Shown: in pieces, positions 1-64,000 of the stretch
Position numbering within the stretch: position 1 is the stretch's first letter
How the letters are laid out: each line of letters opens with the position of its first letter
NCBI GenBank assembly: GCA_002698785.1
Contig: PAAG01000047.1
Coordinates: 682,001-746,000, forward strand
Direction of reading: 5' to 3'
DNA: 64,000 nucleotides
Source: Verrucomicrobiales bacterium
GTDB lineage: Bacteria > Verrucomicrobiota > Verrucomicrobiia > Verrucomicrobiales > DEV007
Notes under the pieces: model-generated
Told to the model about the DNA's origin: nothing
The model's database searches: none
Seen by the model: only the letters and a program-made list of their open reading frames with translations
Program-made: the position numbers and the translations under genes

Positions 1-2
1 AA

Positions 3-341
3 TTTACCATCTCAGGACCCAACGCCGATACCATGCGCTTTCGGAAAAACGAAGACGGTCACCAACTGGAACACTATCCGCTTTTCAAAGCGATTCGGGA
101 AAACCTCGAATACAACGAAGCAGAAAGAGGCGCCATGGCCACCATGACAGGGATTCTCGGTCGCATGGCGAACTACTCAGGAGTGGAAGTGACTTGGGAT
201 GATGCCATGGCATCTAATCAGAAACTCGTTCCAGACGATCTCGTCGACTTCAGCTCTCCTGCTCCAGTACAACCTGACAAAGACGGATGGTATCCTGTAG
301 CCGTTCCCGGCGTCACCGATCCATTCCAAGTTTGGTATTAA
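3..341 (+). CDS. Gfo/Idh/MocA-family oxidoreductase, C-terminal part (5' truncated by window edge)
   Basis: The reading frame is open from base 3, so the start lies outside the window; 112 residues are visible. The tail (NEDGHQLEHYPLFKAIREN, a tryptophan-rich GVEVTWDDAM segment, and a GWYPVAVPG end) resembles the C-terminus of the NAD(P)-dependent oxidoreductases that are very numerous in Planctomycetota and Verrucomicrobiota. The catalytic EKP motif and Rossmann fold are not visible because they would lie upstream. It runs in the same direction as the MFS transporter 84 bases downstream, so a shared role in uptake and oxidation of a sugar or cyclitol is plausible but inferred. Confidence 0.7.
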   Translation, partial: FTISGPNADTMRFRKNEDGHQLEHYPLFKAIRENLEYNEAERGAMATMTGILGRMANYSGVEVTWDDAMASNQKLVPDDLVDFSSPAPVQPDKDGWYPVAVPGVTDPFQVWY

Positions 342-365
342 CGAACCCTAATCACGCCGGAAAGA

Positions 366-394
366 ACAGGGTTTACTCAAAAGGGGAACCCTGT
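366..394. promoter_or_regulatory. Perfect 8-bp inverted repeat in the leader of the MFS gene
   Basis: ACAGGGTT (366-373) and AACCCTGT (387-394) are exact complements with a 13-base spacer, 31 bases before the ATG at 426. No T-run follows, so it is not a standard intrinsic terminator. An operator for the ROK-type regulator encoded two genes downstream, or a leader hairpin, are both possible. Which protein binds is inference. Confidence 0.4.
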
Positions 395-425
395 AACATC
401 CCTTCCCTATCTTGCCGATATTTCT

Positions 426-1829
426 ATGAGTTCTCCCGCAGATTCCAACCTCCGCTGGTACCAGGGCATTACCAAATACCAGTGGCTCGTACTCTTGATC
501 GCCAGCCTTGGCTGGGTTTTTGATATTTTTGAAGGTCAGATCTTCGTCGCCTCGATGCGCGACGCGATGCCAGACCTCCTGGGAGTGACTCCAGACGATG
601 CCAGCGTAACGAAATGGAATGACTGGGCATTTGGAGCGTTCCTGTTAGGCGGCGCTATTGGAGGGATCCTGTTTGGGATGCTCAGCGACCGGATCGGCAG
701 GTCGAAGACTATGATCATCACGATCTTGTTTTACTCCCTGTTCACCTGTGTGAGTGCATTTTCTCAGGAAGGGTGGCACATGGTCGCTCTGCGATTCCTC
801 GTCGCTATGGGTGTCGGGGGAGAGTGGGCGGTTGCCTCGGCAATGGTGGCCGAAGTAATGCCAACAAGATCACGCCCTGTGATGAGTTCCATCTTTCACG
901 CATCGAGTGTGTTCGGAACACTGTTGGCAGTGGCTGCCATCGCCCTCCTTATCGGCAACCCTGAAGTAAATGCTTGGTTCGCTGAAAGGGGAATCGATGG
1001 CTGGCGTGCAGGCTTCTTCATTGGAGTGATTCCCGCCTTCTTGACGCTCTGGATCCGCTGGAAGCTTCGCGAGCCAGAATCCTGGACTCAAGCGAAGGAA
1101 CGGGAGAAAGCGGATGCCACCCAGAAAACAGGAAAGCTTTCCGACCTATTCGCCAAAGAACATATTCGAAATACCTTCGTCGGGGTGAGCCTCGCAACCA
1201 TCGGACTGGTCACTTTCTGGGGAGGTCATATTTATGGAAAAAATGCCCTGCTCAGAAAAGCCGAAGCCGACGTCCTCGTCGTTGCAAATATAGCGCCCGA
1301 TGCTCCGAAAGAGGAGAAAGCCGCTGTTCTGGGAACAGATGAAACCAAGGCGAAACTGAAGCGAGCCGAAATGCTCAGTATGACGATCAACACGATTGGT
1401 GGGGGGCTCGGTCTTGTGCTGTTTGGATGGATCTCTGACAAGATGGGCCGAAAAGGAGCCTTTATTTTGTATCACGCAATGGGCTTCATCACTATGGTGA
1501 TACTGTTCAAATTTCTGATACCGGGAGGTGCCTCTCAAATCGCGCTGGCGCTATTCCTTCCGATTTTTGGATTCTTCACTCTGGGGATGCATGCAGGGTA
1601 TGCTGTGTACTTCCCGGAGCTCTATCCGACACGACTTCGAGGCACCGGAGCGGGTTTCTGTTTTAATGCCGGCCGACTCGGCACCGCTGCAGCGTTCTTT
1701 GGTTTCGGAATGATGGCATCACCTCCCAGCCCGGAGAGCAAAGCGTTGCTACTGTCCCCTCTATACCTTCTTGGCATTGTCGTGGTGCTAATGGCGAAAG
1801 AAACTCGCCGACAGGAATTAATGGACTAA
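426..1829 (+). CDS. MFS transporter (sugar/organic acid permease type)
   Basis: A 467-residue inner-membrane protein with about 12 hydrophobic segments. The signature loop after TM2 reads GMLSDRIGRSKTM, and the duplicated copy in the second half reads GWISDKMGRKGAF, as expected for a two-bundle MFS fold. TM1 carries a WVFDIFEGQ motif with acidic residues, seen in proton-coupled members such as the sialate/aromatic-acid and sugar-phosphate groups. A charged cytoplasmic loop of about 60 residues lies between the halves. It sits between an oxidoreductase and a ROK-type regulator (12 bases to the next gene), which points to uptake of a carbohydrate or related acid. The substrate cannot be told from sequence alone. 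Confidence 0.9.
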   Translation: MSSPADSNLRWYQGITKYQWLVLLIASLGWVFDIFEGQIFVASMRDAMPDLLGVTPDDASVTKWNDWAFGAFLLGGAIGGILFGMLSDRIGRSKTMIITILFYSLFTCVSAFSQEGWHMVALRFLVAMGVGGEWAVASAMVAEVMPTRSRPVMSSIFHASSVFGTLLAVAAIALLIGNPEVNAWFAERGIDGWRAGFFIGVIPAFLTLWIRWKLREPESWTQAKEREKADATQKTGKLSDLFAKEHIRNTFVGVSLATIGLVTFWGGHIYGKNALLRKAEADVLVVANIAPDAPKEEKAAVLGTDETKAKLKRAEMLSMTINTIGGGLGLVLFGWISDKMGRKGAFILYHAMGFITMVILFKFLIPGGASQIALALFLPIFGFFTLGMHAGYAVYFPELYPTRLRGTGAGFCFNAGRLGTAAAFFGFGMMASPPSPESKALLLSPLYLLGIVVVLMAKETRRQELMD

Positions 1830-1841
1830 CATTCATTCCGC

Positions 1842-2948
1842 ATGGACCCAGCAACTCTCGAGTGCCTCCTGGTCCGGGAGATCAGAAAAGCCAACGAGAT
1901 CTCTCGTCGCGACCTCGCGGATCGACTCGAAGTCGCTCGATCGACTGCAGGTCGACGTGTCGACAGCCTCATCGATCGGGGATTACTTCGGGAGAAAGGG
2001 ATCGAGGATCGTTCCGAAGCGGGGCGCCCGAAGCGCCTTCTCGCACTGCAAAGCGGACACGGAAACTTCCTGGGAATCGAGTTCGACGCGAGAAACCTCT
2101 TCGTTGCTCTTGTCGACTTCGCGCAGAACACGATCGTTGAGAACCGTTTTCCTCTTCCATCACGCCCCACAAAAGAAGAGGTCCTGAAATTGATTCGAGA
2201 ACAAATCGTGGAATACTCGGCAGGCTCGAATATACCATTGTTAGGCGTAGGAATTGGTGTTCCTGGAATGGTGAATCAGGCGGAGCGTATCGCCATTGGC
2301 TATCCTTACATAGAGAAGTGGGAGGAAGTAGATCTTTCCTCAGAACTCGATATCTCTCCTGAGCGCTTGCACATTGAGAACAACACTCGAACTGTCGCGC
2401 TGGGCGAATACTGGTTTAGCGAACCAGATTCCATTGAGAACCTAGTTTGCATCACCGTTCGGACAGGGATCTCTGCAGCTGTCATTTCCGGCGGTCGGCT
2501 CATTCGAGGAAGCCACGAAATGGCTGGTGAGATTCGAGGATGGAAAGTTCGCGAACCGTCAAAATCCAAGGATCGATGGCTTGAGGATGTAGCCACTGTT
2601 CGAGCCTTCCAGCCTGATGGGAACACCTCCGCAACCGAATGGAAAGAATTCGTCCAAGCCTGCAGTACCGGTGAGAAAAACGCTCTGAAGCAACTGAGCG
2701 AATTCGCAAACCTCCACGCTGACACTGCAGCCAGAATTGTTCAGCTTGTTGACCCCGAAAAAATCGTTTTCTCCAGCGCATTCAATACCCTCGGGGATCT
2801 TTATCTCGATATGCTTCGAGGCGCTTTGGCCGATTCCCTGGCAGAGCACTATTTCTCCCCTCCTCCAGTCAGCTTTGTTGAACGAGGAGAGTTCGCAGGT
2901 GCCCATGGCGCTGCCGCCCTCGCGGCAGCCAACTACAAGCCGGCCTAG
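1842..2948 (+). CDS. ROK-family transcriptional regulator, probably without kinase activity
   Basis: 368 residues. Residues 1-60 form a winged-helix DNA-binding region (ISRRDLADRLEVARSTAGRRV), followed by a ROK fold. The ROK hallmarks are degenerate. The usual ENDAN motif holding the catalytic Asp is E179-N-N-T-R, the glycine-rich GTGIG site reads RTGIS, and the Cys-rich zinc motif that normally follows GEIGH is absent (GEIRGWKVREPSK). The protein therefore probably senses a ligand without phosphorylating it, as NagC/XylR-type repressors do. It starts 12 bases after the transporter gene and likely regulates it. The convergent EamA gene ends 8 bases beyond its stop. Confidence 0.85.
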   Translation: MDPATLECLLVREIRKANEISRRDLADRLEVARSTAGRRVDSLIDRGLLREKGIEDRSEAGRPKRLLALQSGHGNFLGIEFDARNLFVALVDFAQNTIVENRFPLPSRPTKEEVLKLIREQIVEYSAGSNIPLLGVGIGVPGMVNQAERIAIGYPYIEKWEEVDLSSELDISPERLHIENNTRTVALGEYWFSEPDSIENLVCITVRTGISAAVISGGRLIRGSHEMAGEIRGWKVREPSKSKDRWLEDVATVRAFQPDGNTSATEWKEFVQACSTGEKNALKQLSEFANLHADTAARIVQLVDPEKIVFSSAFNTLGDLYLDMLRGALADSLAEHYFSPPPVSFVERGEFAGAHGAAALAAANYKPA

Positions 2949-2955
2949 CGGAGGA

Positions 2956-3855
2956 TCATCTTTTCACAGACACCCTCCACACCGACGCAAGAATCAGAAT
3001 CGCTCCCACGATCTGGGCTGGCAGGAATGACTCAGAAAAGAGAAGCCACCCTCCCGTCGTCGTCGCCACCGGCCACAACATCTGGATCGAAGCACCAGCC
3101 GACACGGAGAGACAACGATATCCTTCATTCATCGCAAGCTGACCATAGCTGGCAGCAGTTGCCGCAAGGAGCAACAGCCCAATATCACTCCAGTCGAGAT
3201 GCCTCAATTCCGGTCCCGCAATAAAGATCAGCGGAATCGCAATCCAGACACACTGAGAGAGATAAATTGTTCCGATCGAAAAATCCACAACGAGCCTGCG
3301 GATTAAAACCACAGACGCCGCAGCGGTGATTGCTCCCAACAAAGCAATGCCTTCGTAGAGACCAAAGTGAAACTCATCCGCGTCGCCATTCGGCCCTACG
3401 AGTAGAACAATTCCCACGAAGGCTAAGGCCAGCCAAACAAACCGCATTGGCGTCAATTTCTCCCCAAGCGCAAGCACAGCAATAACGGAAGCAAAGATCA
3501 CATAGGTATTACAGATCAATGTCGCCATCCCGGCGCCCAACTCAGGAACCGTCCAGTAATACGCTGCAGTGCCTAACAAACCCGTTATGCCACGCAAAAC
3601 CAGCATCCTGTTAGTAAAGACAGGCTTCACCCGGGTCGGCCTTCTTCCCCGAAAAAAGGCAAGCACAATGAAGGCCCCCACCAAAGAACGGAACAATAAT
3701 GGAACCTCCGGCCCAATACCACGCTCAGCACCGCTCAGGTAACGAATGAGCAGAGTGTTGGCTGTAAACCCGAGGACTGACAGAAGCATAACGACCACAC
3801 CACGACGGCTGGTTGCTTCTGGTATCGAGCTTGCAGAATTTTCGAGCGTTTTCAT
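2956..3855 (-). CDS. EamA/DMT-family transporter
   Basis: A 299-residue polytopic membrane protein with about 10 predicted transmembrane helices in two EamA repeats. The first begins near VVMLLSVLGFTANTLLIRYL. The second begins near GLYEGIALLGAITAAASVVL and ends LVGAILILASVWRVSVKR-like. The family exports small metabolites such as amino acids or nucleotide-sugars across the inner membrane, and no substrate can be assigned here. It is transcribed toward the ROK gene, with only 7 bases between the stops, and has its own 237-base upstream gap. Confidence 0.88.
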   Translation of the reverse strand: MKTLENSASSIPEATSRRGVVVMLLSVLGFTANTLLIRYLSGAERGIGPEVPLLFRSLVGAFIVLAFFRGRRPTRVKPVFTNRMLVLRGITGLLGTAAYYWTVPELGAGMATLICNTYVIFASVIAVLALGEKLTPMRFVWLALAFVGIVLLVGPNGDADEFHFGLYEGIALLGAITAAASVVLIRRLVVDFSIGTIYLSQCVWIAIPLIFIAGPELRHLDWSDIGLLLLAATAASYGQLAMNEGYRCLSVSAGASIQMLWPVATTTGGWLLFSESFLPAQIVGAILILASVWRVSVKR

Positions 3856-3955
3856 TTTCTGAGAGCCGCCCCGTCGAGGCAGATCGAAATTGAAAACGCA
3901 GAAGAGAAATTACAGGAGAAAAAGCGAGAACAAAAGATCGAACCTCAAACCGGGA

Positions 3956-4052
3956 TCAGCGGACACGAATGAGCCACGCTGCATTGGCTAGGCCAATGAG
4001 GGCAATTCGTTTGAGGTTGTGAGTTACGATCATGTAATTCCTGTGAGCCACC
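3956..4052 (-). pseudogene. Possible transposase C-terminal remnant
   Basis: On the minus strand, codons between an in-frame TAG just upstream and TGA at 3956-3958 read HRNYMIVTHNLKRIALIGLA, then NAAWLIRVR. The HNLKR element resembles the ends of IS4/IS5/IS1182-type transposases. Only about 30 codons survive, and no terminal repeats or target duplication were found. The resemblance is from memory of family C-termini, so confidence is low. Confidence 0.33.
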
Positions 4053-4092
4053 TATACGGCTCTTATTCGACAGAGACAACTTAAGATTTCGC

Positions 4093-5511
4093 TCAGTAAT
4101 CTTTCCCGTTCAAACTCCCAATCACAGATTCGAGCCAATCATTGAGAGCGCTCGTCATCGACTCAACCCGCTCTGACTCTTCTGCGAGCAGGTCTTTCTC
4201 CTCATAGGGATCGTCTTTCAGATTGTAGAGTTCGAAGGAAAGTTTTCCCTTTTTATCGACGATTCGATGCAACTTCCAGTCGCCGTCGATCCAGGCCGAA
4301 TGCCCCGCCAGTGATTCGACTGACTCCGGAGGATTCGGCAATTCCATCGCAGCCACTACTTCCTCTTTCGGAGGCAGATCCTCTCCCTTTGCCTGCGCTG
4401 CCTTCAGCTCCTGCATCCATTCTTCGCTTGGGGTTCCGATGCCTTTCTTTGCAGAGTGCCAGAACCCCATACCCATACCACGCCGATCCGCTTTTCCTTC
4501 AATCAGGGGAATCAAACTCTCTCCGTCCATAGGGACAGAACCCTTCCGCTTGATACCGGCCGCATCCAGTACTGTTGGAAAAATGTCGAACGTCCCGGCA
4601 CGAGCTTCAACGACCTTGTGTTCCGGATACTTCGCAGGCCACTCGATAATGGAAGGAACTAACAAACCTCCCTCATACACCTTCCCTTTGTTTCCTCGAA
4701 AACCTCCCGTGCTTCCCACACGTGGCAGAGCCCCATTGTCGCTGCAATACCAGAGCAAGGTATTGTCACGAATTCCGAACTCCGTAAGCGTCTCCCGCAG
4801 TTTCCCGAAGGCGCGATCCATCCCCGTCACCTCTCCGAGGAAATTCATGTCCTTCTCTTCTTCACTCGCATAGAGCTCCGCATCCTCATCAGCCGCGATG
4901 TGCGGGCTATGGGGAGACCCAAACCAGATCACCGCAAAGATCGGCTTGTCCCCCTTCACCTTTTCTTCCATCCAATCCAGCGCGGAATCGACCGCAATAA
5001 AAGAACTCTCCACCCCTTCGAACGTCACCGCCGTTCCTTCATCCGACATCGTGGCCCCATTGTCATAAAAGTTGGGAGCACTCACCCAATGATCGAAACC
5101 GTTTTTCCCGGGATTCGATGGACTCGTATTGCGCACCGATCCCAGATGCCATTTCCCAAAGTGACCGGTCGCGTAACCCGCACTCTTCATCACCTCGGCG
5201 AGAGTCGTTTCCTGAGGCCGCATCGGATACCCCCACTGATACACTCCCGAACGATTCGGTGTCCGTCCCGTCAAAACACTCGCACGAGTCGGAGAACATA
5301 CCGGGGCGCCAGCATAGAAACGATCAAAACGAATCCCTTTCGCGGCAGCGTCATCGAAGTTCGGTGTCTCCACCTTCGGATGTCCGTAATACGCCATATC
5401 CCCCCACCCTTGGTCATCTGCCATGACAAGCACAACATGGGGACGATCTGCTGCATCCACAAAAGAAAGGGCAGAAAGGAAGAAAGCCAAAAACAAAGGG
5501 ACTCGAATCAT
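4093..5511 (-). CDS. Secreted type I sulfatase (arylsulfatase family)
   Basis: 472 residues with an N-terminal signal peptide (MIRVPLFLAFFLSALSFVDA). The metal-binding ADDQGWGDMAYYG motif follows, then the formylglycine site C72-S-P-T-R-A-S, which matches C-x-P-x-R. Later come FGKWHLGS and the second metal site YCSDNGA. Such enzymes hydrolyse sulfate esters, often on polysaccharides, and need a formylglycine-generating enzyme, none of which is intact in this window. It is transcribed divergently from the ceramidase-like gene across a 156-base gap, so the two may share a control region. Substrate class is not assignable from sequence. Confidence 0.93.
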   Translation of the reverse strand: MIRVPLFLAFFLSALSFVDAADRPHVVLVMADDQGWGDMAYYGHPKVETPNFDDAAAKGIRFDRFYAGAPVCSPTRASVLTGRTPNRSGVYQWGYPMRPQETTLAEVMKSAGYATGHFGKWHLGSVRNTSPSNPGKNGFDHWVSAPNFYDNGATMSDEGTAVTFEGVESSFIAVDSALDWMEEKVKGDKPIFAVIWFGSPHSPHIAADEDAELYASEEEKDMNFLGEVTGMDRAFGKLRETLTEFGIRDNTLLWYCSDNGALPRVGSTGGFRGNKGKVYEGGLLVPSIIEWPAKYPEHKVVEARAGTFDIFPTVLDAAGIKRKGSVPMDGESLIPLIEGKADRRGMGMGFWHSAKKGIGTPSEEWMQELKAAQAKGEDLPPKEEVVAAMELPNPPESVESLAGHSAWIDGDWKLHRIVDKKGKLSFELYNLKDDPYEEKDLLAEESERVESMTSALNDWLESVIGSLNGKDY

Positions 5512-5667
5512 GCCCTCAGCCTATGCCAAAGCTCAGGTCTCCGGCAAACCCGCGTCTGCGCCTTCTCCGATTTTTCATACACACAACATCGAAAATACGC
5601 CTTCCCGTCCCCCATCCTTCATGAAAACCTCTTTACCAGTGCCCCACCGAAAGGTCACCATTTTGCA

Positions 5668-7104
5668 ATGCACGAGCCGTCCCGTTCCGCACGAGTCCAC
5701 CTTCTGGTCCTTCTCTTCGCCAGCTCATTCGCAATCTGCACAGCGCAGGCAAAACTGGAAGCCGGTCTAGCCGCAGTCGACATCACCCCACCTGAATGGC
5801 CCGTCACTTTACGAGGTTCTTTCTCTCCCAAGAAAACGGAAAGCGCCCACGATCCGCTGCATGCCCGCTCCCTCGCCTTGCGAAATGGTGATGGCAGAGT
5901 CGTTATCACAGTGGTCGACATTTTATATATCGATCAGGAAACGCAGGATAAAATCAAAGCCGCAGCGGCAGAAGCCACCGGCTGGTCACCACAGGAGTTT
6001 CTCATTTCCGGCACCCACACACACTCTGCTCCGTCTGCGGGTGGCGACAGCCAGGAACCCGCCGAAGTCGCTTTCCGAAAACATGCCGCCGAAGGAATTG
6101 TAACCGCCATTACAACCGCAATCGAAAACCTCGAGCCCGCCCGCGTAGGATTCGGTTCAGCAGACGAACCTTCCGAGGTATACAACCGTCGCTGGTACTT
6201 GCAGGAGGGCAAGATGCCACCCAATCCATTCGGTGAAATCGACAAAGTGAAGATGAATCCGCCTCGTGACCTTATCGTCGAACCCGCGGGTCCCATCGAT
6301 CCTGAAGTGTGCGTCGTTTCGATTCAAAACGCGAAAGGAAAGCCCCTCGGTCTTCTCGCAAACTACTCACTTCACTACGTCGGCAATGTGCCGGGCCGAC
6401 TCGTATCCGCAGATTACTACGGAGAATTTGCACGCCTCGCCCCTTACCGCATCGCGGGCAGAAACCCACCCGGGAACTTTGTGGCAATCATGTCGAATGG
6501 AACTAGTGGTGACATCAACAACATCGACTTTGAAGGGAAACGAGCCCCTCGTGCTCCATTTGAACAAATCACACAAGTGGCAACAAAGACTGCAGACGCC
6601 GCTTGGACGGCAACCCGCGACATCGAATATGATTCGAATCCTGCCATCGGTATCCGCGAGCGCCGCATTACATTGAACTACAGGAAACCAAGTCCCGAAC
6701 TGATTGAAGAGTCAGAGAAGATTCTCAAGATGTCCGAAGAAGAGTTAAAAGAAGAGCCTCGACTCGCCATTCACTACGCCGCACGCGCCCTGCGTTTGGC
6801 CGAGGGGCCTGACTCAGATGAGGTAGCCATACAGGCCATCCGTATCGGCGATCAGGCAATTCTCGCCCTCCCGTTCGAAGTCCTCGTGGAAATCGGTCTG
6901 GACCTCAAAGAACGCAGCCCTTTCCCGCACACTTTCACCATCGAATTGGCCAACGGAGCCTTCGGATATCTCCCCCCGCCACACCAGCACGACCTGGGAG
7001 GTTACGAAACCTGGCTCGGAACGAACCGAGTGCAGAAAGACGCTTCGGTGATTCTTACCGACAATCTTCTCGAAATGCTCGAAGAGCTGAAAGCACTGAA
7101 ATGA
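5668..7104 (+). CDS. Secreted neutral/alkaline ceramidase-like hydrolase
   Basis: 478 residues from the ATG at 5668. The frame is open much further upstream but is antisense to the sulfatase there, and this start yields a signal peptide (VHLLVLLFASSFAICTAQA). The mature start KLEAGLAAVDITPPEWPVTLRGS and the SGTHTHSAPS motif (H117, H119) are typical of the neutral/alkaline non-lysosomal ceramidase fold found widely in Planctomycetota and Verrucomicrobiota. A MSNGTSGDINNIDF block and the C-terminal FGYLPPPHQHDLGGYE segment also fit. The real substrate in bacteria of this group is usually unknown. Its stop directly abuts the stop of the convergent RRM gene, with no bases between. Confidence 0.85.
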   Translation: MHEPSRSARVHLLVLLFASSFAICTAQAKLEAGLAAVDITPPEWPVTLRGSFSPKKTESAHDPLHARSLALRNGDGRVVITVVDILYIDQETQDKIKAAAAEATGWSPQEFLISGTHTHSAPSAGGDSQEPAEVAFRKHAAEGIVTAITTAIENLEPARVGFGSADEPSEVYNRRWYLQEGKMPPNPFGEIDKVKMNPPRDLIVEPAGPIDPEVCVVSIQNAKGKPLGLLANYSLHYVGNVPGRLVSADYYGEFARLAPYRIAGRNPPGNFVAIMSNGTSGDINNIDFEGKRAPRAPFEQITQVATKTADAAWTATRDIEYDSNPAIGIRERRITLNYRKPSPELIEESEKILKMSEEELKEEPRLAIHYAARALRLAEGPDSDEVAIQAIRIGDQAILALPFEVLVEIGLDLKERSPFPHTFTIELANGAFGYLPPPHQHDLGGYETWLGTNRVQKDASVILTDNLLEMLEELKALK

Positions 7105-8079
7105 TCAATCTTCCGCCGGAGCATCCTCCGCCGGTTTCCATTCATCCTTCGCTTCGCCAGTCACCGTAAGACGGTGACCCATGAAAGATTTTCCGTCGAG
7201 GAACTCAACTGCTTTCTGAGCTTCCTCGGTCGCTGAAAAAGTAATCTTCGCTTCTTTCGTGAGAGCGCCCTCCTGGACGTTAACGAATTCCTGACTCTCA
7301 ATCTTGCCGACTTGGTCGAAAAGATCAGAAACATCCCCCTCTTCGGCTTCACCGTTCAAACCGGACACATGGACAAAAGGTGAGGTAACGACCTCGATAT
7401 CCTTCACTTTCACCTTCCTCGAATCACTATCCCCCTCGGATTTGGATCCCTTCCTACCTTTTCCTTTACCATCCCTCCTCGACGGATCGCGTCGCTCACG
7501 GGACTTTTCCTCTCTCGCCTTCTTCGGTTTTGCCTCTTTCTCAGGCCGCTCTGATTTTGCTCCAGAAACAAGGATCTTTCTCCCCTTAAGGTCCAGATCG
7601 TTCAGCGTATCAACTGCCTTCTTCGCTTCCTCCACGCTCGACATCTCCACAAAGGCAAAGCCTTTTGAGCGATTGCTTCCACCATGCCGCACGACCGAGG
7701 CACTAACGACTGTTCCCGCCTTCGCGAAAGCGTCAGACAGGTCGGAATCCTCTACTCCATAGTCCAGATTTCCCACATAGAGACGTCCGGAAGTAGGCTC
7801 GACTTTCTGAGGAGTTCTCTTCTTCTTCGGTTTGCCAGACTGTGAAGGTTTCTTCCGCCCTTTGGCAGAAGGAGTAAGATCAACAGCCCCGAACGTGATG
7901 AATTTAACAAATTTCTGCCACGCCGTCGGTTTTGGCGGAGGTTTTTTCGGCCCCCTGCGTCCCTGAGAAGATCTGCGTTGTCCGCCCCCACTGCGATTTC
8001 CAGAGGATTTCCGGTTACGATTTCCTCCTCCCGACCCGCGTCGGTTTCCTCTGTTACCTCCTGATGAAGATTGCGTCAT
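7105..8079 (-). CDS. RNA-binding protein with two RRM domains
   Basis: 324 residues. Residues 1-50 are a low-complexity Gly/Arg/Ser-rich tail. RRM1 (about 98-174) has RNP2 RLYVGNLDYG and RNP1 KGFAFVEM (139-146). A Lys/Arg-rich linker (175-228) follows, and then a second, more divergent RRM-like fold (about 234-310; PFVHVSGLNG, AKITFSA) without the aromatic RNP1. Single-RRM proteins are common in cyanobacteria and this phylum. A double domain with an RGG-like tail resembles eukaryotic hnRNP layout. Likely a cytoplasmic RNA chaperone, perhaps cold-responsive; that is inference. It is convergent with the hydrolase gene. Confidence 0.88.
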   Translation of the reverse strand: MTQSSSGGNRGNRRGSGGGNRNRKSSGNRSGGGQRRSSQGRRGPKKPPPKPTAWQKFVKFITFGAVDLTPSAKGRKKPSQSGKPKKKRTPQKVEPTSGRLYVGNLDYGVEDSDLSDAFAKAGTVVSASVVRHGGSNRSKGFAFVEMSSVEEAKKAVDTLNDLDLKGRKILVSGAKSERPEKEAKPKKAREEKSRERRDPSRRDGKGKGRKGSKSEGDSDSRKVKVKDIEVVTSPFVHVSGLNGEAEEGDVSDLFDQVGKIESQEFVNVQEGALTKEAKITFSATEEAQKAVEFLDGKSFMGHRLTVTGEAKDEWKPAEDAPAED

Positions 8080-8247
8080 TATGTTTCGTGTACAAGAAAT
8101 AGTCCGTTGCCACTAGGCACGTGAACTCTTTCGGGGGACAATTGGTTGCCGAAACCCGGCTCAAAGCGGTTCCGGAATCGGCACCCTATCGCAGAGAACT
8201 CGATGAGCAAGTGATTTACCGTCACCCCCTTTAGTTCAAAAACTCGA

Positions 8248-8643
8248 TCAAAAAGGAATATCGTCGTCTTCCTGGCCATATCCGCCAGGAGGTTCACTCA
8301 AATGCGAAGGCGGCGCATCACCGTCCGAGGGTTCAAATGCAGGATTTGGCTCCGCACTTCCCTCTGCCCCACCGGGCCGCTCCAGTCTCCAGGCATTCAA
8401 ATTCACATAAAAGCGACCATTGTACTCATTTCCACGGATATCAAAATGGACCTTAATCGGGTCACCGGCCTTAAAACCGTCAGTGAGAGAAGTTTTGTCC
8501 TTCAAACACTCAAATTTGATCATCTGGGGGAACTTTCCGTCTTCTACTTCGACAACAAACTCACGCTTGCTGAATCCACTCGCGAAAGTCTGCACATCGT
8601 CGATTTGTTTCACGACGCCTTCCAATTCAAAACTCTTTGCCAT
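8248..8643 (-). CDS. DUF3127 SSB-like protein
   Basis: 131 residues from ATG 8643; a TTG 33 bases earlier would add an unlikely 11-residue extension. The N-terminal 90 residues (MAKSFELEGVVKQI, FSKREFVVEVEDGKFPQMIKFE, NGRFYVNLNAWRLE) match the DUF3127 family, an OB-fold group related to single-stranded DNA-binding proteins. The tail is Pro/Glu-rich and ends QEDDDIPF, very like the acidic DDDIPF tip with which SSB recruits partner proteins. An AAGGAG lies about 15 bases before the ATG. A nucleic-acid-binding role is a reasonable inference. It lies upstream of the RRM gene on the same strand. Confidence 0.85.
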   Translation of the reverse strand: MAKSFELEGVVKQIDDVQTFASGFSKREFVVEVEDGKFPQMIKFECLKDKTSLTDGFKAGDPIKVHFDIRGNEYNGRFYVNLNAWRLERPGGAEGSAEPNPAFEPSDGDAPPSHLSEPPGGYGQEDDDIPF

Positions 8644-8711
8644 AACGATTCGAATACTCTCCTTCGTTCGCAGCAATTCCCAACATAGAAAAGCGGAAAT
8701 TGCAAAAAGGG

Positions 8712-9137
8712 TCAGCCCTCGAGGAGATGCTCGCTGGTTTGCCGCGGCTTCTCCGCGGCATTTCGCTCACTGATCTGCGTATTCAGGGTGCAGAAGTCAT
8801 AGACCCAGCCCGCTACGAACAGTCCGCCAGTAAGGAGATACAGGATACCGGTGAACCATTTTCCCATGTACATCCGGTGGATACCCAGGTAGCCTGCGAA
8901 AGTCTGCAGGATCCAGGCAACCGAATAGTCGATCGGACCTGTTTTGTAGCGCAGTTCCGCTTTTCTCTCCATCCCAGGGATCAAAAACAAGTCGATAATC
9001 CATCCAACGCCAAGAAGGCCGGCGGTGAAAAACCAGATCGCTCCGGAAATTGGCTTTCCGAAGTAAAATCGGTGTGAGCCTGTGAATCCAAAAATCCAGA
9101 GAACGTAGCCAATCGTTTTGCTGTGTGTAGGTTCCAT
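8712..9137 (-). CDS. Tandem TM2-domain membrane protein
   Basis: 141 residues from ATG 9137. The open frame continues upstream but is antisense to the DUF1499 gene, and the MEPTHSKTIGYVLW start gives a compact TM2 protein. It contains two TM2 units in a row: about residues 6-55 (GFTGSHRFYFGKPISGAIWF, GVGWIIDLFLIP) and about 72-118 (GYLGIHRMYMGKWFTGILYL, VAGWVYDFC). Each has a two-helix hairpin with the G-x-H-R-x-Y/F-x-G-K loop. TM2 proteins usually carry one unit and their function is poorly known. The gene is divergent from the DUF1499 gene across 64 bases. Confidence 0.85.
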   Translation of the reverse strand: MEPTHSKTIGYVLWIFGFTGSHRFYFGKPISGAIWFFTAGLLGVGWIIDLFLIPGMERKAELRYKTGPIDYSVAWILQTFAGYLGIHRMYMGKWFTGILYLLTGGLFVAGWVYDFCTLNTQISERNAAEKPRQTSEHLLEG

Positions 9138-9201
9138 TACGGGGAAACCTTCGGCCCTTGGCAGACGAATACCAATTACAAATCTTTGACCATTTTCGAA
9201 T

Positions 9202-9678
9202 ATGCCCTCACTCACAGTAATACTCGGTGCGATAGTCCTCATAATTATCATCGGGCTCGCCGGTTTAAAGATTCTGGGAATCTGGTCAAAAAAACATCCA
9301 CCCGAGTCATTCGGTATCGAATTTCTGGAGTATGACCCTGGAACCCCGAATTTTGTTTCTTCCAAAGCATCAAAGAAAGATCGACACGTAGAACCGCTGA
9401 AAATCAACGGAGACTCCACTCAGGCTCTAAGCGACCTCAAAGACATCGTTTCTTCATTTCCTCGCACCGAAATCACACATATCTCTTCTGACGAATTGCG
9501 TGCAGAGACTACGAGCCCGTTCTTCGGCTTTGTCGATGATTTGGTCTTCATCCTTCAACCGGAAGAAAGTCAAATCGAGGTCCGGTCGAGTTCACGGGTC
9601 GGCCATTCAGATATGGGAACCAACGCAGAGCGAATCCAAAAAATCCGCGAGCACTGGGAGAAACGAACTCCTGACTAA
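9202..9678 (+). CDS. DUF1499-family membrane-anchored protein
   Basis: 158 residues. One N-terminal membrane anchor (about residues 5-27, VILGAIVLIIIIGLAGLKIL) is followed by a soluble domain. The block EVRSSSRVGHSDMGTNAERIQKIR near the C-terminus is the conserved signature of DUF1499, and the preceding TTSPFFGFVDDLVFIL block also fits. Biochemical function is unknown for the family. It starts 64 bases from the divergent TM2 gene and may share a promoter region with it. Confidence 0.85.
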   Translation: MPSLTVILGAIVLIIIIGLAGLKILGIWSKKHPPESFGIEFLEYDPGTPNFVSSKASKKDRHVEPLKINGDSTQALSDLKDIVSSFPRTEITHISSDELRAETTSPFFGFVDDLVFILQPEESQIEVRSSSRVGHSDMGTNAERIQKIREHWEKRTPD

Positions 9679-9742
9679 AGAGAAAAGAGCTTCCAAAACC
9701 GCCCTCCGCATTCCCTACTAAATTTATTCCTGTTCGGTTTTC

Positions 9743-9797
9743 AATATATATGCATAAGTAGAGATGGTCCACACCTCGAACACAAACCATATATATT
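9743..9797. promoter_or_regulatory. Perfect 10-bp A/T inverted repeat just before a start codon
   Basis: AATATATATG (9743-9752) and CATATATATT (9788-9797) are exact complements separated by 35 bases. The right arm ends 4 bases before the ATG at 9801. It could be an operator, or a leader hairpin that masks ribosome access at low temperature. Both are inference; the A/T-only sequence raises the chance of coincidence. Confidence 0.35.
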
Positions 9798-9800
9798 CTC

Positions 9801-10589
9801 ATGAAGATGTGCAGCTTGCCAAGCATGAGCCTTCACAGGATATTCTGCCTCCTCGCAGGTGGAATCCTATTCTCATCCCTCGCTTTCGGTGCTGAATTCC
9901 GCGAATTCAAAAACACCTCCGGCCAATCGATTCAAGGGAAGATTACATCAGCCACAGATACGGAAGTGACACTGCAACTGAGTGACGGGCGAGAAATCAC
10001 AGGAGGCATCAACTATTTCAGTCCCGGAGATCAAAAGTTCATTGCCGAATGGAAAAAGAAACACCCAGCCCAAATCGACTACGATTTCGGTGTCGATTTC
10101 AGTAGAGAACGCACGGATCGCAACGAGAAACGAGAGGGGAACATCGAAGTCACTTACGAAGACTGGATATACAACATCACTGTTGAGAACAGGTCAAAAG
10201 ATGGGAACACGGGTGCCGCAGTATCGGGACTAGAGCTTCAATACAATCTCATAAAGACAGCCAAAGCGAAGGCACGGGAGGCATCTTACCTGCATTCCGA
10301 CATGTCACCCTCAAAAGGGAAGATGGTGAAACCCGGAAAAGTCTCTCTGGAAACGATGAAATACCTCGATGAAACCAAGGTTTCCACGGAAGTCATTCCC
10401 ATTACTGCAAGCGAACTTGCCCCCGGCTGGTACTACGCGGACGGAACGAAAGACGAGCAGAACGATGAATTTGAAGGCATCTGGATCCAAATCTACAAAG
10501 ACGGACGCAAAGTCTACGAAGCAAAACACGGCACAAAAGAAGCCGAGCTGACCAAATGGGTTCCACCGAAAGGCGGAAGGAAGGCTTAA
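9801..10589 (+). CDS. Secreted protein with SHD1-like N-terminal domain
   Basis: 262 residues with a signal peptide (cleavage near SSLAFGA-EF). The first 60 mature residues, REFKNTSGQSIQGKI through DGREITGGINYFSPGDQKFI, resemble the SLA1 homology domain 1 (SHD1) repeats common in secreted Planctomycetota/Verrucomicrobiota proteins. The remaining 180 residues (DWIYNITVENRS, GLELQYNLIKT, APGWYYADGTKDEQND) look like a beta-sandwich, and I do not recognise them. ATGs at 9807 and 9825 are alternative starts. The convergent DUF1501 gene ends 37 bases downstream. Confidence 0.8.
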   Translation: MKMCSLPSMSLHRIFCLLAGGILFSSLAFGAEFREFKNTSGQSIQGKITSATDTEVTLQLSDGREITGGINYFSPGDQKFIAEWKKKHPAQIDYDFGVDFSRERTDRNEKREGNIEVTYEDWIYNITVENRSKDGNTGAAVSGLELQYNLIKTAKAKAREASYLHSDMSPSKGKMVKPGKVSLETMKYLDETKVSTEVIPITASELAPGWYYADGTKDEQNDEFEGIWIQIYKDGRKVYEAKHGTKEAELTKWVPPKGGRKA

Positions 10590-10626
10590 AAAATCAGTAG
10601 CGAAAAGTGAGCAAGCCGAATTGTTC

Positions 10627-12063
10627 TCACACCAATATTGGTTCCACCACATTTCCAAAAACATCCGTCAGGCGGAAATCCCTGCCTTGGAATCGATATG
10701 TCAGTTGCTCATGGTCGATGCCCAGTTGATGCAGGATCGTAGCATGCAAATCGTGGACATGAACTTTCTCATCCACGACCTCATAGCCGAATTCGTCAGT
10801 CTTCCCGTAGGTAATTCCCGATCGAAATCCCCCTCCGGCGATCCACATGGTAAACGCATCGATATGGTGATCGCGTCCACCCACTTTGTTATTCCGGGTT
10901 TCCCCCATAGGTGTCCGACCAAACTCCCCTCCCCAGATCACTATAGTATCATCCAGTAGACCTCGTTGTTTCAAATCCAGGACCAAGGCAGTAGACGCCT
11001 GATCGACCTCCTTGGTCACCTTCTCAAGGTCCTTTCCGAGAGTCTGTCCCGGCCCGCCATGATGATCCCAGTCAGTGTGATACAGTTGAACGAAACGAAC
11101 TCCTCTCTCAACCAATCGACGCGCGAGAAGGCAATTGTTCGCATACGAGTTTCCCCCTCTCTCAGCACCATAGAGATCGAGCGTCGCCTGTGACTCACCG
11201 CTAAGATCCATTAACTCTGGAGCACTCGTCTGCATCCGATAGGCCATTTCGTAGGCATTGATCCGAGTCGCGATCTCCGGATCTCCCGTCACGGATAGCC
11301 GCTCTCGATTCAGACTCCCAACAAGGTCCACAAAGTCACGCTGCCGATTTTTCGTAAATCCTTCCGGGCTGTTCAAATTCAGAATAGGATCACCACTACC
11401 GCGAAATGGCACCCCCTGATAGGTCGATGGGAGAAACCCGGCCGACCATAGCGCGTTACCTCCGCGAGGGCCACGCGGCCCTGACTGAAGCACAACAAAA
11501 CCTGGCAAATCCCGGGAAGCACTACCGATTCCATACGTCACCCACGAACCCATGCTCGGCCTTCCCGGAACTTGAAATCCTGTGTTCATGAACAATTTCG
11601 CCGGCCCGTGATTGAACACCTCCGTCTTCATACCGCGCAACCAGCAGACCTCATCAGCAATCTTGCGGTGATGAGGAAGCAACTCGCTCAACGGCATTCG
11701 AACATTTCCATAGGTATCAAACTTCCTCTCCGAGCCCAGCAGTTTTGCTCCCTCACCGAGAAAAGCGAAACGCTTCCCTTTCGTCAGGGATTCAGGTGGG
11801 AGCTGGCCATGAAACTCCCTCAACTTCGGCTTATCTTCAAAAAGCTCGAGATGACTGGGACCTCCTGCCATGAACATAAAAATCACGTTCTTGGCTTTCC
11901 CTCCATAGTGGGCTCCTCGCTGAGCCATAGGGTTTTCACTCGATCCACCCCCAGCATATCCATCCTGTGCCAATATCTGGCTCAGCGCGATAGAGCCAAG
12001 ACCGACACCACCTTTCTCGAAAAAGTGCCGTCTTGTCTGCTGCTGTATCGAAGTCAGATCCAT
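10627..12063 (-). CDS. DUF1501 protein, Tat-exported
   Basis: 478 residues. A twin-arginine signal (TRRHFFEKGGVGLGSIALSQIL) is followed by the DUF1501 domain, which is related to the alkaline-phosphatase/sulfatase superfamily but lacks its formylglycine motif. Visible blocks are FMFMAGGPSHLELFEDKP, FVQLYHTDWDHHGG, IWGGEFGRTPMGE, GGRDHH and VHVHDLHATILHQLGIDH, giving several His/Asp clusters that could hold metals. The ATG at 12063 follows the PSD1 stop (TAATTGATG) almost directly, so the two are translationally linked. DUF1501 partners of PSD1 proteins are thought to act on extracellular material, but the reaction is unproven. Confidence 0.92.
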   Translation of the reverse strand: MDLTSIQQQTRRHFFEKGGVGLGSIALSQILAQDGYAGGGSSENPMAQRGAHYGGKAKNVIFMFMAGGPSHLELFEDKPKLREFHGQLPPESLTKGKRFAFLGEGAKLLGSERKFDTYGNVRMPLSELLPHHRKIADEVCWLRGMKTEVFNHGPAKLFMNTGFQVPGRPSMGSWVTYGIGSASRDLPGFVVLQSGPRGPRGGNALWSAGFLPSTYQGVPFRGSGDPILNLNSPEGFTKNRQRDFVDLVGSLNRERLSVTGDPEIATRINAYEMAYRMQTSAPELMDLSGESQATLDLYGAERGGNSYANNCLLARRLVERGVRFVQLYHTDWDHHGGPGQTLGKDLEKVTKEVDQASTALVLDLKQRGLLDDTIVIWGGEFGRTPMGETRNNKVGGRDHHIDAFTMWIAGGGFRSGITYGKTDEFGYEVVDEKVHVHDLHATILHQLGIDHEQLTYRFQGRDFRLTDVFGNVVEPILV

Positions 12064-12066
12064 CAA

Positions 12067-15000
12067 TTACTCCCTGGTAATAAATTCGTCAGTATTCATT
12101 AAGGCCCGTGCCACTGCCGTCCACGAAGCCGCTGTTGCAGGATCGAATCCATCCGGCCTCACCTGCGGAGAGACAGCCTCCGCACTCTTCGAATCGCCAA
12201 GAAAACCCTCACGCTGACGCTCCTGGAAATTCGCTACCGCTTCCAGTTCCGTCTCAGTCGGAGTTCGCGAAAAACAGAGTTCATACCCCCTCCGGATCCG
12301 GTCCCGATTCGAGACACTGTCCTTTCCTTTCACCTCCATCATTAACCTCGCTCCTAACCCCTGAGCCAACTCATACATAGCCTCGTCGTTCGCCAATGTC
12401 AGGGCTTGCAAGGGAGTATTCGAGCGCACACGGGACGTGCACACACTTTGGAAATCGGGAGAATCAAATGTCGTCAAAAGCGGATACGGCGCACTCCGGA
12501 AAAACTTGATGTACATTGCTCTCCGAAACCTGTCCGGTCCATTCGCCGCGACCCACCTGACTTTCCGTTGAGTAAATGCATACACGCCGTCAGGCTGAGG
12601 CGGCATCACACCAGGTCCTCCAATCTCGGGGGAAAATAACCCGCTCGCCGATAGCGCTGCATCCCGAACAATACCAGCTTCGACGCGAATGCGGCTCTGC
12701 CTTGCCAGCAGATGGTTCAGCGGATCGATCCCATTCAATTCCGAACGATTTCTCGAAGCCTGTCGATACGTAGCGGAGGTCACGATCTGCTTGTGCAACT
12801 TCTTCATCGACCACCCGCTCTCGACAAACTCGCTCGCTAACCAGTCGAGCAACTCCGGGTGGGTAGGAAATGAACCTTGAGTTCCAAAATCATTTTCAGT
12901 CTCAACGAGCCCCTTTCCAAAATAGCGCATCCACACACGGTTCACCGTCACTCGTGGTGTGAGGGGGTGATCCGGACGAACCAGCCACCGTGCCAGATCA
13001 AGCCTGTCCCGCTGTCTTTTGCCTCCAGGCACCTCCCTCATCGAAGGCAAGACTGCGGGAACTCCAGGAGACAGCGTTCCCGTCTCATGATCTTCTTGGA
13101 GAAAGTCTCCTCGCAGATGAACAAACGTCTCCCTCCCCTCTGGAAGATCCTCCATTACCATTGTCTTCACGGGTTCGCCAAGCCCCAGCTCCCTCAGAGA
13201 TTTTTTCAAGCCCAGCTTCGCCTCTCTCAGTTCAACATCCTTCTTCGCAAACTCTGACGAGAGAAACTTTCTGTCTTCTGTAGTTCGTTTGGAAGCAGGT
13301 TGCCCTACAACCTCAAACACTTTCTCTTCTACAATTGATCTTGGAGGAGAACCTGAAACATCAAAAGCAAACCTCCCGATATTGTAATTCGAATTCTGTT
13401 CATGCCGAAGAACTACCTCGACAGGCTTCCCGGGTGAAATCCTCCTGGCAAAAACATAATTCACTTCGTGCTCTGAATTCATTTTCACGCCTGGAGAAGA
13501 ACCCTTCCCTACGTTTATCGCCCATCCTGTGTCTGCCTTGCCATCGATCGTAAACGCACCAGAAAAGCCGGGTTGCGCATGATCATGCTCAGCCGAAGCA
13601 ACGAGCAGCGGTTCACCACTCTGGAAAAATTCAATTCGATTGAGCACGATATTCCCGTTCGAGGCAAGACCCGGCCCGTTGGAAGGAAGCGACGCATGGG
13701 GGATCAATCTCAATCGGATAGCGGCGACCGACTCGGTGAACGCTGGTAAAGTAATACGATAGGTCTCTTTTGGTGCCCCTTTGCCCGCGAGAATCGAACT
13801 GTCATTCAGCAAAGCCAGAGGAGCTCCACCTTCCGCATAAAATCTTTCAGGCGCAATCCTCTCCCATTCCGCGCCGGGACCGTTCTCGCGCGAAGAGTCA
13901 ATGAGTGATTTCTCCCATGCCAGTTGTCTTTTTGTTTTCGACGATTCTAATCGAGCGACTTCCTTCTTGGCATTCTCAAGAGCAGTCATCTTGTCAGGGT
14001 CCGGCTCCGACAGGAACATTTCTCCCTCGCTCACTTCAATGGTTGCCCCAGTGTTATTGACGTCTTTTCCTTGATTAAAAAAGGCAAAGAGCTCGAAATA
14101 CTCCTTCTGCGTAATAGGATCAAATTTGTGCGTGTGGCACTGCGCACACCCCAGCGTCAACCCCAACCAGACCGCTCCGGTCGTATTTACCCTGTCGACG
14201 ACTTCCTCATTTCGAAATTGCTCGTCGTCAGTTCCACCTTCCTGATTGATCAGGGTATTTCGGTGGAAACCAGTAGCAACCAATTGCGCTTTTTCAGGAT
14301 CCGGCAAAAGATCACCTGCAATCTGTTCGATCGTAAATTGATCGAATGGCATGTCTTCATTGATCGCCTTGATTACCCAGTCTCGATAGGGCCACATCAC
14401 TCGTTCACCATCGATCGTGTAGCCATTCGAGTCCGCATACCTCGCCTGGTCGAGCCAATGCCGCCCCCATCTTTCTCCATAATGAGGAGAATCGAGCAAT
14501 TCATCAGCAAACTGCTCGACTGCCGAATCGGGATCTCTCTCAAATTGTGAAACGAAATCCTGCACTCGTTCAGGAGCTGGGAGCAAGCCAACGAGATCCA
14601 GTGAAAGTCGTCGAGCCAATGTTCTGGGATCTGCCTCGTCAGAAATTTCAATACCCTCTTCCTCCAGCCTTGAGAGAATAAATCTATCGATGTCGTTCTT
14701 GATCAGAGCATCTCTTGTCACTGTTGGAGTCGAAGGTTTCACAACGGGTTGAAAGGCCCAGTGCCCTTTGTATTCGGCACCGCCTTCAATCCACTGCCGC
14801 AACAATTTCGCTTCTTTCTCCGACACCGGCTTCTTGATCTTCGGAGGCGGCATTACCTCTTCTGGATCATCTGAAAGAACGCGGCTCAACAGCTCACTCG
14901 ATGCCGCATCACCCGGTCGGATCGCGCCAGCCTCGACCGCCGACTCGCGAACACTCAACTGCAGCCCAGCCTTCAGGTTTTCCTCGTCCGGACCATGACA

Positions 15001-15132
15001 TTGAAAACATTTATCGGAAAGAATGGGGCGTATATCGCGATTGAAATCTACCCGCAGAACCTCCTCGCCGAAGGCGGTAACGACAGCAAGTTCAGACACG
15101 ATTAGAATCGCGATGGGCAGGATCCGATACAT
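12067..15132 (-). CDS. PSD1-type cytochrome c protein (PSCyt1-DUF1549-DUF1553)
   Basis: 1021 residues, exported (signal near MYRILPIAILIVSELAVVTAF). A cytochrome domain comes first (FNRDIRPILSDKCFQCHGPD, heme motif C42-x-x-C-H46, with VMPPP supplying a likely distal Met). DUF1549 follows (about 140-350) with a second CAQCH motif in TLGCAQCHTHKFDP, then an insert of about 250 residues (390-640), then DUF1553 (about 690-1000; GLVETENDFGTQGS, HPELLDWLASEF, ATYRQASRNRSELN). Multi-domain cytochromes of this kind are a hallmark of Planctomycetota and Verrucomicrobiota and pair with DUF1501 proteins. A role in oxidative breakdown of polymers is proposed for the group, not shown here. Confidence 0.93.
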   Translation of the reverse strand: MYRILPIAILIVSELAVVTAFGEEVLRVDFNRDIRPILSDKCFQCHGPDEENLKAGLQLSVRESAVEAGAIRPGDAASSELLSRVLSDDPEEVMPPPKIKKPVSEKEAKLLRQWIEGGAEYKGHWAFQPVVKPSTPTVTRDALIKNDIDRFILSRLEEEGIEISDEADPRTLARRLSLDLVGLLPAPERVQDFVSQFERDPDSAVEQFADELLDSPHYGERWGRHWLDQARYADSNGYTIDGERVMWPYRDWVIKAINEDMPFDQFTIEQIAGDLLPDPEKAQLVATGFHRNTLINQEGGTDDEQFRNEEVVDRVNTTGAVWLGLTLGCAQCHTHKFDPITQKEYFELFAFFNQGKDVNNTGATIEVSEGEMFLSEPDPDKMTALENAKKEVARLESSKTKRQLAWEKSLIDSSRENGPGAEWERIAPERFYAEGGAPLALLNDSSILAGKGAPKETYRITLPAFTESVAAIRLRLIPHASLPSNGPGLASNGNIVLNRIEFFQSGEPLLVASAEHDHAQPGFSGAFTIDGKADTGWAINVGKGSSPGVKMNSEHEVNYVFARRISPGKPVEVVLRHEQNSNYNIGRFAFDVSGSPPRSIVEEKVFEVVGQPASKRTTEDRKFLSSEFAKKDVELREAKLGLKKSLRELGLGEPVKTMVMEDLPEGRETFVHLRGDFLQEDHETGTLSPGVPAVLPSMREVPGGKRQRDRLDLARWLVRPDHPLTPRVTVNRVWMRYFGKGLVETENDFGTQGSFPTHPELLDWLASEFVESGWSMKKLHKQIVTSATYRQASRNRSELNGIDPLNHLLARQSRIRVEAGIVRDAALSASGLFSPEIGGPGVMPPQPDGVYAFTQRKVRWVAANGPDRFRRAMYIKFFRSAPYPLLTTFDSPDFQSVCTSRVRSNTPLQALTLANDEAMYELAQGLGARLMMEVKGKDSVSNRDRIRRGYELCFSRTPTETELEAVANFQERQREGFLGDSKSAEAVSPQVRPDGFDPATAASWTAVARALMNTDEFITRE

Positions 15133-15205
15133 GCACGAGCATACTATAGGATTCCGTCCCTACGACCAAGGGCGGGTCTGCGCCCCTGTTGTCTGAATCT
15201 AGAAA

Positions 15206-16192
15206 CTATTCGATCTCCCCCAGGCGGCTCGTTGCCTCCGCTCCAGCCTTTTCCATTACGCTTTCCAATTTCACTTCACTTCCCCCCAGGCGTTTGCTTT
15301 CATCGGCGGCTTCCATAAATGCATAAATTTCCAGAGTCTCTTCTGGCTGGACCGGGATCTCACCCGTCGTGAAATACTTTGCGATCTCCGCGACCAGTGG
15401 CTGATACCCAGGATACGATCCACACTCGCTCTCACCCTTTTCGCCCTTCGCCCATCCACCATAGCCTTTCCGCTCTTCGAAAGCACCTTTTCGTCCGCCA
15501 TTCCAGATACCCTCGACACGAATCATTCCCTCTTCCGTTTTTGCACGAGTGACTTTCTCGCACCCAGTTCCCATCACCGTGAAAAGACTTTCGACACCGT
15601 GAATCCCGTACCAGAAAAGATCGGGGTGACTCGGTTCGAGTGATGCCGGACTGCCAGTTTGTGCCTCCGTCACCTTGCCTATCGAACCTCCCCGAATCTC
15701 CTGCGATTTTGGTCCATAACGTAGCGAGGAAGATGAGAAGAGCGGCACTCCATATTTCTCAGAAGCTTTAAAGATCAGAATAGCGTCCGCGAGCGAACCG
15801 GCAATTGGCTTGTCTATGAACACTCTCTTCTTCGCTTTCAGAACGGGAAGCACCTGCTCCAAGTGAGGTCGTCCATCATTCGACTCCAACAAAACGGCAT
15901 CCACCTTCTCGACAAGCGCCGGAATAGAATAGACGATCTCCACTCCCATCTTCTCAATTTCCTCGGTGTACTTCGGCACTCGGCTCACACTCGATTCGAT
16001 ACCCTTGCTGCCCTGTGGATAGGCAGCGACCACTTTACAGTCGGATAAGGACCCCTCCGCTGCCGTGTCATTCATCGTCTTGGTAAAAGCGATGGCATGC
16101 GAAGTGTCGAGCCCAATGATGCCGACTTTGATTTCATCCGCCAACGCGGCAAAAGTGGTGAAAACGATAGCAAGGACAGCAAAGACTTTCAT
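15206..16192 (-). CDS. Exported Gfo/Idh/MocA-family oxidoreductase
   Basis: 328 residues from ATG 16192. The longer frame adds 25 residues that lack a signal, while this start gives a signal peptide (MKVFAVLAIVFTTFAALADE). A Rossmann-like stretch (IKVGIIGLDTSHAIAFTK) follows, although the usual GxGxxG is reduced to GLDTSH. The EKP-type catalytic lysine motif appears as VFIDKPIAGS. The family's C-terminal sheet carries FWYGIHGVESLFTVMGTG. Secreted members with altered dinucleotide loops are frequent in Planctomycetota. It lies between two PSD1/DUF1501 pairs on the same strand, so it may act on the same substrate; that is inference. Confidence 0.88.
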   Translation of the reverse strand: MKVFAVLAIVFTTFAALADEIKVGIIGLDTSHAIAFTKTMNDTAAEGSLSDCKVVAAYPQGSKGIESSVSRVPKYTEEIEKMGVEIVYSIPALVEKVDAVLLESNDGRPHLEQVLPVLKAKKRVFIDKPIAGSLADAILIFKASEKYGVPLFSSSSLRYGPKSQEIRGGSIGKVTEAQTGSPASLEPSHPDLFWYGIHGVESLFTVMGTGCEKVTRAKTEEGMIRVEGIWNGGRKGAFEERKGYGGWAKGEKGESECGSYPGYQPLVAEIAKYFTTGEIPVQPEETLEIYAFMEAADESKRLGGSEVKLESVMEKAGAEATSRLGEIE

Positions 16193-16281
16193 AGGGATTG
16201 GTACGCACAAATTCTCAAAAGCATGGACCGCCCCCGCTCCACCTGTCATCCATTTCTGGGCACGCAATCCTGCCTGTTTGG

Positions 16282-17724
16282 CTAGCCCAATACGGGCTTG
16301 ACCAAATGCCCAAATACATCAGTCAGGCGAAAATCTCTCCCTTGAAACCGATATCTCAGCTTCTCGTGATCAATTCCTAACAAATGCAACATTGTCGCAT
16401 GAATATCGTGAACATGCACAGGATCGACCATAGCAGAATAGCCGAGCTCGTCCGTTTCTCCATGGGTAACCCCTCCTTGAATCCCCCCTCCGCATAGGAA
16501 CATCGAAAAGGCTTTGATGTGGTGATCTCTCCCACTGCCCTGCGCCATGGGCGTCCGGCCAAACTCTCCTCCAAAAATGATCAGCGTCTCTTCCAGCATA
16601 CCTCGATTTTTCAAATCGCGAATCAAAGCACCGGTTCCCTGGTCGACCAGTCCCGCTGTCTTTTCGAAATTGGTCTTGATTCCCCCATGGTGATCCCACC
16701 CCCGATGATAGAGCTGGATGAAACGAACTCCCCGTTCCGCAAGCCGACGAGCCAATAGACAATTCGAAGCGAAAGAGCCATCCCCTGGCGTACAGCCATA
16801 CATCTCCAAAGTCTCCTTCGACTCGCCACTCACATCCATCAACCCCGGTACGGATGCCTGCATTTTAAACGCCATTTCATACTGAGCGATTCGGCCCTCA
16901 ATCTCCGGGTCAAGGCGACGCTTCCCTAACATACGATTAAGACCATTCACCGCATCGACCACTTCGCGCTGTGCCTCTCGAGTCACCCCGGCCGGATTGT
17001 TGACATAGTGAACTGCATCCCCCTTTGAGTGAAACTGCACCCCTTGATACTTGCTCGGTAGAAATCCGTTACTCCACTGACGAGAAGAAATTGGCTGCCC
17101 CTGGCCACCGCCTTCACTGGTCAAGACCACGAACCCCGGCAGATCCTCCGCCTCGCTTCCGATACCGTAATTCACCCAAGCTCCCATGCTGGGACGACCT
17201 GGGATAATCGAACCTGTATTCATGAACGTGTGAGCGGGATCATGATTGATCTGTTCGGTCTGCATCGAACGAATGATCGCAATCTCATCCGCCACCGCAC
17301 CAATATGGGGAAACATTTCGCTGATCTCTTGACCTGATTTGCCCCATTTCTTGAAGGCAAACTGCGGCCCCATGCACTTCAGCTCACTCGCCCGTTTCTG
17401 CAACTGCGCCAACTGTTGCCCTTTGGTAAATGACTCCGGCATCGGTTGCCCATCGAGCTCTGCAAGTTTCGGCTTATAATCGAAACTCTCCAGATGGGAC
17501 TGCCCTCCCGCCATGCAGAGATGGATAACCCGTTTTACCTTCGGATGTACGTGGAGTTTCTCTCCCAGGATCCCTTTTGAAGCATCCCCCACTGAATTCT
17601 CGACTGCCCCGAAAACAGATCGACCGCCACCAAGCAAACCTGCCAGGGCAACCGCACCGATTCCCATGCTCGAGGTCTCCAGAAAAGCACGCCTCTTCAA
17701 TTGAGTGGAAAAATCGAAATTCAT
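16282..17724 (-). CDS. DUF1501 protein, Tat-exported (second copy)
   Basis: 480 residues from ATG 17724, one base after the TGA of the upstream PSD1 gene (TGATATG); a longer frame would overlap that gene. A twin-arginine signal (LKRRAFLETSSMGIGAVAL) is followed by DUF1501 blocks: HLCMAGGQSHLESFDYKP, FIQLYHRGWDHHGG, IFGGEFGRTPMAQGSGRDHH, VHVHDIHATMLHLLGIDH and the shared C-terminal YRFQGRDFRLTDVFG. It resembles the copy at 10627-12063 along its whole length but lacks about ten residues around the GETRNNKVGGRDHH region. The two probably arose by duplication of the pair. Confidence 0.93.
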   Translation of the reverse strand: MNFDFSTQLKRRAFLETSSMGIGAVALAGLLGGGRSVFGAVENSVGDASKGILGEKLHVHPKVKRVIHLCMAGGQSHLESFDYKPKLAELDGQPMPESFTKGQQLAQLQKRASELKCMGPQFAFKKWGKSGQEISEMFPHIGAVADEIAIIRSMQTEQINHDPAHTFMNTGSIIPGRPSMGAWVNYGIGSEAEDLPGFVVLTSEGGGQGQPISSRQWSNGFLPSKYQGVQFHSKGDAVHYVNNPAGVTREAQREVVDAVNGLNRMLGKRRLDPEIEGRIAQYEMAFKMQASVPGLMDVSGESKETLEMYGCTPGDGSFASNCLLARRLAERGVRFIQLYHRGWDHHGGIKTNFEKTAGLVDQGTGALIRDLKNRGMLEETLIIFGGEFGRTPMAQGSGRDHHIKAFSMFLCGGGIQGGVTHGETDELGYSAMVDPVHVHDIHATMLHLLGIDHEKLRYRFQGRDFRLTDVFGHLVKPVLG

Positions 17725-17725
17725 A

Positions 17726-20764
<3,039 letters not shown>

Positions 20765-20768
20765 CACA

Positions 20769-21881
20769 TCAATCTTTCGAAACACACACAACCCAATTCG
20801 GCCCTTTCCCGGTGGCGTGTTGCTCTACCCGTTCCAATTCTCCGGAAGCCTGGTCGATCCAGTAAACCCCTAGCTTGTCGGCCATCTGGCCAGCCACATA
20901 AACAAATTCCCCGGCACGATCGATCGCAAACGAACGTGGAATATGTTCACAGGGGAAATGCCCGATCATCGAAAGCATTCCCGTATCCGAGTCCACTTCA
21001 AAACCCACAATCGAACTCTCTCCTGAGGTCGCTTTCCTGTCAGTCAGGTCCCGATTGGAAACATAGAGATACTTTGCGTTCGGAGTCAGGTGAAGGTCCG
21101 CTGTTGTGATCATTCCCTCAAAACCGTCGGGTAGGGTCACCAGATTCTGCACCACCTTCAATGTTCCAGTTTTATCGTCCCACTCCCAGACCCCGACTCC
21201 TGGCTTATCTCTTTCAAGGGTCGTGTAAACGATTTTCCCATTTGGATGAAATACCAGATGCCTCGGCTGCTGAGCCGTTCCCTCCCCGGTGGGTCCCGAA
21301 GCAAAAGGAGGGGTATTAGGCTCCACCGATCCTGATTGGGAATCGAACTTCAGTTGAAAGACCTTGTTAGGCCCAGTTGCAGGCACGAGCACGAAATTTC
21401 CATCGGGAGAAAAAACGGAAGAGTGCGCCTTTTTCTCCAACTGAATATGAGCACACGGTTCTCCACTTGCGATTCCATCCTCACCTATCGGCCAGACAGT
21501 CGCAGTACCGGCACCATAGTCATTTGTTGCCACAAATCTTCCCGACGGACCAACATCGAGATACCCACCTCCTTTTTCGATCTCCGCCTCTCCCAACAAA
21601 GCCAGCTTTCCATCAGGCTGAATCTCAAAAGTCCTCAGCGCCTTCGGACCGATCGCATAGGCGTAGGTCTGATGATCATCCACCGCAATCAACCCTCGCC
21701 CTTCAACCGTCTGAACCGGAGAGAGCTTTCCTAACGACGGATCCGCCTCAAAGACCGTAATTTCGTCACCCGAAGAGAGGTAGACAAAACGCCGTTCAGC
21801 TATCACTTCAGACGCAAATGCCGAGGACAAAAAGATCAGTGAGACAATACCGGCGACTTTCTTCATTGGGTTTCTGATCAT
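20769..21881 (-). CDS. Secreted lactonase-family beta-propeller protein
   Basis: 370 residues with a signal peptide; the ATG at 21866 (MKKVAGIVSLIFLSSAFAS) is an equally good start. Repeated blades of about 45 residues carry motifs such as SSVFSPDGNFVLVPATG, RHLVFHPNGKIVYTT, LHLTPNAKYLYVSNRD and RSFAIDRAGEFVYVAGQ. This pattern belongs to the YbhE-type 6-phosphogluconolactonase-like seven-bladed propellers. The export signal argues against a role in the pentose phosphate pathway; an extracellular sugar lactone is a more likely substrate. It heads the leftward cluster and ends 4 bases before the PSD1 start, so it is probably co-transcribed. Confidence 0.85.
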   Translation of the reverse strand: MIRNPMKKVAGIVSLIFLSSAFASEVIAERRFVYLSSGDEITVFEADPSLGKLSPVQTVEGRGLIAVDDHQTYAYAIGPKALRTFEIQPDGKLALLGEAEIEKGGGYLDVGPSGRFVATNDYGAGTATVWPIGEDGIASGEPCAHIQLEKKAHSSVFSPDGNFVLVPATGPNKVFQLKFDSQSGSVEPNTPPFASGPTGEGTAQQPRHLVFHPNGKIVYTTLERDKPGVGVWEWDDKTGTLKVVQNLVTLPDGFEGMITTADLHLTPNAKYLYVSNRDLTDRKATSGESSIVGFEVDSDTGMLSMIGHFPCEHIPRSFAIDRAGEFVYVAGQMADKLGVYWIDQASGELERVEQHATGKGPNWVVCVSKD

Positions 21882-21942
21882 GGCTTGCTAGTGTCTCATA
21901 TCGCGATCTCGGCGACAATTGGCGTATATTTCCCCCGAAACC

Positions 21943-22227
21943 ATGGCAAAGAAGCGTAAGATTAAAGACGAAGATCTCGTAGGCCCAGCCCTCGTAAAAG
22001 AGACAGCACGTCGCATCCGCCTGGCAAGGACCCACTGGGACGCCCACAAAAATGGCGCCTGCCGTATGGAAAGGGAACGCGCCCTCAAGCTCTACAACCG
22101 ACTCACCAAAGAAGAGAAAGACCAAATCCCTCAGGTGTTGCGAGTCTGGCTACGCTATCGAAGCGAAAAGTATTTCGGCGACCACCGAACCCCACCCGGA
22201 ACAGGGCGGAAGAAAAAGGGGCGATAG
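21943..22227 (+). CDS. Small basic hypothetical protein
   Basis: 94 residues from ATG 21943; a TTG eight codons earlier is in frame but less likely. The protein is rich in Lys and Arg (MAKKRKIKDEDLVGPALVKE, ERALKLYNRLTKEEKDQIPQ, RKKKGR end) and is predicted mostly helical, with no signal peptide or membrane segment. I do not recognise a family. The charge suggests nucleic-acid or ribosome contact, but that is a guess. It is divergent from the lactonase gene across 61 bases and stands alone before the toxin-antitoxin remnant. Confidence 0.65.
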   Translation: MAKKRKIKDEDLVGPALVKETARRIRLARTHWDAHKNGACRMERERALKLYNRLTKEEKDQIPQVLRVWLRYRSEKYFGDHRTPPGTGRKKKGR

Positions 22228-22281
22228 AAGCTGACTAATCCGAAATAATGGCAGCTCATTTGCGAGCACCAATTTCCAGAC

Positions 22282-22544
22282 TCATTCAAGGCGTCTTCGA
22301 ATCGTTTCCGGATCAATTCGCTGATCGAGGATGGCAGCCACCATCACCCGCTCACCATGAACTTGATAATAAATCGCCAGGAAGGTCCCCGGTACTAATT
22401 TCCGACGATAGCCGAGATCTCTCAAAGGACCGATTTCCGGGTTGAGCCGCACAAATTCAAGAGACCGGTCAATTCGCAAAAACACATTCTCCCCATATTG
22501 CTCGTAAACTCGGAATCCGCACCCGCAAGGAGGACTATCTCCAT
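22282..22544 (-). pseudogene. ParE/RelE-family toxin gene with a frameshift
   Basis: The ATG at 22544 overlaps the antitoxin stop (TGATG) and encodes MEIVLLAGADSEF, a typical ParE start. The frame then fails. The rest of the toxin (VYEQYGENVFLRIDRSLEFV, then NPEIGPLRDLGYRRKLVPG and LDQRIDPETIRRRLE) lies in another frame, offset as if one base had been lost near 22505-22515. The joined product would have about 88 residues, normal for the family. Either the toxin is dead or there is a sequencing error; no slippery heptamer for programmed shifting is evident. Loss of the toxin would leave the antitoxin free to drift. Confidence 0.72.
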
Positions 22545-22759
22545 CAATTCCCGAGAATATCTTTTTTCACTTCCTCGTAACTGCGCGCCGAAGAAGGATT
22601 CCGGCGATATTCTGCCATCCGTGATTCCAGCAATTCGATAATCGCGGGATCAATTCCACTATCCGCCTGATTCTCAAGTTCTTCCCACAACTCGTTCGCA
22701 AGTTGAAGCTTTTCCTGATTGGTTAGCTTTTGAATTTCAGGGATCGTCTCCAGGATCAT
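22544..22759 (-). CDS. Addiction-module antitoxin of the small helical (TIGR02574-like) type
   Basis: 71 residues. The pattern LTNQEKLQLANELWEELENQ, then ESRMAEYRRNP and RSYEEVKKDIL, is that of the short putative addiction-module component family that pairs with ParE/RelE toxins. It overlaps the toxin start by a TGATG junction, the usual antitoxin-first arrangement with translational coupling. The partner toxin is frameshifted, so this is probably an orphan antitoxin that may be silent or may neutralise related toxins elsewhere. Confidence 0.72.
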   Translation of the reverse strand: MILETIPEIQKLTNQEKLQLANELWEELENQADSGIDPAIIELLESRMAEYRRNPSSARSYEEVKKDILGN

Positions 22760-22775
22760 ACCGAAATAATACCAT

Positions 22776-22829
22776 CATCCCCGCCCAAAGCCAACTCGGA
22801 TCAGATGATGAGAAGCATCCCCGCCCAAA
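22776..22829. repeat. 14-bp direct repeat next to the tRNA-Arg 3' end
   Basis: CATCCCCGCCCAAA occurs exactly at 22776-22789 and 22816-22829, 40 bases apart. The second copy abuts the base complementary to the tRNA discriminator (22830). It could be a small tandem duplication or the scar of an integration event at the tRNA 3' end. No integrase gene lies nearby. Confidence 0.5.
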
Positions 22830-22901
22830 TACACCCACCAGGAATCGAACCTGGACCTTCGGCTCCGGAAACCGACGTAATATCCATTTTACTATGGGTG
22901 C
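22830..22901 (-). tRNA. tRNA-Arg (anticodon CCG)
   Basis: Read on the minus strand, the 72 bases fold as a tRNA. The acceptor stem GCACCCA pairs with TGGGTGT, with one G-U at the first pair, and the discriminator is A. The anticodon stem TCGGT/GCCGA encloses the loop TTCCGGA, giving anticodon CCG for Arg codon CGG. The T arm CCAGG-TTCGATT-CCTGG is canonical. The 3' CCA is not encoded. The D arm is short. It sits between the antitoxin gene and proB. Confidence 0.93.
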
Positions 22902-23076
22902 CTTGGATCGAAGCGATCGAAAAGAATCGCCCCGGGTCAGGGGCGGGTAAGATGGGTCTTTCCGTCCCGATTCGCAAGTAATTCTAGGGATTTCTCTCAG
23001 GGAAACTGGGCCTTTACACCCAGTGCCCAAGGCCATATCGTCCCGCCCACTGCCGCAGAACCACGGCCCACACCGC

Positions 23077-23880
23077 ATGGCGGAAGAAAAAACAGGCAAA
23101 AAAGTCGTTATTAAGATCGGAACCGGAGTGCTCACGCGCAACGCTTCAGGGGAAATCCATCATGCCATGATTGCCCGGCTTTCCCAGGCAATCTCCGATC
23201 TCAGCGCCGCCGGACATCAACCAATCGTCGTGAGTTCTGGTGCCGTGGGCGCAGGTCTCAACACATTTGGACTTCAGGAGCGCCCGACAGAAACGGGAAT
23301 GCTTCAGGCATGTGCCGCAGCTGGCCAGGCTCGCCTCATGCATCTCTATGAGAGCCAGTTTGGGCACCACGGATTGAAAATCGCCCAGCTACTCGTCACC
23401 CACGACGATCTGGAAAACGACAAGCGCACCGCCAATTTCCTCAGCACGCTTTCCACCCTGTTGGAGCACAAGCAGGTCGTTCCCATCATCAACGAAAACG
23501 ACTCCGTCTCCGTCTACGAGTTGAAAGTCGGCGACAACGACATCCTGTCCTCCATCATAGCCCGGCTCATCGAGGCCGATATGCTGCTCCTTCTCACCAG
23601 CGTCGACGGTCTCCTGCCACCCGATGCCAAGACCGATAAGGACATCATTCCCCAGGTAGACGATATCGAAGCCGTCCTCGGTTTTGCCCGCGACGAAAAA
23701 GGCGAACTCTCCGTAGGCGGGATGGGCAGTAAACTTCGCGCCGTCCAGGCGTCTGTATTGGCGGGGATCGAAACCATTATCGCCAACGGCACCCATCCCG
23801 AGCAACTCCTCGATCTCGTCGAAGGCGGTGGCATCGGCACCCGGTTCACCGTAGCCGAGGACAAAGTCCCCCAACCCTGA
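23077..23880 (+). CDS. proB: Glutamate 5-kinase, short form
   Basis: 267 residues from ATG 23077. Catalyses ATP-dependent phosphorylation of glutamate to gamma-glutamyl phosphate, the first step of proline synthesis. The amino acid kinase fold is evident: KKVVIKIGTGVLT near the start, VVSSGAVGAG, the NENDSVS and VGDNDILSS metal/substrate segments, and GGMGSKLRAVQAS. The C-terminal PUA domain of the E. coli enzyme is absent, as in other short ProB proteins, so feedback control may differ. proA follows after 10 bases and is surely co-transcribed. Confidence 0.95.
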   Translation: MAEEKTGKKVVIKIGTGVLTRNASGEIHHAMIARLSQAISDLSAAGHQPIVVSSGAVGAGLNTFGLQERPTETGMLQACAAAGQARLMHLYESQFGHHGLKIAQLLVTHDDLENDKRTANFLSTLSTLLEHKQVVPIINENDSVSVYELKVGDNDILSSIIARLIEADMLLLLTSVDGLLPPDAKTDKDIIPQVDDIEAVLGFARDEKGELSVGGMGSKLRAVQASVLAGIETIIANGTHPEQLLDLVEGGGIGTRFTVAEDKVPQP

Positions 23881-23890
23881 TCTGTGTTTC

Positions 23891-25159
23891 ATGACCTCTG
23901 AAGAAATCTGCGAACAAGTATGGCAGATGGGCAAGCAGGCCCGTGCCGCCGCCCATGCCCTGACAAAGCTCTCTACCGAGAAGAAAAACGAAATCCTCAT
24001 CGCCATGGCCGACGGTGTTATGGCTCGCGAAGCCGAGATCATCGAAGCCAACGAGCAGGATCTCGCCTCTGCTGACGACCTCGGCCTTACCGACGCCATG
24101 AAAGACCGGCTGCGTCTCACCCCTGAGCGCATCAAGGCCATGGCCGACGGCATTCGCGACGTCGCCGGCCTTCACGATCCCACCGGTGAGATCATCAAAG
24201 AATGGTCGCGTCCAAATGGTATTCGCCTTCAGAAAAAGCGCACCCCTATCGGCACCATCGGCATCATTTACGAAAGCCGACCAAATGTAACAGCCGACGC
24301 CGCCGTCCTCTGTTTCAAAACCGGCAACGCCACCATCCTTCGAGGAGGAAAAGAAGCCATCCATTCCAATCGCGCCATCGCCGCCGCCCTCCAGGAAGGC
24401 GGAGCCACCGCCGGCCTTCCTGATAACAGCATCCAGCTCATCCCTTTCACCGATCGCGAGAGCGTACGTCATCTCTGCGAAATGGACACCTACCTCGATC
24501 TCATCATCCCTCGAGGAGGAGCAGGTCTTATCGAAGCCGTCGTCGGCATGGCTCGCATGCCCGTCATCAAACACTACGACGGAATCTGTCACGTCTTTGT
24601 CGACAAAGACGCCGGCCTCGAAATGGCCGAAGCCATCGTCGTGAATTCCAAGATCCAGAAACCCTCCGTCTGCAACGCCCTCGAGACGCTTCTCATCCAC
24701 AAAGACGTAGCCAAAGAATTCGCCCCACAGATCGCCGAAAACCTCCTCGCAAAAAACGTCGAGCTACGCGGCGACGAAACGTTCTTGGAACTCTGCAAAG
24801 ACGACAGGCCTGTTCCTGCATCGGACGGAGACTGGAGCACTGAGTATCTCGATTACATCCTCGCGGTAAAGATCGTCGATGATCTCGACGCCGCCATTGA
24901 GCACATCAACCACTACGGCTCCCACCACACCGACAGCATCGTCACCGAAAACGAAGAAGCCGCAGAGAAATTCCAACTCGAAATCGACTCCGCCTGTGTA
25001 TTCTGGAACACCTCCACCCGCTTCGCCGATGGTGCTGAGTTCGGTTTTGGAGCAGAAATCGGCATCAGCACCGACAAGCTCCACGCCCGCGGACCCATGG
25101 CCCTCGAAGAACTCTGTAGCTACAAGTATCTCGCATTCGGTACAGGGCAGTTGAAATGA
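23891..25159 (+). CDS. proA: Gamma-glutamyl phosphate reductase
   Basis: 422 residues, the normal size for ProA. It reduces gamma-glutamyl phosphate with NADPH to glutamate semialdehyde, the second step of proline synthesis. Aldehyde-dehydrogenase-fold motifs are present: TPIGTIGIIYESRPNVT, FKTGNATILRGGKEA, LIIPRGGAGLI, the active-site cysteine in KPSVCNALETLL, and HHTDSIVTEN. The C-terminus (STDKLHARGPMALEELCSYK) is also conserved. It lies 10 bases after proB. Confidence 0.96.
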   Translation: MTSEEICEQVWQMGKQARAAAHALTKLSTEKKNEILIAMADGVMAREAEIIEANEQDLASADDLGLTDAMKDRLRLTPERIKAMADGIRDVAGLHDPTGEIIKEWSRPNGIRLQKKRTPIGTIGIIYESRPNVTADAAVLCFKTGNATILRGGKEAIHSNRAIAAALQEGGATAGLPDNSIQLIPFTDRESVRHLCEMDTYLDLIIPRGGAGLIEAVVGMARMPVIKHYDGICHVFVDKDAGLEMAEAIVVNSKIQKPSVCNALETLLIHKDVAKEFAPQIAENLLAKNVELRGDETFLELCKDDRPVPASDGDWSTEYLDYILAVKIVDDLDAAIEHINHYGSHHTDSIVTENEEAAEKFQLEIDSACVFWNTSTRFADGAEFGFGAEIGISTDKLHARGPMALEELCSYKYLAFGTGQLK

Positions 25160-25240
25160 GCGTATATAAAAGCTCTTACTCTGCTGCAACCTTGTGACTG
25201 CTGTATTGGTATTCACAAGAGGTCTGGATTTCATAGATTC

Positions 25241-25318
25241 CTATTGGGAGAAAGAATGCCGGAACTTGCTCACAGAATCATGATAACTGCCCCCTCTGAT
25301 TAATGCAGCCTTGTCGAC
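25241..25318 (-). pseudogene. Scrap resembling a formylglycine-generating-enzyme (SUMF1) domain
   Basis: Between two in-frame stops, the minus strand reads VDKAALIRGGSYHDSVSKFR then HSFSQ. The RGGS-(W/Y)-x-(D/N) plus R-x-(A/S)-(F/Y) spacing is the core signature of FGE-sulfatase (SUMF1) domains near their C-terminus. Only 25 codons remain and I could not trace the flanks in any frame. It is either a decayed gene or a chance match. Confidence 0.35.
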
Positions 25319-25348
25319 TCACTACCACATGTCATCTCACCAAATGAC

Positions 25349-25669
25349 TCAAAACCGCTTCAATCCAAAGCTAGGCTTTCGGTGGTCGTGACGCAGCACC
25401 CATACTCGGACTTACGCTAGACGGATATCGTATAGAAAGTGATAAGGAAATCGCTCCAGATTGCAACGACGGAGGCCAGAAGAATCGAAATGGCAAATCT
25501 TTGGATTCTCTAGAACTTTCGCAATACCAGACCAGAATTCATCATGGAAGTCATCCGCAAGTGACTCGGAAACATTCTCATAGTAGGCAATCGCACCATT
25601 GAGGTCCGATTGCACCAGGCGATGATACCTAATTTCCACGACGTCGGATTCCGGCGACAAATTCGTCAT
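25349..25669 (-). pseudogene. ParE/RelE-family toxin gene with an in-frame stop
   Basis: The open part (VEIRYHRLVQSDLNGAIAYY, LADDFHDEFWSGIAKVLENP, RFPYHFLYDIRLA) is a typical ParE-type toxin of which the last strand is missing. Immediately after a TAA at 25412, the same frame continues VRVWVLRHDHRKPSFGLKRF and stops at 25349, exactly the expected C-terminal strand. A single nonsense change therefore removes about 20 residues that normally carry active-site and folding residues. ATG 25669 or GTG 25639 could be the start; both overlap the antitoxin end. Probably an inactive toxin. Confidence 0.75.
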
Positions 25670-25841
25670 GCCCGATCATTACACTCGGATCCTCTTCAGC
25701 TTCTTTCATTCTCTGAAAGACTTCCTGATCCGTTACCGAATGGTCAGGCGGAGAAAGACTTTGAAGTAGGCGGGACGCCAGCGAGGCCCGTGATTCTTCA
25801 TCGAGCTGGGAAGCTTCCAAAGCTATTTCTTCCAAATCCAT
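25629..25841 (-). CDS. Addiction-module antitoxin (small helical type)
   Basis: 70 residues from ATG 25841; a longer frame reaching 25931 would overlap the divergent GNAT gene. The layout (MDLEEIALEASQLDEESRAS, then LASRLLQSL, EVFQRMKEAEEDP and HDEFVAGIRRRGN) matches short antitoxins of ParE/RelE modules. Its stop overlaps the toxin start, giving antitoxin-then-toxin order. Since the toxin carries a nonsense codon, this is likely an orphan antitoxin. It is distinct in sequence from the one at 22544-22759. Confidence 0.68.
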   Translation of the reverse strand: MDLEEIALEASQLDEESRASLASRLLQSLSPPDHSVTDQEVFQRMKEAEEDPSVMIGHDEFVAGIRRRGN

Positions 25842-25916
25842 CAGGAGTGATGATAATTTAATCTTCCCGACGGCGCGAATGTTTTTCTCCTCTTGTTTCA
25901 GAGAATCTAACTGATC

Positions 25917-26369
25917 ATGGCAAAAGTCCATCTCACCCCCATCGACAAAGCCAATTGGCTAGCCTGCGCTCGTCTCTCCCTTCCCCCGGAGGAAGAGAAA
26001 TTCGTGGCACCTGCCGTCTACACAATCGCCCAGTCGAAATTCGAAGAGATCCACCAACTCCGGGCCATCTATCACGAGGGCACTGTAGTGGGTATGTTAG
26101 CCTTCTGCCACGAAGACGAGCCCGAAGAGAATCTCGAACTCTACTGGCTCTTCCGAATTCTCATCGACAAAGACCATCAAGACAAAGGCTACGGCACCGC
26201 CGCCATCAAACTTCTCACCGACGAAGTTCGATCTCTCGGCGGGAAACACCTTCGCACCATGCACCGTCCAGAAAACGAACGGGCTCGCAGAGTATATCAG
26301 AACCTCGAATTCAAAGAAATCGGCAATCTAGATGATGGGGACATTCTCTATGAGTTGCAGATCTGTTAG
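25917..26369 (+). CDS. GNAT-family N-acetyltransferase (spermidine acetyltransferase-like)
   Basis: 150 residues forming one GNAT domain that transfers an acetyl group from acetyl-CoA to an amine. The acetyl-CoA-binding motif A is RILIDKDHQDKGYGTAAIKL, with the Q/D-x-x-G-x-G/A pattern. Motif B lies around NERARRVYQNLEFKEIG. The layout resembles BltD/SpeG-like diamine or polyamine acetyltransferases, but substrate is inferred only from general resemblance. It is divergent from the second antitoxin gene across 75 bases and precedes the PhyH gene by 74 bases. Confidence 0.88.
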   Translation: MAKVHLTPIDKANWLACARLSLPPEEEKFVAPAVYTIAQSKFEEIHQLRAIYHEGTVVGMLAFCHEDEPEENLELYWLFRILIDKDHQDKGYGTAAIKLLTDEVRSLGGKHLRTMHRPENERARRVYQNLEFKEIGNLDDGDILYELQIC

Positions 26370-26443
26370 GAAAAGAAGAGACCATTATTCCTGCATGAAT
26401 GCTGTCCACATCCGTCTCGTATGCACCTCCTTTGCATACCCCC

Positions 26444-27154
26444 ATGTCCCATTCACGAGATTTCCAACTGACTGGCTACGCCAACGTCCCCTCCATATTT
26501 ACAACCGGCGACATCGCCGAGATGCAGGAAAACGTCTCGCGCTATCTCACCGATATCGCACCCGGGCTAACTCCCCCTCTCGCTATTCCGGCCCCACAGA
26601 AATCAGAAGAAGCCCCCACACAATTTATCTTCCTGGGCCGGATGGATCTTCACGACGTGTTCTTTGAAAAACTCAGACTCGATCCACGATTACATGCCCT
26701 CGCCAAAGACCTTCTTGGCACCGAAGTCGAGGCCCAGCACGTTCAGATGCTCAACATCGTCCCCGGCATTTGCCGCGCCACACCACCTCATCAGGACGCC
26801 CCAATCTTCTCAATCGAACCAAATCACGCCGTCACCTTCTGGATTCCCCTTTCCGACGTCGACGTAGAGTCAGGTTGCCTCCACTACGTTCCCGGCAGCC
26901 ACTGGAATGGTTATCTGCAACATGCCGACTCCGGAACTCGCCGCCTTGTTGAAGACGAAAAATTCAAAACGAAAGGCGTCGCTATGCCTGTAGAAAAAGG
27001 CGGCCTCGTAGCACACCACTGCTTCACCATTCATTACTCATCGGAAAACCGTTCCGGAGAAAATCGATGGGCTCTCGCCATACACTTCTTTCCGGTAGGA
27101 ACGCGCAGTTTTGACGAGGACGAATGGATACGTCGGCAGAAAATCAGCGCCTAA
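26444..27154 (+). CDS. Phytanoyl-CoA dioxygenase (PhyH) family protein
   Basis: 236 residues from ATG 26444 (MSHSRDFQLTGY); an upstream in-frame ATG at 26399 adds 15 unlikely residues. A non-heme Fe(II)/2-oxoglutarate dioxygenase fold is indicated by H116-x-D118 (PPHQDAP), the VTFWIPLSDVDVESGCLHYV-type core strand, the PGSHWNG block, a distal His in HHCFTIHYSSEN, and RWALAIHFFP with the 2OG-binding Arg. The family hydroxylates small molecules or lipids; the substrate is unknown. No partner gene gives a clue. Confidence 0.88.
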   Translation: MSHSRDFQLTGYANVPSIFTTGDIAEMQENVSRYLTDIAPGLTPPLAIPAPQKSEEAPTQFIFLGRMDLHDVFFEKLRLDPRLHALAKDLLGTEVEAQHVQMLNIVPGICRATPPHQDAPIFSIEPNHAVTFWIPLSDVDVESGCLHYVPGSHWNGYLQHADSGTRRLVEDEKFKTKGVAMPVEKGGLVAHHCFTIHYSSENRSGENRWALAIHFFPVGTRSFDEDEWIRRQKISA

Positions 27155-27175
27155 CCACTCGCCCAAACCAACGTC

Positions 27176-27544
27176 TCAATTAGCAGAAACATCCCCTACC
27201 GTTCCGGCGGCCTGCGCTATCAAGAGCTTCATCTCTACAGGATTGCGCTTGTATCTGCCATAGCATCGAAAGTGGATATTCTCCTTCGCCAGATCGATCA
27301 ACCGCTGGGCACGAGACCGGTCGATTCCGAATTGCTTCATCAACGTCAGGCACATTTCTTCACGGACACGTGCACCATCTCTCACCGAAATCGTTCCTTT
27401 GATCATCAGAACGGCAATCTTGTCTGCGAATTTTAATACAGCGCCTTCACTGGGCTGTCTGGTGGGCTCAGATCGATCAAAATAACCACGCTGACGGTCG
27501 GAAGAAGTGCGAGTCTTTGGTTCGGCAATGGATTCGGTTTTCAT
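27176..27544 (-). CDS. Hypothetical protein
   Basis: 122 residues from ATG 27544 (a second ATG lies at 27550). No family is recognised. The N-terminal 35 residues are polar and probably disordered. The rest looks helical (LKFADKIAVLMIKGTISVRD, REEMCLTLMKQFGIDRSRAQ, LIDLAKENIHFRCYGRYKRN), with a short LMKQFGIDRSRAQRLI stretch that resembles a small helical bundle. No signal peptide. It is followed at its 5' side by a strong hairpin at 27567-27594. It is convergent with the PhyH gene. Confidence 0.6.
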   Translation of the reverse strand: MKTESIAEPKTRTSSDRQRGYFDRSEPTRQPSEGAVLKFADKIAVLMIKGTISVRDGARVREEMCLTLMKQFGIDRSRAQRLIDLAKENIHFRCYGRYKRNPVEMKLLIAQAAGTVGDVSAN

Positions 27545-27566
27545 AAACATGAAGAACCATACCCAA

Positions 27567-27594
27567 GGGGGTGGGACATCTACGGCCCACCCCT
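27567..27594. terminator. GC-rich hairpin between yjdM and the downstream hypothetical gene
   Basis: GGGGTGGG (27568-27575) pairs perfectly with CCCACCCC (27586-27593) around a 10-base loop. It lies 45 bases past the yjdM stop on the minus strand. No U-tract follows on that strand, so it may be a pause or leader structure and not a full intrinsic terminator. Confidence 0.4.
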
Positions 27595-27638
27595 GTCAGA
27601 AAATTCAAATTTTCTGGAAAATCGCCCCCTTAATTTCC

Positions 27639-27992
27639 CTACACCTTCTTCACGAACTCCGACTTCAGCTTCATCTGGCCGATACCATCCACCTTGCAGT
27701 CGATATTGTGCCCATCAGAACTCTCGACCAGTCGAATGTTCTTCACCTTCGTTCCGATTTTCAGCGTCGTAGAAGTTCCCTTCACCTTCAGGTCTTTCGT
27801 CAGCTTAACTGTATCGCCAGTTTCCAGCACGTTGCCATGAGCATCCTTAATCGCACCGTCGTCCTCAGAGGCAACAGTTCCGTCACCGTCTTCGGCAGAC
27901 CATTCATGGCCACAATCGGGACAAACGAACAGGGTACCATCGGGGTATGCGAATTCAGAATCACACTCAGGGCATTTGGGAATATCACTCAT
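27639..27992 (-). CDS. yjdM: YjdM/PhnA-family zinc-ribbon protein
   Basis: 117 residues from ATG 27992 ([14 protein letters not shown]); the open frame upstream lacks the family N-terminus. The zinc ribbon is C7-x-x-C10 and C24-x-x-C27, followed by the conserved YjdM/PhnA domain: [54 protein letters not shown]. Named PhnA in E. coli because of map position, the protein does not act in phosphonate breakdown as far as is known; its function is uncertain. It stands alone, with a 225-base upstream gap. Confidence 0.93.
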
Positions 27993-28217
27993 TGGTTGGC
28001 CTTCCTTACAGCTCACAAAGTCTGAAAACCACGATTTTCTCTTACGGGAAACAAAAAATTCATCCAGCATTCCACTCAGTCGAGATCAATCCCCTGGGAC
28101 GGGAACGAAAAGATTCGCAAAGCTTTCCTTGTAACGAACTACCCATCCCTTTGTTTTCACCATTGCGGCATCATTCATTTCGGATCAAATAACCCGGAGA
28201 TCTCAAGAGCCCGGAAA

Positions 28218-29066
28218 ATGAGGACATTGACCATCGCATTGCTACTTTTGACACTATCGTTCTTCCAGTGCGACGCTGAGGATACAAGTTCATATACTCT
28301 TCCTGATGGCGCTTCGATTATAGCGAACCCTCAATACACGATTCATCCTATCGAAGGCTCGGAACCTGAGTTCGGCGACACATTTCAAAGACGTGCGCAG
28401 ATAAGACAGAAGCCCTCGGAAACCGAAATCAGTACAAATTCCGTCGCTGAAGTCTGGATCTACAGCAGGACCTTTCCGAAACCAGATTCTGACGCAGAAA
28501 AGTCGCCGACAGAATATGAACTCTTTGAGAATACAAAAAACGGCCGCATGGACAAATTGCGTAAGGCCGTCCCAGAACCGGATCGGAATACGCAGGAAAT
28601 CACCGAAACATGGATCGATTTAAATGGCCGAAATGCACATGTATTCACCGCTGTTTCCGGTTCCAAAAAGACGCGCCTTCAGTTGATAACCGTGTATGCT
28701 AAAAACTCGTTAGTATCATTCTTGTACTCCGGTCCTCACCGAGAACCGGAAGATTGGATACAGGAATACATTGAAGCGATTCACACTCCTTCCGCACTGA
28801 AAGCTTACGAGGCAGATGTCCGCAAACGCATCGGAAATTCGTGGGAGAAAATGACAAGAACAAATCTCCAATCCGGCGGTATTGGCAGGGTAGGTTTTTC
28901 GTTAACAATCGCACCTTCAGGACAGATCAAAAATTGCGAAACTACTGAATTGGACGGTAGCAAGTCCCTCGAATCACTGTCGAGAATGGCAATCAAACAA
29001 ACCGAACTTCCCCCTCCTCCAAACAATACCGACTTTGAAATTTCGTTGAGGTTTATTGTCTATTAA
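28218..29066 (+). CDS. Secreted protein with TonB/TolA C-terminal-like domain
   Basis: 282 residues with a signal peptide (MRTLTIALLLLTLSFFQCDA). The first 190 mature residues are not recognised. The last 85 (VRKRIGNSWEKMTRTNL, VGFSLTIAPSGQIKNCETTE, LSRMAIKQTELPPPPNNTDF) match the TonB/TolA C-terminal fold, with the usual W...V.V.F.I...G.I pattern. There is no N-terminal membrane anchor or proline spacer, so it is not a classical energy transducer. It may be a periplasmic scaffold. Confidence 0.75.
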   Translation: MRTLTIALLLLTLSFFQCDAEDTSSYTLPDGASIIANPQYTIHPIEGSEPEFGDTFQRRAQIRQKPSETEISTNSVAEVWIYSRTFPKPDSDAEKSPTEYELFENTKNGRMDKLRKAVPEPDRNTQEITETWIDLNGRNAHVFTAVSGSKKTRLQLITVYAKNSLVSFLYSGPHREPEDWIQEYIEAIHTPSALKAYEADVRKRIGNSWEKMTRTNLQSGGIGRVGFSLTIAPSGQIKNCETTELDGSKSLESLSRMAIKQTELPPPPNNTDFEISLRFIVY

Positions 29067-29407
29067 CCCTGGAAGACGATTCCCCTTTTCTGGGGCTTAG
29101 CTCGACATAGGCAATCACCTCGATGGGTTCTCGAATCGATCAATTTAGACCGTTTCTCAAAAGTATTTTCGTGAATCGACCGAGTCGGAATTTTATGGAA
29201 CAAGGCGCTTTGAGGGAGTGGAGCCTGCTCCATGACCGAAATGGAACGCAGTTCCTGGAGATTCCGACCGGGTTACAAAAAATTACGAGCGCAGCAAGCA
29301 ACCTCTCAATCCCCAAATAATCTTCGATTTGCGAAAAGACTTTTGAGAACCGGTCTATTTCCCGGAAAATGATCGCCACCGTAGCGAACATCGTGTATGC
29401 CGTTGCC
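29067..29407. other. Gene-free stretch holding a MITE-like element
   Basis: 341 bases between the TonB-C-like gene and the DUF2059 gene. Short open frames on both strands have no recognisable product. Most of the stretch is taken by the inverted-repeat element at 29146-29357. An internal 6-bp palindrome (TGGAGC-CT-GCTCCA) sits near the middle of that element. Confidence 0.55.
29146..29357. mobile_element. Putative 212-bp MITE-like element with 34-bp terminal inverted repeats
   Basis: Bases 29146-29179 and the reverse complement of 29324-29357 are identical at 30 of 34 positions (mismatches at arm positions 8, 20, 27 and 28). The arms begin TAGACC and share TTCTCAAAAGT. The 144-base interior has no convincing ORF. 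No clear target-site duplication flanks it. A second element at 30958-31196 also begins TAGA and shares a TCTCA-x-AA block. Confidence 0.5.
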
Positions 29408-29917
29408 ATGCGCATTTTGCTATCAACCCTCGTTCTTTCACTCTCCCTTCACATCGGTTTCAGCGAAGAGTTCCAGAAGCAGGAACCCACTCCCGAGACC
29501 TCTGCAGCAGCCGAAAGCCTCATCGAAACCATGAAAATGGGAGAAATGTTCGAAGACTCCCTCTCCGGAGCCTACGAAACCCAGATGGGGCAATTTGCCA
29601 AAATGGGAATGAGCCCCGAGGGAATATCGAAGTTAAAGGCCGAGATGCTCGAGTTCACCCTGGAGATCATGCCGTGGTCAGAGATGAAACCCGAAATGGT
29701 TCGCATCTACGCATCTTATTTCACCGCCGAGGAACTCAACGCTCTCGACGAGTTCTATAAGACCCCGACCGGACAGAAAGCCTCCAGGCTCATGCCTGAA
29801 CTCATGGCAGAAGGAATGCGCCTCGGCCAACAGCGGGTAGAAAGTCGCATGGGCGAACTGCAACAGCGCATCGCCCCCATCATTGAAGAAGAACTTAGCA
29901 AAAAGGCCCAGCAGTAG
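29408..29917 (+). CDS. DUF2059-family exported protein
   Basis: 169 residues from ATG 29408 with a signal peptide (MRILLSTLVLSLSLHIGFSE). The rest is helical. The block VRIYASYFTAEELNALDEFY followed by KTPTGQKASRLMPELMAEG is the characteristic DUF2059 core. Members are periplasmic and of unknown function. The gene ends 26 bases before a strong intrinsic terminator. It is oriented toward the AlkB-like remnant, which lies on the other strand. Confidence 0.88.
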   Translation: MRILLSTLVLSLSLHIGFSEEFQKQEPTPETSAAAESLIETMKMGEMFEDSLSGAYETQMGQFAKMGMSPEGISKLKAEMLEFTLEIMPWSEMKPEMVRIYASYFTAEELNALDEFYKTPTGQKASRLMPELMAEGMRLGQQRVESRMGELQQRIAPIIEEELSKKAQQ

Positions 29918-29943
29918 GCTCAGGTTCTCCACCCCCCCATTTG

Positions 29944-29978
29944 AGAGAGCCCTCCCATACTGGGCTCTCTTACTCTTT
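29944..29978 (+). terminator. Intrinsic terminator after the DUF2059 gene
   Basis: AGAGAGCCC (29944-29952) pairs perfectly with GGGCTCTCT (29962-29970) around a 9-base loop, followed by TACTCTTT. The 9-bp GC-containing stem lies 26 bases past the stop codon at 29917. It would also fold on the opposite strand. Confidence 0.75.
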
Positions 29979-29984
29979 AAACCC

Positions 29985-30145
29985 GAAAGAATTCGGCGAA
30001 AGGTCAGGCTGATACGCGGCTCATCCGTATCCGCTTTTTTTACCGCGTGAGCCCAGTGCTTTTGTGTTACCTGGCTCATACAAAACAGAGAGCCGTGTGG
30101 CAGCAAGTAGGTGTAACGAAGGAATGAGGCTGTATTCAGGTTCAC
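29985..30145 (-). pseudogene. AlkB-like 2OG-Fe(II) oxygenase, C-terminal remnant
   Basis: The minus strand reads FLRYTYLLPHGSLFCMSQVT, then QKHWAHAVKKADTDEPRISL and TFRRI. The L-x-H-G-S-L block, the Q-x-x-W-x-H with the distal iron-binding His, and R-I-S-L-T-F-R with the 2-oxoglutarate-binding Arg are the end of AlkB-type DNA repair dioxygenases. A stop lies in frame just upstream and the N-terminal two thirds are missing. The frame then runs on antisense to the DUF2059 gene, showing loss of selection. Confidence 0.6.
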
Positions 30146-30222
30146 TCACATTCATAGCGGGACATTCTTAAACTCATTCCCTGAGAGGAAAAAGCTACCC
30201 CATTTTCCGCCCAACGAGAAAA

Positions 30223-30678
30223 CTACTCCGCCTGCGCGTATTTCCCCTCCACCATTCGAACCTTGGGGTACAACCGCACCACGATTTCGGGTACCAGCTT
30301 CTTGTTTGTGACGTGCATGAGAGCACGCACCAGTTCTTCCAGAATACATACCACCTGAAATTCCATCGGCAGGTCCTTCATCCGATTGCAGTCGAGGAAT
30401 ACCCACTCCTCAAAATGCACATTGATCATATCGGGGTGCGACGGAGTGTATTCCAGCTTTCCACGACTGACGCTGATCTTCCATGGAGCTGTCCCGAAGA
30501 TTACGTGAGCGGGCTGGCTGAACCATACCGATGGACCAATCACTTCTACAGCAGTCCAGAATGCCTCCACGATCCCCTGCATTGATCTTGGCAAGGGAGT
30601 AGCGTTGATTTGAAAATAGGCGCGAAACTCATCAGGAATCCCCTGAGTAATCTCTTCCTGGGTAATGCGGTCAGCCAT
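30223..30678 (-). CDS. Conserved-looking hypothetical protein
   Basis: 151 residues, soluble, with no signal peptide. The N-terminal region (TQEEITQGIPDEFRAYFQIN, SMQGIVEAFWTAVEVIG) is helical and the C-terminal region (FGTAPWKISVSRGKLEYTPS, INVHFEEWVFLDCNRMKD, EFQVVCILEELVRALMHVTN, EIVVRLYPKV) alternates strand and helix. Codon usage and composition look like a real gene, but I do not recognise the family. A HVTNK run following EELVRALMH could hold a metal, but this is weak. It is a lone gene. Confidence 0.7.
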   Translation of the reverse strand: MADRITQEEITQGIPDEFRAYFQINATPLPRSMQGIVEAFWTAVEVIGPSVWFSQPAHVIFGTAPWKISVSRGKLEYTPSHPDMINVHFEEWVFLDCNRMKDLPMEFQVVCILEELVRALMHVTNKKLVPEIVVRLYPKVRMVEGKYAQAE

Positions 30679-31307
30679 GTAGTGGTTTTGTGCGGAACAG
30701 TTTCCTCTCCAGCAAATATCCGAATCCCCACAAACGCAAACGGATCGTCAATTAGACGTTGTTAATACGGATGTGTCAAGGACTTGGCAAAAGCCACAGC
30801 CTAACAGGCCATCGTATCCTCCCGATCCGGTGTCAAGATTCTCATGGCCTTCACATCCGACCTGTCGGCACAATTCTAGGGAAAATCCTGCGAAAGCAGT
30901 TCCACACTCCAAAGGTTCCCTTGTGGAATTGAGCCACGGGGGAGCTAGTTTTTTTCTAGAAGCGATCTCATAAATACTGGATGGTCCTGCTCCAACGGAA
31001 TTTGGTGTCGGGCAAGGCGCGCCAAAGAAGCTGGCTGGCGCCGCCGAGGTCGGGACCAGTGTCTGCGGCGCAACGCGGCCCGTCACCAAAGGACATGGAG
31101 CCAGAAGGGACTCTGGAGCACTCCGGCGTCGCTGCTCACTTTCTGGCCTCACTTTCTTTTGCGTCAGGGCCGTGCAGTATTTATGAGATGGCTTCTAAGC
31201 CTCTCACAGCCACGCACACACATCACCATACAGATTCCCTATCTAGGGTCGACATTCTTCTCAAAGATGGAATGCTCCCTGCATCCTGTTTTCGTAACAT
31301 TTACAGC
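30679..31307. other. 629-base stretch without a recognised gene upstream of ppc
   Basis: Contains a TTCCACA/TGTGGAA hairpin around 30899-30930 and the inverted-repeat element at 30958-31196, which is more GC-rich inside. Long open frames exist on both strands, but their translations are low in family character and one simply mirrors the repeat arms (CSIYEMAS and SSIYEIAS). The last 100 bases are the probable ppc leader. Confidence 0.55.
30958..31196. mobile_element. Putative 239-bp MITE-like element with 33-bp terminal inverted repeats
   Basis: Bases 30958-30990 and the reverse complement of 31164-31196 match at 29 of 33 positions (differences at arm positions 8, 24, 26 and 29). The arms begin TAGAAGC and share ATCTCATAAATACTG. 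The interior is GC-rich. No flanking target duplication is evident. Alternatively this may be two inverted copies of a repeated intergenic sequence. It lies 112 bases before the ppc start. Confidence 0.5.
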
Positions 31308-34004
31308 ATGTCCACCACTGAAACCGCTCGCGAACTCCTCAATACCGGCCTCGAATCTCTCGAAGAAGAAGTCAGTGAAATCATGGGTTTCCTCCGCGAT
31401 GTCCTGGAATCCACCGGGTCTCCAGAACTCGCTGCCATTCTCCCATGGCTAAGCGACAGCGAGACATCCGCAAGTGATCTCGACCCTTCGGATACCGCGC
31501 AGGTCTACTCGATTGCCTTCCAACTCCTCGACATGGTGGAAGACCGGGTCGCGCAAGACATGCGCCGCAAACGCGAAAAAGCGCTGGGTCCCGAGGCGGA
31601 ACGAGGTCTCTGGCCGAACACCCTCGCGGCGCTGAAGAAAGACGGTTTCACCGCAGGAGAAATAGCAGCCGGCATTCAGTCAGTTCGCGTAGAGCCCGTT
31701 TTCACCGCGCACCCCACCGAGGCGAAACGCCCCAGCGTCCGCGAACGCCACCGCGATCTCTACGACATACTCATCAGGTTGGAAGACGAAACCTACACGC
31801 CTCAGGAGCATGATCGCCGGAAAGAAGATTTCCTCACTGCTCTGGAAGGTCTCTGGAATACAGGGGAAATCCATGTCGAATCTCCCACCGTCGAGCGCGA
31901 GCTGCGAAACGCACTTTTTTACCTTCGCCATGTGTTCCCAGACACAGTGGCACGGCTTAATCGACACCTCACATGGGCGTGGGAAAATGCTGGCTTCGAT
32001 CCCGCAATTCTTGAGAACAGCGTCGGTCCCAAAATCCGCTTCGGCCTCTGGATTGGAGGAGACCGCGATGGTCACCCCTTCGTCACAGCCGATGTCACCC
32101 GTGCCACCCTCGCAGAACTGCGTAGCCAGGCATTCAAACTCTACCGCGACGAACTGCGCGAAGTTGCCTTCCAGCTCACCGTATCCGCTGCCTTTCACCC
32201 CGCGCCCGAGGCATTCACAACACGGGTCAAAGAACTGGCAGAAAGCCTCGGCGAAGAAGGTGCCTACATCCTCAGCCGCAACCCCGACGAGCCTTGGCGT
32301 GCCTTCGGATATCTCCTTCGTGCCTGGGTCGTTGCCGACCCCGAAATTGATGCCGACGCTTTTCTCACCGACCTTGAGCTCCTCCACAGTTCACTGGAAT
32401 CCATTGGCGCAATCCGCCTCGCCAATCAGCATGTAAAACCGTTGCTCAACAAATTTCGTGTCTTCGGATTTCATCTCGCAGAACTCGACATTCGACAGAA
32501 CAGCGCTTTTCATGACAAGGCCGCTGCACTCTTGCTTGACGCCGCTGGAGTAGAAGACGGAGCCAGCTTTGCCGATTGGCCAGAAGAAAAACGGGTCGAG
32601 TTTTTATCCACAGAACTGGAGTCACCCCGCCCCCTTCTCCACATCGACCAGTCCATCGGCGATCAGGCCGACGCAGTTCGCGACTGCTATCGAGTGCTCG
32701 TCGAGCAGCGCAAGAAATACGGCAAAGGTGCGGGCGCACTCATCGTGAGCATGACACGCCAGCTCTCCGACCTCCTTCTCGTCCACCTCTTTGCTCGAGA
32801 AGCGGGTCTGACCAAATTCATCGACGGAAAAGCCGTATGTCCTCTCCAGGTAGTCCCACTTTTCGAAACACTCGACGACCTGGCTGCCGCACCCGGCATT
32901 GTAGACGAATACCTCTCTCACCCTGTTGCGAAGAGAAGCTTGGCACTTTGCGACGGCGACCCCAGCCAGCAGATCATGCTCGGCTACAGCGACAGTAACA
33001 AAGATGGCGGTATCATCGCCAGCCAATGGGCCCTCCACAACGCTCAACGTGAAGTGGCAAAAACCGGTAGTAAACACGGCATCGACATTCGCTTCTTCCA
33101 CGGTCGTGGTGGCACCATCAGTCGCGGCGCTGGCCCCATCAACTGGTTCATGCGCGCACTGCCGTATGGATCCCTCGGTGGTGACTTCCGCATGACGGAG
33201 CAGGGCGAAACCATTGCCCAGAAATACGCCTACCCTGACAGTGCAGCCTACCATCTGGAGAGCCTGACGGCCTGCGTCACTCGCGCCACCGTTCGACATC
33301 GCGGCACCGAACCGCCAGAAGACCCCGGCATCGACCTCATGCCGAAACTCGCCACTTGGAGCACAGCAGCCTACCGAGAGCTGCTCGAAACCGAAGGCTT
33401 CATAGCTTTCTATCGCCAGGCCACGCCCATCGACGCGCTTGAGCAGACACAGCTCGGTTCTCGCCCTTCCCGTCGGACAGGTACCGCCTCTCTCGACGAC
33501 CTCCGCGCCATCCCCTGGGTATTCAGCTGGACTCAGGCACGATTCTACCTTCCTGGCTGGTACGGAGTCGGCACCGCTCTCGAAAAGTTGAAAACCGAGT
33601 CGCCCGACGATTTCGCCCGCCTCGCAGAGACAGTGGAAAGCTCCACCCTGCCCCGCTACGTATTCACCGGCGTCGAAACAAATCTCATCAGCGCCCAGCT
33701 CGATCTTATGCGACTCTACGCTTCACTCGTCGAAGATGAGAAACTGCGCGCTCGTTTCATGACGAAGATCGAAAACGAGCACACCCTCGCAAGCAAGCAT
33801 CTTGCCGAATTGTTTCCTCGCTCTATTGATGAACGCCGTCCGCGCTACTCCAAGACCCTGACACTCCGCGAAAACCCACTTCGGATCCTCCACGAACAAC
33901 AAGTCGAACTCCTGCGCGAGTGGAGAAAAGGAGGCGAATCATTGCCAAGGGAACTCACCCTTTCCATCAGCGCCGTAGCCAGTGGCTTGCGGACGACGGG
34001 GTGA
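31308..34004 (+). CDS. ppc: Phosphoenolpyruvate carboxylase
   Basis: 898 residues from ATG 31308; the frame is open for 109 codons more, but those lie in the inverted-repeat element. Carboxylates PEP with bicarbonate to oxaloacetate, refilling the TCA cycle. Motifs: VFTAHPTEAKRPSVRER with the catalytic His, GGDRDGHPFVT, HLAELDIRQNS, GYSDSNKDGGI, and the FFHGRGGTISRGAGP loop. The C-terminus LSISAVASGLRTTG resembles the usual ...GIAAGMRNTG end with one changed residue (N to T). It is convergent with the MocR-type gene (17-base gap). Confidence 0.97.
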   Translation: MSTTETARELLNTGLESLEEEVSEIMGFLRDVLESTGSPELAAILPWLSDSETSASDLDPSDTAQVYSIAFQLLDMVEDRVAQDMRRKREKALGPEAERGLWPNTLAALKKDGFTAGEIAAGIQSVRVEPVFTAHPTEAKRPSVRERHRDLYDILIRLEDETYTPQEHDRRKEDFLTALEGLWNTGEIHVESPTVERELRNALFYLRHVFPDTVARLNRHLTWAWENAGFDPAILENSVGPKIRFGLWIGGDRDGHPFVTADVTRATLAELRSQAFKLYRDELREVAFQLTVSAAFHPAPEAFTTRVKELAESLGEEGAYILSRNPDEPWRAFGYLLRAWVVADPEIDADAFLTDLELLHSSLESIGAIRLANQHVKPLLNKFRVFGFHLAELDIRQNSAFHDKAAALLLDAAGVEDGASFADWPEEKRVEFLSTELESPRPLLHIDQSIGDQADAVRDCYRVLVEQRKKYGKGAGALIVSMTRQLSDLLLVHLFAREAGLTKFIDGKAVCPLQVVPLFETLDDLAAAPGIVDEYLSHPVAKRSLALCDGDPSQQIMLGYSDSNKDGGIIASQWALHNAQREVAKTGSKHGIDIRFFHGRGGTISRGAGPINWFMRALPYGSLGGDFRMTEQGETIAQKYAYPDSAAYHLESLTACVTRATVRHRGTEPPEDPGIDLMPKLATWSTAAYRELLETEGFIAFYRQATPIDALEQTQLGSRPSRRTGTASLDDLRAIPWVFSWTQARFYLPGWYGVGTALEKLKTESPDDFARLAETVESSTLPRYVFTGVETNLISAQLDLMRLYASLVEDEKLRARFMTKIENEHTLASKHLAELFPRSIDERRPRYSKTLTLRENPLRILHEQQVELLREWRKGGESLPRELTLSISAVASGLRTTG

Positions 34005-34021
34005 TAAAATGGATTAGTTCA

Positions 34022-35458
34022 TCACTCCAACTGCCTGCACGCCAGCCTCCCCAACTTCCGCAGAGCATTCTCCAATCGATCGTTCCACTCATACCCACAG
34101 TTCAGTCGGAGACAGTTCTGAAACCGGCAACTCGCGGAAAAAATACTACCGGGCACAATACTGATCTTTTCCCGAAAAGCCGCCACGGCGAGTTTTTCGG
34201 TATCGGCTCCCTCCGGCAATTCGATCCACAGAAGAAAGCCGCCCTTCGGCTCCGTCACCGTAGTTCCCTCAGGGAAGCAATCGAAGATCACGTTGCGCAT
34301 CAGATGCATCTGTTTGAAGTAGGTCGAGCGGACACTACGGAGATGTCGATCCACACCGCCTGATCTCAAAAAGTCTGCAATCGCCAACTCTGACAAAGTC
34401 TCGTTCGAAGGCGATAGCGAGTTCTTCAAACTCATCACTTGGCCGAGATACCGCCCCGGTGCCATCCATCCCACGCGCATCCCCGGGGACAAAGTCTTCG
34501 AATATCCCCCGCACTGGATCACCATTCCCTCTCGATCGAAAGCCTTGAGACTCGGAGGACGAGTACCGTCGTGATTCAAGTCCCCGAAAATCTCGTCCTC
34601 AATAATCGGGACCCCTCGTTCCGTGCACAATTTCACCATTGCCTCCTTCCGCTCGACCGGCATCAGTCCTCCCATCGGATTCTGAAAATTCGGCTGCACG
34701 AAAACCGCCGCCACTTCGTGCTGATCGAGAACTTCCTGCAGCGAATTCAGATCCAGTCCCGTTTGCGGATGAGTCGATACCTCGATCGCCCGATATCCCA
34801 TCCTACGGATCAAATTCAGAACACCAAAATACGTCGGAGACTCAACCGCGATCAAATCACCGGCATCCGCCACCGAATTCAGGGCCAGCACCAAAGCTTC
34901 CGAAGCGCCTAGAGTACAGACAATATCCTCCGGGCTGAGACTCGTTCCTTCCACCTGGCACCTCTTCGCGATCTGCACTCGAAGCTCGAGTGCGCCCGGA
35001 GCTGTGCTGTATGTAAAAGCCGCACCTCCCATCTCACGTGCCCGGGAATTGAGGTACGTCGTCAGTTTCCGAAACGGCAGCATCTCCGGTCCTGGAATTG
35101 CAGCGCCAAAAGGCACCACATCTGGATCCGACACCGCCCGCATCACAGCATCGTGAATCGAGGATGTATTCACCTCGACCGGCTTCGCTCGATGACGGGT
35201 AATCGTCGGCGCCGGACCGCGCTCTTTCGGAACCTTCACGAAATACCCCGACCTGCGCTTTCCCTCAATACAGCCCTTGTCTTCCAAAAGCGCATAGGCA
35301 GCCAGCACAGTAGACACACTTACACGATGACTCCGACTCGTCGCACGAACGGAAGGAATCTTCTCGCCGGGTCGGAAAACACCATCCTCGATCGATTTCT
35401 CCAGATCCGATGCCAACCGCCGATATCGCGGTTCTTCTACCTCTTCTGTCGCTGCCAT
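34022..35458 (-). CDS. MocR-type regulator (GntR winged helix fused to aminotransferase fold)
   Basis: 478 residues. Residues 8-75 are a GntR helix-turn-helix (YRRLASDLEKSIEDGVFRPG, SVSTVLAAYALLEDKGCIEG). The rest is a fold-type I PLP aminotransferase domain: AVESPTYFGVLNLIRR, EDEIFGDLNHDG, and the PLP lysine in CGGYSKTLSPGMRVGWM, with a conserved RLNCGYEW end. Such proteins are usually PLP- or amino-acid-sensing transcription factors. The upstream region carries a perfect inverted repeat at 35518-35545, likely its own operator. No obvious vitamin B6 or amine gene flanks it. Confidence 0.93.
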   Translation of the reverse strand: MAATEEVEEPRYRRLASDLEKSIEDGVFRPGEKIPSVRATSRSHRVSVSTVLAAYALLEDKGCIEGKRRSGYFVKVPKERGPAPTITRHRAKPVEVNTSSIHDAVMRAVSDPDVVPFGAAIPGPEMLPFRKLTTYLNSRAREMGGAAFTYSTAPGALELRVQIAKRCQVEGTSLSPEDIVCTLGASEALVLALNSVADAGDLIAVESPTYFGVLNLIRRMGYRAIEVSTHPQTGLDLNSLQEVLDQHEVAAVFVQPNFQNPMGGLMPVERKEAMVKLCTERGVPIIEDEIFGDLNHDGTRPPSLKAFDREGMVIQCGGYSKTLSPGMRVGWMAPGRYLGQVMSLKNSLSPSNETLSELAIADFLRSGGVDRHLRSVRSTYFKQMHLMRNVIFDCFPEGTTVTEPKGGFLLWIELPEGADTEKLAVAAFREKISIVPGSIFSASCRFQNCLRLNCGYEWNDRLENALRKLGRLACRQLE

Positions 35459-35517
35459 GACTTCAGTATCTCCCGATCCTCACACACAACCAGATACAGA
35501 TCGGACCCAAATGAACC

Positions 35518-35575
35518 ATAACAGATGAATTTTTCCATCTGTTATGCATAACAAACCATTTCTCTGTATCTGTTA
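35518..35575. promoter_or_regulatory. Operator-like inverted and direct repeats upstream of the MocR-type gene
   Basis: ATAACAGATG (35518-35527) and CATCTGTTAT (35536-35545) form a perfect 10-bp inverted repeat with an 8-base spacer. A third half-site, ATCTGTTA, is at 35568-35575 in direct orientation to the second arm. A weaker ATACAGAT lies near 35494. Combined inverted and direct half-sites are typical of MocR-family operators. The adjacent regulator starts 60 bases away. Confidence 0.65.
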
Positions 35576-35603
35576 CGATAGAAAAATCGAAGCACATTGC
35601 CTC

Positions 35604-35759
35604 ATGACCACCAAAGAACTCACCGAAACCCAGCTCTTTCAGAGCAGGCCGACCAAAACAAGAACCAACAGGAGCACGACATTGAGTCGTCTTACCTCAC
35701 TCTTCGCTCAGCCTATCGGCTGCGAAATATTCGTCCGCCAGATGTTCCCAAAGAAATAA
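35604..35759 (+). CDS. Possible small protein
   Basis: 51 residues from ATG 35604 (MTTKELTETQLFQSRPTKTR, ending IFVRQMFPKK). It lies downstream of the operator-like repeats and divergent from the MocR-type gene, where a target of the regulator would be expected. No family or motif is recognised and composition is only weakly coding-like. Its end is 9 bases from the convergent sulfatase stop. It may be spurious. Confidence 0.2.
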   Translation: MTTKELTETQLFQSRPTKTRTNRSTTLSRLTSLFAQPIGCEIFVRQMFPKK

Positions 35760-35768
35760 GAGAACTGA

Positions 35769-37157
35769 TCACTTCTTTTTCTTCCTCTTCTTCGGTATCG
35801 ACTGAACCGTCTCAGCCCCCACTCGATCGAGATAAGCAAGAAGCCTGTTCTGCATATTCTTCACTTTCTGGGGATTCTCGCTGGCAATGTCACGCCCTTC
35901 CTCCCTTGGATTCTTAGAAACCACATACAGTTCGGTACTTTCGACATTCCCCTGTCCATCCCAGAAAAGCATCAGCTTGTGGTGCCCCATGCGTATCGCT
36001 GAAAACCGCTTCCCAGGCCGGTGGAAAAACAGCGCCTTATCAGGCCGATCAAGCTTCGCCTCCACATTCTCGAATAAGGGCTTCAAGCTCACCCCATCGA
36101 CCTCCTCAGGCAAAGGCTCCGCCCCACCCGCCAGCGCATGGAATGTCGGAAGCAGATCATACCCCGCCACGGGTGTCTCGCAGAACTGCCCTCCTTTGAT
36201 CCCCGGTCCGGCAATCATAAACGGAACTCGGATCCCTCCCTCGTACAAACTGTGCTTCGCACCCGTCAGCGGAACATTCGTCGGCAACCGTGACTCATCT
36301 CCCCCCGGCACCGTCCCCCGACCTCCGTTGTCCGCCATGAAAACAACGTAAGTGTTCTCCTTGATCCCAAGCTCGTCGATCGTATCCAGCAACCTTCCAA
36401 CACCATTGTCGAGTTCCTCCATCATAGCTGCCCAAGCCTCCGTGTATCCTCGGTCTGGTGTCCCTTTTTCCTTGTATTTTCTTAACATTTCCTCGGAGCA
36501 CACCACCGAAAGATGCTGAGCATAAAAACTGGTCTGCACATAAAACGGATGACCTGCGCCACTTTGTTCTTTCATGAAATCCACCGCACTCTCCGTCACC
36601 GATTTCGTTAACTTGGGATCTTCGTTGTCGATGTAATACGGCTCAGTATTGTTGTGATTCGCCCCCTTCTTATCTGGATTCAGCGTATTGGGCATGCCAC
36701 CCGTCGCATTGCCCGTTTCGCCATCGCTCTTGTCATAGCCACAATCCTCGGGAGTCGAGATCATCTGCTCGCCCCATTTTCCAAAATGCGCACAACGGTA
36801 ATCAGGATTGGCCTGCTTCAAAGCTTTCGGAATCGTCAAATGATCTGCCGGGACCCACGAACTCTTGAATTCACTTCCGCTTCTCGCCGCAGTCGTCCCG
36901 CACTGGATGGAACGCCTCGTCGGAGTGCACAGCGGTGCCGGCGCATACCCACTCGAAAAACGAATCCCACTCGCACCCAGCCGATTCATATTCGGAGTCT
37001 CGAGATAGGTCGACATCGCATTGATATCTCTATCGACCATCGAATCCGACAACTGACTCCACCCCTGATCGTCCGTGAGGATCAGGAGGAAATTCGGAGC
37101 ATCTTCCGAGTAAAGAGCAGACGTCAGGAGCAGACAGAGTAAAATACGAGAAGTCAT
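35769..37157 (-). CDS. Secreted type I sulfatase with a polybasic tail
   Basis: 462 residues from ATG 37157; an upstream in-frame ATG at 37175 is possible. Signal peptide MTSRILLCLLLTSALYS, metal site LTDDQGW, and formylglycine motif C77-T-P-T-R81. Other blocks: HFGKWGEQM, FMADNGGRGTVPGG and SLYEGGIRVPFM. The last residues are KKRKKKK, unusual for a secreted enzyme, which might anchor it to acidic polysaccharide or the cell surface (inference). It is the downstream member of a tandem sulfatase pair (124-base gap), on the strand opposite the envelope operon. Confidence 0.93.
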   Translation of the reverse strand: MTSRILLCLLLTSALYSEDAPNFLLILTDDQGWSQLSDSMVDRDINAMSTYLETPNMNRLGASGIRFSSGYAPAPLCTPTRRSIQCGTTAARSGSEFKSSWVPADHLTIPKALKQANPDYRCAHFGKWGEQMISTPEDCGYDKSDGETGNATGGMPNTLNPDKKGANHNNTEPYYIDNEDPKLTKSVTESAVDFMKEQSGAGHPFYVQTSFYAQHLSVVCSEEMLRKYKEKGTPDRGYTEAWAAMMEELDNGVGRLLDTIDELGIKENTYVVFMADNGGRGTVPGGDESRLPTNVPLTGAKHSLYEGGIRVPFMIAGPGIKGGQFCETPVAGYDLLPTFHALAGGAEPLPEEVDGVSLKPLFENVEAKLDRPDKALFFHRPGKRFSAIRMGHHKLMLFWDGQGNVESTELYVVSKNPREEGRDIASENPQKVKNMQNRLLAYLDRVGAETVQSIPKKRKKKK

Positions 37158-37281
37158 ATGTGAGAGCGAGTTCATCCACGCTCTTCAACAAGCCCGGAAA
37201 GGAGAAGTTTCATCTCAACGCAATCACGTGCCGAACTCTTTTCAACGTCGTCAGTCTAGATACGTACAGCACACAGCTTCA

Positions 37282-38784
37282 TTACTCCAACGAATCCAGA
37301 GCCCCCATACGAAACTCTTCTGAAACGGTACGCTCCGTTTTCATGAGCCCTTCGATTTTTTTCACCACTTCTGGATGATCCGCCGCCACATCCTTGGATT
37401 CAGAAGGATCGTTTTCGAGGTCAAACAGCTCGATTTTCAAAGGATCCTCTTTCTTCTTATCCAGCAAGCCCGTCCTTATTCCCTTCCACTGGTTCCCCAG
37501 CCAAACCGCCTGCTGCCCTTTGTAACCCTGAAATTCACGATAGAGAAAATTGCGCTGACCGTCGTCTTTGCCTAGCAACGTCGAAGCAATACTCTGGCCA
37601 TCGATATCCTCTGGCGCTTTTGCCTTGGCATCAATCAATTCAAGCATGGTCGGCATCCAGTCCTCAAAGCCAGTGACGTAATCCGTCACGCTTCCTGCCT
37701 CGACTTTACCCGGCCACTTTACGATCTGAGGAACTCGAATGCCCCCTTCATACAACTCCCCTTTCAGTCCACGCAAATCCCCCACGCTGTGGAAGAACTC
37801 GTAGTCGACTTCCTCTTTCAGGTGTGTGGTCCCGTTATCTGAGGAAAAAACCACAATCGTATTCTCAGAAAGCCCGAGCTCATCAACCAGGTCGAGCACT
37901 TTTCCAACGTAGCCATCAAGGCGTGAGATCATCGCAGCGTAGGCAGCACGCGGAGTAAAGTGCGGAGTGTATCCATACCCACCGTCACGGGTAAACGGCG
38001 GGTCGTTCCAGTCCATCGCGAGATACGGTTCCAACTGCTCATCGGGAACGTGAAGTGCCACATGTGGAATCAAACTCGGGTAATACAGAAAGAACGGCCT
38101 GTCTTTGTTGTTCTTGATGAAGGCGAGAGCCTCATCATTGATGTGATCTGAAGCGTAGTCTTGCCCTTTGAAAACATCGTAGCTCTTCGGATCGTTCGGA
38201 TCCGCTCCCTCCGGAAGACTCGCGTGTCCCGGAACCGGAGGGTCGTTTTTCAGCGGATACTCGGCCGCATCACTGCGCAGAAACGAAGGGTAGTAAGAGT
38301 GGGCATGTGACTGGCAATTGTAGCCAAAGAATCGCTCGAATCCCTGCGTATTCGGGTTTCCCTCTGACCAGATATTACCGAGCCCCCACTTCCCAAACGC
38401 GCCGCATACATAGCCTTCCTCTTTCAATAGCTCAGCGATGGTAATTTCCGTCGACGGAATCGGATGCTGCCCTTCCGGCTTCATCCCACGGTTGTTTCGC
38501 ACGATGGCATGCCCGGGATGCTTGCCCGTCATCAATACACAACGAGACGGAGCACATACCGCGTTTCCAGAATAGGCCCGAGTGAACCGCATCCCTTCAC
38601 CTGCCAGTTGATCGATTCGGGGCGTCTTGATTTTCTCTTGCCCGTAGCACCCTAGCTCCCGATACCCGAGATCATCGGCGAGAATGAAAATGATGTTTGG
38701 TTTCTCCGCCATCGCAGGCGAGGCAAGAAACACGCTCATCGTAATTAGAATCAGCAAGAACCGCATGAACGGATGAAAACGCAT
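37282..38784 (-). CDS. Secreted arylsulfatase-type sulfatase
   Basis: 500 residues. A signal peptide (MRFLLILITMSVFLASPAMA; starting at residue 7 is an option) is followed by the metal motif ILADDLGYRELGCYGQEKI. The formylglycine site is C77-A-P-S-R81, within VCAPSRCVLMTGKHPG. Further motifs are FGKWGLGN, FSSDNGTTH and LYEGGIRVPQIVKWPG. Sequence differs from the two other sulfatases in the window, so their substrates likely differ. It diverges from the large operon beginning at 38889. Confidence 0.95.
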   Translation of the reverse strand: MRFHPFMRFLLILITMSVFLASPAMAEKPNIIFILADDLGYRELGCYGQEKIKTPRIDQLAGEGMRFTRAYSGNAVCAPSRCVLMTGKHPGHAIVRNNRGMKPEGQHPIPSTEITIAELLKEEGYVCGAFGKWGLGNIWSEGNPNTQGFERFFGYNCQSHAHSYYPSFLRSDAAEYPLKNDPPVPGHASLPEGADPNDPKSYDVFKGQDYASDHINDEALAFIKNNKDRPFFLYYPSLIPHVALHVPDEQLEPYLAMDWNDPPFTRDGGYGYTPHFTPRAAYAAMISRLDGYVGKVLDLVDELGLSENTIVVFSSDNGTTHLKEEVDYEFFHSVGDLRGLKGELYEGGIRVPQIVKWPGKVEAGSVTDYVTGFEDWMPTMLELIDAKAKAPEDIDGQSIASTLLGKDDGQRNFLYREFQGYKGQQAVWLGNQWKGIRTGLLDKKKEDPLKIELFDLENDPSESKDVAADHPEVVKKIEGLMKTERTVSEEFRMGALDSLE

Positions 38785-38888
38785 TCAAGACCGAGGGTAA
38801 AGCCCCTTTCAAGGCGGGTTCGTGTCATAAATCCCAATTTGATGCTTGTATCACGACGAGGCACTCACCTAGGCTCGACCTCGCCAAC

Positions 38889-41681
38889 ATGATATTAGAG
38901 GGTAGGAAAACGAAAGTAACTAATCGAATAGCCTATTCAATGGCATTCGCGGTCACTTTCGTTACTTATGCGACGGCAGAAGACTACTCTGTTGCCTTTG
39001 ATAACCTGCGAAAAATAGGGCTTCCAGACACAAAGGGGTCAAACTATGCAATGCTCGTACCCGTCGAGCAACAATATGACAACTGGGGCAGAGATTCTTT
39101 CTCCCTTTTCCCTCAACTATACAATGTACAGTTCTCAGGAAACTCCTGGATACTGTCCGAAACTACAGATGAAAACACGTTTGTAGCTGTCGTCGGTGGA
39201 ACAAGGATCAGCCAATTCTCGAAAACGGCCGAAAAAAATGCTTCAATGGCCGCCACTTGGAAAAGCTCCGATCTCGACTCCGACGTGAAATTGCTTAAAG
39301 CAAAGTTCAAAGACAGTGAATTCAGAGATAGCCTCGAGTACGAGCCATCCATCGGAGGGGCGATCCTTGTATTTGCTGCGCACGTCGACAGAATGGGAGG
39401 CAAAAGCGATGCGGCCGATTTGGTGAAACAGTGCCTTGATGCGATGCCGACTCCGGAGATAGCCATCCAGTCAGCCATTGAACTAGTCGCGAACGGAAAA
39501 TACGAAATCGCACGTAAGGAAGCCTACCGCTCAGGAGATTGGAGTAATTTCGCAGCCGAATGCAGGGAACTGGCAGACACTCTCGGCACAGGGTGGACTG
39601 GCTCCCAAGCTGTTCTGATTCTTGCCGAGCGCGCAGATGAACAACCAGAAGTACCCCCTCCTCTAACCGCTCCCTCAGGAGTCAACCTGAGCGAAGCGGA
39701 CCATGCTCTGGCATCCAAATTCGCAAAGTTGCAAACCAGTAAATTCCTTGATCGATTCCGACACGTTGGGCCTTGGGTATTTGCGAAAAGAGCGGGGTTC
39801 GAACGGTATGGGCCACTCTCCAGCCCGAAAGAGCAAGATGTGCTCGACACTCTACTCGAACGAAAGAAAGAGGTAATCCCCGCGCTCCTTGCAATGCTTG
39901 ATGATAAGACTCTGCTTCCATTCGATCGCTCTTCTTCACAGGTGATATCCGATGAGTTGGATCAAACTCTTGAGGAATCCGGCAACGAAAATTCGTCCAT
40001 GTTCCCCCGTCCTTCCACAAGAGCTGACATAGCAGCAGCATTGCTCCTTCCGCTGGTACCTAACATTGACACCTACGAGACTGGAATGAACGAATTTCGC
40101 GATATTTCTCTTAGTTGGTGGAAAAGGGTCAAAGATATGTCGGAGATCGAGCTCGCCCGCGAATATCTCCGCACACCCGACAGGGAATCTTTCGGACCCG
40201 TAGCCGAATACCTGGCAACTCATGGGAATGAAGAGGATTTTGCAACAATTGAAGAACTTCTTGCTGCCAAACTTTTTTCTTCGACCTGGCCGAACTACTC
40301 CGAAGCAAGAGCTTACGTACAAGCGCGAGGCAACGATGCAAAACCATTTATCGATACGATTGAAGAGAAAGTCGAAAAGACAGCTGAGCAGCTCGCCTCT
40401 GCCGAGAACCCTGAATTGGAACAATTCAAGAAAAGGCACGAGGACAACCTGAAAATGTTGAGAAGCCTTATCTCAAATGAATCTCTCGAAGACATTCTCC
40501 TCCGCATAGCCTCAGGAGAAGAGGACATAAACAGCCAACGGCAAATCCTTGCATCAAAAGCCCAGACTACATCTCCTCAGGAATCGATTGAAGCTTTCGT
40601 ACGGGCGGCCGATGCCGCGACTGATCCAACGGCAAGATCTCAATTACTCGCATGGTCCGGGTATTTTATCCGAAATGACAATTCAGCAAAACTTGAGCTT
40701 ACACGAAAAGAGGAGTGGAAGAGGCTTCTTGCTGACGATCGCAATCCTCAGGGTAACACCCCAATCTCTGCCACAGCTGCTTGGATAGTAGAATCCCTTT
40801 ATGATGCTGAATCAGTCGCCGAACTCACTCAATTTCGCAGGATGACGGGAAGAGCAGGTTCAGATTTGATCCTGTCTCGGGCAAAAGCGCGAGTTGAAGG
40901 AGGCGATATCCCTCCCTTCCCGAAAGCATCCGATGTATCTGAAGAACGCGCTTCGGAAATTCGCGCCGAAATTCTCTCACTTTCAGAAAATCGCGGCGAG
41001 CTACGGGCAAAGCTATCAGATCTATCGCTGGCCGAAAGGTTCCTGGTGATCGGAGAGCCTCCTAGCCAACAACCCACTGGCATTGGTGCTTCCCAGGGCG
41101 AAGGAGTTAAAGAAAAGCCGAAGGACGAAGTAGCATTGGCTATCGAATCTGTTCAATTCGAGATCTCGGAGGTAAAAGTCGAAGGACAATGGCAAGGCGA
41201 ACTTCCTACGATAGGAGAAACGTTCACCACAGACATATTCGACTCGCTGCTGAATGATGGATTGGATTCCGTCTCCGAAGACGGCACGTTCTCGCTGCGT
41301 ATCGAACAAGAGTCTCCGTTCGGCCCAGTGCAGATTTTAATTGGCACACCCAGCCGAGATGAGTTGCTCGCAGAAGAAGCTGTCGCAGCTAGTTTCAGCG
41401 GGTTTTCTCAAATGATCTCGGAACCGATCCCTATCGTGGCCGCCAGTTTCGGTAATCAACGCTTTCAAGCTTTCTGGTTTCCAGAAGAGGAAGAAAAAAA
41501 AGAGAGCCCCCAGCCCAGGCCCGCATCTTCCGGATACGACTTCCGTTCCTACATGAAAGACTCTGGAGAGGAGGCACGTAAAGGCTTGCCTGCATGGTTG
41601 TCAGCTCCTGCTGCCTATGCCCGGCCTCTCGATATCCGAATGATCGGATTTACACAAGAACCTCCGAAAGAAGACGAATAA
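38889..41681 (+). CDS. Large exported protein of unknown function heading the MoxR operon
   Basis: 930 residues; a probable signal peptide (YSMAFAVTFVTYATA-EDY) indicates export. An N-terminal block (residues 35-130) is mixed alpha/beta. The middle (about 160-640) is helical and looks repeat-like, TPR- or HEAT-like (FAAHVDRMGGKSDAADLV, EIAIQSAIELVANGKYEIAR, IEELLAAKLFSSTWPNYSEA). A long helix pair (about 520-560) follows. The C-terminal 230 residues hold an EGEGVKEKPKDEV-type linker and a compact domain before the PEEEEKKESPQP stretch. I recognise no named family. The MoxR gene starts 14 bases later, so it belongs to the operon. Confidence 0.75.
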   Translation: MILEGRKTKVTNRIAYSMAFAVTFVTYATAEDYSVAFDNLRKIGLPDTKGSNYAMLVPVEQQYDNWGRDSFSLFPQLYNVQFSGNSWILSETTDENTFVAVVGGTRISQFSKTAEKNASMAATWKSSDLDSDVKLLKAKFKDSEFRDSLEYEPSIGGAILVFAAHVDRMGGKSDAADLVKQCLDAMPTPEIAIQSAIELVANGKYEIARKEAYRSGDWSNFAAECRELADTLGTGWTGSQAVLILAERADEQPEVPPPLTAPSGVNLSEADHALASKFAKLQTSKFLDRFRHVGPWVFAKRAGFERYGPLSSPKEQDVLDTLLERKKEVIPALLAMLDDKTLLPFDRSSSQVISDELDQTLEESGNENSSMFPRPSTRADIAAALLLPLVPNIDTYETGMNEFRDISLSWWKRVKDMSEIELAREYLRTPDRESFGPVAEYLATHGNEEDFATIEELLAAKLFSSTWPNYSEARAYVQARGNDAKPFIDTIEEKVEKTAEQLASAENPELEQFKKRHEDNLKMLRSLISNESLEDILLRIASGEEDINSQRQILASKAQTTSPQESIEAFVRAADAATDPTARSQLLAWSGYFIRNDNSAKLELTRKEEWKRLLADDRNPQGNTPISATAAWIVESLYDAESVAELTQFRRMTGRAGSDLILSRAKARVEGGDIPPFPKASDVSEERASEIRAEILSLSENRGELRAKLSDLSLAERFLVIGEPPSQQPTGIGASQGEGVKEKPKDEVALAIESVQFEISEVKVEGQWQGELPTIGETFTTDIFDSLLNDGLDSVSEDGTFSLRIEQESPFGPVQILIGTPSRDELLAEEAVAASFSGFSQMISEPIPIVAASFGNQRFQAFWFPEEEEKKESPQPRPASSGYDFRSYMKDSGEEARKGLPAWLSAPAAYARPLDIRMIGFTQEPPKEDE

Positions 41682-41695
41682 ATCCTCCACAATTT

Positions 41696-42685
41696 ATGAG
41701 CACCAAAACGAGCGAAGCGGTCTGGAAGGAAGTCCGGGACAAGGTCGAAGAATTAAAATCAGAGACAGCAAGAGTGATTGTCGGTCAGGATGAAATTGTA
41801 GAACAAATGTTGGTATCTCTGTTGTGCCGAGGTCACTGTCTTGTGATCGGCGTGCCAGGACTGGCAAAGACCCTTTTAGTAAGCACGTTAGGAAAAATAC
41901 TGGGGCTGAAATTCAATCGCATCCAGTTCACTCCTGACCTCATGCCCACCGACATTGTCGGAAGCGAAATCCTTCAGGACACCGAAGCAGGAAAGAGAGA
42001 ATTCGAATACATCGAGGGCCCGATCTTCGCCAATCTCATTCTCGCCGACGAGATCAACCGCACGCCACCAAAGACCCAGGCAGCCCTGCTCGAAGCCATG
42101 CAGGAAAAACAGGTTACCGTTGCAGGAAAGAGCCGACGGCTCGAAGAGCCGTTCATAGTCTATGCTACGCAAAACCCTATCGAACACGAAGGTACGTATC
42201 CACTGCCCGAAGCACAACTCGACCGATTCTTTTTCAACCTCCTAATCGATTATCCCTCAATCGAAGAAGAGGAACAGATAGTACGTCTAACAACGGCAAG
42301 AGACTCCCCGACTGCAAAATCAGTTCTCACGCCAGAAGAAGTCATCCAACTTCAGGATGCCACCATTGACGTACCAGTGCCGGACCATGTTCTGAAATAC
42401 ATTCTTAAACTAACCCATTCCTCACGACCGGGTTCCGAGTTTGCCAGCGATTACGTAAACGAATACGTTGCCTACGGCGCAGGCCCTCGGGCTTCACAAA
42501 ACCTGACCAAAGCAGCCCGCGCGCTCGCCCTACTACGAGGCAACCCGACCGCTTCCGTCGAAGAGGTCAAAGACCTCGCCCGCCCCGTCCTTCGTCATCG
42601 TGTGATACCGAATTATAATGCCACTGGAGAAGGAATCTCGGTTGAAGACATCATCGAAACACTCCTGGAGCAAGTCGAAGCCTAA
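41696..42685 (+). CDS. MoxR-family AAA+ ATPase
   Basis: 329 residues from ATG 41696; the longer frame overlaps the previous gene. Walker A is G52-V-P-G-L-A-K-T59, Walker B is LILADEINRTPP with the MoxR-specific insertion, and sensor 1 is YATQNPIEHEGTYPLPEAQL with DRFFFNL. The lid domain ends ISVEDIIETLLEQV. MoxR proteins are cytoplasmic chaperone ATPases that work with VWA-domain partners to activate or assemble envelope proteins. DUF58 follows after 5 bases. This order is the textbook MoxR-DUF58-BatA arrangement. Confidence 0.95.
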   Translation: MSTKTSEAVWKEVRDKVEELKSETARVIVGQDEIVEQMLVSLLCRGHCLVIGVPGLAKTLLVSTLGKILGLKFNRIQFTPDLMPTDIVGSEILQDTEAGKREFEYIEGPIFANLILADEINRTPPKTQAALLEAMQEKQVTVAGKSRRLEEPFIVYATQNPIEHEGTYPLPEAQLDRFFFNLLIDYPSIEEEEQIVRLTTARDSPTAKSVLTPEEVIQLQDATIDVPVPDHVLKYILKLTHSSRPGSEFASDYVNEYVAYGAGPRASQNLTKAARALALLRGNPTASVEEVKDLARPVLRHRVIPNYNATGEGISVEDIIETLLEQVEA

Positions 42686-42690
42686 GTCAT

Positions 42691-43566
42691 ATGGCCGGCC
42701 ATCGTTACCTTCTCCCCGAAGACATCCGCAAACTTCAGACATTTGAGTTTGCAGCACGTGCCGTTGTCGAAGGATATTTGTCAGGACGCCACCGTTCGCG
42801 GTCAAGAGGCTCTTCGATAGAGTTTCACGAATACCGTGAATATACGCCAGGAGACGACTTAAAACTGGTGGACTGGCGTGTCTTCGCACGATCCGATCGG
42901 CACTTTCTCCGGACCTTCGAACAAGAAACAAACCTGGAATGCCACATTTTCCTGGATAGCAGTGCGTCGATGGGGTTCAGCGGTTCGTCACCAATTTCCA
43001 AACTGGAGTATGGCTCCTTTTTCGCCGCAGCGCTGAGCTATCTTGTCATTCGCTACGGAGACCGAGTTTCTCTGCAATTATTCGACGATAAGATAAGGGA
43101 ATTCTTCCCTCCTGGCAGCACCGGTTCTCACCTCAACTTGCTCTTGAACACCCTCGAACGAAACGAGCCAGGAAACGAAACCTCGCTGGCCGAGGCCCTG
43201 CTCCGATCGAAACCACTCCTGAAGAGAAAAGGTATCTTGGTCATCATTTCCGATTTCTTTGACAATCCAGCATCCATTTTCCAGGCATTAAATCCCTACC
43301 TCCACCAGGGCTTCCGAATTCACTTGTTCCACCTTTTGACTCCAGGGGAGCTTGATCTGGAACAACGCGGCCTAACAAGCTACGTAGACCTCGAGGACGG
43401 GTCACGGCTCATTGCCCATCCTTCCGCTCTGCGCCAACGCTACAAGGAGGCTATCGAAGATCATATCTCTTCCTTACGGCAACTCTCCCAGAGAAGATCG
43501 GTTGATTACTCACTTCACCGGACCGACTCCCACTTTTTCCAACTGTTCGACAAGCTCGTGAATTGA
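42691..43566 (+). CDS. DUF58 protein with VWA-type metal site
   Basis: 291 residues. The DUF58 signature lies at residues 30-80 (GRHRSRSRGSSIEFHEYREY, TPGDDLKLVDWRVFARSDR). A VWA-like fold follows with the MIDAS motif D89-S-S-A-S93, and the rest of the fold continues to EAIEDHISSLRQL. Soluble, with no transmembrane segment. DUF58 proteins are the usual link between MoxR and BatA-type partners. Overlaps neither neighbour (5 and 10 bases apart). Confidence 0.93.
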   Translation: MAGHRYLLPEDIRKLQTFEFAARAVVEGYLSGRHRSRSRGSSIEFHEYREYTPGDDLKLVDWRVFARSDRHFLRTFEQETNLECHIFLDSSASMGFSGSSPISKLEYGSFFAAALSYLVIRYGDRVSLQLFDDKIREFFPPGSTGSHLNLLLNTLERNEPGNETSLAEALLRSKPLLKRKGILVIISDFFDNPASIFQALNPYLHQGFRIHLFHLLTPGELDLEQRGLTSYVDLEDGSRLIAHPSALRQRYKEAIEDHISSLRQLSQRRSVDYSLHRTDSHFFQLFDKLVN

Positions 43567-43576
43567 GCCTTCCGAA

Positions 43577-45565
43577 ATGTCTCTCACTTTCCTGAATTCG
43601 AACCTTCTCTGGCTGCTGGCCCTCGCTGCGGTTCCGGTTTTGCTACACCTCTTTGCACGTACTAAGCCTCCCACCTACCAGTTCAGTTCTGTCGAGTTTC
43701 TTCGGAGAATCGTAAAGAAAACCATGCGGTTCAAGAAGCCACAGGACATCCTACTCCTGATACTCCGCACTATCGCGGTGCTCGCCCTGATTGGCATGTT
43801 TCTGCGCCCGCTTTTATTCACCCAGGAAAAGCTCTCGGGACTGTTTCAGCAGAAGAACCTTGTAGCTATTGTCGATGCCTCCGCCTCCATGGCATATGTT
43901 GAAGGTGCCCAGACTCGTTTCGCCACGGCATGCGCAGAGACCAGCGAACTCCTTTCAGGACTATCATCACGCGACCGGGCCAACGTCATCTGGTTGAAAG
44001 CAGAACCCGAATCCGTTTTCCCGGATGAGCTTGGTGAAAACCTCAGCTACCTTAAGGACCAACTCCGACGCGCATCGGTGACTTCCGAACGTGGAGCTAT
44101 AGACAAGGCATTCTCCCTGGCGGCGAATTTACTCGCTGAATCAGAAGGAACCCGCGAGATCTGCGTTATTTCCGATTTTCAGCGCAGCGCATGGGAAGAA
44201 TACAAACCATCTCTTCCTGAAGGTGTCGATCTCATTCACGTCAAGATAGGGCGAACCGAAGCGCCAAACCATTCAGTCAGCAGTCTTTCCTTCGAACCTA
44301 GTCATCCTGTGGTGGGTGAGAATCTCTCGCTGTTTGCCGAAATAACCAATTTCTCCACCCTTGACACTGAGACAACTGTATTCAGCGAAGTCGGAGAAAG
44401 TCGAAAGTCCAACAACCTATCCCTAGCCGCTGGAGAAACAGCAAACGTTACTTTTCATCATCGCCTCACGAACCCCGGTCCTGCGACAATCCGCATATCA
44501 ATCGCAGAAGATGCTTTCCCCGGAGATGACACCCGTATGCAATCTGTGGAAGTACGGCCGTTCTTGCGAATTGGAATTCTTGCAGGGGACGACAAAGCAA
44601 CCGCCAGACTCTGGACGAGAGCAACTCAATCACTGGGATGGGCAGTCCCCGAATGGATCACAATTGAGGACCTTGAAGAATCTGCAGACAGATTCGATGC
44701 TGTATTTCTGGCAGGAGTGCCGATCGAGAATCCCACATCTATCCCGACTAGCACCAAGGTCGTAGTTCAGCCGCCCATTGGCGAACAATCCCGATTACTT
44801 CCGGACCAATCGGAAACTGAGACGATCGTGGTTTCAAAAGAAACATCGAAAGGAAAACCCTATCAGTTACAGATCTCGGATTCCGAGGCGTCTCTTTTCG
44901 ATGTGTTCCGAAGCGGCGAACATGGTTCGATAGACGGCCTCGGAGGAAGAGAGCGAATAGTGCTCTCCAATCCGCCCGGGAAATCCACCCTTCTTTCATT
45001 CACTGACGGAAAACCGGCGTTCGTTCAACTGGCACCAAATCGCTACCTATCATTCCTACCTCTTGAGGAGGCGAGTGGCAATCTCGCAGGAAGAGTCGAG
45101 TTCGTTCCTTTTATTGCTGAACTCCTTTTGTCCGATCGTAGCACTGGAAACACCTCAGAGATCGAGATAGACCACGAACCAGGCGAGGCCGCATTCTGGA
45201 GCCCTCAAACCCCGATCGGTTCTGAGAATCTAAAACTCACCAAAGGAAAGCTTGAGATTCCGTTTCAACCGAGCGAGGCCGGCAGCTTCCGAACAGACGA
45301 ACTTTCCGAGCCGGGAATCTATGAGTGGAGCTTGAATGATCGAGCTGTGGGATATTCTATAGTGAACTTTCCCGTGTCAGAATCGAACCTCGCCGCGCTG
45401 TCCCCAGAAGAAGCGCAAGAGTCCTCCTCCGTGCTCGTCAGCGGAGGGAGGGAACTACGCTACCTGAGAGATGGCATAAAGATGTGGCCCTGGTTACTGG
45501 GAATCGCCCTCTCGGCCGTACTACTAGAAACCGGCGTCACCCTTTGGGCGGCGAAAAGTCCATAA
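43577..45565 (+). CDS. BatA-like VWA membrane protein
   Basis: 662 residues. The BatA/aerotolerance N-terminal domain covers two membrane helices (NSNLLWLLALAAVPVLLHLF and ILLLILRTIAVLALIGMFLR) with FARTKPPTYQFSSVEFLRR between. A VWA domain follows with MIDAS D100-A-S-A-S104. A long periplasmic part with immunoglobulin-like stretches (HPVVGENLSLFAEITNFS, GPATIRISIAED) and a C-terminal membrane helix (MWPWLLGIALSAVLLETG) complete it. The role is probably as an adaptor between the MoxR ATPase and periplasmic clients. Stop and next start are 16 bases apart. Confidence 0.93.
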   Translation: MSLTFLNSNLLWLLALAAVPVLLHLFARTKPPTYQFSSVEFLRRIVKKTMRFKKPQDILLLILRTIAVLALIGMFLRPLLFTQEKLSGLFQQKNLVAIVDASASMAYVEGAQTRFATACAETSELLSGLSSRDRANVIWLKAEPESVFPDELGENLSYLKDQLRRASVTSERGAIDKAFSLAANLLAESEGTREICVISDFQRSAWEEYKPSLPEGVDLIHVKIGRTEAPNHSVSSLSFEPSHPVVGENLSLFAEITNFSTLDTETTVFSEVGESRKSNNLSLAAGETANVTFHHRLTNPGPATIRISIAEDAFPGDDTRMQSVEVRPFLRIGILAGDDKATARLWTRATQSLGWAVPEWITIEDLEESADRFDAVFLAGVPIENPTSIPTSTKVVVQPPIGEQSRLLPDQSETETIVVSKETSKGKPYQLQISDSEASLFDVFRSGEHGSIDGLGGRERIVLSNPPGKSTLLSFTDGKPAFVQLAPNRYLSFLPLEEASGNLAGRVEFVPFIAELLLSDRSTGNTSEIEIDHEPGEAAFWSPQTPIGSENLKLTKGKLEIPFQPSEAGSFRTDELSEPGIYEWSLNDRAVGYSIVNFPVSESNLAALSPEEAQESSSVLVSGGRELRYLRDGIKMWPWLLGIALSAVLLETGVTLWAAKSP

Positions 45566-45581
45566 AATAGCCTTCACCGAA

Positions 45582-47825
45582 TTGAACTTTGATCGCTCCA
45601 TCACCCTGAATCCTCCTTTCTCTACTCCTCACATGGTGCTGCTTTTCGTGGCGCTGACCATTCTGCTCGGATGGGTTGCGTGGAAGAGCACCGACCGCTT
45701 ACGCCCCACTACCCGGTTTGCGGTCGTATCGTGCCGAGTGCTTCTTGGCATGGCCCTTCTTGTTTTCGCGCTAAACCCGGGCCGCTGGATAGAGAGTGGT
45801 GAGGAAACCACCCTTTTCTGGTCAGTTCTAGCCGACAACAGCCAAAGCATGGATACCAAAGACGCTCCTGGCGACCTTTCGCGATGGGAGACGGCAACCA
45901 AGCTTGCTTCACAAACACTGGAAGGAACAGATTCACCGAATCAAGCCGATTTCTTTGCATTCCATGCCGATTTGATCCCCGTCGAGGAAAAGGAGTTTTC
46001 ATCCCTCTCTCCTGATGGCGAACAAACGGATCTCGTTGAGGCAGCAGACAGCCTTCTCACGCTCGCGCGAAACCGAAGCGGAAAGTTTAAAGGCAGCATC
46101 GTGATCTCCGACGGAAGGCAAACCATAAAAACCCCTGACATGGAACGAATCGCTCTGCGTGCACGAGCGAGTGAATCGCCCTTTTATATCCTACCGGTCG
46201 GAGGAGAGGTAAAACCTGTCGACTTAATACTCGAATCGACACGCCGTCAGTTTGTTGCTTTCGCCGGACAGGAAACCACAGTCTCCGCGAGAGTCTCCGC
46301 GCAAGGACTGGGTCCAGTACGCCCGGTGATTGAGCTACACGGGCCTCAGGGAGAAGAAATCGAAACGCGTCAGATCGAATTATCGGGCGACGAAGAAAGA
46401 GAAGTCCGCTTCACCTTCCCAGCCCTTCCAGCAGGCGTGCACCTGCTTGAGTTCCGCACGAGTGAGTGGCCTGGAGAGAGAGTCACTTCTAACAATTCGC
46501 AATCCTTCACCCTGACCGTTCTCGACGGCACCACGAAGATATTCATGGCCGAAGGCGTTCCATATTGGGACTCAAAGTTTCTGGCTCAGATGATTCGCAA
46601 CCAGAAGAACATGGATATCACTTCTGTCTATCGGCTTGCCAGCGACCGCTTCTTCCGAGTTGCAACTGGAGACGAAAGGCCTGCCGAAGAATCAGGGAAC
46701 ATCTTCCCGGCTTCGATGGAAGATCTCAGTCAATACGACATTATTGTTTTCGGGAAAGGCGCTGAATACTTTCTTGATGAATCACGGCTCGCACTGCTCA
46801 ACGAATATGTTCGCGATCGTGGAGGAGCCGTTCTTTTTACCCGCGGGAAACCCTACCGATCTACGTTTGAAGGTCTTGAGTTTCTTGAACCAGCGACTTG
46901 GGGAGATCGCATTCGACAACCACTTACTCCCCAACCCACGTCGTCGGGTGAAGCGGCAGGATTGTTTGGCGATCTCCTTCCCGGCATCGGGGATCCAGTT
47001 TGGCAGGAATTACCTTCGCTACAGGAATCATATCAGTGTCTCGAATTGAAATCCTTTACCGAAGTGCTTCTGGAAGGCAGATGGAGCCTCGATGGAAAGG
47101 AGCAAACTGTCCCTTTGCTCATGAGTCGCCGCTTTGGTCGAGGAATGACCGTCATGCTAAATGCAGACGGACTTTGGCACTGGGACTTTTTTCCGTCAGA
47201 CAGGGGAGTCGAAGGTCAGTACGAAGAATTCTGGGGACAGCTTATTCAATGGGCGATCACGTTTTCCGAATTCCTCCCTGGTCAGGACCTCTCCCTTAAC
47301 CTCGACCAGTCAGTCGTTCGTCCCGGAGAACTGATTGGGGCTCGAATCGGCTTTCGCGGAGAAAGCACGGAAGAGTCGCCTGCCAATCCCGCCATTCGAA
47401 TCATTCGTGAAGACAAAGTAATTCGTGAGGTTCCGGCAGCCAGGCCTTCAGAAACATCTGTTCGGTGGGAAGCCGGAATTACGCTCTCCGAGCCGGGCAA
47501 CTATCGCATTCAGGCATTCAATGAAAGTGATCCGGAGAAACCCGGGCCAAGCCTACCAGTAACAGTGCTTCCCCCTCCGAGCGAAACAGACGAGCTGAGC
47601 GCAGATCCCGAATTCCTGCGCGCTTTCGCAGAACTATCTGGTGGCCGTCTCATCGAAGAGCACGAGATTTCGGAGATTGTCTCGCTACTATCGACACGCG
47701 AGAAGCAGATAGAGCGCTCAAAAGCTGTATGGGATCCTGCGTGGGATCATTGGTGGTGTTTTTCGATCGTTCTTTTCATCGCCTCTGTAGAATGGTTTAC
47801 TCGCAGAAGGAGCGGATTGCTATGA
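45582..47825 (+). CDS. VWA membrane protein with glutamine-amidotransferase-like fold
   Basis: 747 residues from a TTG at 45582; the first ATG (45633) would cut into the first membrane helix. Two helices near the N-terminus (VLLFVALTILLGWVAW, RVLLGMALLVFALNPG) precede a VWA domain with MIDAS D85-N-S-Q-S89. Ig-like strands (VDLILESTRRQFVAFAGQET) and a class-I amidotransferase-like segment (QYDIIVFGKGAEYFLDESRL, GGAVLFTRGKPY) follow, and a C-terminal helix near WWCFSIVLFIASVEWFTRRR ends it. No catalytic Cys for glutamine hydrolysis is apparent. Its stop overlaps the next start by ATGA. Confidence 0.88.
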   Translation: MNFDRSITLNPPFSTPHMVLLFVALTILLGWVAWKSTDRLRPTTRFAVVSCRVLLGMALLVFALNPGRWIESGEETTLFWSVLADNSQSMDTKDAPGDLSRWETATKLASQTLEGTDSPNQADFFAFHADLIPVEEKEFSSLSPDGEQTDLVEAADSLLTLARNRSGKFKGSIVISDGRQTIKTPDMERIALRARASESPFYILPVGGEVKPVDLILESTRRQFVAFAGQETTVSARVSAQGLGPVRPVIELHGPQGEEIETRQIELSGDEEREVRFTFPALPAGVHLLEFRTSEWPGERVTSNNSQSFTLTVLDGTTKIFMAEGVPYWDSKFLAQMIRNQKNMDITSVYRLASDRFFRVATGDERPAEESGNIFPASMEDLSQYDIIVFGKGAEYFLDESRLALLNEYVRDRGGAVLFTRGKPYRSTFEGLEFLEPATWGDRIRQPLTPQPTSSGEAAGLFGDLLPGIGDPVWQELPSLQESYQCLELKSFTEVLLEGRWSLDGKEQTVPLLMSRRFGRGMTVMLNADGLWHWDFFPSDRGVEGQYEEFWGQLIQWAITFSEFLPGQDLSLNLDQSVVRPGELIGARIGFRGESTEESPANPAIRIIREDKVIREVPAARPSETSVRWEAGITLSEPGNYRIQAFNESDPEKPGPSLPVTVLPPPSETDELSADPEFLRAFAELSGGRLIEEHEISEIVSLLSTREKQIERSKAVWDPAWDHWWCFSIVLFIASVEWFTRRRSGLL

Positions 47826-50653
47826 GCGTGGAAAACAAGAAGCCTGAGAAGTCGCATCCGCCGGATTCGCCGCCGGATGCGAGCTTTTACCGATCACGGC
47901 TTTCCGCTTTTCTCGCGACCTGGCGATGTGGCCTACTCCTGTCCACCGTTTTCCAGATCGCCGCGATCTTCCTCCTTGCATTACTCATCTATGCATCCCT
48001 CGACTATTTCCTCGCTCTTGGCAGTCAGACACGGTTCGTCTTGGGAATTCTCCTTGTGGCTGGAATATGTATCGGGTTAATCGGAAAGTCCTTCGGTATC
48101 TTCCGCCTTGGAAAAGACGACATAGCCAGACGTGCAGACTTGGCCTCCACTCGAAAGCGTAAGCCAGTTCAGAGTGCCCTGGAACTTCTTAGCGAGAAAC
48201 CTCACGGCACTTCGAAGTCATCAGGCCTGCACGAATACTTGATCCACAGGTCTGTCACCGAAGCCAACTCAACCCTGCAAAGCCTGACGTGGAGGTCCGT
48301 TTTTCCCGCCACGGAATTTCGACGATCCGTCGTACAACTTTTAGGTATCGGAGTGGTTTTCTTCCTCCTCTTTTTTGCCCTTCAAACGATGGCAACAGTT
48401 CTTCTCTCGCGCATCGCCACACCATGGAAAGACATCCCCCCCTACAGTCCGCTGAGCTTCGCTGTTTCCCCGGAGACACCTGAGATTTTTTATGGCGATG
48501 ACGCGACCGTTGCGGTTGAAGTTACCGGAGCTCCTCTAACCGAGCCAGTACGCTTTCTGACCCGCGACGGTGACAAGATATTCGAGACAGTCTGCTTCCA
48601 AGATGGGCCAAATCGTTTCGCTCAAAAACTCGAACGCGTCGTCAAGCAGACGGAATTTGCATTCGCCCATGGCAAGGCTCGAAGCCACTGGCACAACATC
48701 GACCTCCTCCTCGAACCAAAAATCGCTATCGCATCCGTCACAGTTATTCCACCTGACTATGCAAACCTTCCTGAAAGAACATTCCTCATTGGCGAAGAAC
48801 CTCTAGCAGCTCTTCGCGGTTCGAAAATCAAACTTGCCGTGACCAGCAATCGCCCCCTTTCGGCCGGAGAGGCAACTCTCTACCCTGTTGGCAAGTCGAG
48901 CGCTCAAGGGAAGGGAATAGAGGGAGAAAAGACAGCATTGCAAACCGTTGCATTTGAGTGGGAGGCAGAAGTCGAATCCACACTCGAGGTCGAGATCCGA
49001 GATGTAAGGGGATCACCGAACCGTGAACCGCTTCTCATTTCTCAGAGACTAATTCCTGACAAAGCACCTGAACTCTCAATTGAGAAGCCTCCTGTCCATC
49101 TCATGGCTACCCCTTCCATCTCCTTCCCGATTGAAGCCCGTGCAGAAGACGATCTTGGACTCGCGCGCGTCGATTTGGTTCGTACCGTGGTAGGGTATCG
49201 TGACCGATTGGAGAACATAACCCCCGCAGGTAACTCCCGAAGATTGGACTACGAAACGGAAATGGAGCTTTCTACTATCGGAGTCCGTCCCGGTGAAACT
49301 ATCGAACTTTATTTCCAGGCTACAGACAGCAATCCCTCAATGGCCGGAATCCCCGCCTCCGAAGTCGCGCGAGTACAGATCATTTCGAACGAAGAGTATG
49401 CCAGTATCATTCGCTCGCGAACCACCATCCGTGAGTTTGCAGACAGGTTTCGAGTTGTGAACAAAAGCCTGAATGAATTGGGCGAGGCCATGGAAGATCT
49501 CGCCGAAGCACAGAAATCGGGCGATGCCGACGCTATCGCGAAAGCCCGTCAAAAAGCAACTGAAGCCGCTGCTGCAGCCTCTTCCCTTTTCGACCTACTT
49601 TCGAAGGATTTCGCGGCTTTCGATCTGGAGAAAAATGCCATCGAAGGTGCCGCCGAAACACTCCGGCAAATACGAGAGATACAGAAGACGCTTGAAGAAA
49701 GCACTCCATCGCCGGAAGCGCTCGCACGTATGCTGGAGACGCTGGGCCGAAAGCAACAGGAGTATCAGGATCGAAAAGAAAATGCTGAGGAAGTCGCAGC
49801 AGTCGCCGAGTTGATGGAAATAGCAGCAGAGTTCTCAGAAATTGTCCGCGGACAAGAAACCCTGACACGTAGATTAAAACAGTTCGAAATGGAGACACGC
49901 AGTGCGCATGTTCCGTTTCTCCAAGCCTTGGGGAAAGACCAAAGCACACTCAAAGATCAACTGGAGAATTTTGAAAAAGCACTCGGTGAACGCATCTCGA
50001 AAATACCGGCAAACTATGACTCCCTGGCTGAGAGTGCCCGCGCCTTCTTAAACGAAGTCATGAAAGCACGCGCGGACGTCGACATGGAAACTTCTTCCGA
50101 CGCCGCCGGAAATGAAGACGGAGCCAAGTCCTATCGATACAGCTCACTAGCCCTCGAAAAGCTGAATGCTCTTCTTAGTCAGAATGGAGACGGCCAAGCT
50201 TTCTGCAAACTCTGTGAAGGACAGATGCAGTTCCCCGTGCCGAGCGAGCTTGAAACAACGCTTTCGCAGATGCTAAGCTCTATTTTCCTACGCTCGGGTA
50301 GCGGCAACGCATCCGGCACAGGAAGTAGTGGCCTTGGAACGGGAGGCGATTCATCGGATGGTTACTCTATGGCTGGCTTCTCGGCCCTCGATATTCCAGT
50401 CATCGGTCCCCAGCGGATGCGCCTCGACTACCAGTCCAATACCCAATTATCGGAGGATACCTCAAGTTCAAACCAAAACTCTGGACCTGTGGCAGAATCG
50501 CCCAGCGAATCGGAACGCTTTGAAAACACTACCAACCTTCAACCCACCGCCTCTCCCCTCGATTTCGACCTTGTTCCCGAACAGTATCGAGACGCAGTGA
50601 AACGTTACTTCACATATAAGAACCTGAACGATTCCCAGCAAGTAATCCCATGA
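47822..50653 (+). CDS. DUF4175-like coiled-coil membrane protein
   Basis: 943 residues from ATG 47822, which shares ATGA with the previous stop. Two close membrane helices near residues 35-85 (CGLLLSTVFQIAAIFLLALL, TRFVLGILLVAGICIGLIGK), a third near 160-190 (VVQLLGIGVVFFLLFFALQT), then a large periplasmic region with Ig-like strands and a long coiled coil (about 540-720) rich in Glu/Lys/Ala. A single CxxC (CKLCEGQM) and a Gly/Ser-rich linker precede the C-terminus. The overall layout matches DUF4175/TIGR02302-type envelope proteins. Overlaps the DUF4159 start by ATGA. Confidence 0.85.
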   Translation: MSVENKKPEKSHPPDSPPDASFYRSRLSAFLATWRCGLLLSTVFQIAAIFLLALLIYASLDYFLALGSQTRFVLGILLVAGICIGLIGKSFGIFRLGKDDIARRADLASTRKRKPVQSALELLSEKPHGTSKSSGLHEYLIHRSVTEANSTLQSLTWRSVFPATEFRRSVVQLLGIGVVFFLLFFALQTMATVLLSRIATPWKDIPPYSPLSFAVSPETPEIFYGDDATVAVEVTGAPLTEPVRFLTRDGDKIFETVCFQDGPNRFAQKLERVVKQTEFAFAHGKARSHWHNIDLLLEPKIAIASVTVIPPDYANLPERTFLIGEEPLAALRGSKIKLAVTSNRPLSAGEATLYPVGKSSAQGKGIEGEKTALQTVAFEWEAEVESTLEVEIRDVRGSPNREPLLISQRLIPDKAPELSIEKPPVHLMATPSISFPIEARAEDDLGLARVDLVRTVVGYRDRLENITPAGNSRRLDYETEMELSTIGVRPGETIELYFQATDSNPSMAGIPASEVARVQIISNEEYASIIRSRTTIREFADRFRVVNKSLNELGEAMEDLAEAQKSGDADAIAKARQKATEAAAAASSLFDLLSKDFAAFDLEKNAIEGAAETLRQIREIQKTLEESTPSPEALARMLETLGRKQQEYQDRKENAEEVAAVAELMEIAAEFSEIVRGQETLTRRLKQFEMETRSAHVPFLQALGKDQSTLKDQLENFEKALGERISKIPANYDSLAESARAFLNEVMKARADVDMETSSDAAGNEDGAKSYRYSSLALEKLNALLSQNGDGQAFCKLCEGQMQFPVPSELETTLSQMLSSIFLRSGSGNASGTGSSGLGTGGDSSDGYSMAGFSALDIPVIGPQRMRLDYQSNTQLSEDTSSSNQNSGPVAESPSESERFENTTNLQPTASPLDFDLVPEQYRDAVKRYFTYKNLNDSQQVIP

Positions 50654-51300
50654 GATACCTACTATCTATTCTATTTGCCCTTTGCCTTATCGGCGTTCCC
50701 AAAACCCGAGGCGACGATGGCGTCATCCAATGTGCAAACCTGATCTACGCAGGGACAAAGACGTCTCGATGTTTCAGCGATCAGTTTCTCACGACGATGC
50801 AGCAGAAAACGGCGATCCCCGCAGAGCGCCGCTTCAGGAGTGTTAAACTCTCTTCGGACGAGTTATTTGATTATCCATTTGTCATGATGACAGGAGAGTC
50901 TTCCTTTTTTCTATCCACGAAAGAACGTGAGAATCTCCAGCGCTATCTGGAAAATGGAGGCTTCCTTTTAGCTTCCGCCGGGTGCTCGAACAAAGACTGG
51001 AGTCGATCATTCCGCGCAGAAATGAAAAAGATGTTCAACAAGGAAGCTCTCGAAGAGATACCGATGGAACACCCCCTCTTTCGCACGGTCTACACAATCG
51101 ATAAGCTTGAGTTATCAAAGAGCAGCGGCGAGGCATCCCTCGAAGGGATCGAGATCGACGGCAAACTCGTTGTTGTCTATTCCGAGGAGGGGCTGAACGA
51201 CACTTCCAACCGGGCCGGATGCTGTTGCTGTGGAGGCAACGAAATCAAAAACGCAATGGAGGTAAATGTAAACATTCTCTCCTACGCCCTACTTTATTGA
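50650..51300 (+). CDS. DUF4159 exported protein
   Basis: 216 residues with a signal peptide (MRYLLSILFALCLIGVPKTRG). The DUF4159 core is visible (IQCANLIYAGTKTSRCFSDQ, SDELFDYPFVMMTGESSFFL, LENGGFLLASAGCSNKDWSR), with EMKKMFNKEALEEIPMEHPL later. The C-terminal region has four consecutive cysteines (GCCCCGGNEIKN). DUF4159 resembles a glutamine-amidotransferase-like flavodoxin fold and accompanies MoxR/VWA operons. The Cys cluster suggests metal or disulfide chemistry, in line with the redox domain of the next protein. ATGA overlap with the previous gene. Confidence 0.88.
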   Translation: MRYLLSILFALCLIGVPKTRGDDGVIQCANLIYAGTKTSRCFSDQFLTTMQQKTAIPAERRFRSVKLSSDELFDYPFVMMTGESSFFLSTKERENLQRYLENGGFLLASAGCSNKDWSRSFRAEMKKMFNKEALEEIPMEHPLFRTVYTIDKLELSKSSGEASLEGIEIDGKLVVVYSEEGLNDTSNRAGCCCCGGNEIKNAMEVNVNILSYALLY

Positions 51301-51319
51301 GTTGAGTCGTTGCTGCTCG

Positions 51320-54300
51320 ATGGGAACTTCCCGCTTCATCACCTTTGCTGCCGCCCTGGCATTTCTTACCGCCTCCGGTCTTTCGGCCCCATCGACAGGA
51401 TTAGATTCCATTCGCTCGCAATCTGAGGAAATGATTCGGGAGAGCGCACTAAGGGATTCTCTCTCCTGGTACGACGATTTGGATAACGCTCTGGGCGTGG
51501 CCAAAGAGGAGTATCGCCCTGTCGTGGTTTTCTTTTTCAGCTCAGCCGATGGGTGGAGTGCACGAATGCGTGCTCAAGTCTTTTCCGACGAGTCGGTAAA
51601 GCGGCAGATGGAGCACTATGTCAGGGTTGAGGTAGCTGTTGAGGAAAATGAAGAAACTGCAGCGAACTATCTGGTTCGCGGCATCCCTGCGATTCGCATA
51701 CTCTCTGCAGAAGGCCGAGCCCTCCAAGGCCGAGATGGATTCGTCGGAGCCCCTCAATTAATTCGAATGCTTCGATCCGCGTTAAACGCGGAATATCTGA
51801 AACAGACCGACCCCGGATTTCAGGAGCTCCTCACAAAGCTGGAAGCCAACACGATCTCAACAGAAGATTGGCATGAAATCATGCTAAGCCTCGGCGAGCC
51901 ACAGAAACGTGAACCGCTTCGAAAGCTCGTTCTGAAACTGGAGCCATTTCCCCGAGCCGAGCTGGTTAAGCTACTCTCTGATTCCCGTCTCGCTGTTCGG
52001 TTAGGAGCGATAGAGCTATTGGAAGAGTTGGCAGGCAGCGATTTTGGATTCGATCCGTGGATGGGTTCATCCGCCGCCTCTGGAAACGAAGCCTCTCTGG
52101 ACAAATGGAATGACTGGCTGGGGAGCTCCGACAGTGCCGGTGTCAAATCCATCTACAGTGTTCTCACCGAGGAGCAAATTTCGTCTTACCTTCGTGATAT
52201 TGTCAGCGGAAACCGGGAACGCTCTGTCCGCGCAAGCAGAATGCTTCGAAACGGAGGAAGCAACACAGCTCGATCCCTTCTGTCCTTCCTTGAAAACAAC
52301 CAGGAGATAGCCCCGGCAGCCCGCAATCGAATTCGTGAACTCTACTACTCCCTCACCGTACCAAGTGTATCGGGAAGCGCCCCGGACACCATTGCTCACC
52401 GGTTGATTTTCGGGAATCTGGATTCCAGACTCGAAACCATCACGGAACTAAAGAATGCCGGGCCAGCAGCAACGCCAGTTCTCAGTGATTTTTTGAACGA
52501 TGAAGATCCGCTCATCCGCGAAACATCCATCGACGCGCTTCTTACCGCAGGCGGGGCGAACTCGATTGGCGTCGTCCAGGAACATCTGAAACAAGAAGAC
52601 GACAACGATGTGGTCATTGCTGCTCTTCGAACCATCGGAGTAAATGAAATCCGGAACAGCTCGACCCTGGTCGCAAAGTATGTCGATCACGAGGAAGAAG
52701 ATATTGCCATCATGGCTTTAGAAAGCTTGGGAGCGTTAAGGGCACAGGACCAATCAGATGCGATCGTAGCGAGTTTGAAAGACGGCCGTTGGCGTGTGCG
52801 AGTTGCTGCCTTGGAAGCCCTTCGTCGCTTCAAAGAATCCCAGTATGCCGATGATGTAAGACCTTTGTTAGATGACCCCGACGAATTTGTTCGCGTGGCT
52901 TCAGTACAAGCGATCGCAAGCATGGACGACACCGCAGCAACGCCCAAGCTTGTTCAGCTTTACAAAAAGCATCCGGAGACACGTGGCCCGGTAATCAGTG
53001 CTTTGTTGTCCATGAATCAGCCTCTCCCTGAGAGTTTGAAGAAAGATCTCCGTGCCAGCGAACCTGATGCGCTCCTGTCAGTAATCGATGCAGTCGGACA
53101 GGAAGGCGGTGAAAACGTGGATATCATTACAGAGTTCGTGGAGCACGAAAACCTCGATGTCGCGTGTGCTGCAATACGCGTCGTCAGTAACAATGGAATG
53201 TCTTTCTCATCCAACCAAGAACTGATCTACGAAGTTCTAAAGGAAGGGCAACCGGAAAAAGTCGAAGCGGTACTCGACTCCTTGGAATTTGAAGAGGCTC
53301 AATACCAGCAATACAGTCGACGGTTCACATCCAATCGTCCTGCTCTCAGCAGACCTCCCGAAGTTCAGGCAATCTTCGACTCGTTCTTGCAGCGCCCGGA
53401 GTCATCTTCTTCTCTGGGATCGACCGATCCCCTCATTGCTGTTTTCGAAGCAATCGAACCTTATCTGAGAAAAAGTTACGACGATTCTATCCGCCATAAC
53501 TCCTCCGTGATACTCACGAAGGCAGGAAACCCGGACGCTGTTGAACAATTAAAAAAAAGCCTAATCTCACAAAGCGTTTCCGAACGAAAACGTGTAGCCG
53601 ATTCCATGTATCGGGCATCGGACAGCGTATTGCCTATCCTGGTCAGCTTGATGCGTGACCGATCTGAAGATGTCCGCAAAGAAGCTAGTTCAACGCTCCT
53701 CTACCAAGGATCCCGCAAAGAATTTGTAGCTGCCTTTTTTGAAGAGGTTACTCGCCCGAGGGCGCTACTGAAACCATGGGAAACAGACATCGATTATCTG
53801 GACAACGGCGCAGAGAGCGGCCCGTCCAAGGGAATCGCCAATGAAGCCGCAAAAGACATCCTCGAAAGCTCGGGCAGTACTGCCCTTCGCTCTCTCGCCG
53901 CCCTGACATTACGTTTTGGCTGGAACTATGGCGACGAAGAATACCTGTTACCCCTTACAGAAGTGGACGAACCGGAACTAAGGCGCGCGGCCTGGTATGC
54001 TATTGGGGTTAATAGTAAAGAGACGATCCGCGATCATCTTGATACCATCGCAAATGACCCATCAGAAAAAGTGCGAGCGATCCTGCCTTACGTCCTCGGA
54101 AATGAAGACCGGTATTTCGTGCATTACTTTGACTCTGAACACACACAGAGGTTCTGGGATAGCGGACGCGAGAATCTCGACTTCGAGTTTAGCGGGGACC
54201 CTTTTGGTTCTGGTGCCCAGAAAGTGAGACTCGAAGAAGAGGAGATAAAAATCCTACACCAGCTTTCAAGGGATTCGTCACCCGCTGTTCGAATCGACAG

Positions 54301-55714
54301 CTCGTTCCTCCTAATGGCAGCGGGAGAAAAACCTGACGCCGCAGATTTACAATCCACCCTGAGTTCTTTTCCAGATCGCGAGAGCATCCAACAGAGGGTC
54401 AGCGATTATGTAGAAACAAACTTCCGCAATCTCGATCCAAATTACAAATTCCTGCTGAACCACATTGACCCTCAACGCATTTCATCAAGTGAACTACCTA
54501 ACATCTACGCCTATTTTAAGTCTGGACCAAACGACACAGAATCTAATTTTGACTGGAAAGAACGCGCTGACACTCCTAGAGAGAAGATAACCGACAAGGA
54601 AGTCGGACGAACTGGGAGCAGATCAGAAGAACCTTCCGGCGTCGAAATTGTGTATTTCTTCAACCCTGGCTGTAAAGAATGCGCCCGTGTCGAAGAGCAA
54701 CTTGCTGAGATCCAAGCTTCATTCCCCCGACTCTCCGTCTCCAAGCAGAATATCCGTGAAGCCCGGTCCGCACAACTGAATGAGGTTCTCTCGGAGAGGT
54801 TCGGCGTCCCGGAGAAAATCCGAATGGTCGCTCCCGCCATCTTCACAGGTGACGGATATCTGATCAAAGACGAAATCGACTCGATGAGACTCGGCAACCT
54901 GATCGTACGGTCGAGTGCCTCCGGAAACTCCACTTCAGGCTGGTCCGCCCTGAACGAGAAGGATATCGCGACGGCTTCCCAAGCGATTGAGAGTCGTTTT
55001 TCCTCCGTTGGAGTGTTTGTTATTCTCTCAGCTGGTTTCCTCGATGGTATTAATCCGTGCGCTTTCGCTACAATCATCCTCTTCCTGAGCTATCTCCAGA
55101 TAGCACGGCACGGCCCTCGCCAGATTATTATGGTGGGCTTGTCTTTCATTTTAGCAGTTTTTCTCACCTACTTCGCACTCGGTCTGGGCTTGGTCGAAAT
55201 TGTGAGTAGGCTGCAGTTCCTGAAAGGTGCAGGAATGGTTTTAAATGTCATTCTCGCTGGATTCGCCTTGGTCATCATGTTTCTCAGCCTGCGTGATGGA
55301 GTTCTTTGCGTGCAGGGGCGCCTGGCAGACACAACGCTTCAATTGCCCGGCTTCCTGAAAGACCGCATTCGCAAAGTCGCTCGGACCGGAGCAAGGCACC
55401 ATCGCTTCGTCGTTGCCGCGTTTGTGAGCGGAGTGATCATCTCCCTGCTGGAACTCGCCTGTACGGGCCAGGTCTACCTCCCGACAATCAACTACATGGT
55501 CCAAGAGGGAAAAACCTCCGCCTATTTCTTTCTCCTGATCTACAACATCGCATTCGTGTTCCCTCTTCTCGTGATCTTTATCCTGGCGTTTTTCGGGATG
55601 CGAAGCGATGCTCTCATCGCTTTTCAAGCCAAACACAGCGCGGCAATTAAGTTCGCAACAGCAGCACTTTTTCTCGCCCTCTTCCTTTTGCTACTATTCC
55701 AGATACTACCCTGA
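51320..55714 (+). CDS. HEAT-repeat/thioredoxin/CcdA-DsbD-like membrane fusion protein
   Basis: 1464 residues from ATG 51320, with a signal peptide to about residue 24. Domain order: a thioredoxin-like fold (about 45-160; GIPAIRIL holds the cis-Pro, but the CxxC is replaced by SADGWSAR); HEAT repeats (about 190-1080), e.g. EDPLIRETSIDALLTAGG, GRWRVRVAALEALRRFK and DDPDEFVRVASVQAIASMDD; a second thioredoxin with redox-active C1118-K-E-C1121; and a 6-helix CcdA/DsbD-like membrane domain (about 1230-1464) with the paired cysteines C1247 (GINPCAF) and C1381 (LACTGQVY). It could pass electrons from the cytoplasm across the membrane to a periplasmic thioredoxin fixed to a HEAT scaffold. Last gene of the operon. 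Confidence 0.92.
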   Translation: MGTSRFITFAAALAFLTASGLSAPSTGLDSIRSQSEEMIRESALRDSLSWYDDLDNALGVAKEEYRPVVVFFFSSADGWSARMRAQVFSDESVKRQMEHYVRVEVAVEENEETAANYLVRGIPAIRILSAEGRALQGRDGFVGAPQLIRMLRSALNAEYLKQTDPGFQELLTKLEANTISTEDWHEIMLSLGEPQKREPLRKLVLKLEPFPRAELVKLLSDSRLAVRLGAIELLEELAGSDFGFDPWMGSSAASGNEASLDKWNDWLGSSDSAGVKSIYSVLTEEQISSYLRDIVSGNRERSVRASRMLRNGGSNTARSLLSFLENNQEIAPAARNRIRELYYSLTVPSVSGSAPDTIAHRLIFGNLDSRLETITELKNAGPAATPVLSDFLNDEDPLIRETSIDALLTAGGANSIGVVQEHLKQEDDNDVVIAALRTIGVNEIRNSSTLVAKYVDHEEEDIAIMALESLGALRAQDQSDAIVASLKDGRWRVRVAALEALRRFKESQYADDVRPLLDDPDEFVRVASVQAIASMDDTAATPKLVQLYKKHPETRGPVISALLSMNQPLPESLKKDLRASEPDALLSVIDAVGQEGGENVDIITEFVEHENLDVACAAIRVVSNNGMSFSSNQELIYEVLKEGQPEKVEAVLDSLEFEEAQYQQYSRRFTSNRPALSRPPEVQAIFDSFLQRPESSSSLGSTDPLIAVFEAIEPYLRKSYDDSIRHNSSVILTKAGNPDAVEQLKKSLISQSVSERKRVADSMYRASDSVLPILVSLMRDRSEDVRKEASSTLLYQGSRKEFVAAFFEEVTRPRALLKPWETDIDYLDNGAESGPSKGIANEAAKDILESSGSTALRSLAALTLRFGWNYGDEEYLLPLTEVDEPELRRAAWYAIGVNSKETIRDHLDTIANDPSEKVRAILPYVLGNEDRYFVHYFDSEHTQRFWDSGRENLDFEFSGDPFGSGAQKVRLEEEEIKILHQLSRDSSPAVRIDSSFLLMAAGEKPDAADLQSTLSSFPDRESIQQRVSDYVETNFRNLDPNYKFLLNHIDPQRISSSELPNIYAYFKSGPNDTESNFDWKERADTPREKITDKEVGRTGSRSEEPSGVEIVYFFNPGCKECARVEEQLAEIQASFPRLSVSKQNIREARSAQLNEVLSERFGVPEKIRMVAPAIFTGDGYLIKDEIDSMRLGNLIVRSSASGNSTSGWSALNEKDIATASQAIESRFSSVGVFVILSAGFLDGINPCAFATIILFLSYLQIARHGPRQIIMVGLSFILAVFLTYFALGLGLVEIVSRLQFLKGAGMVLNVILAGFALVIMFLSLRDGVLCVQGRLADTTLQLPGFLKDRIRKVARTGARHHRFVVAAFVSGVIISLLELACTGQVYLPTINYMVQEGKTSAYFFLLIYNIAFVFPLLVIFILAFFGMRSDALIAFQAKHSAAIKFATAALFLALFLLLLFQILP

Positions 55715-55732
55715 CCACCTCATTCAGTCGTC

Positions 55733-56662
55733 ATGCCCATCCATATCGACCCGTTGTCTCGTCGACGATTTCTGCACCGCACATCGATCCTTTCTCTAGC
55801 AACTACGGCAACTTGCTTATCCGCAGCCGAAGAGAGATACGAAAACTGGGCTCTCCTATCGGATACACACATTGCAGCAAATCCGAGCGAAACGACCGGA
55901 ATGGGAGTAACCATGGCAGGTAACCTGAAACGAGTCGTAGCAGAAGTTCTCAAAGAAAAAGATTCACTATCCGGTGTCATCGTTGACGGAGACTGTGCTT
56001 ATATCGACGGACAACCCGAAGACTATTCGACCTTAGCTTCATTGCTCTCCCCCTTGGAAGAAGCAGGTCTTCCGATCCACTTCACTCTCGGCAATCATGA
56101 CGATCGAGATGTTTTCTACGGCGCCTACAAGAGTCGTGCCGGCTCTTCTCCCGTTGCCAGCAAGCACTGCACTATCATTGAGACAGCTCATGCGGATCTC
56201 ATTCTTCTCGACTCACTCCGATTCGTGAACAAAGTCGAAGGCGAAATCGGCGAAGAACAATTGCAATGGATTACTGCCCGACTCAAAGAAAATCCTGACA
56301 GACCTGCTATTCTCATTGGCCATCACTATCCTCAGGTCGTTCGCACCGATGTGATTCCTGGAGAAAAGAAAATCCCAATCAGCGGCCTAATCGACAGTGA
56401 AGAATTCCTCAAGACTATCGCCGATCACCCATCTGCAAAGGCCTACATTTACGGCCACAGCCACAACTGGACGGTGAAGAAGGACAAAGCCGGCATTCAC
56501 CAGATCAACCTCCCTCCGACTGCATACGTTTTCGATCAAAGCCGTCCCAATGGATGGGTAAAAGCAACCATCGGAAAAAATGGCATGACGCTGAAACTAA
56601 ATGCCCTCGATCCCTCCCACGGGCAAAACGGTGAAATGCATACCCTCGAATGGCGATCGTAA
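55733..56662 (+). CDS. Tat-exported calcineurin-like metallophosphoesterase
   Basis: 309 residues. The N-terminus carries a twin-arginine signal (LSRRRFLHRTSILSLATTA). Metallophosphoesterase motifs appear in order: LLSDTHI, VDGDCAY, TLGNHDDRD, LIGHHYP and YGHSHNW. These supply the His/Asp/Asn ligands of a two-metal site. The substrate is unknown, but Tat export implies a folded enzyme acting outside the cytoplasm. It starts 18 bases after the envelope operon and may be its last member, although its function does not obviously connect. Confidence 0.92.
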   Translation: MPIHIDPLSRRRFLHRTSILSLATTATCLSAAEERYENWALLSDTHIAANPSETTGMGVTMAGNLKRVVAEVLKEKDSLSGVIVDGDCAYIDGQPEDYSTLASLLSPLEEAGLPIHFTLGNHDDRDVFYGAYKSRAGSSPVASKHCTIIETAHADLILLDSLRFVNKVEGEIGEEQLQWITARLKENPDRPAILIGHHYPQVVRTDVIPGEKKIPISGLIDSEEFLKTIADHPSAKAYIYGHSHNWTVKKDKAGIHQINLPPTAYVFDQSRPNGWVKATIGKNGMTLKLNALDPSHGQNGEMHTLEWRS

Positions 56663-56703
56663 AAATCTCGGACAGCGCCACCGAGTGCGTCTAGGGTGCG
56701 TGA

Positions 56704-57558
56704 ATGGCTGAATTGGGAAAAACGAACCGTCTTGTCATCGTCCGCGACTCCAATCACGGATTCTTCCTCGACGGTGGCGAACACGGTGACATTCTCCTTC
56801 CGAAGAAAGAAACACCGGAAGATGTCGAACAAGGTGATGAGATAGACGTCTTTGTCCTGCGTGACTCGGATGACCGTATCATCGCGACACGGGAAAAACC
56901 CATTGCAGAAGTCGGGCAGTTCGCCTCGTTGAAAGTGACAGCCATTCACCCGCGACTCGGTGCTTTCCTCGACTGGGGTCTACCAAAGGAGCTCTTGCTT
57001 CCATTTCGTGAGCAGCCTTTTCGCGTGCGCGAGGGGCAAAATGCGGTCGTCTACATCATGGTCGACGAAAAGTCTGACCGTATTATCGCCACCGGCCGGA
57101 ACAATCGATTTCTAAATCGTTTTCGCCATCCCTACAAGGGCGGCGAAGAGGTATCACTGATCGTTCAGGAGAAAACTCCTCTCGGTTATAACATGATCGT
57201 CGATCAGTGCTATAGAGGATTACTTCACGACAACCGCATCAAGCGCCCCGTTTCCATAGGTGACGTTCTGACAGGGTACATCGCCTCAGTTCGCGAACAT
57301 GAAAAGATCGACATATCCCTTGAGCCTGTCGGCTACAAGAGAGTCCCAGACCTCTCCGAACGAATTATCGAAGCCCTGAAAACCGAAGGCGGCAAACTCC
57401 CTCTTGGCGACAAGAGCTCCCCCGAAGCGATCCGTGAGGCTTTCGGAACCAGTAAAAAGGCGTTCAAGCAGGCCATCGGCGCACTCTACCGGGAAAGGAA
57501 GATCAAACTCTCCGGAGAAGAAATCACCTTGGTAGACACACCTCCTGCGCAATCTTGA
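56704..57558 (+). CDS. cvfB: CvfB-like S1-domain RNA-binding protein
   Basis: 284 residues. Repeated S1-type OB folds are visible (GKTNRLVIVRDSNHGFFLDG, KVTAIHPRLGAFLDWGLPKE, GDVLTGYIASVREHEKIDIS). The motif DWGLPKELLLPFREQPF and the C-terminal winged-helix segment (SSPEAIREAFGTSKKAFKQA) are diagnostic for CvfB. CvfB binds RNA and influences virulence regulation in Staphylococcus. Here it is probably a general RNA-binding regulator. It has 41 bases after the phosphoesterase gene. Confidence 0.93.
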   Translation: MAELGKTNRLVIVRDSNHGFFLDGGEHGDILLPKKETPEDVEQGDEIDVFVLRDSDDRIIATREKPIAEVGQFASLKVTAIHPRLGAFLDWGLPKELLLPFREQPFRVREGQNAVVYIMVDEKSDRIIATGRNNRFLNRFRHPYKGGEEVSLIVQEKTPLGYNMIVDQCYRGLLHDNRIKRPVSIGDVLTGYIASVREHEKIDISLEPVGYKRVPDLSERIIEALKTEGGKLPLGDKSSPEAIREAFGTSKKAFKQAIGALYRERKIKLSGEEITLVDTPPAQS

Positions 57559-57628
57559 GGAGAGGTCGCGCAAAATTGGACTTGGCACGATCGTGACTGT
57601 GCCACAGGATTTCGCTTTCAAGCCCCCA

Positions 57629-58912
57629 ATGAACAGAAGACAATTTCTCGGCACCTCTTCAGCCTTCGGCCTAGCCGGCCTACATGCCATTGCTGAAGAA
57701 GACCTTAGCAAATACAGCGAATCTCTCGTTCCTACCAGAGCGATCACCAAAGGACCGCAGTTTCATTGGTTTGGCTATTACGACAAGCTTCAATTCGACC
57801 CATCCAATCGTTTCGTATTGAGCAACCAGGTCGATTTCGAAGGGCGAACACCCACAGCCGAAGACCGTATCAAAGTCGGCATGGTCGATATCGAAGATGG
57901 CGACAAATGGACTGAAATCGGGAAAAGCGATGCTTGGGGGTGGCAGCAGGGCTGCATGCTCCAATGGCGCCCGGGAACCGAATCAGAAGTCATCTGGAAC
58001 GACCGTGAAAAAGACAAATTCGTCTGTCGCATTCACGATATTAAGACCGGAGAAACTCGGACTCTCCCTCGCCCTGTCTATGCCGTGAGCGCAGACGGCA
58101 AATGGGGAGTCTCAGCTGACTTTGCTCGCATCCAGAATCTTCGCCCCGGTTATGGATACAAGGGAGTCTCAGATCCAGTTCGAGATCAAAAAAACCCAGC
58201 GACGTCTGGCATCTGGAGAGTCAATATGGAGACTGGTAAATCCGAACTTATCGTCACCCTCGAACAGCTCTCTGAAATCCCTTACCAAGGCAAGTCTCTC
58301 ACCGACAAGTGGAATTATGTGAACCACCTACTCGTCAGCCCGGACAGCAAGCGATTCATCTTTCTCCATCGCTGGAGGGACAAAGGTCCCGACGATCCTG
58401 ATTTTTCCGTGAACAATGGATTCGTTACTCGCATGTTCACAGCCAATCTCGATGGAAGCGACCTGTACGTTCTGGATCCGTCAGGATATACTTCCCATTT
58501 CATCTGGCGCGACCCAGAGCATGTCTGCGCCTGGACAAAGCCGGAAGGCAAAGAGTCTGCGTTTTATCTCTTTAAAGACAAAACCGATCAGGTCGAAATT
58601 GTAGGAGAAGAGAAAATGCCATTCAATGGGCATAACACATACCTCAATATCGGAAGCGGTTCCGAGTGGATACTCAACGATACCTACCCTAAGGGAGTGA
58701 GGCGCCAACAAACCCCATATATTTACCATGTCCCGACCGACACTCGGCACGACTTGGGGCACTTTCACTCTCCTGTTGAATACAAAGGTGAATGGCGTTG
58801 TGATACACATCCTCGATCAAGCAACGACGGCACAAAAGTTGTGATCGACTCACCGCATGGGGGAGATGGACGGCAACTCTGGCTGCTCGACATTTCAGAA
58901 CTCGTCGTCTGA
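57629..58912 (+). CDS. Tat-exported beta-propeller protein (oligogalacturonate-lyase-like)
   Basis: 427 residues from ATG 57629 with a twin-arginine signal (MNRRQFLGTSSAFGLAGLHA); the frame is open slightly upstream. Blade-like repeats appear: FHWFGYYDKLQFDPSNRFVL, AWGWQQGCMLQWRPG, YAVSADGKWGVSADFARI, HLLVSPDSKRFIFLHRWR and FNGHNTYLNIGSGSEWILND. The pattern resembles TolB-like and oligogalacturonate-lyase propellers. Activity is unproven. The start of the HTTM gene is 4 bases after the stop, so co-expression is likely. Confidence 0.8.
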   Translation: MNRRQFLGTSSAFGLAGLHAIAEEDLSKYSESLVPTRAITKGPQFHWFGYYDKLQFDPSNRFVLSNQVDFEGRTPTAEDRIKVGMVDIEDGDKWTEIGKSDAWGWQQGCMLQWRPGTESEVIWNDREKDKFVCRIHDIKTGETRTLPRPVYAVSADGKWGVSADFARIQNLRPGYGYKGVSDPVRDQKNPATSGIWRVNMETGKSELIVTLEQLSEIPYQGKSLTDKWNYVNHLLVSPDSKRFIFLHRWRDKGPDDPDFSVNNGFVTRMFTANLDGSDLYVLDPSGYTSHFIWRDPEHVCAWTKPEGKESAFYLFKDKTDQVEIVGEEKMPFNGHNTYLNIGSGSEWILNDTYPKGVRRQQTPYIYHVPTDTRHDLGHFHSPVEYKGEWRCDTHPRSSNDGTKVVIDSPHGGDGRQLWLLDISELVV

Positions 58913-58916
58913 TTGA

Positions 58917-60416
58917 ATGGGAGTGGCTGAAAAAAGAATGTTCCGAAAAGGTATCGACATCGCCTCAAAGCAGGTTGACGGGTCAATGCTCGGCCTGTTC
59001 CGCATTCTCTGGGGATTGATCATGCTTCTGGAGACTCGTTGGCTCTGGATTCATACCGCAGATTTCCACAATCCCAGTCTGTTCCACTTCCACTTCACGG
59101 GCTTCTCCTGGATTCGGCACTTCCCAAGTGTCGCTATGACCGAACTTGAGATTTCGGTCATGATGCTTGCTGTCTTTTTCATGACAGTGGGCTTTGCCTT
59201 TCGCCCTGCTGCGATCATCTACTTCCTCGGCTACACCCATCTGTTCTTTTCAGAAGCAGCCTCCTACAACAATCACTTTTACTTGATCGTCCTCATTAGC
59301 GGAATCCTCATTTTCACGAGGGCAGATAACAGTCTGAGCCTTTACCAATGGTTACGGGGAAAAGGGAATCTGCCAGAAAAGTCGGTCCCTTTCTGGAATT
59401 ACCTTTTGATCCGTTTTCAAGTCATTGTGGTCTACTTCTACGGAGCCATTGCCAAGATCAATCATGACTGGCTAATCGAAATGGAGCCGATCCGATTCTG
59501 GCTGGGGAACGGAAAACATATTCCCGAATGGCTGGCACCAGTGGTTTCTCAGGAGTGGTTTGTCGCATTAGCTGCATGGGGCGGTCTCTTCATCGACCTT
59601 ATCTGCCCAATACTCCTGCTCTTTCGCAAGACGCGAATTATCGGCATCGCAGTTCTGCTGTCATTTCACCTCCTGAACAGCCAGCTTTTCCGTATCGGTT
59701 ATTTCCCCCTCATTGGGATAGTGCTTATGCTGGTTTTCCTTCCCCCAGGTGCGCTGCGACGGTTTCTGAAAAAACCGATTGAGTTCCATAAAACAAAAGC
59801 CCCTGGAAGAATTGCCATGTGGATCGCTGGAGCCTATATCGCATTCCAGATACTGTTTCCTTTGCGATCGTACTTGGTTCCCCGCAACAACCCTTCATGG
59901 AGTGATCGATACCACTTTTTCTCCTGGCGCATGATGCTCCGTGAGAAAATTGCAGTGGCAGATATTCATTTCGGCGATCCCGAAATGCAGCAATGGCTCG
60001 AAGATCGCCCTTCCCTCTTTCCCAGACTCTCCGAAATCGGAAACCAGAAGATGGGAGAGAACCCTTATTTCCTGCGCCAATGGATTCTCGCCCTGCAGAG
60101 CAGACTCGACAACTTCGGAAAAGGGGACACACCGATTTACCTTTTCGTTGGCTGCTCACTGAATGGCCGACCTTACTACCCTCTCATCGACCCTAACAAA
60201 AACATATGCGAGACGGAGGTTTCTCTTTTTACAGAATCTGACTGGATCCTCCCGCTTCCCGAACTTCCGGTCGATTACGAACAGATAAAGCCCTTTAACA
60301 ACCAGATTCGCTTCAGTAATGAGGCGATAAGAAAATACCTCGCTGATAATCCCGGCCCCGGAACTCAATTCCTAAATGAAATCCCCAATGAAGACCCTTT
60401 CCCTCAGTCTGAGTAA
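58917..60416 (+). CDS. HTTM-domain membrane protein (vitamin K-dependent carboxylase-like)
   Basis: 499 residues with about 8-9 membrane helices; an internal ATG at 58938 is an alternative start. The motifs GLFRILWGLIMLLETRWL, then FHFHFTGFSWIRHF, SYNNHFYLIVLISGILIF and VVYFYGAIAKINHDWL, are characteristic of the horizontally transferred transmembrane (HTTM) / vitamin K-dependent gamma-carboxylase family. The typical soluble C-terminal region follows (about 350-499). Bacterial members are poorly characterised. The downstream hydrolase-like gene starts inside this one, so the two are tightly linked. Confidence 0.9.
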   Translation: MGVAEKRMFRKGIDIASKQVDGSMLGLFRILWGLIMLLETRWLWIHTADFHNPSLFHFHFTGFSWIRHFPSVAMTELEISVMMLAVFFMTVGFAFRPAAIIYFLGYTHLFFSEAASYNNHFYLIVLISGILIFTRADNSLSLYQWLRGKGNLPEKSVPFWNYLLIRFQVIVVYFYGAIAKINHDWLIEMEPIRFWLGNGKHIPEWLAPVVSQEWFVALAAWGGLFIDLICPILLLFRKTRIIGIAVLLSFHLLNSQLFRIGYFPLIGIVLMLVFLPPGALRRFLKKPIEFHKTKAPGRIAMWIAGAYIAFQILFPLRSYLVPRNNPSWSDRYHFFSWRMMLREKIAVADIHFGDPEMQQWLEDRPSLFPRLSEIGNQKMGENPYFLRQWILALQSRLDNFGKGDTPIYLFVGCSLNGRPYYPLIDPNKNICETEVSLFTESDWILPLPELPVDYEQIKPFNNQIRFSNEAIRKYLADNPGPGTQFLNEIPNEDPFPQSE

Positions 60417-61443
60417 CATTCTCGTCTTATTGACCGCAGTATCATTGCACTCTGCAGAGCCCTTCAATTTCAACGATCCATCGCCTCAAAGATATTCGCT
60501 ATCGGCACGTGCCAGCGAATTGGACCCAAATGCGAAGCCTCACCCAGAAATTAATTTTGTCTTCGAAGACAAAGAAGGAAAACCGGCAGACGTAGAAAAC
60601 GCTTCAGTCGATACATCGATTCCCCCACGGGGAAAGCTCGTCATCTGGCTAATGGGGCACAACAACGAGTTGTTCGAACGCCTCAATAGTTACGGCCTCC
60701 ACGCCATCCAGCCCCACTATGCGAACAAGTGGTTTGGTATCGTCTGCCAGCAGAAGCCTGTGGGACCTGAGTGTCGTGGCAATGTCAGGCTTGAGGCGGC
60801 TACCGGAGAAGACTTTAGCGACGAGGTCAACATTCCCAAATCGGACGGGATGATGGAGCGTAGCTTCCAATTCGTAAAATGGCTGGCAAAAGAAAACCCC
60901 CAGGGTAGTTGGGGTTACTTCCTCAACGAAGAGGGCACAGGTCTCCGCTGGGAAGACGTTATCATGTCGGGCTCATCACACGGATCTACTACCGCGACGC
61001 GATTTTCCAAGCATGTCAAAGTCAGTCGCGTAGTAGCCCTCTGCGGTCCACGCGACCAATACCAGACCTGGCAGTCGCTCCCATCCGCGACACCTTCGAA
61101 TCGAATCTTTGGATTTTCCCATGTCCTTGACGGTGGTTGGACGGCTGACCACTATTGCCGTTCCTGGGAGCTGCTTGGTTTGCATGAGTATGGCCCGATC
61201 GTAAACGTCGAACACGACTCGCCACCTTACCAGAATACGCGGCGCCTCATCACTGACTTCGATGTCGACGGAAACGACAAGCGCGCGCATAGCTCCGTCA
61301 CCCCGGGCCGATCTGCCGGGAAAGACAAAGACGGAAACTACATTCACGAAGATGTCTGGCGCTATCTCTACACTCACCCCGTCGATGAAATTGGCGAAGC
61401 AGTCCCCATGGATGACGATTGCCTGAAGGATCAAAAACAGTAG
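60388..61443 (+). CDS. Exported alpha/beta-hydrolase-like protein (BPSS1187-like)
   Basis: 351 residues from ATG 60388, overlapping the HTTM gene's end by 29 bases (ATG 60376 also possible). A signal peptide (LSLSLSNILVLLTAVSLHS) leads to an alpha/beta hydrolase-like core: KLVIWLMGHNNEL, HAIQPHYANKWFG, and the nucleophile elbow IMSGSSHGSTTATRF with Ser in G-x-S-x-G-like GSSHGS. A likely acid/His pair lies near EHDSPPYQNTRRLITDFDVD. Resemblance to the BPSS1187 family is from memory. The coupling to HTTM suggests joint action on one molecule. Confidence 0.78.
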   Translation: MKTLSLSLSNILVLLTAVSLHSAEPFNFNDPSPQRYSLSARASELDPNAKPHPEINFVFEDKEGKPADVENASVDTSIPPRGKLVIWLMGHNNELFERLNSYGLHAIQPHYANKWFGIVCQQKPVGPECRGNVRLEAATGEDFSDEVNIPKSDGMMERSFQFVKWLAKENPQGSWGYFLNEEGTGLRWEDVIMSGSSHGSTTATRFSKHVKVSRVVALCGPRDQYQTWQSLPSATPSNRIFGFSHVLDGGWTADHYCRSWELLGLHEYGPIVNVEHDSPPYQNTRRLITDFDVDGNDKRAHSSVTPGRSAGKDKDGNYIHEDVWRYLYTHPVDEIGEAVPMDDDCLKDQKQ

Positions 61444-61494
61444 TCGCTTGTCGATCCCACGATTCGGGAATACGGTCCCCCTCCCGATTCGAAA

Positions 61495-62124
61495 ATGAGT
61501 GACGAAACGAATACCCCTCCTCTTGATGCCCTGTCGCTACGACTTGCCGCAGCGAATGCCCTCATTCGCCGCCGTCGCACGATCAAACCGGCAGACATGT
61601 CGGCTAAACCGGTCGAGAACACGCATCTCGCTGCAATATTAGAGAACGCCAACTGGGCTCCCACGCACGGAATGACGGAGCCCTGGCGCTTTTTCGTCTT
61701 CACAGGCGAAGGACGCCAGCGACTCGCCGAGTTCTGCCAGAATCTCTACAAGCAAATCACTCCCGAAGATCAGGTCCGTCCCGATAAATTGGAAAAGCTG
61801 GGCACTCAGCCACTCAAGGCACCTGTCGTCATCGCCGTCGGAATGAAACGCCAGGAGATCGAGAAGATCCCTGAAATCGAGGAGATTGAATCTGTCGCCT
61901 GCGCCGTGCAGAATATGCACCTTACGGCCTCCGCACTGGGAATGGCCGCATTCTGGTCATCCCCACCGATTTCCTACACCTCCGAAATGGCAGAATGGCT
62001 GGGGCTTTCCGACCCTCGGGACAAGTGTCTTGGTTTCTTCTACCTAGGCTGGCCGGAGAGCGAAGAATGGCCGGAAGGTAGCCGTGGGCAGATCGCTGAC
62101 AAAGTGACTTTCGTTCCCAAGTAG
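61495..62124 (+). CDS. Nitroreductase-family flavoprotein
   Basis: 209 residues. FMN-binding and nitroreductase motifs: LIRRRRTIKPADMS near the N-terminus (RRTxK binds FMN phosphate), ILENANWAPTHGMTEPWRF, VACAVQNMHLTASALGMAAF and LGFFYLGWPESEEWP. This is the compact YdjA-like form of the family, working as a dimer with NAD(P)H. The natural substrate is unknown. An inverted repeat TCGGGA/TCCCGA lies 8-31 bases before the ATG (61464-61487), possibly a control site. Confidence 0.9.
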   Translation: MSDETNTPPLDALSLRLAAANALIRRRRTIKPADMSAKPVENTHLAAILENANWAPTHGMTEPWRFFVFTGEGRQRLAEFCQNLYKQITPEDQVRPDKLEKLGTQPLKAPVVIAVGMKRQEIEKIPEIEEIESVACAVQNMHLTASALGMAAFWSSPPISYTSEMAEWLGLSDPRDKCLGFFYLGWPESEEWPEGSRGQIADKVTFVPK

Positions 62125-62205
62125 TCACTTCTCCGCTACAAGCATTTCACTTGCAAATGCGTTGAGGTGTATCTACTTAAGCTTTCTTTATCGTTCTGGG
62201 CTGCC

Positions 62206-63309
62206 ATGAAATCTCTACCTCTAGTCCTCGGACTGTTTCTCACTTGTAGTGCACTCAGCTTTACTTCCTGCACCCCAGGCTCCGGTGGTGGAAGTGGCGG
62301 AGGCGGCAGCAGCACCGGCGGCTCCATCAATGACACAGCTAAGTATCTCGCTGGTATGTCCGGAAACACTCGAAGTGAGTTTGCGCTGAGTCGTAATTCT
62401 GCAGAATGGAAAGCCCACCAGGGCAGAATGGACGGTCTCTGGGGAACCCACTCGGGGCGCAGAAGCCATATCAAAGGCTTCCGCTCAAACCTCACCGGGC
62501 TCACTGGCCCCAGCGTTCTTTTCTATCCATTCGGCGGTCCGGACTACCTCCATGCAAGCGCACTGTTCCCCGGCGCGAGAAACTACGTCCTCGTAGGTCT
62601 CGAAGGCACTGATTCCATGCCTGATCTCGCTTCCCTGAGCGCCAGCGAACTGAACAGAGGATTAGGAGGAATTGCGAACTCACTGAAAACCGTAACCGGA
62701 GCCAGCTACTTCATCACAAAGGACATGCGTGTTGACCTTTCCAGCACCAGTCTGCGGGGCACTTTGCCGCTGCTACTCGCCCAGATCGCTCGCGATGGAA
62801 AAAGCGTATCGTCTGTTTCCGCTGTCGGCATTGATTCCGGTGGCCATCTGACTTCGCGGTCTGCTGGCGCGGCTTGCCCCGGTTGGCACGTCCGAGCTGG
62901 AGGAAAAAACATTTATTACTTTAAAGAAGACCTTTCGAACGGTGGCCTGGGTGACCGTCGCCTCCTCAAGTTCGTTAGCAGCAAAGGCTCCCCTGTCACT
63001 TTCGTAAAAAGCGCGAGCTATCTGCTGCACCAGGGCAGTTTCTCCAGCGTCCGGGACTATATCGTGAATAATTCTCGCGGCATCGTGCAGGACCCTTCCG
63101 GTGTCCCCTACCACTATCTCAAGGACAGCGGTATGAAAATCAACCTCTACGGAAACTACCAGGGGCCACTCAGCACATTTGTCTCTCACCACCAGTCCGA
63201 TCTGGTAACCGCATACCAAAACGGAACTCATCCTGTGAAACCGATGACCTTCGGTCTGGGGTATCTTCTTAATCCCGAACGCGCCTGTGTCATTGTCGCG
63301 AGACGATAG
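62206..63309 (+). CDS. Putative lipoprotein of unknown function
   Basis: 367 residues from ATG 62206. A lipoprotein signal peptide ends in the lipobox SFTSC, followed by a flexible GSGGGSGGGGSS linker that tethers the protein to the membrane. The domain that follows contains LFYPFGGPDYLHASALFPG then VLVGLEGTDSMPDLASLS, a block I recall from uncharacterised proteins of deltaproteobacteria and Verrucomicrobia. SYLLHQGSFSSVRDYIVNNS and VSHHQSDLVTAYQNGTHPVK come near the end. No catalytic site is recognised. It runs 18 bases ahead of queE. Confidence 0.8.
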   Translation: MKSLPLVLGLFLTCSALSFTSCTPGSGGGSGGGGSSTGGSINDTAKYLAGMSGNTRSEFALSRNSAEWKAHQGRMDGLWGTHSGRRSHIKGFRSNLTGLTGPSVLFYPFGGPDYLHASALFPGARNYVLVGLEGTDSMPDLASLSASELNRGLGGIANSLKTVTGASYFITKDMRVDLSSTSLRGTLPLLLAQIARDGKSVSSVSAVGIDSGGHLTSRSAGAACPGWHVRAGGKNIYYFKEDLSNGGLGDRRLLKFVSSKGSPVTFVKSASYLLHQGSFSSVRDYIVNNSRGIVQDPSGVPYHYLKDSGMKINLYGNYQGPLSTFVSHHQSDLVTAYQNGTHPVKPMTFGLGYLLNPERACVIVARR

Positions 63310-63327
63310 GAAGTCTATCGTGCACGC

Positions 63328-64000
63328 ATGAAGCTGGCTCGGATGCCGGACGGCCGTCCGGAAATTTTTTACACACTCCAGGGAGAGGGACGGAATTGTG
63401 GCCGTCCTTCGATATTTATTCGTGCCTCTCTCTGCAATCTGTCCTGCCAGTGGTGTGACACCGCCTACACCTGGAATTGGGAGGACACGAACTTCGAACA
63501 TGAGTCCGGGTTAAAATACCGCAGAGAAGACCAGATCGTAGACTACTCGATTTCCGACATTATTGCCTTTGTAGAGGATTTCCCGTGCAGGAATTTCGTC
63601 TTCACGGGTGGAGAACCTCTTCTCCAGGAGAAAGCGTGGGTAGAACTGATGACAGAAGTCTCCCGCACTAATGCAGATGCCTCATTCGAAATCGAAACAA
63701 ACGGCACCCTTTTCCCGAAGGAGGACTTCCTCACACGCATTCACCAAATCAACGTGTCTCCCAAGCTGTCTAACTCCGGGTGCAACAAAGACGCACGCTA
63801 CAAACCCGAAGTCCTGCAGAAACTGGCCGAAACCGGAAAAGCTGACTTCAAGTTCGTGATTGGCACAAACAAAGACTGGAAGGATCTCTCCTCGCTACTG
63901 AACGAGGTCAGCATCCCTAACGATCGAATCTTTCTCATGCCAAAGGCAAACTCTCCGGAAGAGCTCGACCGCAACCAAAGCATTGTGGCCGAACTAGCTC
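63328..64000 (+). CDS. queE: 7-carboxy-7-deazaguanine synthase (3' truncated by window edge)
   Basis: 224 codons are visible and the frame is open at base 64000. A radical SAM enzyme in queuosine/7-deazaguanine biosynthesis converting 6-carboxytetrahydropterin to 7-carboxy-7-deazaguanine. The 4Fe-4S motif is C36-N-L-S-C40-Q-W-C43, the usual C-x3-C-x2-C. Other motifs are EIFYTLQGEGRNCGRPSIFI, the SAM-binding FVFTGGEPLLQ, and FEIETNGTLFP followed by INVSPKLSNSG. It begins 18 bases after the lipoprotein gene. No other queuosine genes lie in the window. Confidence 0.95.
   Translation, partial: MKLARMPDGRPEIFYTLQGEGRNCGRPSIFIRASLCNLSCQWCDTAYTWNWEDTNFEHESGLKYRREDQIVDYSISDIIAFVEDFPCRNFVFTGGEPLLQEKAWVELMTEVSRTNADASFEIETNGTLFPKEDFLTRIHQINVSPKLSNSGCNKDARYKPEVLQKLAETGKADFKFVIGTNKDWKDLSSLLNEVSIPNDRIFLMPKANSPEELDRNQSIVAELA

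Follow-up and report, generated by a model that had tools for sequence, protein, structure and literature searches.

A giant protein joining two thioredoxin folds, HEAT repeats and a CcdA-like membrane domain closes a Bat-like operon in Verrucomicrobiota and may be its dedicated thiol reductant

The analysed window is a stretch of 64,000 nt of Verrucomicrobiales bacterium GCA_002698785.1 (PAAG01000047.1, positions 682,001–746,000 of the forward strand). Within it lies an operon whose final gene encodes a giant protein, preceded in order by genes for MoxR, a DUF58 protein, a BatA-type protein, a 747-aa protein, a coiled-coil protein and a DUF4159 protein. The features, in coordinates of the window, are:

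38889–41681, + strand: 930-aa protein, first conserved operon gene (one Pfam match, E 0.031, under the cut-off; homologues in the same place)
41594–42685, + strand: MoxR AAA+ ATPase (Pfam AAA_3, 2.8e-61), given as the longest ORF, start probably later
42691–43566, + strand: DUF58 protein (Pfam, 7.7e-43)
43577–45565, + strand: BatA-type VWA membrane protein (Pfam BatA 1.5e-13, VWA_2 6e-10)
45582–47825, + strand: 747-aa membrane protein, weak GATase1-like Pfam match, conserved neighbour
47729–50653, + strand: coiled-coil membrane protein, 974 aa as listed, start may be later, conserved neighbour
50650–51300, + strand: DUF4159 protein of 216 aa and probable periplasmic client, with conserved C28, C41, C112 and C191–C194 (Pfam PF13709, 1.6e-33; cysteine columns; fold)
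51220–51231, + strand: CCCC cluster of the DUF4159 protein; in the alignment of relatives the fourth codon is TGA (candidate Sec) in a subgroup
51320–55714, + strand: giant protein, 1464 aa, with signal peptide, thioredoxin 1, HEAT region, thioredoxin 2 and CcdA-like membrane domain (ORF, Pfam, large homologues)
51320–51391, + strand: N-terminal hydrophobic segment, residues 1–24, probable signal peptide judged by hydropathy
51407–51814, + strand: thioredoxin 1, residues 30–165, with D77 and S80 at the CxxC positions (Pfam Thioredoxin_7; alignment of 60 giants)
51815–54589, + strand: HEAT-repeat region, residues 166–1090, direct HEAT_2 profile matches at about 370–920
54596–54949, + strand: thioredoxin 2, about residues 1093–1210 (model and fold comparison; Grx/Trx Pfam matches in relatives)
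54671–54682, + strand: active-site motif C1118-K-E-C1121 (Cys invariant in 28/28; CxxC in 35/35 module ORFs)
54956–55711, + strand: CcdA/DsbD-like membrane domain (hhalign to the DsbD_TM set; model helices)
55058–55060, + strand: C1247 in DGINPCAFAT, membrane cysteine 1, aligned to CcdA Cys 1 (invariant in 28/28)
55460–55462, + strand: C1381 in ELACTGQVY, membrane cysteine 2, aligned to CcdA Cys 2 (invariant in 28/28)

The ORF of the giant is uninterrupted over 1464 aa from the ATG at 51320, while an alternative TTG at 51302 would add six residues. An earlier note on this DNA had described a single chain with two thioredoxin folds, a HEAT scaffold and a CcdA-like membrane domain, and this assignment is supported by Pfam, by the predicted model and by profile comparison; HMM searches of each region revealed neither a non-HEAT middle nor an unrelated C-terminal family devoid of paired cysteines. 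Thioredoxin 1 matches Thioredoxin_7 (E 6.8e-7 within the full-length protein, 2.5e-8 when searched by itself), and its match to the DsbD model PRK00293 falls at the gamma-domain end (E 6.7e-7). The CxxC active site is not found in this domain of the window protein (D77/S80), and the complete cysteine set of the giant (616, 1118, 1121, 1247, 1330 and 1381) holds CKEC 1118–1121 as its sole CxxC, in agreement with the note that the motif is absent from the first and present in the second thioredoxin. An aligned CxxC is kept in thioredoxin 1 of 23 of the 60 giants and none is aligned in 37, of which 27 are gapped in those columns; by this alignment, the lineage of the window protein appears to have lost the motif.

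Between the two thioredoxins, HEAT_2 matches the giant in six stretches (E 2e-32); searched by part, the values are 8e-11 (166–480), 2e-21 (481–800) and 1e-4, under the cut-off, for 801–1090, with the strongest stretches at about 370–438, 484–562 and 844–920. The earlier estimate of some 900 HEAT residues accordingly stands for the middle, from about 370 to 920, while the ends are assumed, with no direct HEAT_2 stretch at about 166–355 or 921–1090. For thioredoxin 2, the single-sequence Pfam search gave nothing significant (Glrx-like 0.037); at E ≤ 1, this domain matches Glrx-like in 46 and Glutaredoxin in 43 of 65 aligned sequences. Its model resembles best a designed thioredoxin (Z 10.8, rmsd 1.6, 82 residues) and resembles a Thermus thioredoxin with Z 10.2, so that a thioredoxin fold is combined here with CxxC and the facing proline P1172, both invariant in 28/28 sequences.

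For the membrane domain, the giant's sequence alone gives no match to Pfam DsbD_TM (PF02683), a DsbD_TM search of its own genome also misses the giant, and at E ≤ 1 DsbD_2 is matched by 8/65 and DsbD_TM by 3/65 members, the best at about 4e-5; the relation to DsbD/CcdA is thus visible by profile comparison only. An hhalign comparison of the 65-sequence profile with 13 DsbD_TM/CcdA segments, a set that left out L312 as under the family cut-off, gave E 4.3e-8 and probability 94.9 over 200 columns, against E 0.43 for a rough control in which two membrane proteins of the window, unrelated to the giant, were aligned. C1247 and C1381, which the note had named as a CcdA/DsbD-type pair, are both in register with the CcdA cysteines over these columns. 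By this profile relation and the conserved Cys pair, the domain qualifies at the sequence level as a member of the DsbD/CcdA transmembrane superfamily. We read the predicted model as six helices in two halves, with C1247 and C1381 in helices 1 and 4. With thioredoxin 2 and membrane domain of the model queried together, the Foldseek and VIA-align 2 lists are taken up by thioredoxins and contain no CcdA/DsbD membrane structure, which speaks neither for nor against the relation.

Conservation supports the same set of residues. The NPC motif and a preceding CxxC occur in 35/35 module-bearing ORFs, whose loci were found by protein similarity; C1118, C1121, C1247 and C1381 are invariant in 28/28 sequences (drawn from those ORFs and the window) and in 14/14 of a mixed set with short forms. 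It is on these three counts that invariance rests, and not on the 65/65 of the large alignment (the window plus 64 of 78 stretches, from which L167 and L187 dropped out), which is partly so by construction since the scan patterns held the membrane cysteines and only rows with NPC and CxxC were kept.

DsbD carries periplasmic alpha and gamma domains on either side of its membrane domain. The giant likewise unites a membrane Cys pair and a CxxC thioredoxin domain in one chain, but both its thioredoxins lie N-terminal of the membrane domain, so that the alpha-membrane-gamma order is not found, and it differs further by its six membrane helices, as read from the model, and by a HEAT region of about 925 residues. 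CcdA consists of two three-helix halves, and the giant resembles CcdA/ScsB in having two such halves with Cys in helices 1 and 4 according to model and profile; however, its membrane domain is fused to thioredoxin 2 and HEAT, and its motifs are NPCAFAT and ELACTGQVY instead of the PCV.P and TPC..P of the classical set.

The operon is present at 51/53 giant loci across Verrucomicrobiota, the remaining two beginning at a contig end, and CcdA-type giants, for which the note had suggested a search by domain order, occur phylum-wide and stand in it at 51/51 loci with a readable flank. ORFs starting at a contig edge were set apart (2/53 giants and 7/27 shorter ones), and the upstream sequence of some others among the shorter ones is scant (e.g., L139). 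Among 34 genomes of the phylum with an operon-type DUF4159, assigned by score, the giant is found in 26, a phosphoesterase-cytochrome protein in 5 and neither was seen in 3. Of the 26 giant genomes, 20 have the CcdA-like domain (G436 only as a fragment, on a different contig) and it is missing from 6, including the unlinked G098 (L106), whose giant sits outside the operon; some giants carry other C-terminal hydrophobic segments instead. These six genomes, like the three with neither protein, count against the reading preferred below; the six imply that a different membrane donor, or no dedicated one, is enough for the complex. Within the order, the giant module is patchy (35/288 genomes), and short forms of the thioredoxin 2-membrane module also occur alone. 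The short close homologues L098, L099, L100 and L105 (398–437 aa) were considered as split giants and dismissed, no operon gene being seen beside them.

In the sister operon type, a phosphoesterase-multiheme cytochrome replaces the giant after DUF4159, sometimes with a small thioredoxin protein adjacent. Three such proteins score 222–246 bits against UshA_like_PCGU (NF041198), under its 275-bit cut-off; this family has Sec members according to a 2026 table (PMC13188914). The sister-operon protein thus takes the place of the giant but combines a phosphoesterase with Cytochrome_C554 multiheme, without CcdA or HEAT in the chain. The five of 34 genomes that have it and no giant still keep CCCC, an observation against the reading preferred below, and CCCC was discarded as a strict marker of the giant as it is also kept in these operons.

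The DUF4159 gene directly precedes the giant, and its product ends in CCCCGGNE. Among the six upstream families aligned, fully conserved cysteines are found in DUF4159 only. One alignment of DUF4159 comprised the window protein with 38/39 Cys-type and no Sec-type sequences. DUF4159 shares a GATase/ThuA-like fold with Hoch_4089 (PDB 4i66, also DUF4159; Z 21.0, rmsd 2.6, 178 residues), which differs in having a single Cys at the place of the CCCC cluster. In the open-licence PMC literature, we found no paper on DUF4159 or PF13709 and no description of the giant or of this operon type, which is not proof of absence.

An in-frame TGA takes the position of the fourth Cys in 12/97 DUF4159 ORFs, which are not independent since certain loci in the two collections come from one and the same genome (e.g., L155 and L086), and in 10/76 distinct ones, identical stretches being collapsed for this count and for the hairpin energies. 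Downstream of the TGA, 18/19 third codon positions vary among 11 sequences vs. 2/19 second positions, as in conserved coding sequence. A SECIS-like hairpin of 7 pairs follows 3′ of the TGA, with 93.5% of cells paired and a covariation score of 0.322 that 0/500 shuffles reach; its two pairs changed on both sides are reached by 260/500 and its further pair types by 500/500 shuffles. The mean hairpin energy is −6.6 in 10 TGA-type vs. −1.8 in 65 Cys-type sequences. SelB and tRNA-Sec are present in 7/7 Sec-type genomes tested, and a Sec-type DUF4159 was found in 0/10 SelB-less genomes with a readable DUF4159 (G270, with no DUF4159 on the stretch examined, was excluded). For a blind test, G261 and G223 were chosen by SelB, of which only G223 is new as the G261 contig is the known L170. 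TGA at a conserved Cys, hairpin and SelB/tRNA-Sec thus coincide in relatives, making this DUF4159 subgroup a candidate new selenoprotein family on sequence grounds; DUF4159 does not appear in Table 1 of the 2026 selenoprotein inventory (PMC13188914). The DUF4159 of the window is Cys-type despite SelB and tRNA-Sec in its genome, which stands against the reading that we prefer.

Taken together, we lean towards the giant being a DsbD-like system, complete in one chain, that exports reducing equivalents exclusively for a single membrane complex, with DUF4159 as candidate client. A cytoplasmic thioredoxin would feed electrons into C1247/C1381 of the CcdA-like domain; these would reach the periplasmic thioredoxin 2 (C1118/C1121) and from there CCC(C/Sec)GGNE of DUF4159, either directly or via thioredoxin 1 where its CxxC is kept. 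The HEAT region may act as a docking arm that tethers both thioredoxins to the Bat-like MoxR/VWA complex. The note's proposal, by which the scaffold could bring a reduced thioredoxin next to one particular client, is plausible, and the operon supplies DUF4159, not named in the note, as a candidate for that client. This reading is supported by the DsbD/CcdA profile match with both cysteines in register, by the fold of thioredoxin 2 with its invariant CxxC and facing proline, by the operon at the giant loci and the giant in 26/34 operon-DUF4159 genomes, and by DUF4159 alone having fully conserved cysteines together with the TGA exchange, hairpin and SelB/tRNA-Sec. Since Sec is also found at metal sites, redox catalysis by DUF4159 is not proven by these data.

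An alternative that we consider rather unlikely is cofactor insertion. MoxR/VWA would then be an insertase like NorQ/NorD, CCC(C/U) of DUF4159 or a recipient protein would bind metal, and the giant would keep the ligand thiols reduced for loading, much as CcdA and TlpA-type proteins keep thiols reduced for haem and copper sites. The shared operon of MoxR and VWA genes and the unusual character of four adjacent cysteines as a redox motif argue for it, as do the Sec proteins annotated as metal-binding in Table 1 of PMC13188914 and the precedent of NorQ/NorD, which according to an excerpt of PMC9976466 function in iron-cofactor insertion into nitric oxide reductase; against it, we noticed no metalloenzyme among the conserved genes of the operon.

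It is improbable that the giant merely stands in for DsbD/CcdA in house-keeping, serving cytochrome c maturation or disulfide isomerisation from a fortuitous operon position: its membrane domain is DsbD/CcdA-like and short module forms are found alone, but separate DsbD_TM proteins exist in the window genome and in 8/8 others checked, the module is patchy within the order, and CcdA-type giants keep to the operon at all readable loci, even if one CcdA-less giant lies elsewhere. Least probable of all is an oxidant or sensor, with reverse electron flow or with thioredoxins that sense periplasmic redox and signal via HEAT to the MoxR complex. The 37/60 giants with no aligned CxxC in thioredoxin 1 would fit a domain that binds or senses, or one that has been lost, whereas the invariant membrane Cys pair speaks against this role, as does the outward electron transfer established for the CcdA/DsbD superfamily.

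The dedicated thiol reductant can be related to Bat systems, since MoxR, DUF58 and BatA-type VWA genes stand together and in order in the window, while the operon differs from a Bat operon by its extension with DUF4159 (CCCC/CCCU) and a terminal thiol relay. Bat proteins were once proposed to reduce periplasmic proteins or to export reducing power, and the reductant reading fits this old idea, although the Bat aerotolerance phenotype is disputed and a Leptospira biflexa Bat deletion had no oxidative-stress phenotype, a comparison at the level of bat genes (PMC3557215, in excerpt). Tentatively, and quite possibly, Verrucomicrobiota have a Bat-type membrane machine in which DUF4159, a selenoprotein family with a CCC(C/Sec) centre, is the active subunit. 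The giant would then be the transmembrane reductase reserved for it and would supply the electron path that the Bat export idea has lacked. The relay in the operon and the exchange of Cys for apparent Sec provide a residue-level hypothesis for MoxR/Bat function, that is, who reduces whom and at which cysteine.

Sec-type DUF4159 genes would look truncated to automatic annotation. Selenocysteine in the giant itself was considered and rejected: in Rubritalea profundi (L167) the ORF is split before thioredoxin 2, and CKQC continues in another frame, which identifies a frame break and not a TGA.

The protein under study and its large homologues, hereafter the giants, combine a first thioredoxin, a HEAT region, a second thioredoxin (Trx2) and a CcdA-like membrane domain:

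51320-55714, plus strand, giant ORF, 1464 aa

This composite architecture, claimed in an earlier note from the sequence alone, was confirmed by Pfam and profile searches, by AlphaFold2 modeling and by a search for relatives, in which 53 of the best 80 out of 458 have ORFs of at least 1250 aa; the interpretation given there is supported for the architecture and is extended here by placing the giant in an operon that offers a candidate client. In searches with the whole giant, residues 50–129 match Thioredoxin_7 (6.8e-7), and the window protein carries D and S at the CxxC positions, as expected from the proposal of a first thioredoxin fold lacking the motif. HEAT repeats are found with HEAT_2 in six stretches (2e-32), and by parts the match amounts to 8e-11 (166–480), 2e-21 (481–800) and 1e-4, which is under the cut-off (801–1090), the strongest stretches in these parts falling between approximately residues 370 and 920. 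Of the proposed 900 residues of HEAT repeats, the middle is thus borne out, while both ends of the inter-thioredoxin region can be assigned to HEAT by inference only. The giant contains six cysteines, including its single CxxC, CKEC at 1118–1121, and C1247 and C1381 within the C-terminal membrane part.

The C-terminal 372 residues, the module of Trx2 and membrane domain, are readable only with the help of relatives. C1118, C1121, C1247 and C1381 are invariant in a 28-sequence alignment and in a 14-sequence set including short forms, and the same pattern was seen in a 65-sequence set chosen partly by these motifs; moreover, all 35 module-bearing ORFs at loci found via protein similarity contain an NPC motif preceded by a CxxC. 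At E ≤ 1, Pfam hits in the 65 module sequences were to Glrx-like (46), Glutaredoxin (43), DsbD_2 (8) and DsbD_TM (3). The AlphaFold2 model of the C-terminal part (mean pLDDT 86.3) shows a thioredoxin fold, which carries the CKEC motif and whose best match to thioredoxin structures has a Z of 10.8, followed by long helices, which we read as six membrane helices broken beside C1247 and C1381. Comparison of the module profile with 13 DsbD_TM/CcdA segments from the same phylum gave an E of 4.3e-8 over 200 aligned columns (a rough control gave 0.43) and placed C1247 and C1381 on the two conserved cysteines of CcdA, in line with the proposed membrane relay.

The first thioredoxin is more variable, as its CxxC is kept in 23 of 60 aligned giants, with gaps at this site in 27, and a CEAC occurs near residues 70–80 in three of the giants without an aligned CxxC. 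With D and S in the window protein, the missing CxxC therefore looks like a lineage loss, and Trx2 is the constant redox part of the giant. Variation is also observed at the C-terminus: by eye, the giants following DUF4159 at loci L107–L110 and L269 have no CcdA-like domain and instead terminate with at least one hydrophobic segment of another kind. In genome G098 a shorter giant (L106, 1193 aa) lies away from the operon (L279), and at L167:7110-11158 of Rubritalea profundi the giant is interrupted by a frame break ahead of CKQC.

Upstream of the giant and on the same strand lie genes for a 930-aa protein, MoxR, DUF58, BatA, a 747-aa protein, a 974-aa coiled-coil protein (COIL974) and DUF4159, and the identical gene set precedes giants in further families of the phylum. 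From 458 relatives the best 80 were taken as named loci, with record titles including Verrucomicrobiales, Opitutia, Lentisphaerae and Kiritimatiellota. Within these best 80, operon genes lie upstream of 51 of the 53 ORFs of at least 1250 aa, the remaining two beginning at a contig end. The 27 shorter ORFs comprise seven at contig ends, the broken giant in its operon (L167) and 19 others, beside which operon genes were not detected. Several shorter ORFs carry one to three additional CxxC motifs ahead of the same module, and we therefore regard the Trx2-CcdA module as a small, widespread relay, of which the giant is the operon-bound version. Loci L173–L192, apart from the giants L174, L176 and L177, encode relays of approximately 500–735 aa, many with additional CxxC motifs before the module, under record titles such as Poribacteria, Chloroflexi, Anaerolineae, Gemmatimonadota, Omnitrophota and WOR-3. 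The distribution of the giant is patchy (4/33 genomes of the window's genus), and within the order the C-terminal module was matched in 35 of 288 genomes, some matches being pieces. The gene directly downstream of the giant differs between relatives; in the window it is, by eye, a metallophosphoesterase-like gene (55733-56662, same strand) starting 18 bases past the giant.

Among six operon families aligned from loci L073–L112, with the 930-aa protein left out, full conservation of cysteine columns is confined to DUF4159: C41, C112 and C191–C193 in 25/25 sequences, next to C28 in 24/25 and C194 in all 20 with a letter at this position. The top columns elsewhere reach 20/22 (MoxR, two columns), 19/21 (DUF58), 21/28 (COIL974) and 18/24 (BatA), and no cysteine column of the 747-aa protein reached 50% in this alignment. 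The exact CCCCGGNE pattern occurs in 27 of 387 phylum genomes, each time within the DUF4159 gene of a genome that belongs to the 34 with an operon-type copy, defined by scores above 190 bits (remaining DUF4159 matches lie below 115 bits). The closest structure, PDB 4i66 (Z 21.0), lacks the cysteine cluster, unlike operon DUF4159.

The best-supported new claim of our analysis, drawn from sequence comparison, is that DUF4159 of relatives constitutes a candidate selenoprotein family. At the fourth cluster cysteine the frame is stopped in 12 of 97 DUF4159 ORFs (10 of 76 distinct ones), by TGA in all 12 cases. A DUF4159 with TGA is present at L155 (Persicirhabdus sediminis KCTC 22039), which represents the same genome as L086, and the following loci were noted as Sec-type:

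L084, L086, L087, L088, L092, L141, L146, L153, L161, L170, L292: Sec-type DUF4159 genes, in which an in-frame TGA takes the place of the fourth CCCC codon and is followed by a SECIS-like hairpin

Past the TGA the frame goes on with GG(N/D)EI..SVR(V/I)N(A/S)NI.AYA.LH up to a second stop, and a comparison of 11 distinct stretches shows variation at 18 of 19 third codon positions vs. 2 of 19 second positions. Downstream of the TGA, a hairpin with a G-U-C loop has 93.5% of cells paired, and its paired percentage and covariation score beat all 500 shuffles and every slid version; the pairs changed on both sides (two) and the further pair types were equalled by 260 and 500 of 500 shuffles, respectively, and hence these two measures give no support for the hairpin. 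Its mean energy is -6.6 in 10 Sec-type vs. -1.8 in 65 Cys-type stretches, which have a Cys codon instead (Mann-Whitney 4e-7). The hairpin is also retained by the Cys-type DUF4159 of L167, as would be expected near a change from Sec to Cys. Loop and spacing agree with the bacterial SECIS description in PMC13188914, a 2026 selenoprotein review whose Table 1, with 119 families or subfamilies, does not contain DUF4159 (PF13709).

SelB scored above the cut-off in 13 of 24 hand-chosen genomes, 12 of them with a tRNA-Sec of at least 50 bits (exception G004, 40 bits), and three SelB-less genomes narrowly exceeded the 47-bit tRNA-Sec gathering score (47.2–48.7). All seven Sec-type genomes among the 24 (G039, G146, G165, G172, G155, G261, G223) possess both. 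G223 was picked for SelB and afterwards found to be Sec-type; G261 was also picked for SelB but is the source of L170, seen earlier, and so is no fresh case. Six genomes, including the window's own, are Cys-type despite SelB, and the SelB-less genomes with a readable DUF4159 are all Cys-type (10/10; G270 unreadable). Sec-type in 7/13 vs. 0/10 genomes corresponds to a chance of ~0.007, calculated by hand and ignoring relatedness.

We infer DUF4159 to be the client of the giant from the location of its gene, from its being the only family with such cysteine conservation and from the exchange with Sec. Cytoplasmic thioredoxin would reduce the membrane cysteine pair of the giant, which would in turn reduce Trx2, and Trx2, together with the first thioredoxin where active, would keep the DUF4159 cluster reduced, with the HEAT region holding this arm on the complex. 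The electron direction is taken from CcdA/DsbD, for which it is established; the giant may work like DsbD, but its domain order differs. The reduced cluster could perform redox chemistry or accept a metal from the MoxR/VWA machine. According to PMC3557215, it had been suggested that Bat proteins act on periplasmic proteins as reductants or export reducing power, and a deletion in Leptospira biflexa gave no support for their role in oxidative stress.

Among the 34 genomes with operon-type DUF4159, a giant with CcdA-like domain is present in 20 (in G436 as no more than a fragment, located on a different contig) and one without it in six (one unlinked), while in five (G489, G494, G110, G108, G138) a phosphoesterase-multiheme cytochrome fusion lies beside DUF4159. 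Neither was found in G501, G457 and G301, whose contig stops ~1.5 kb further; G608 carries its giant on a short contig, and DUF4159 was not matched there. The sister operons are found at the following loci:

L270, L271, L274, L276, L277, L278, L280: DUF4159 with adjoining UshA-like phosphoesterase-multiheme cytochrome c

With either the giant or the phosphoesterase-cytochrome beside DUF4159, the same DUF4159 complex therefore seems to have either of two redox partners. Three cytochrome proteins matched UshA_like_PCGU at 222–246 bits, under the 275-bit cut-off, as well as Cytochrome_C554; UshA_like_PCGU is listed with Sec members in Table 1 of PMC13188914. At E ≤ 1e-20 the family was found in 8 of 38 genomes, none above the cut-off (the five named, G024, G133 in its second operon and, with a weak match, G563), and also in 7 of 14 control genomes, so the phosphoesterase part is common. 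A small thioredoxin protein scoring ~80 bits against the giant's profile occurs in G489, G494 and G024, the latter from the window's own genus; such a protein, resembling the giant's start, is encoded at L270, L271 and L280, and the one examined (L271) matched Pfam thioredoxin and no HEAT family. At L273:12771-15165, DUF4159 is followed by genes which we take to resemble MsrB, MsrA and a SelO/YdiU-like protein.
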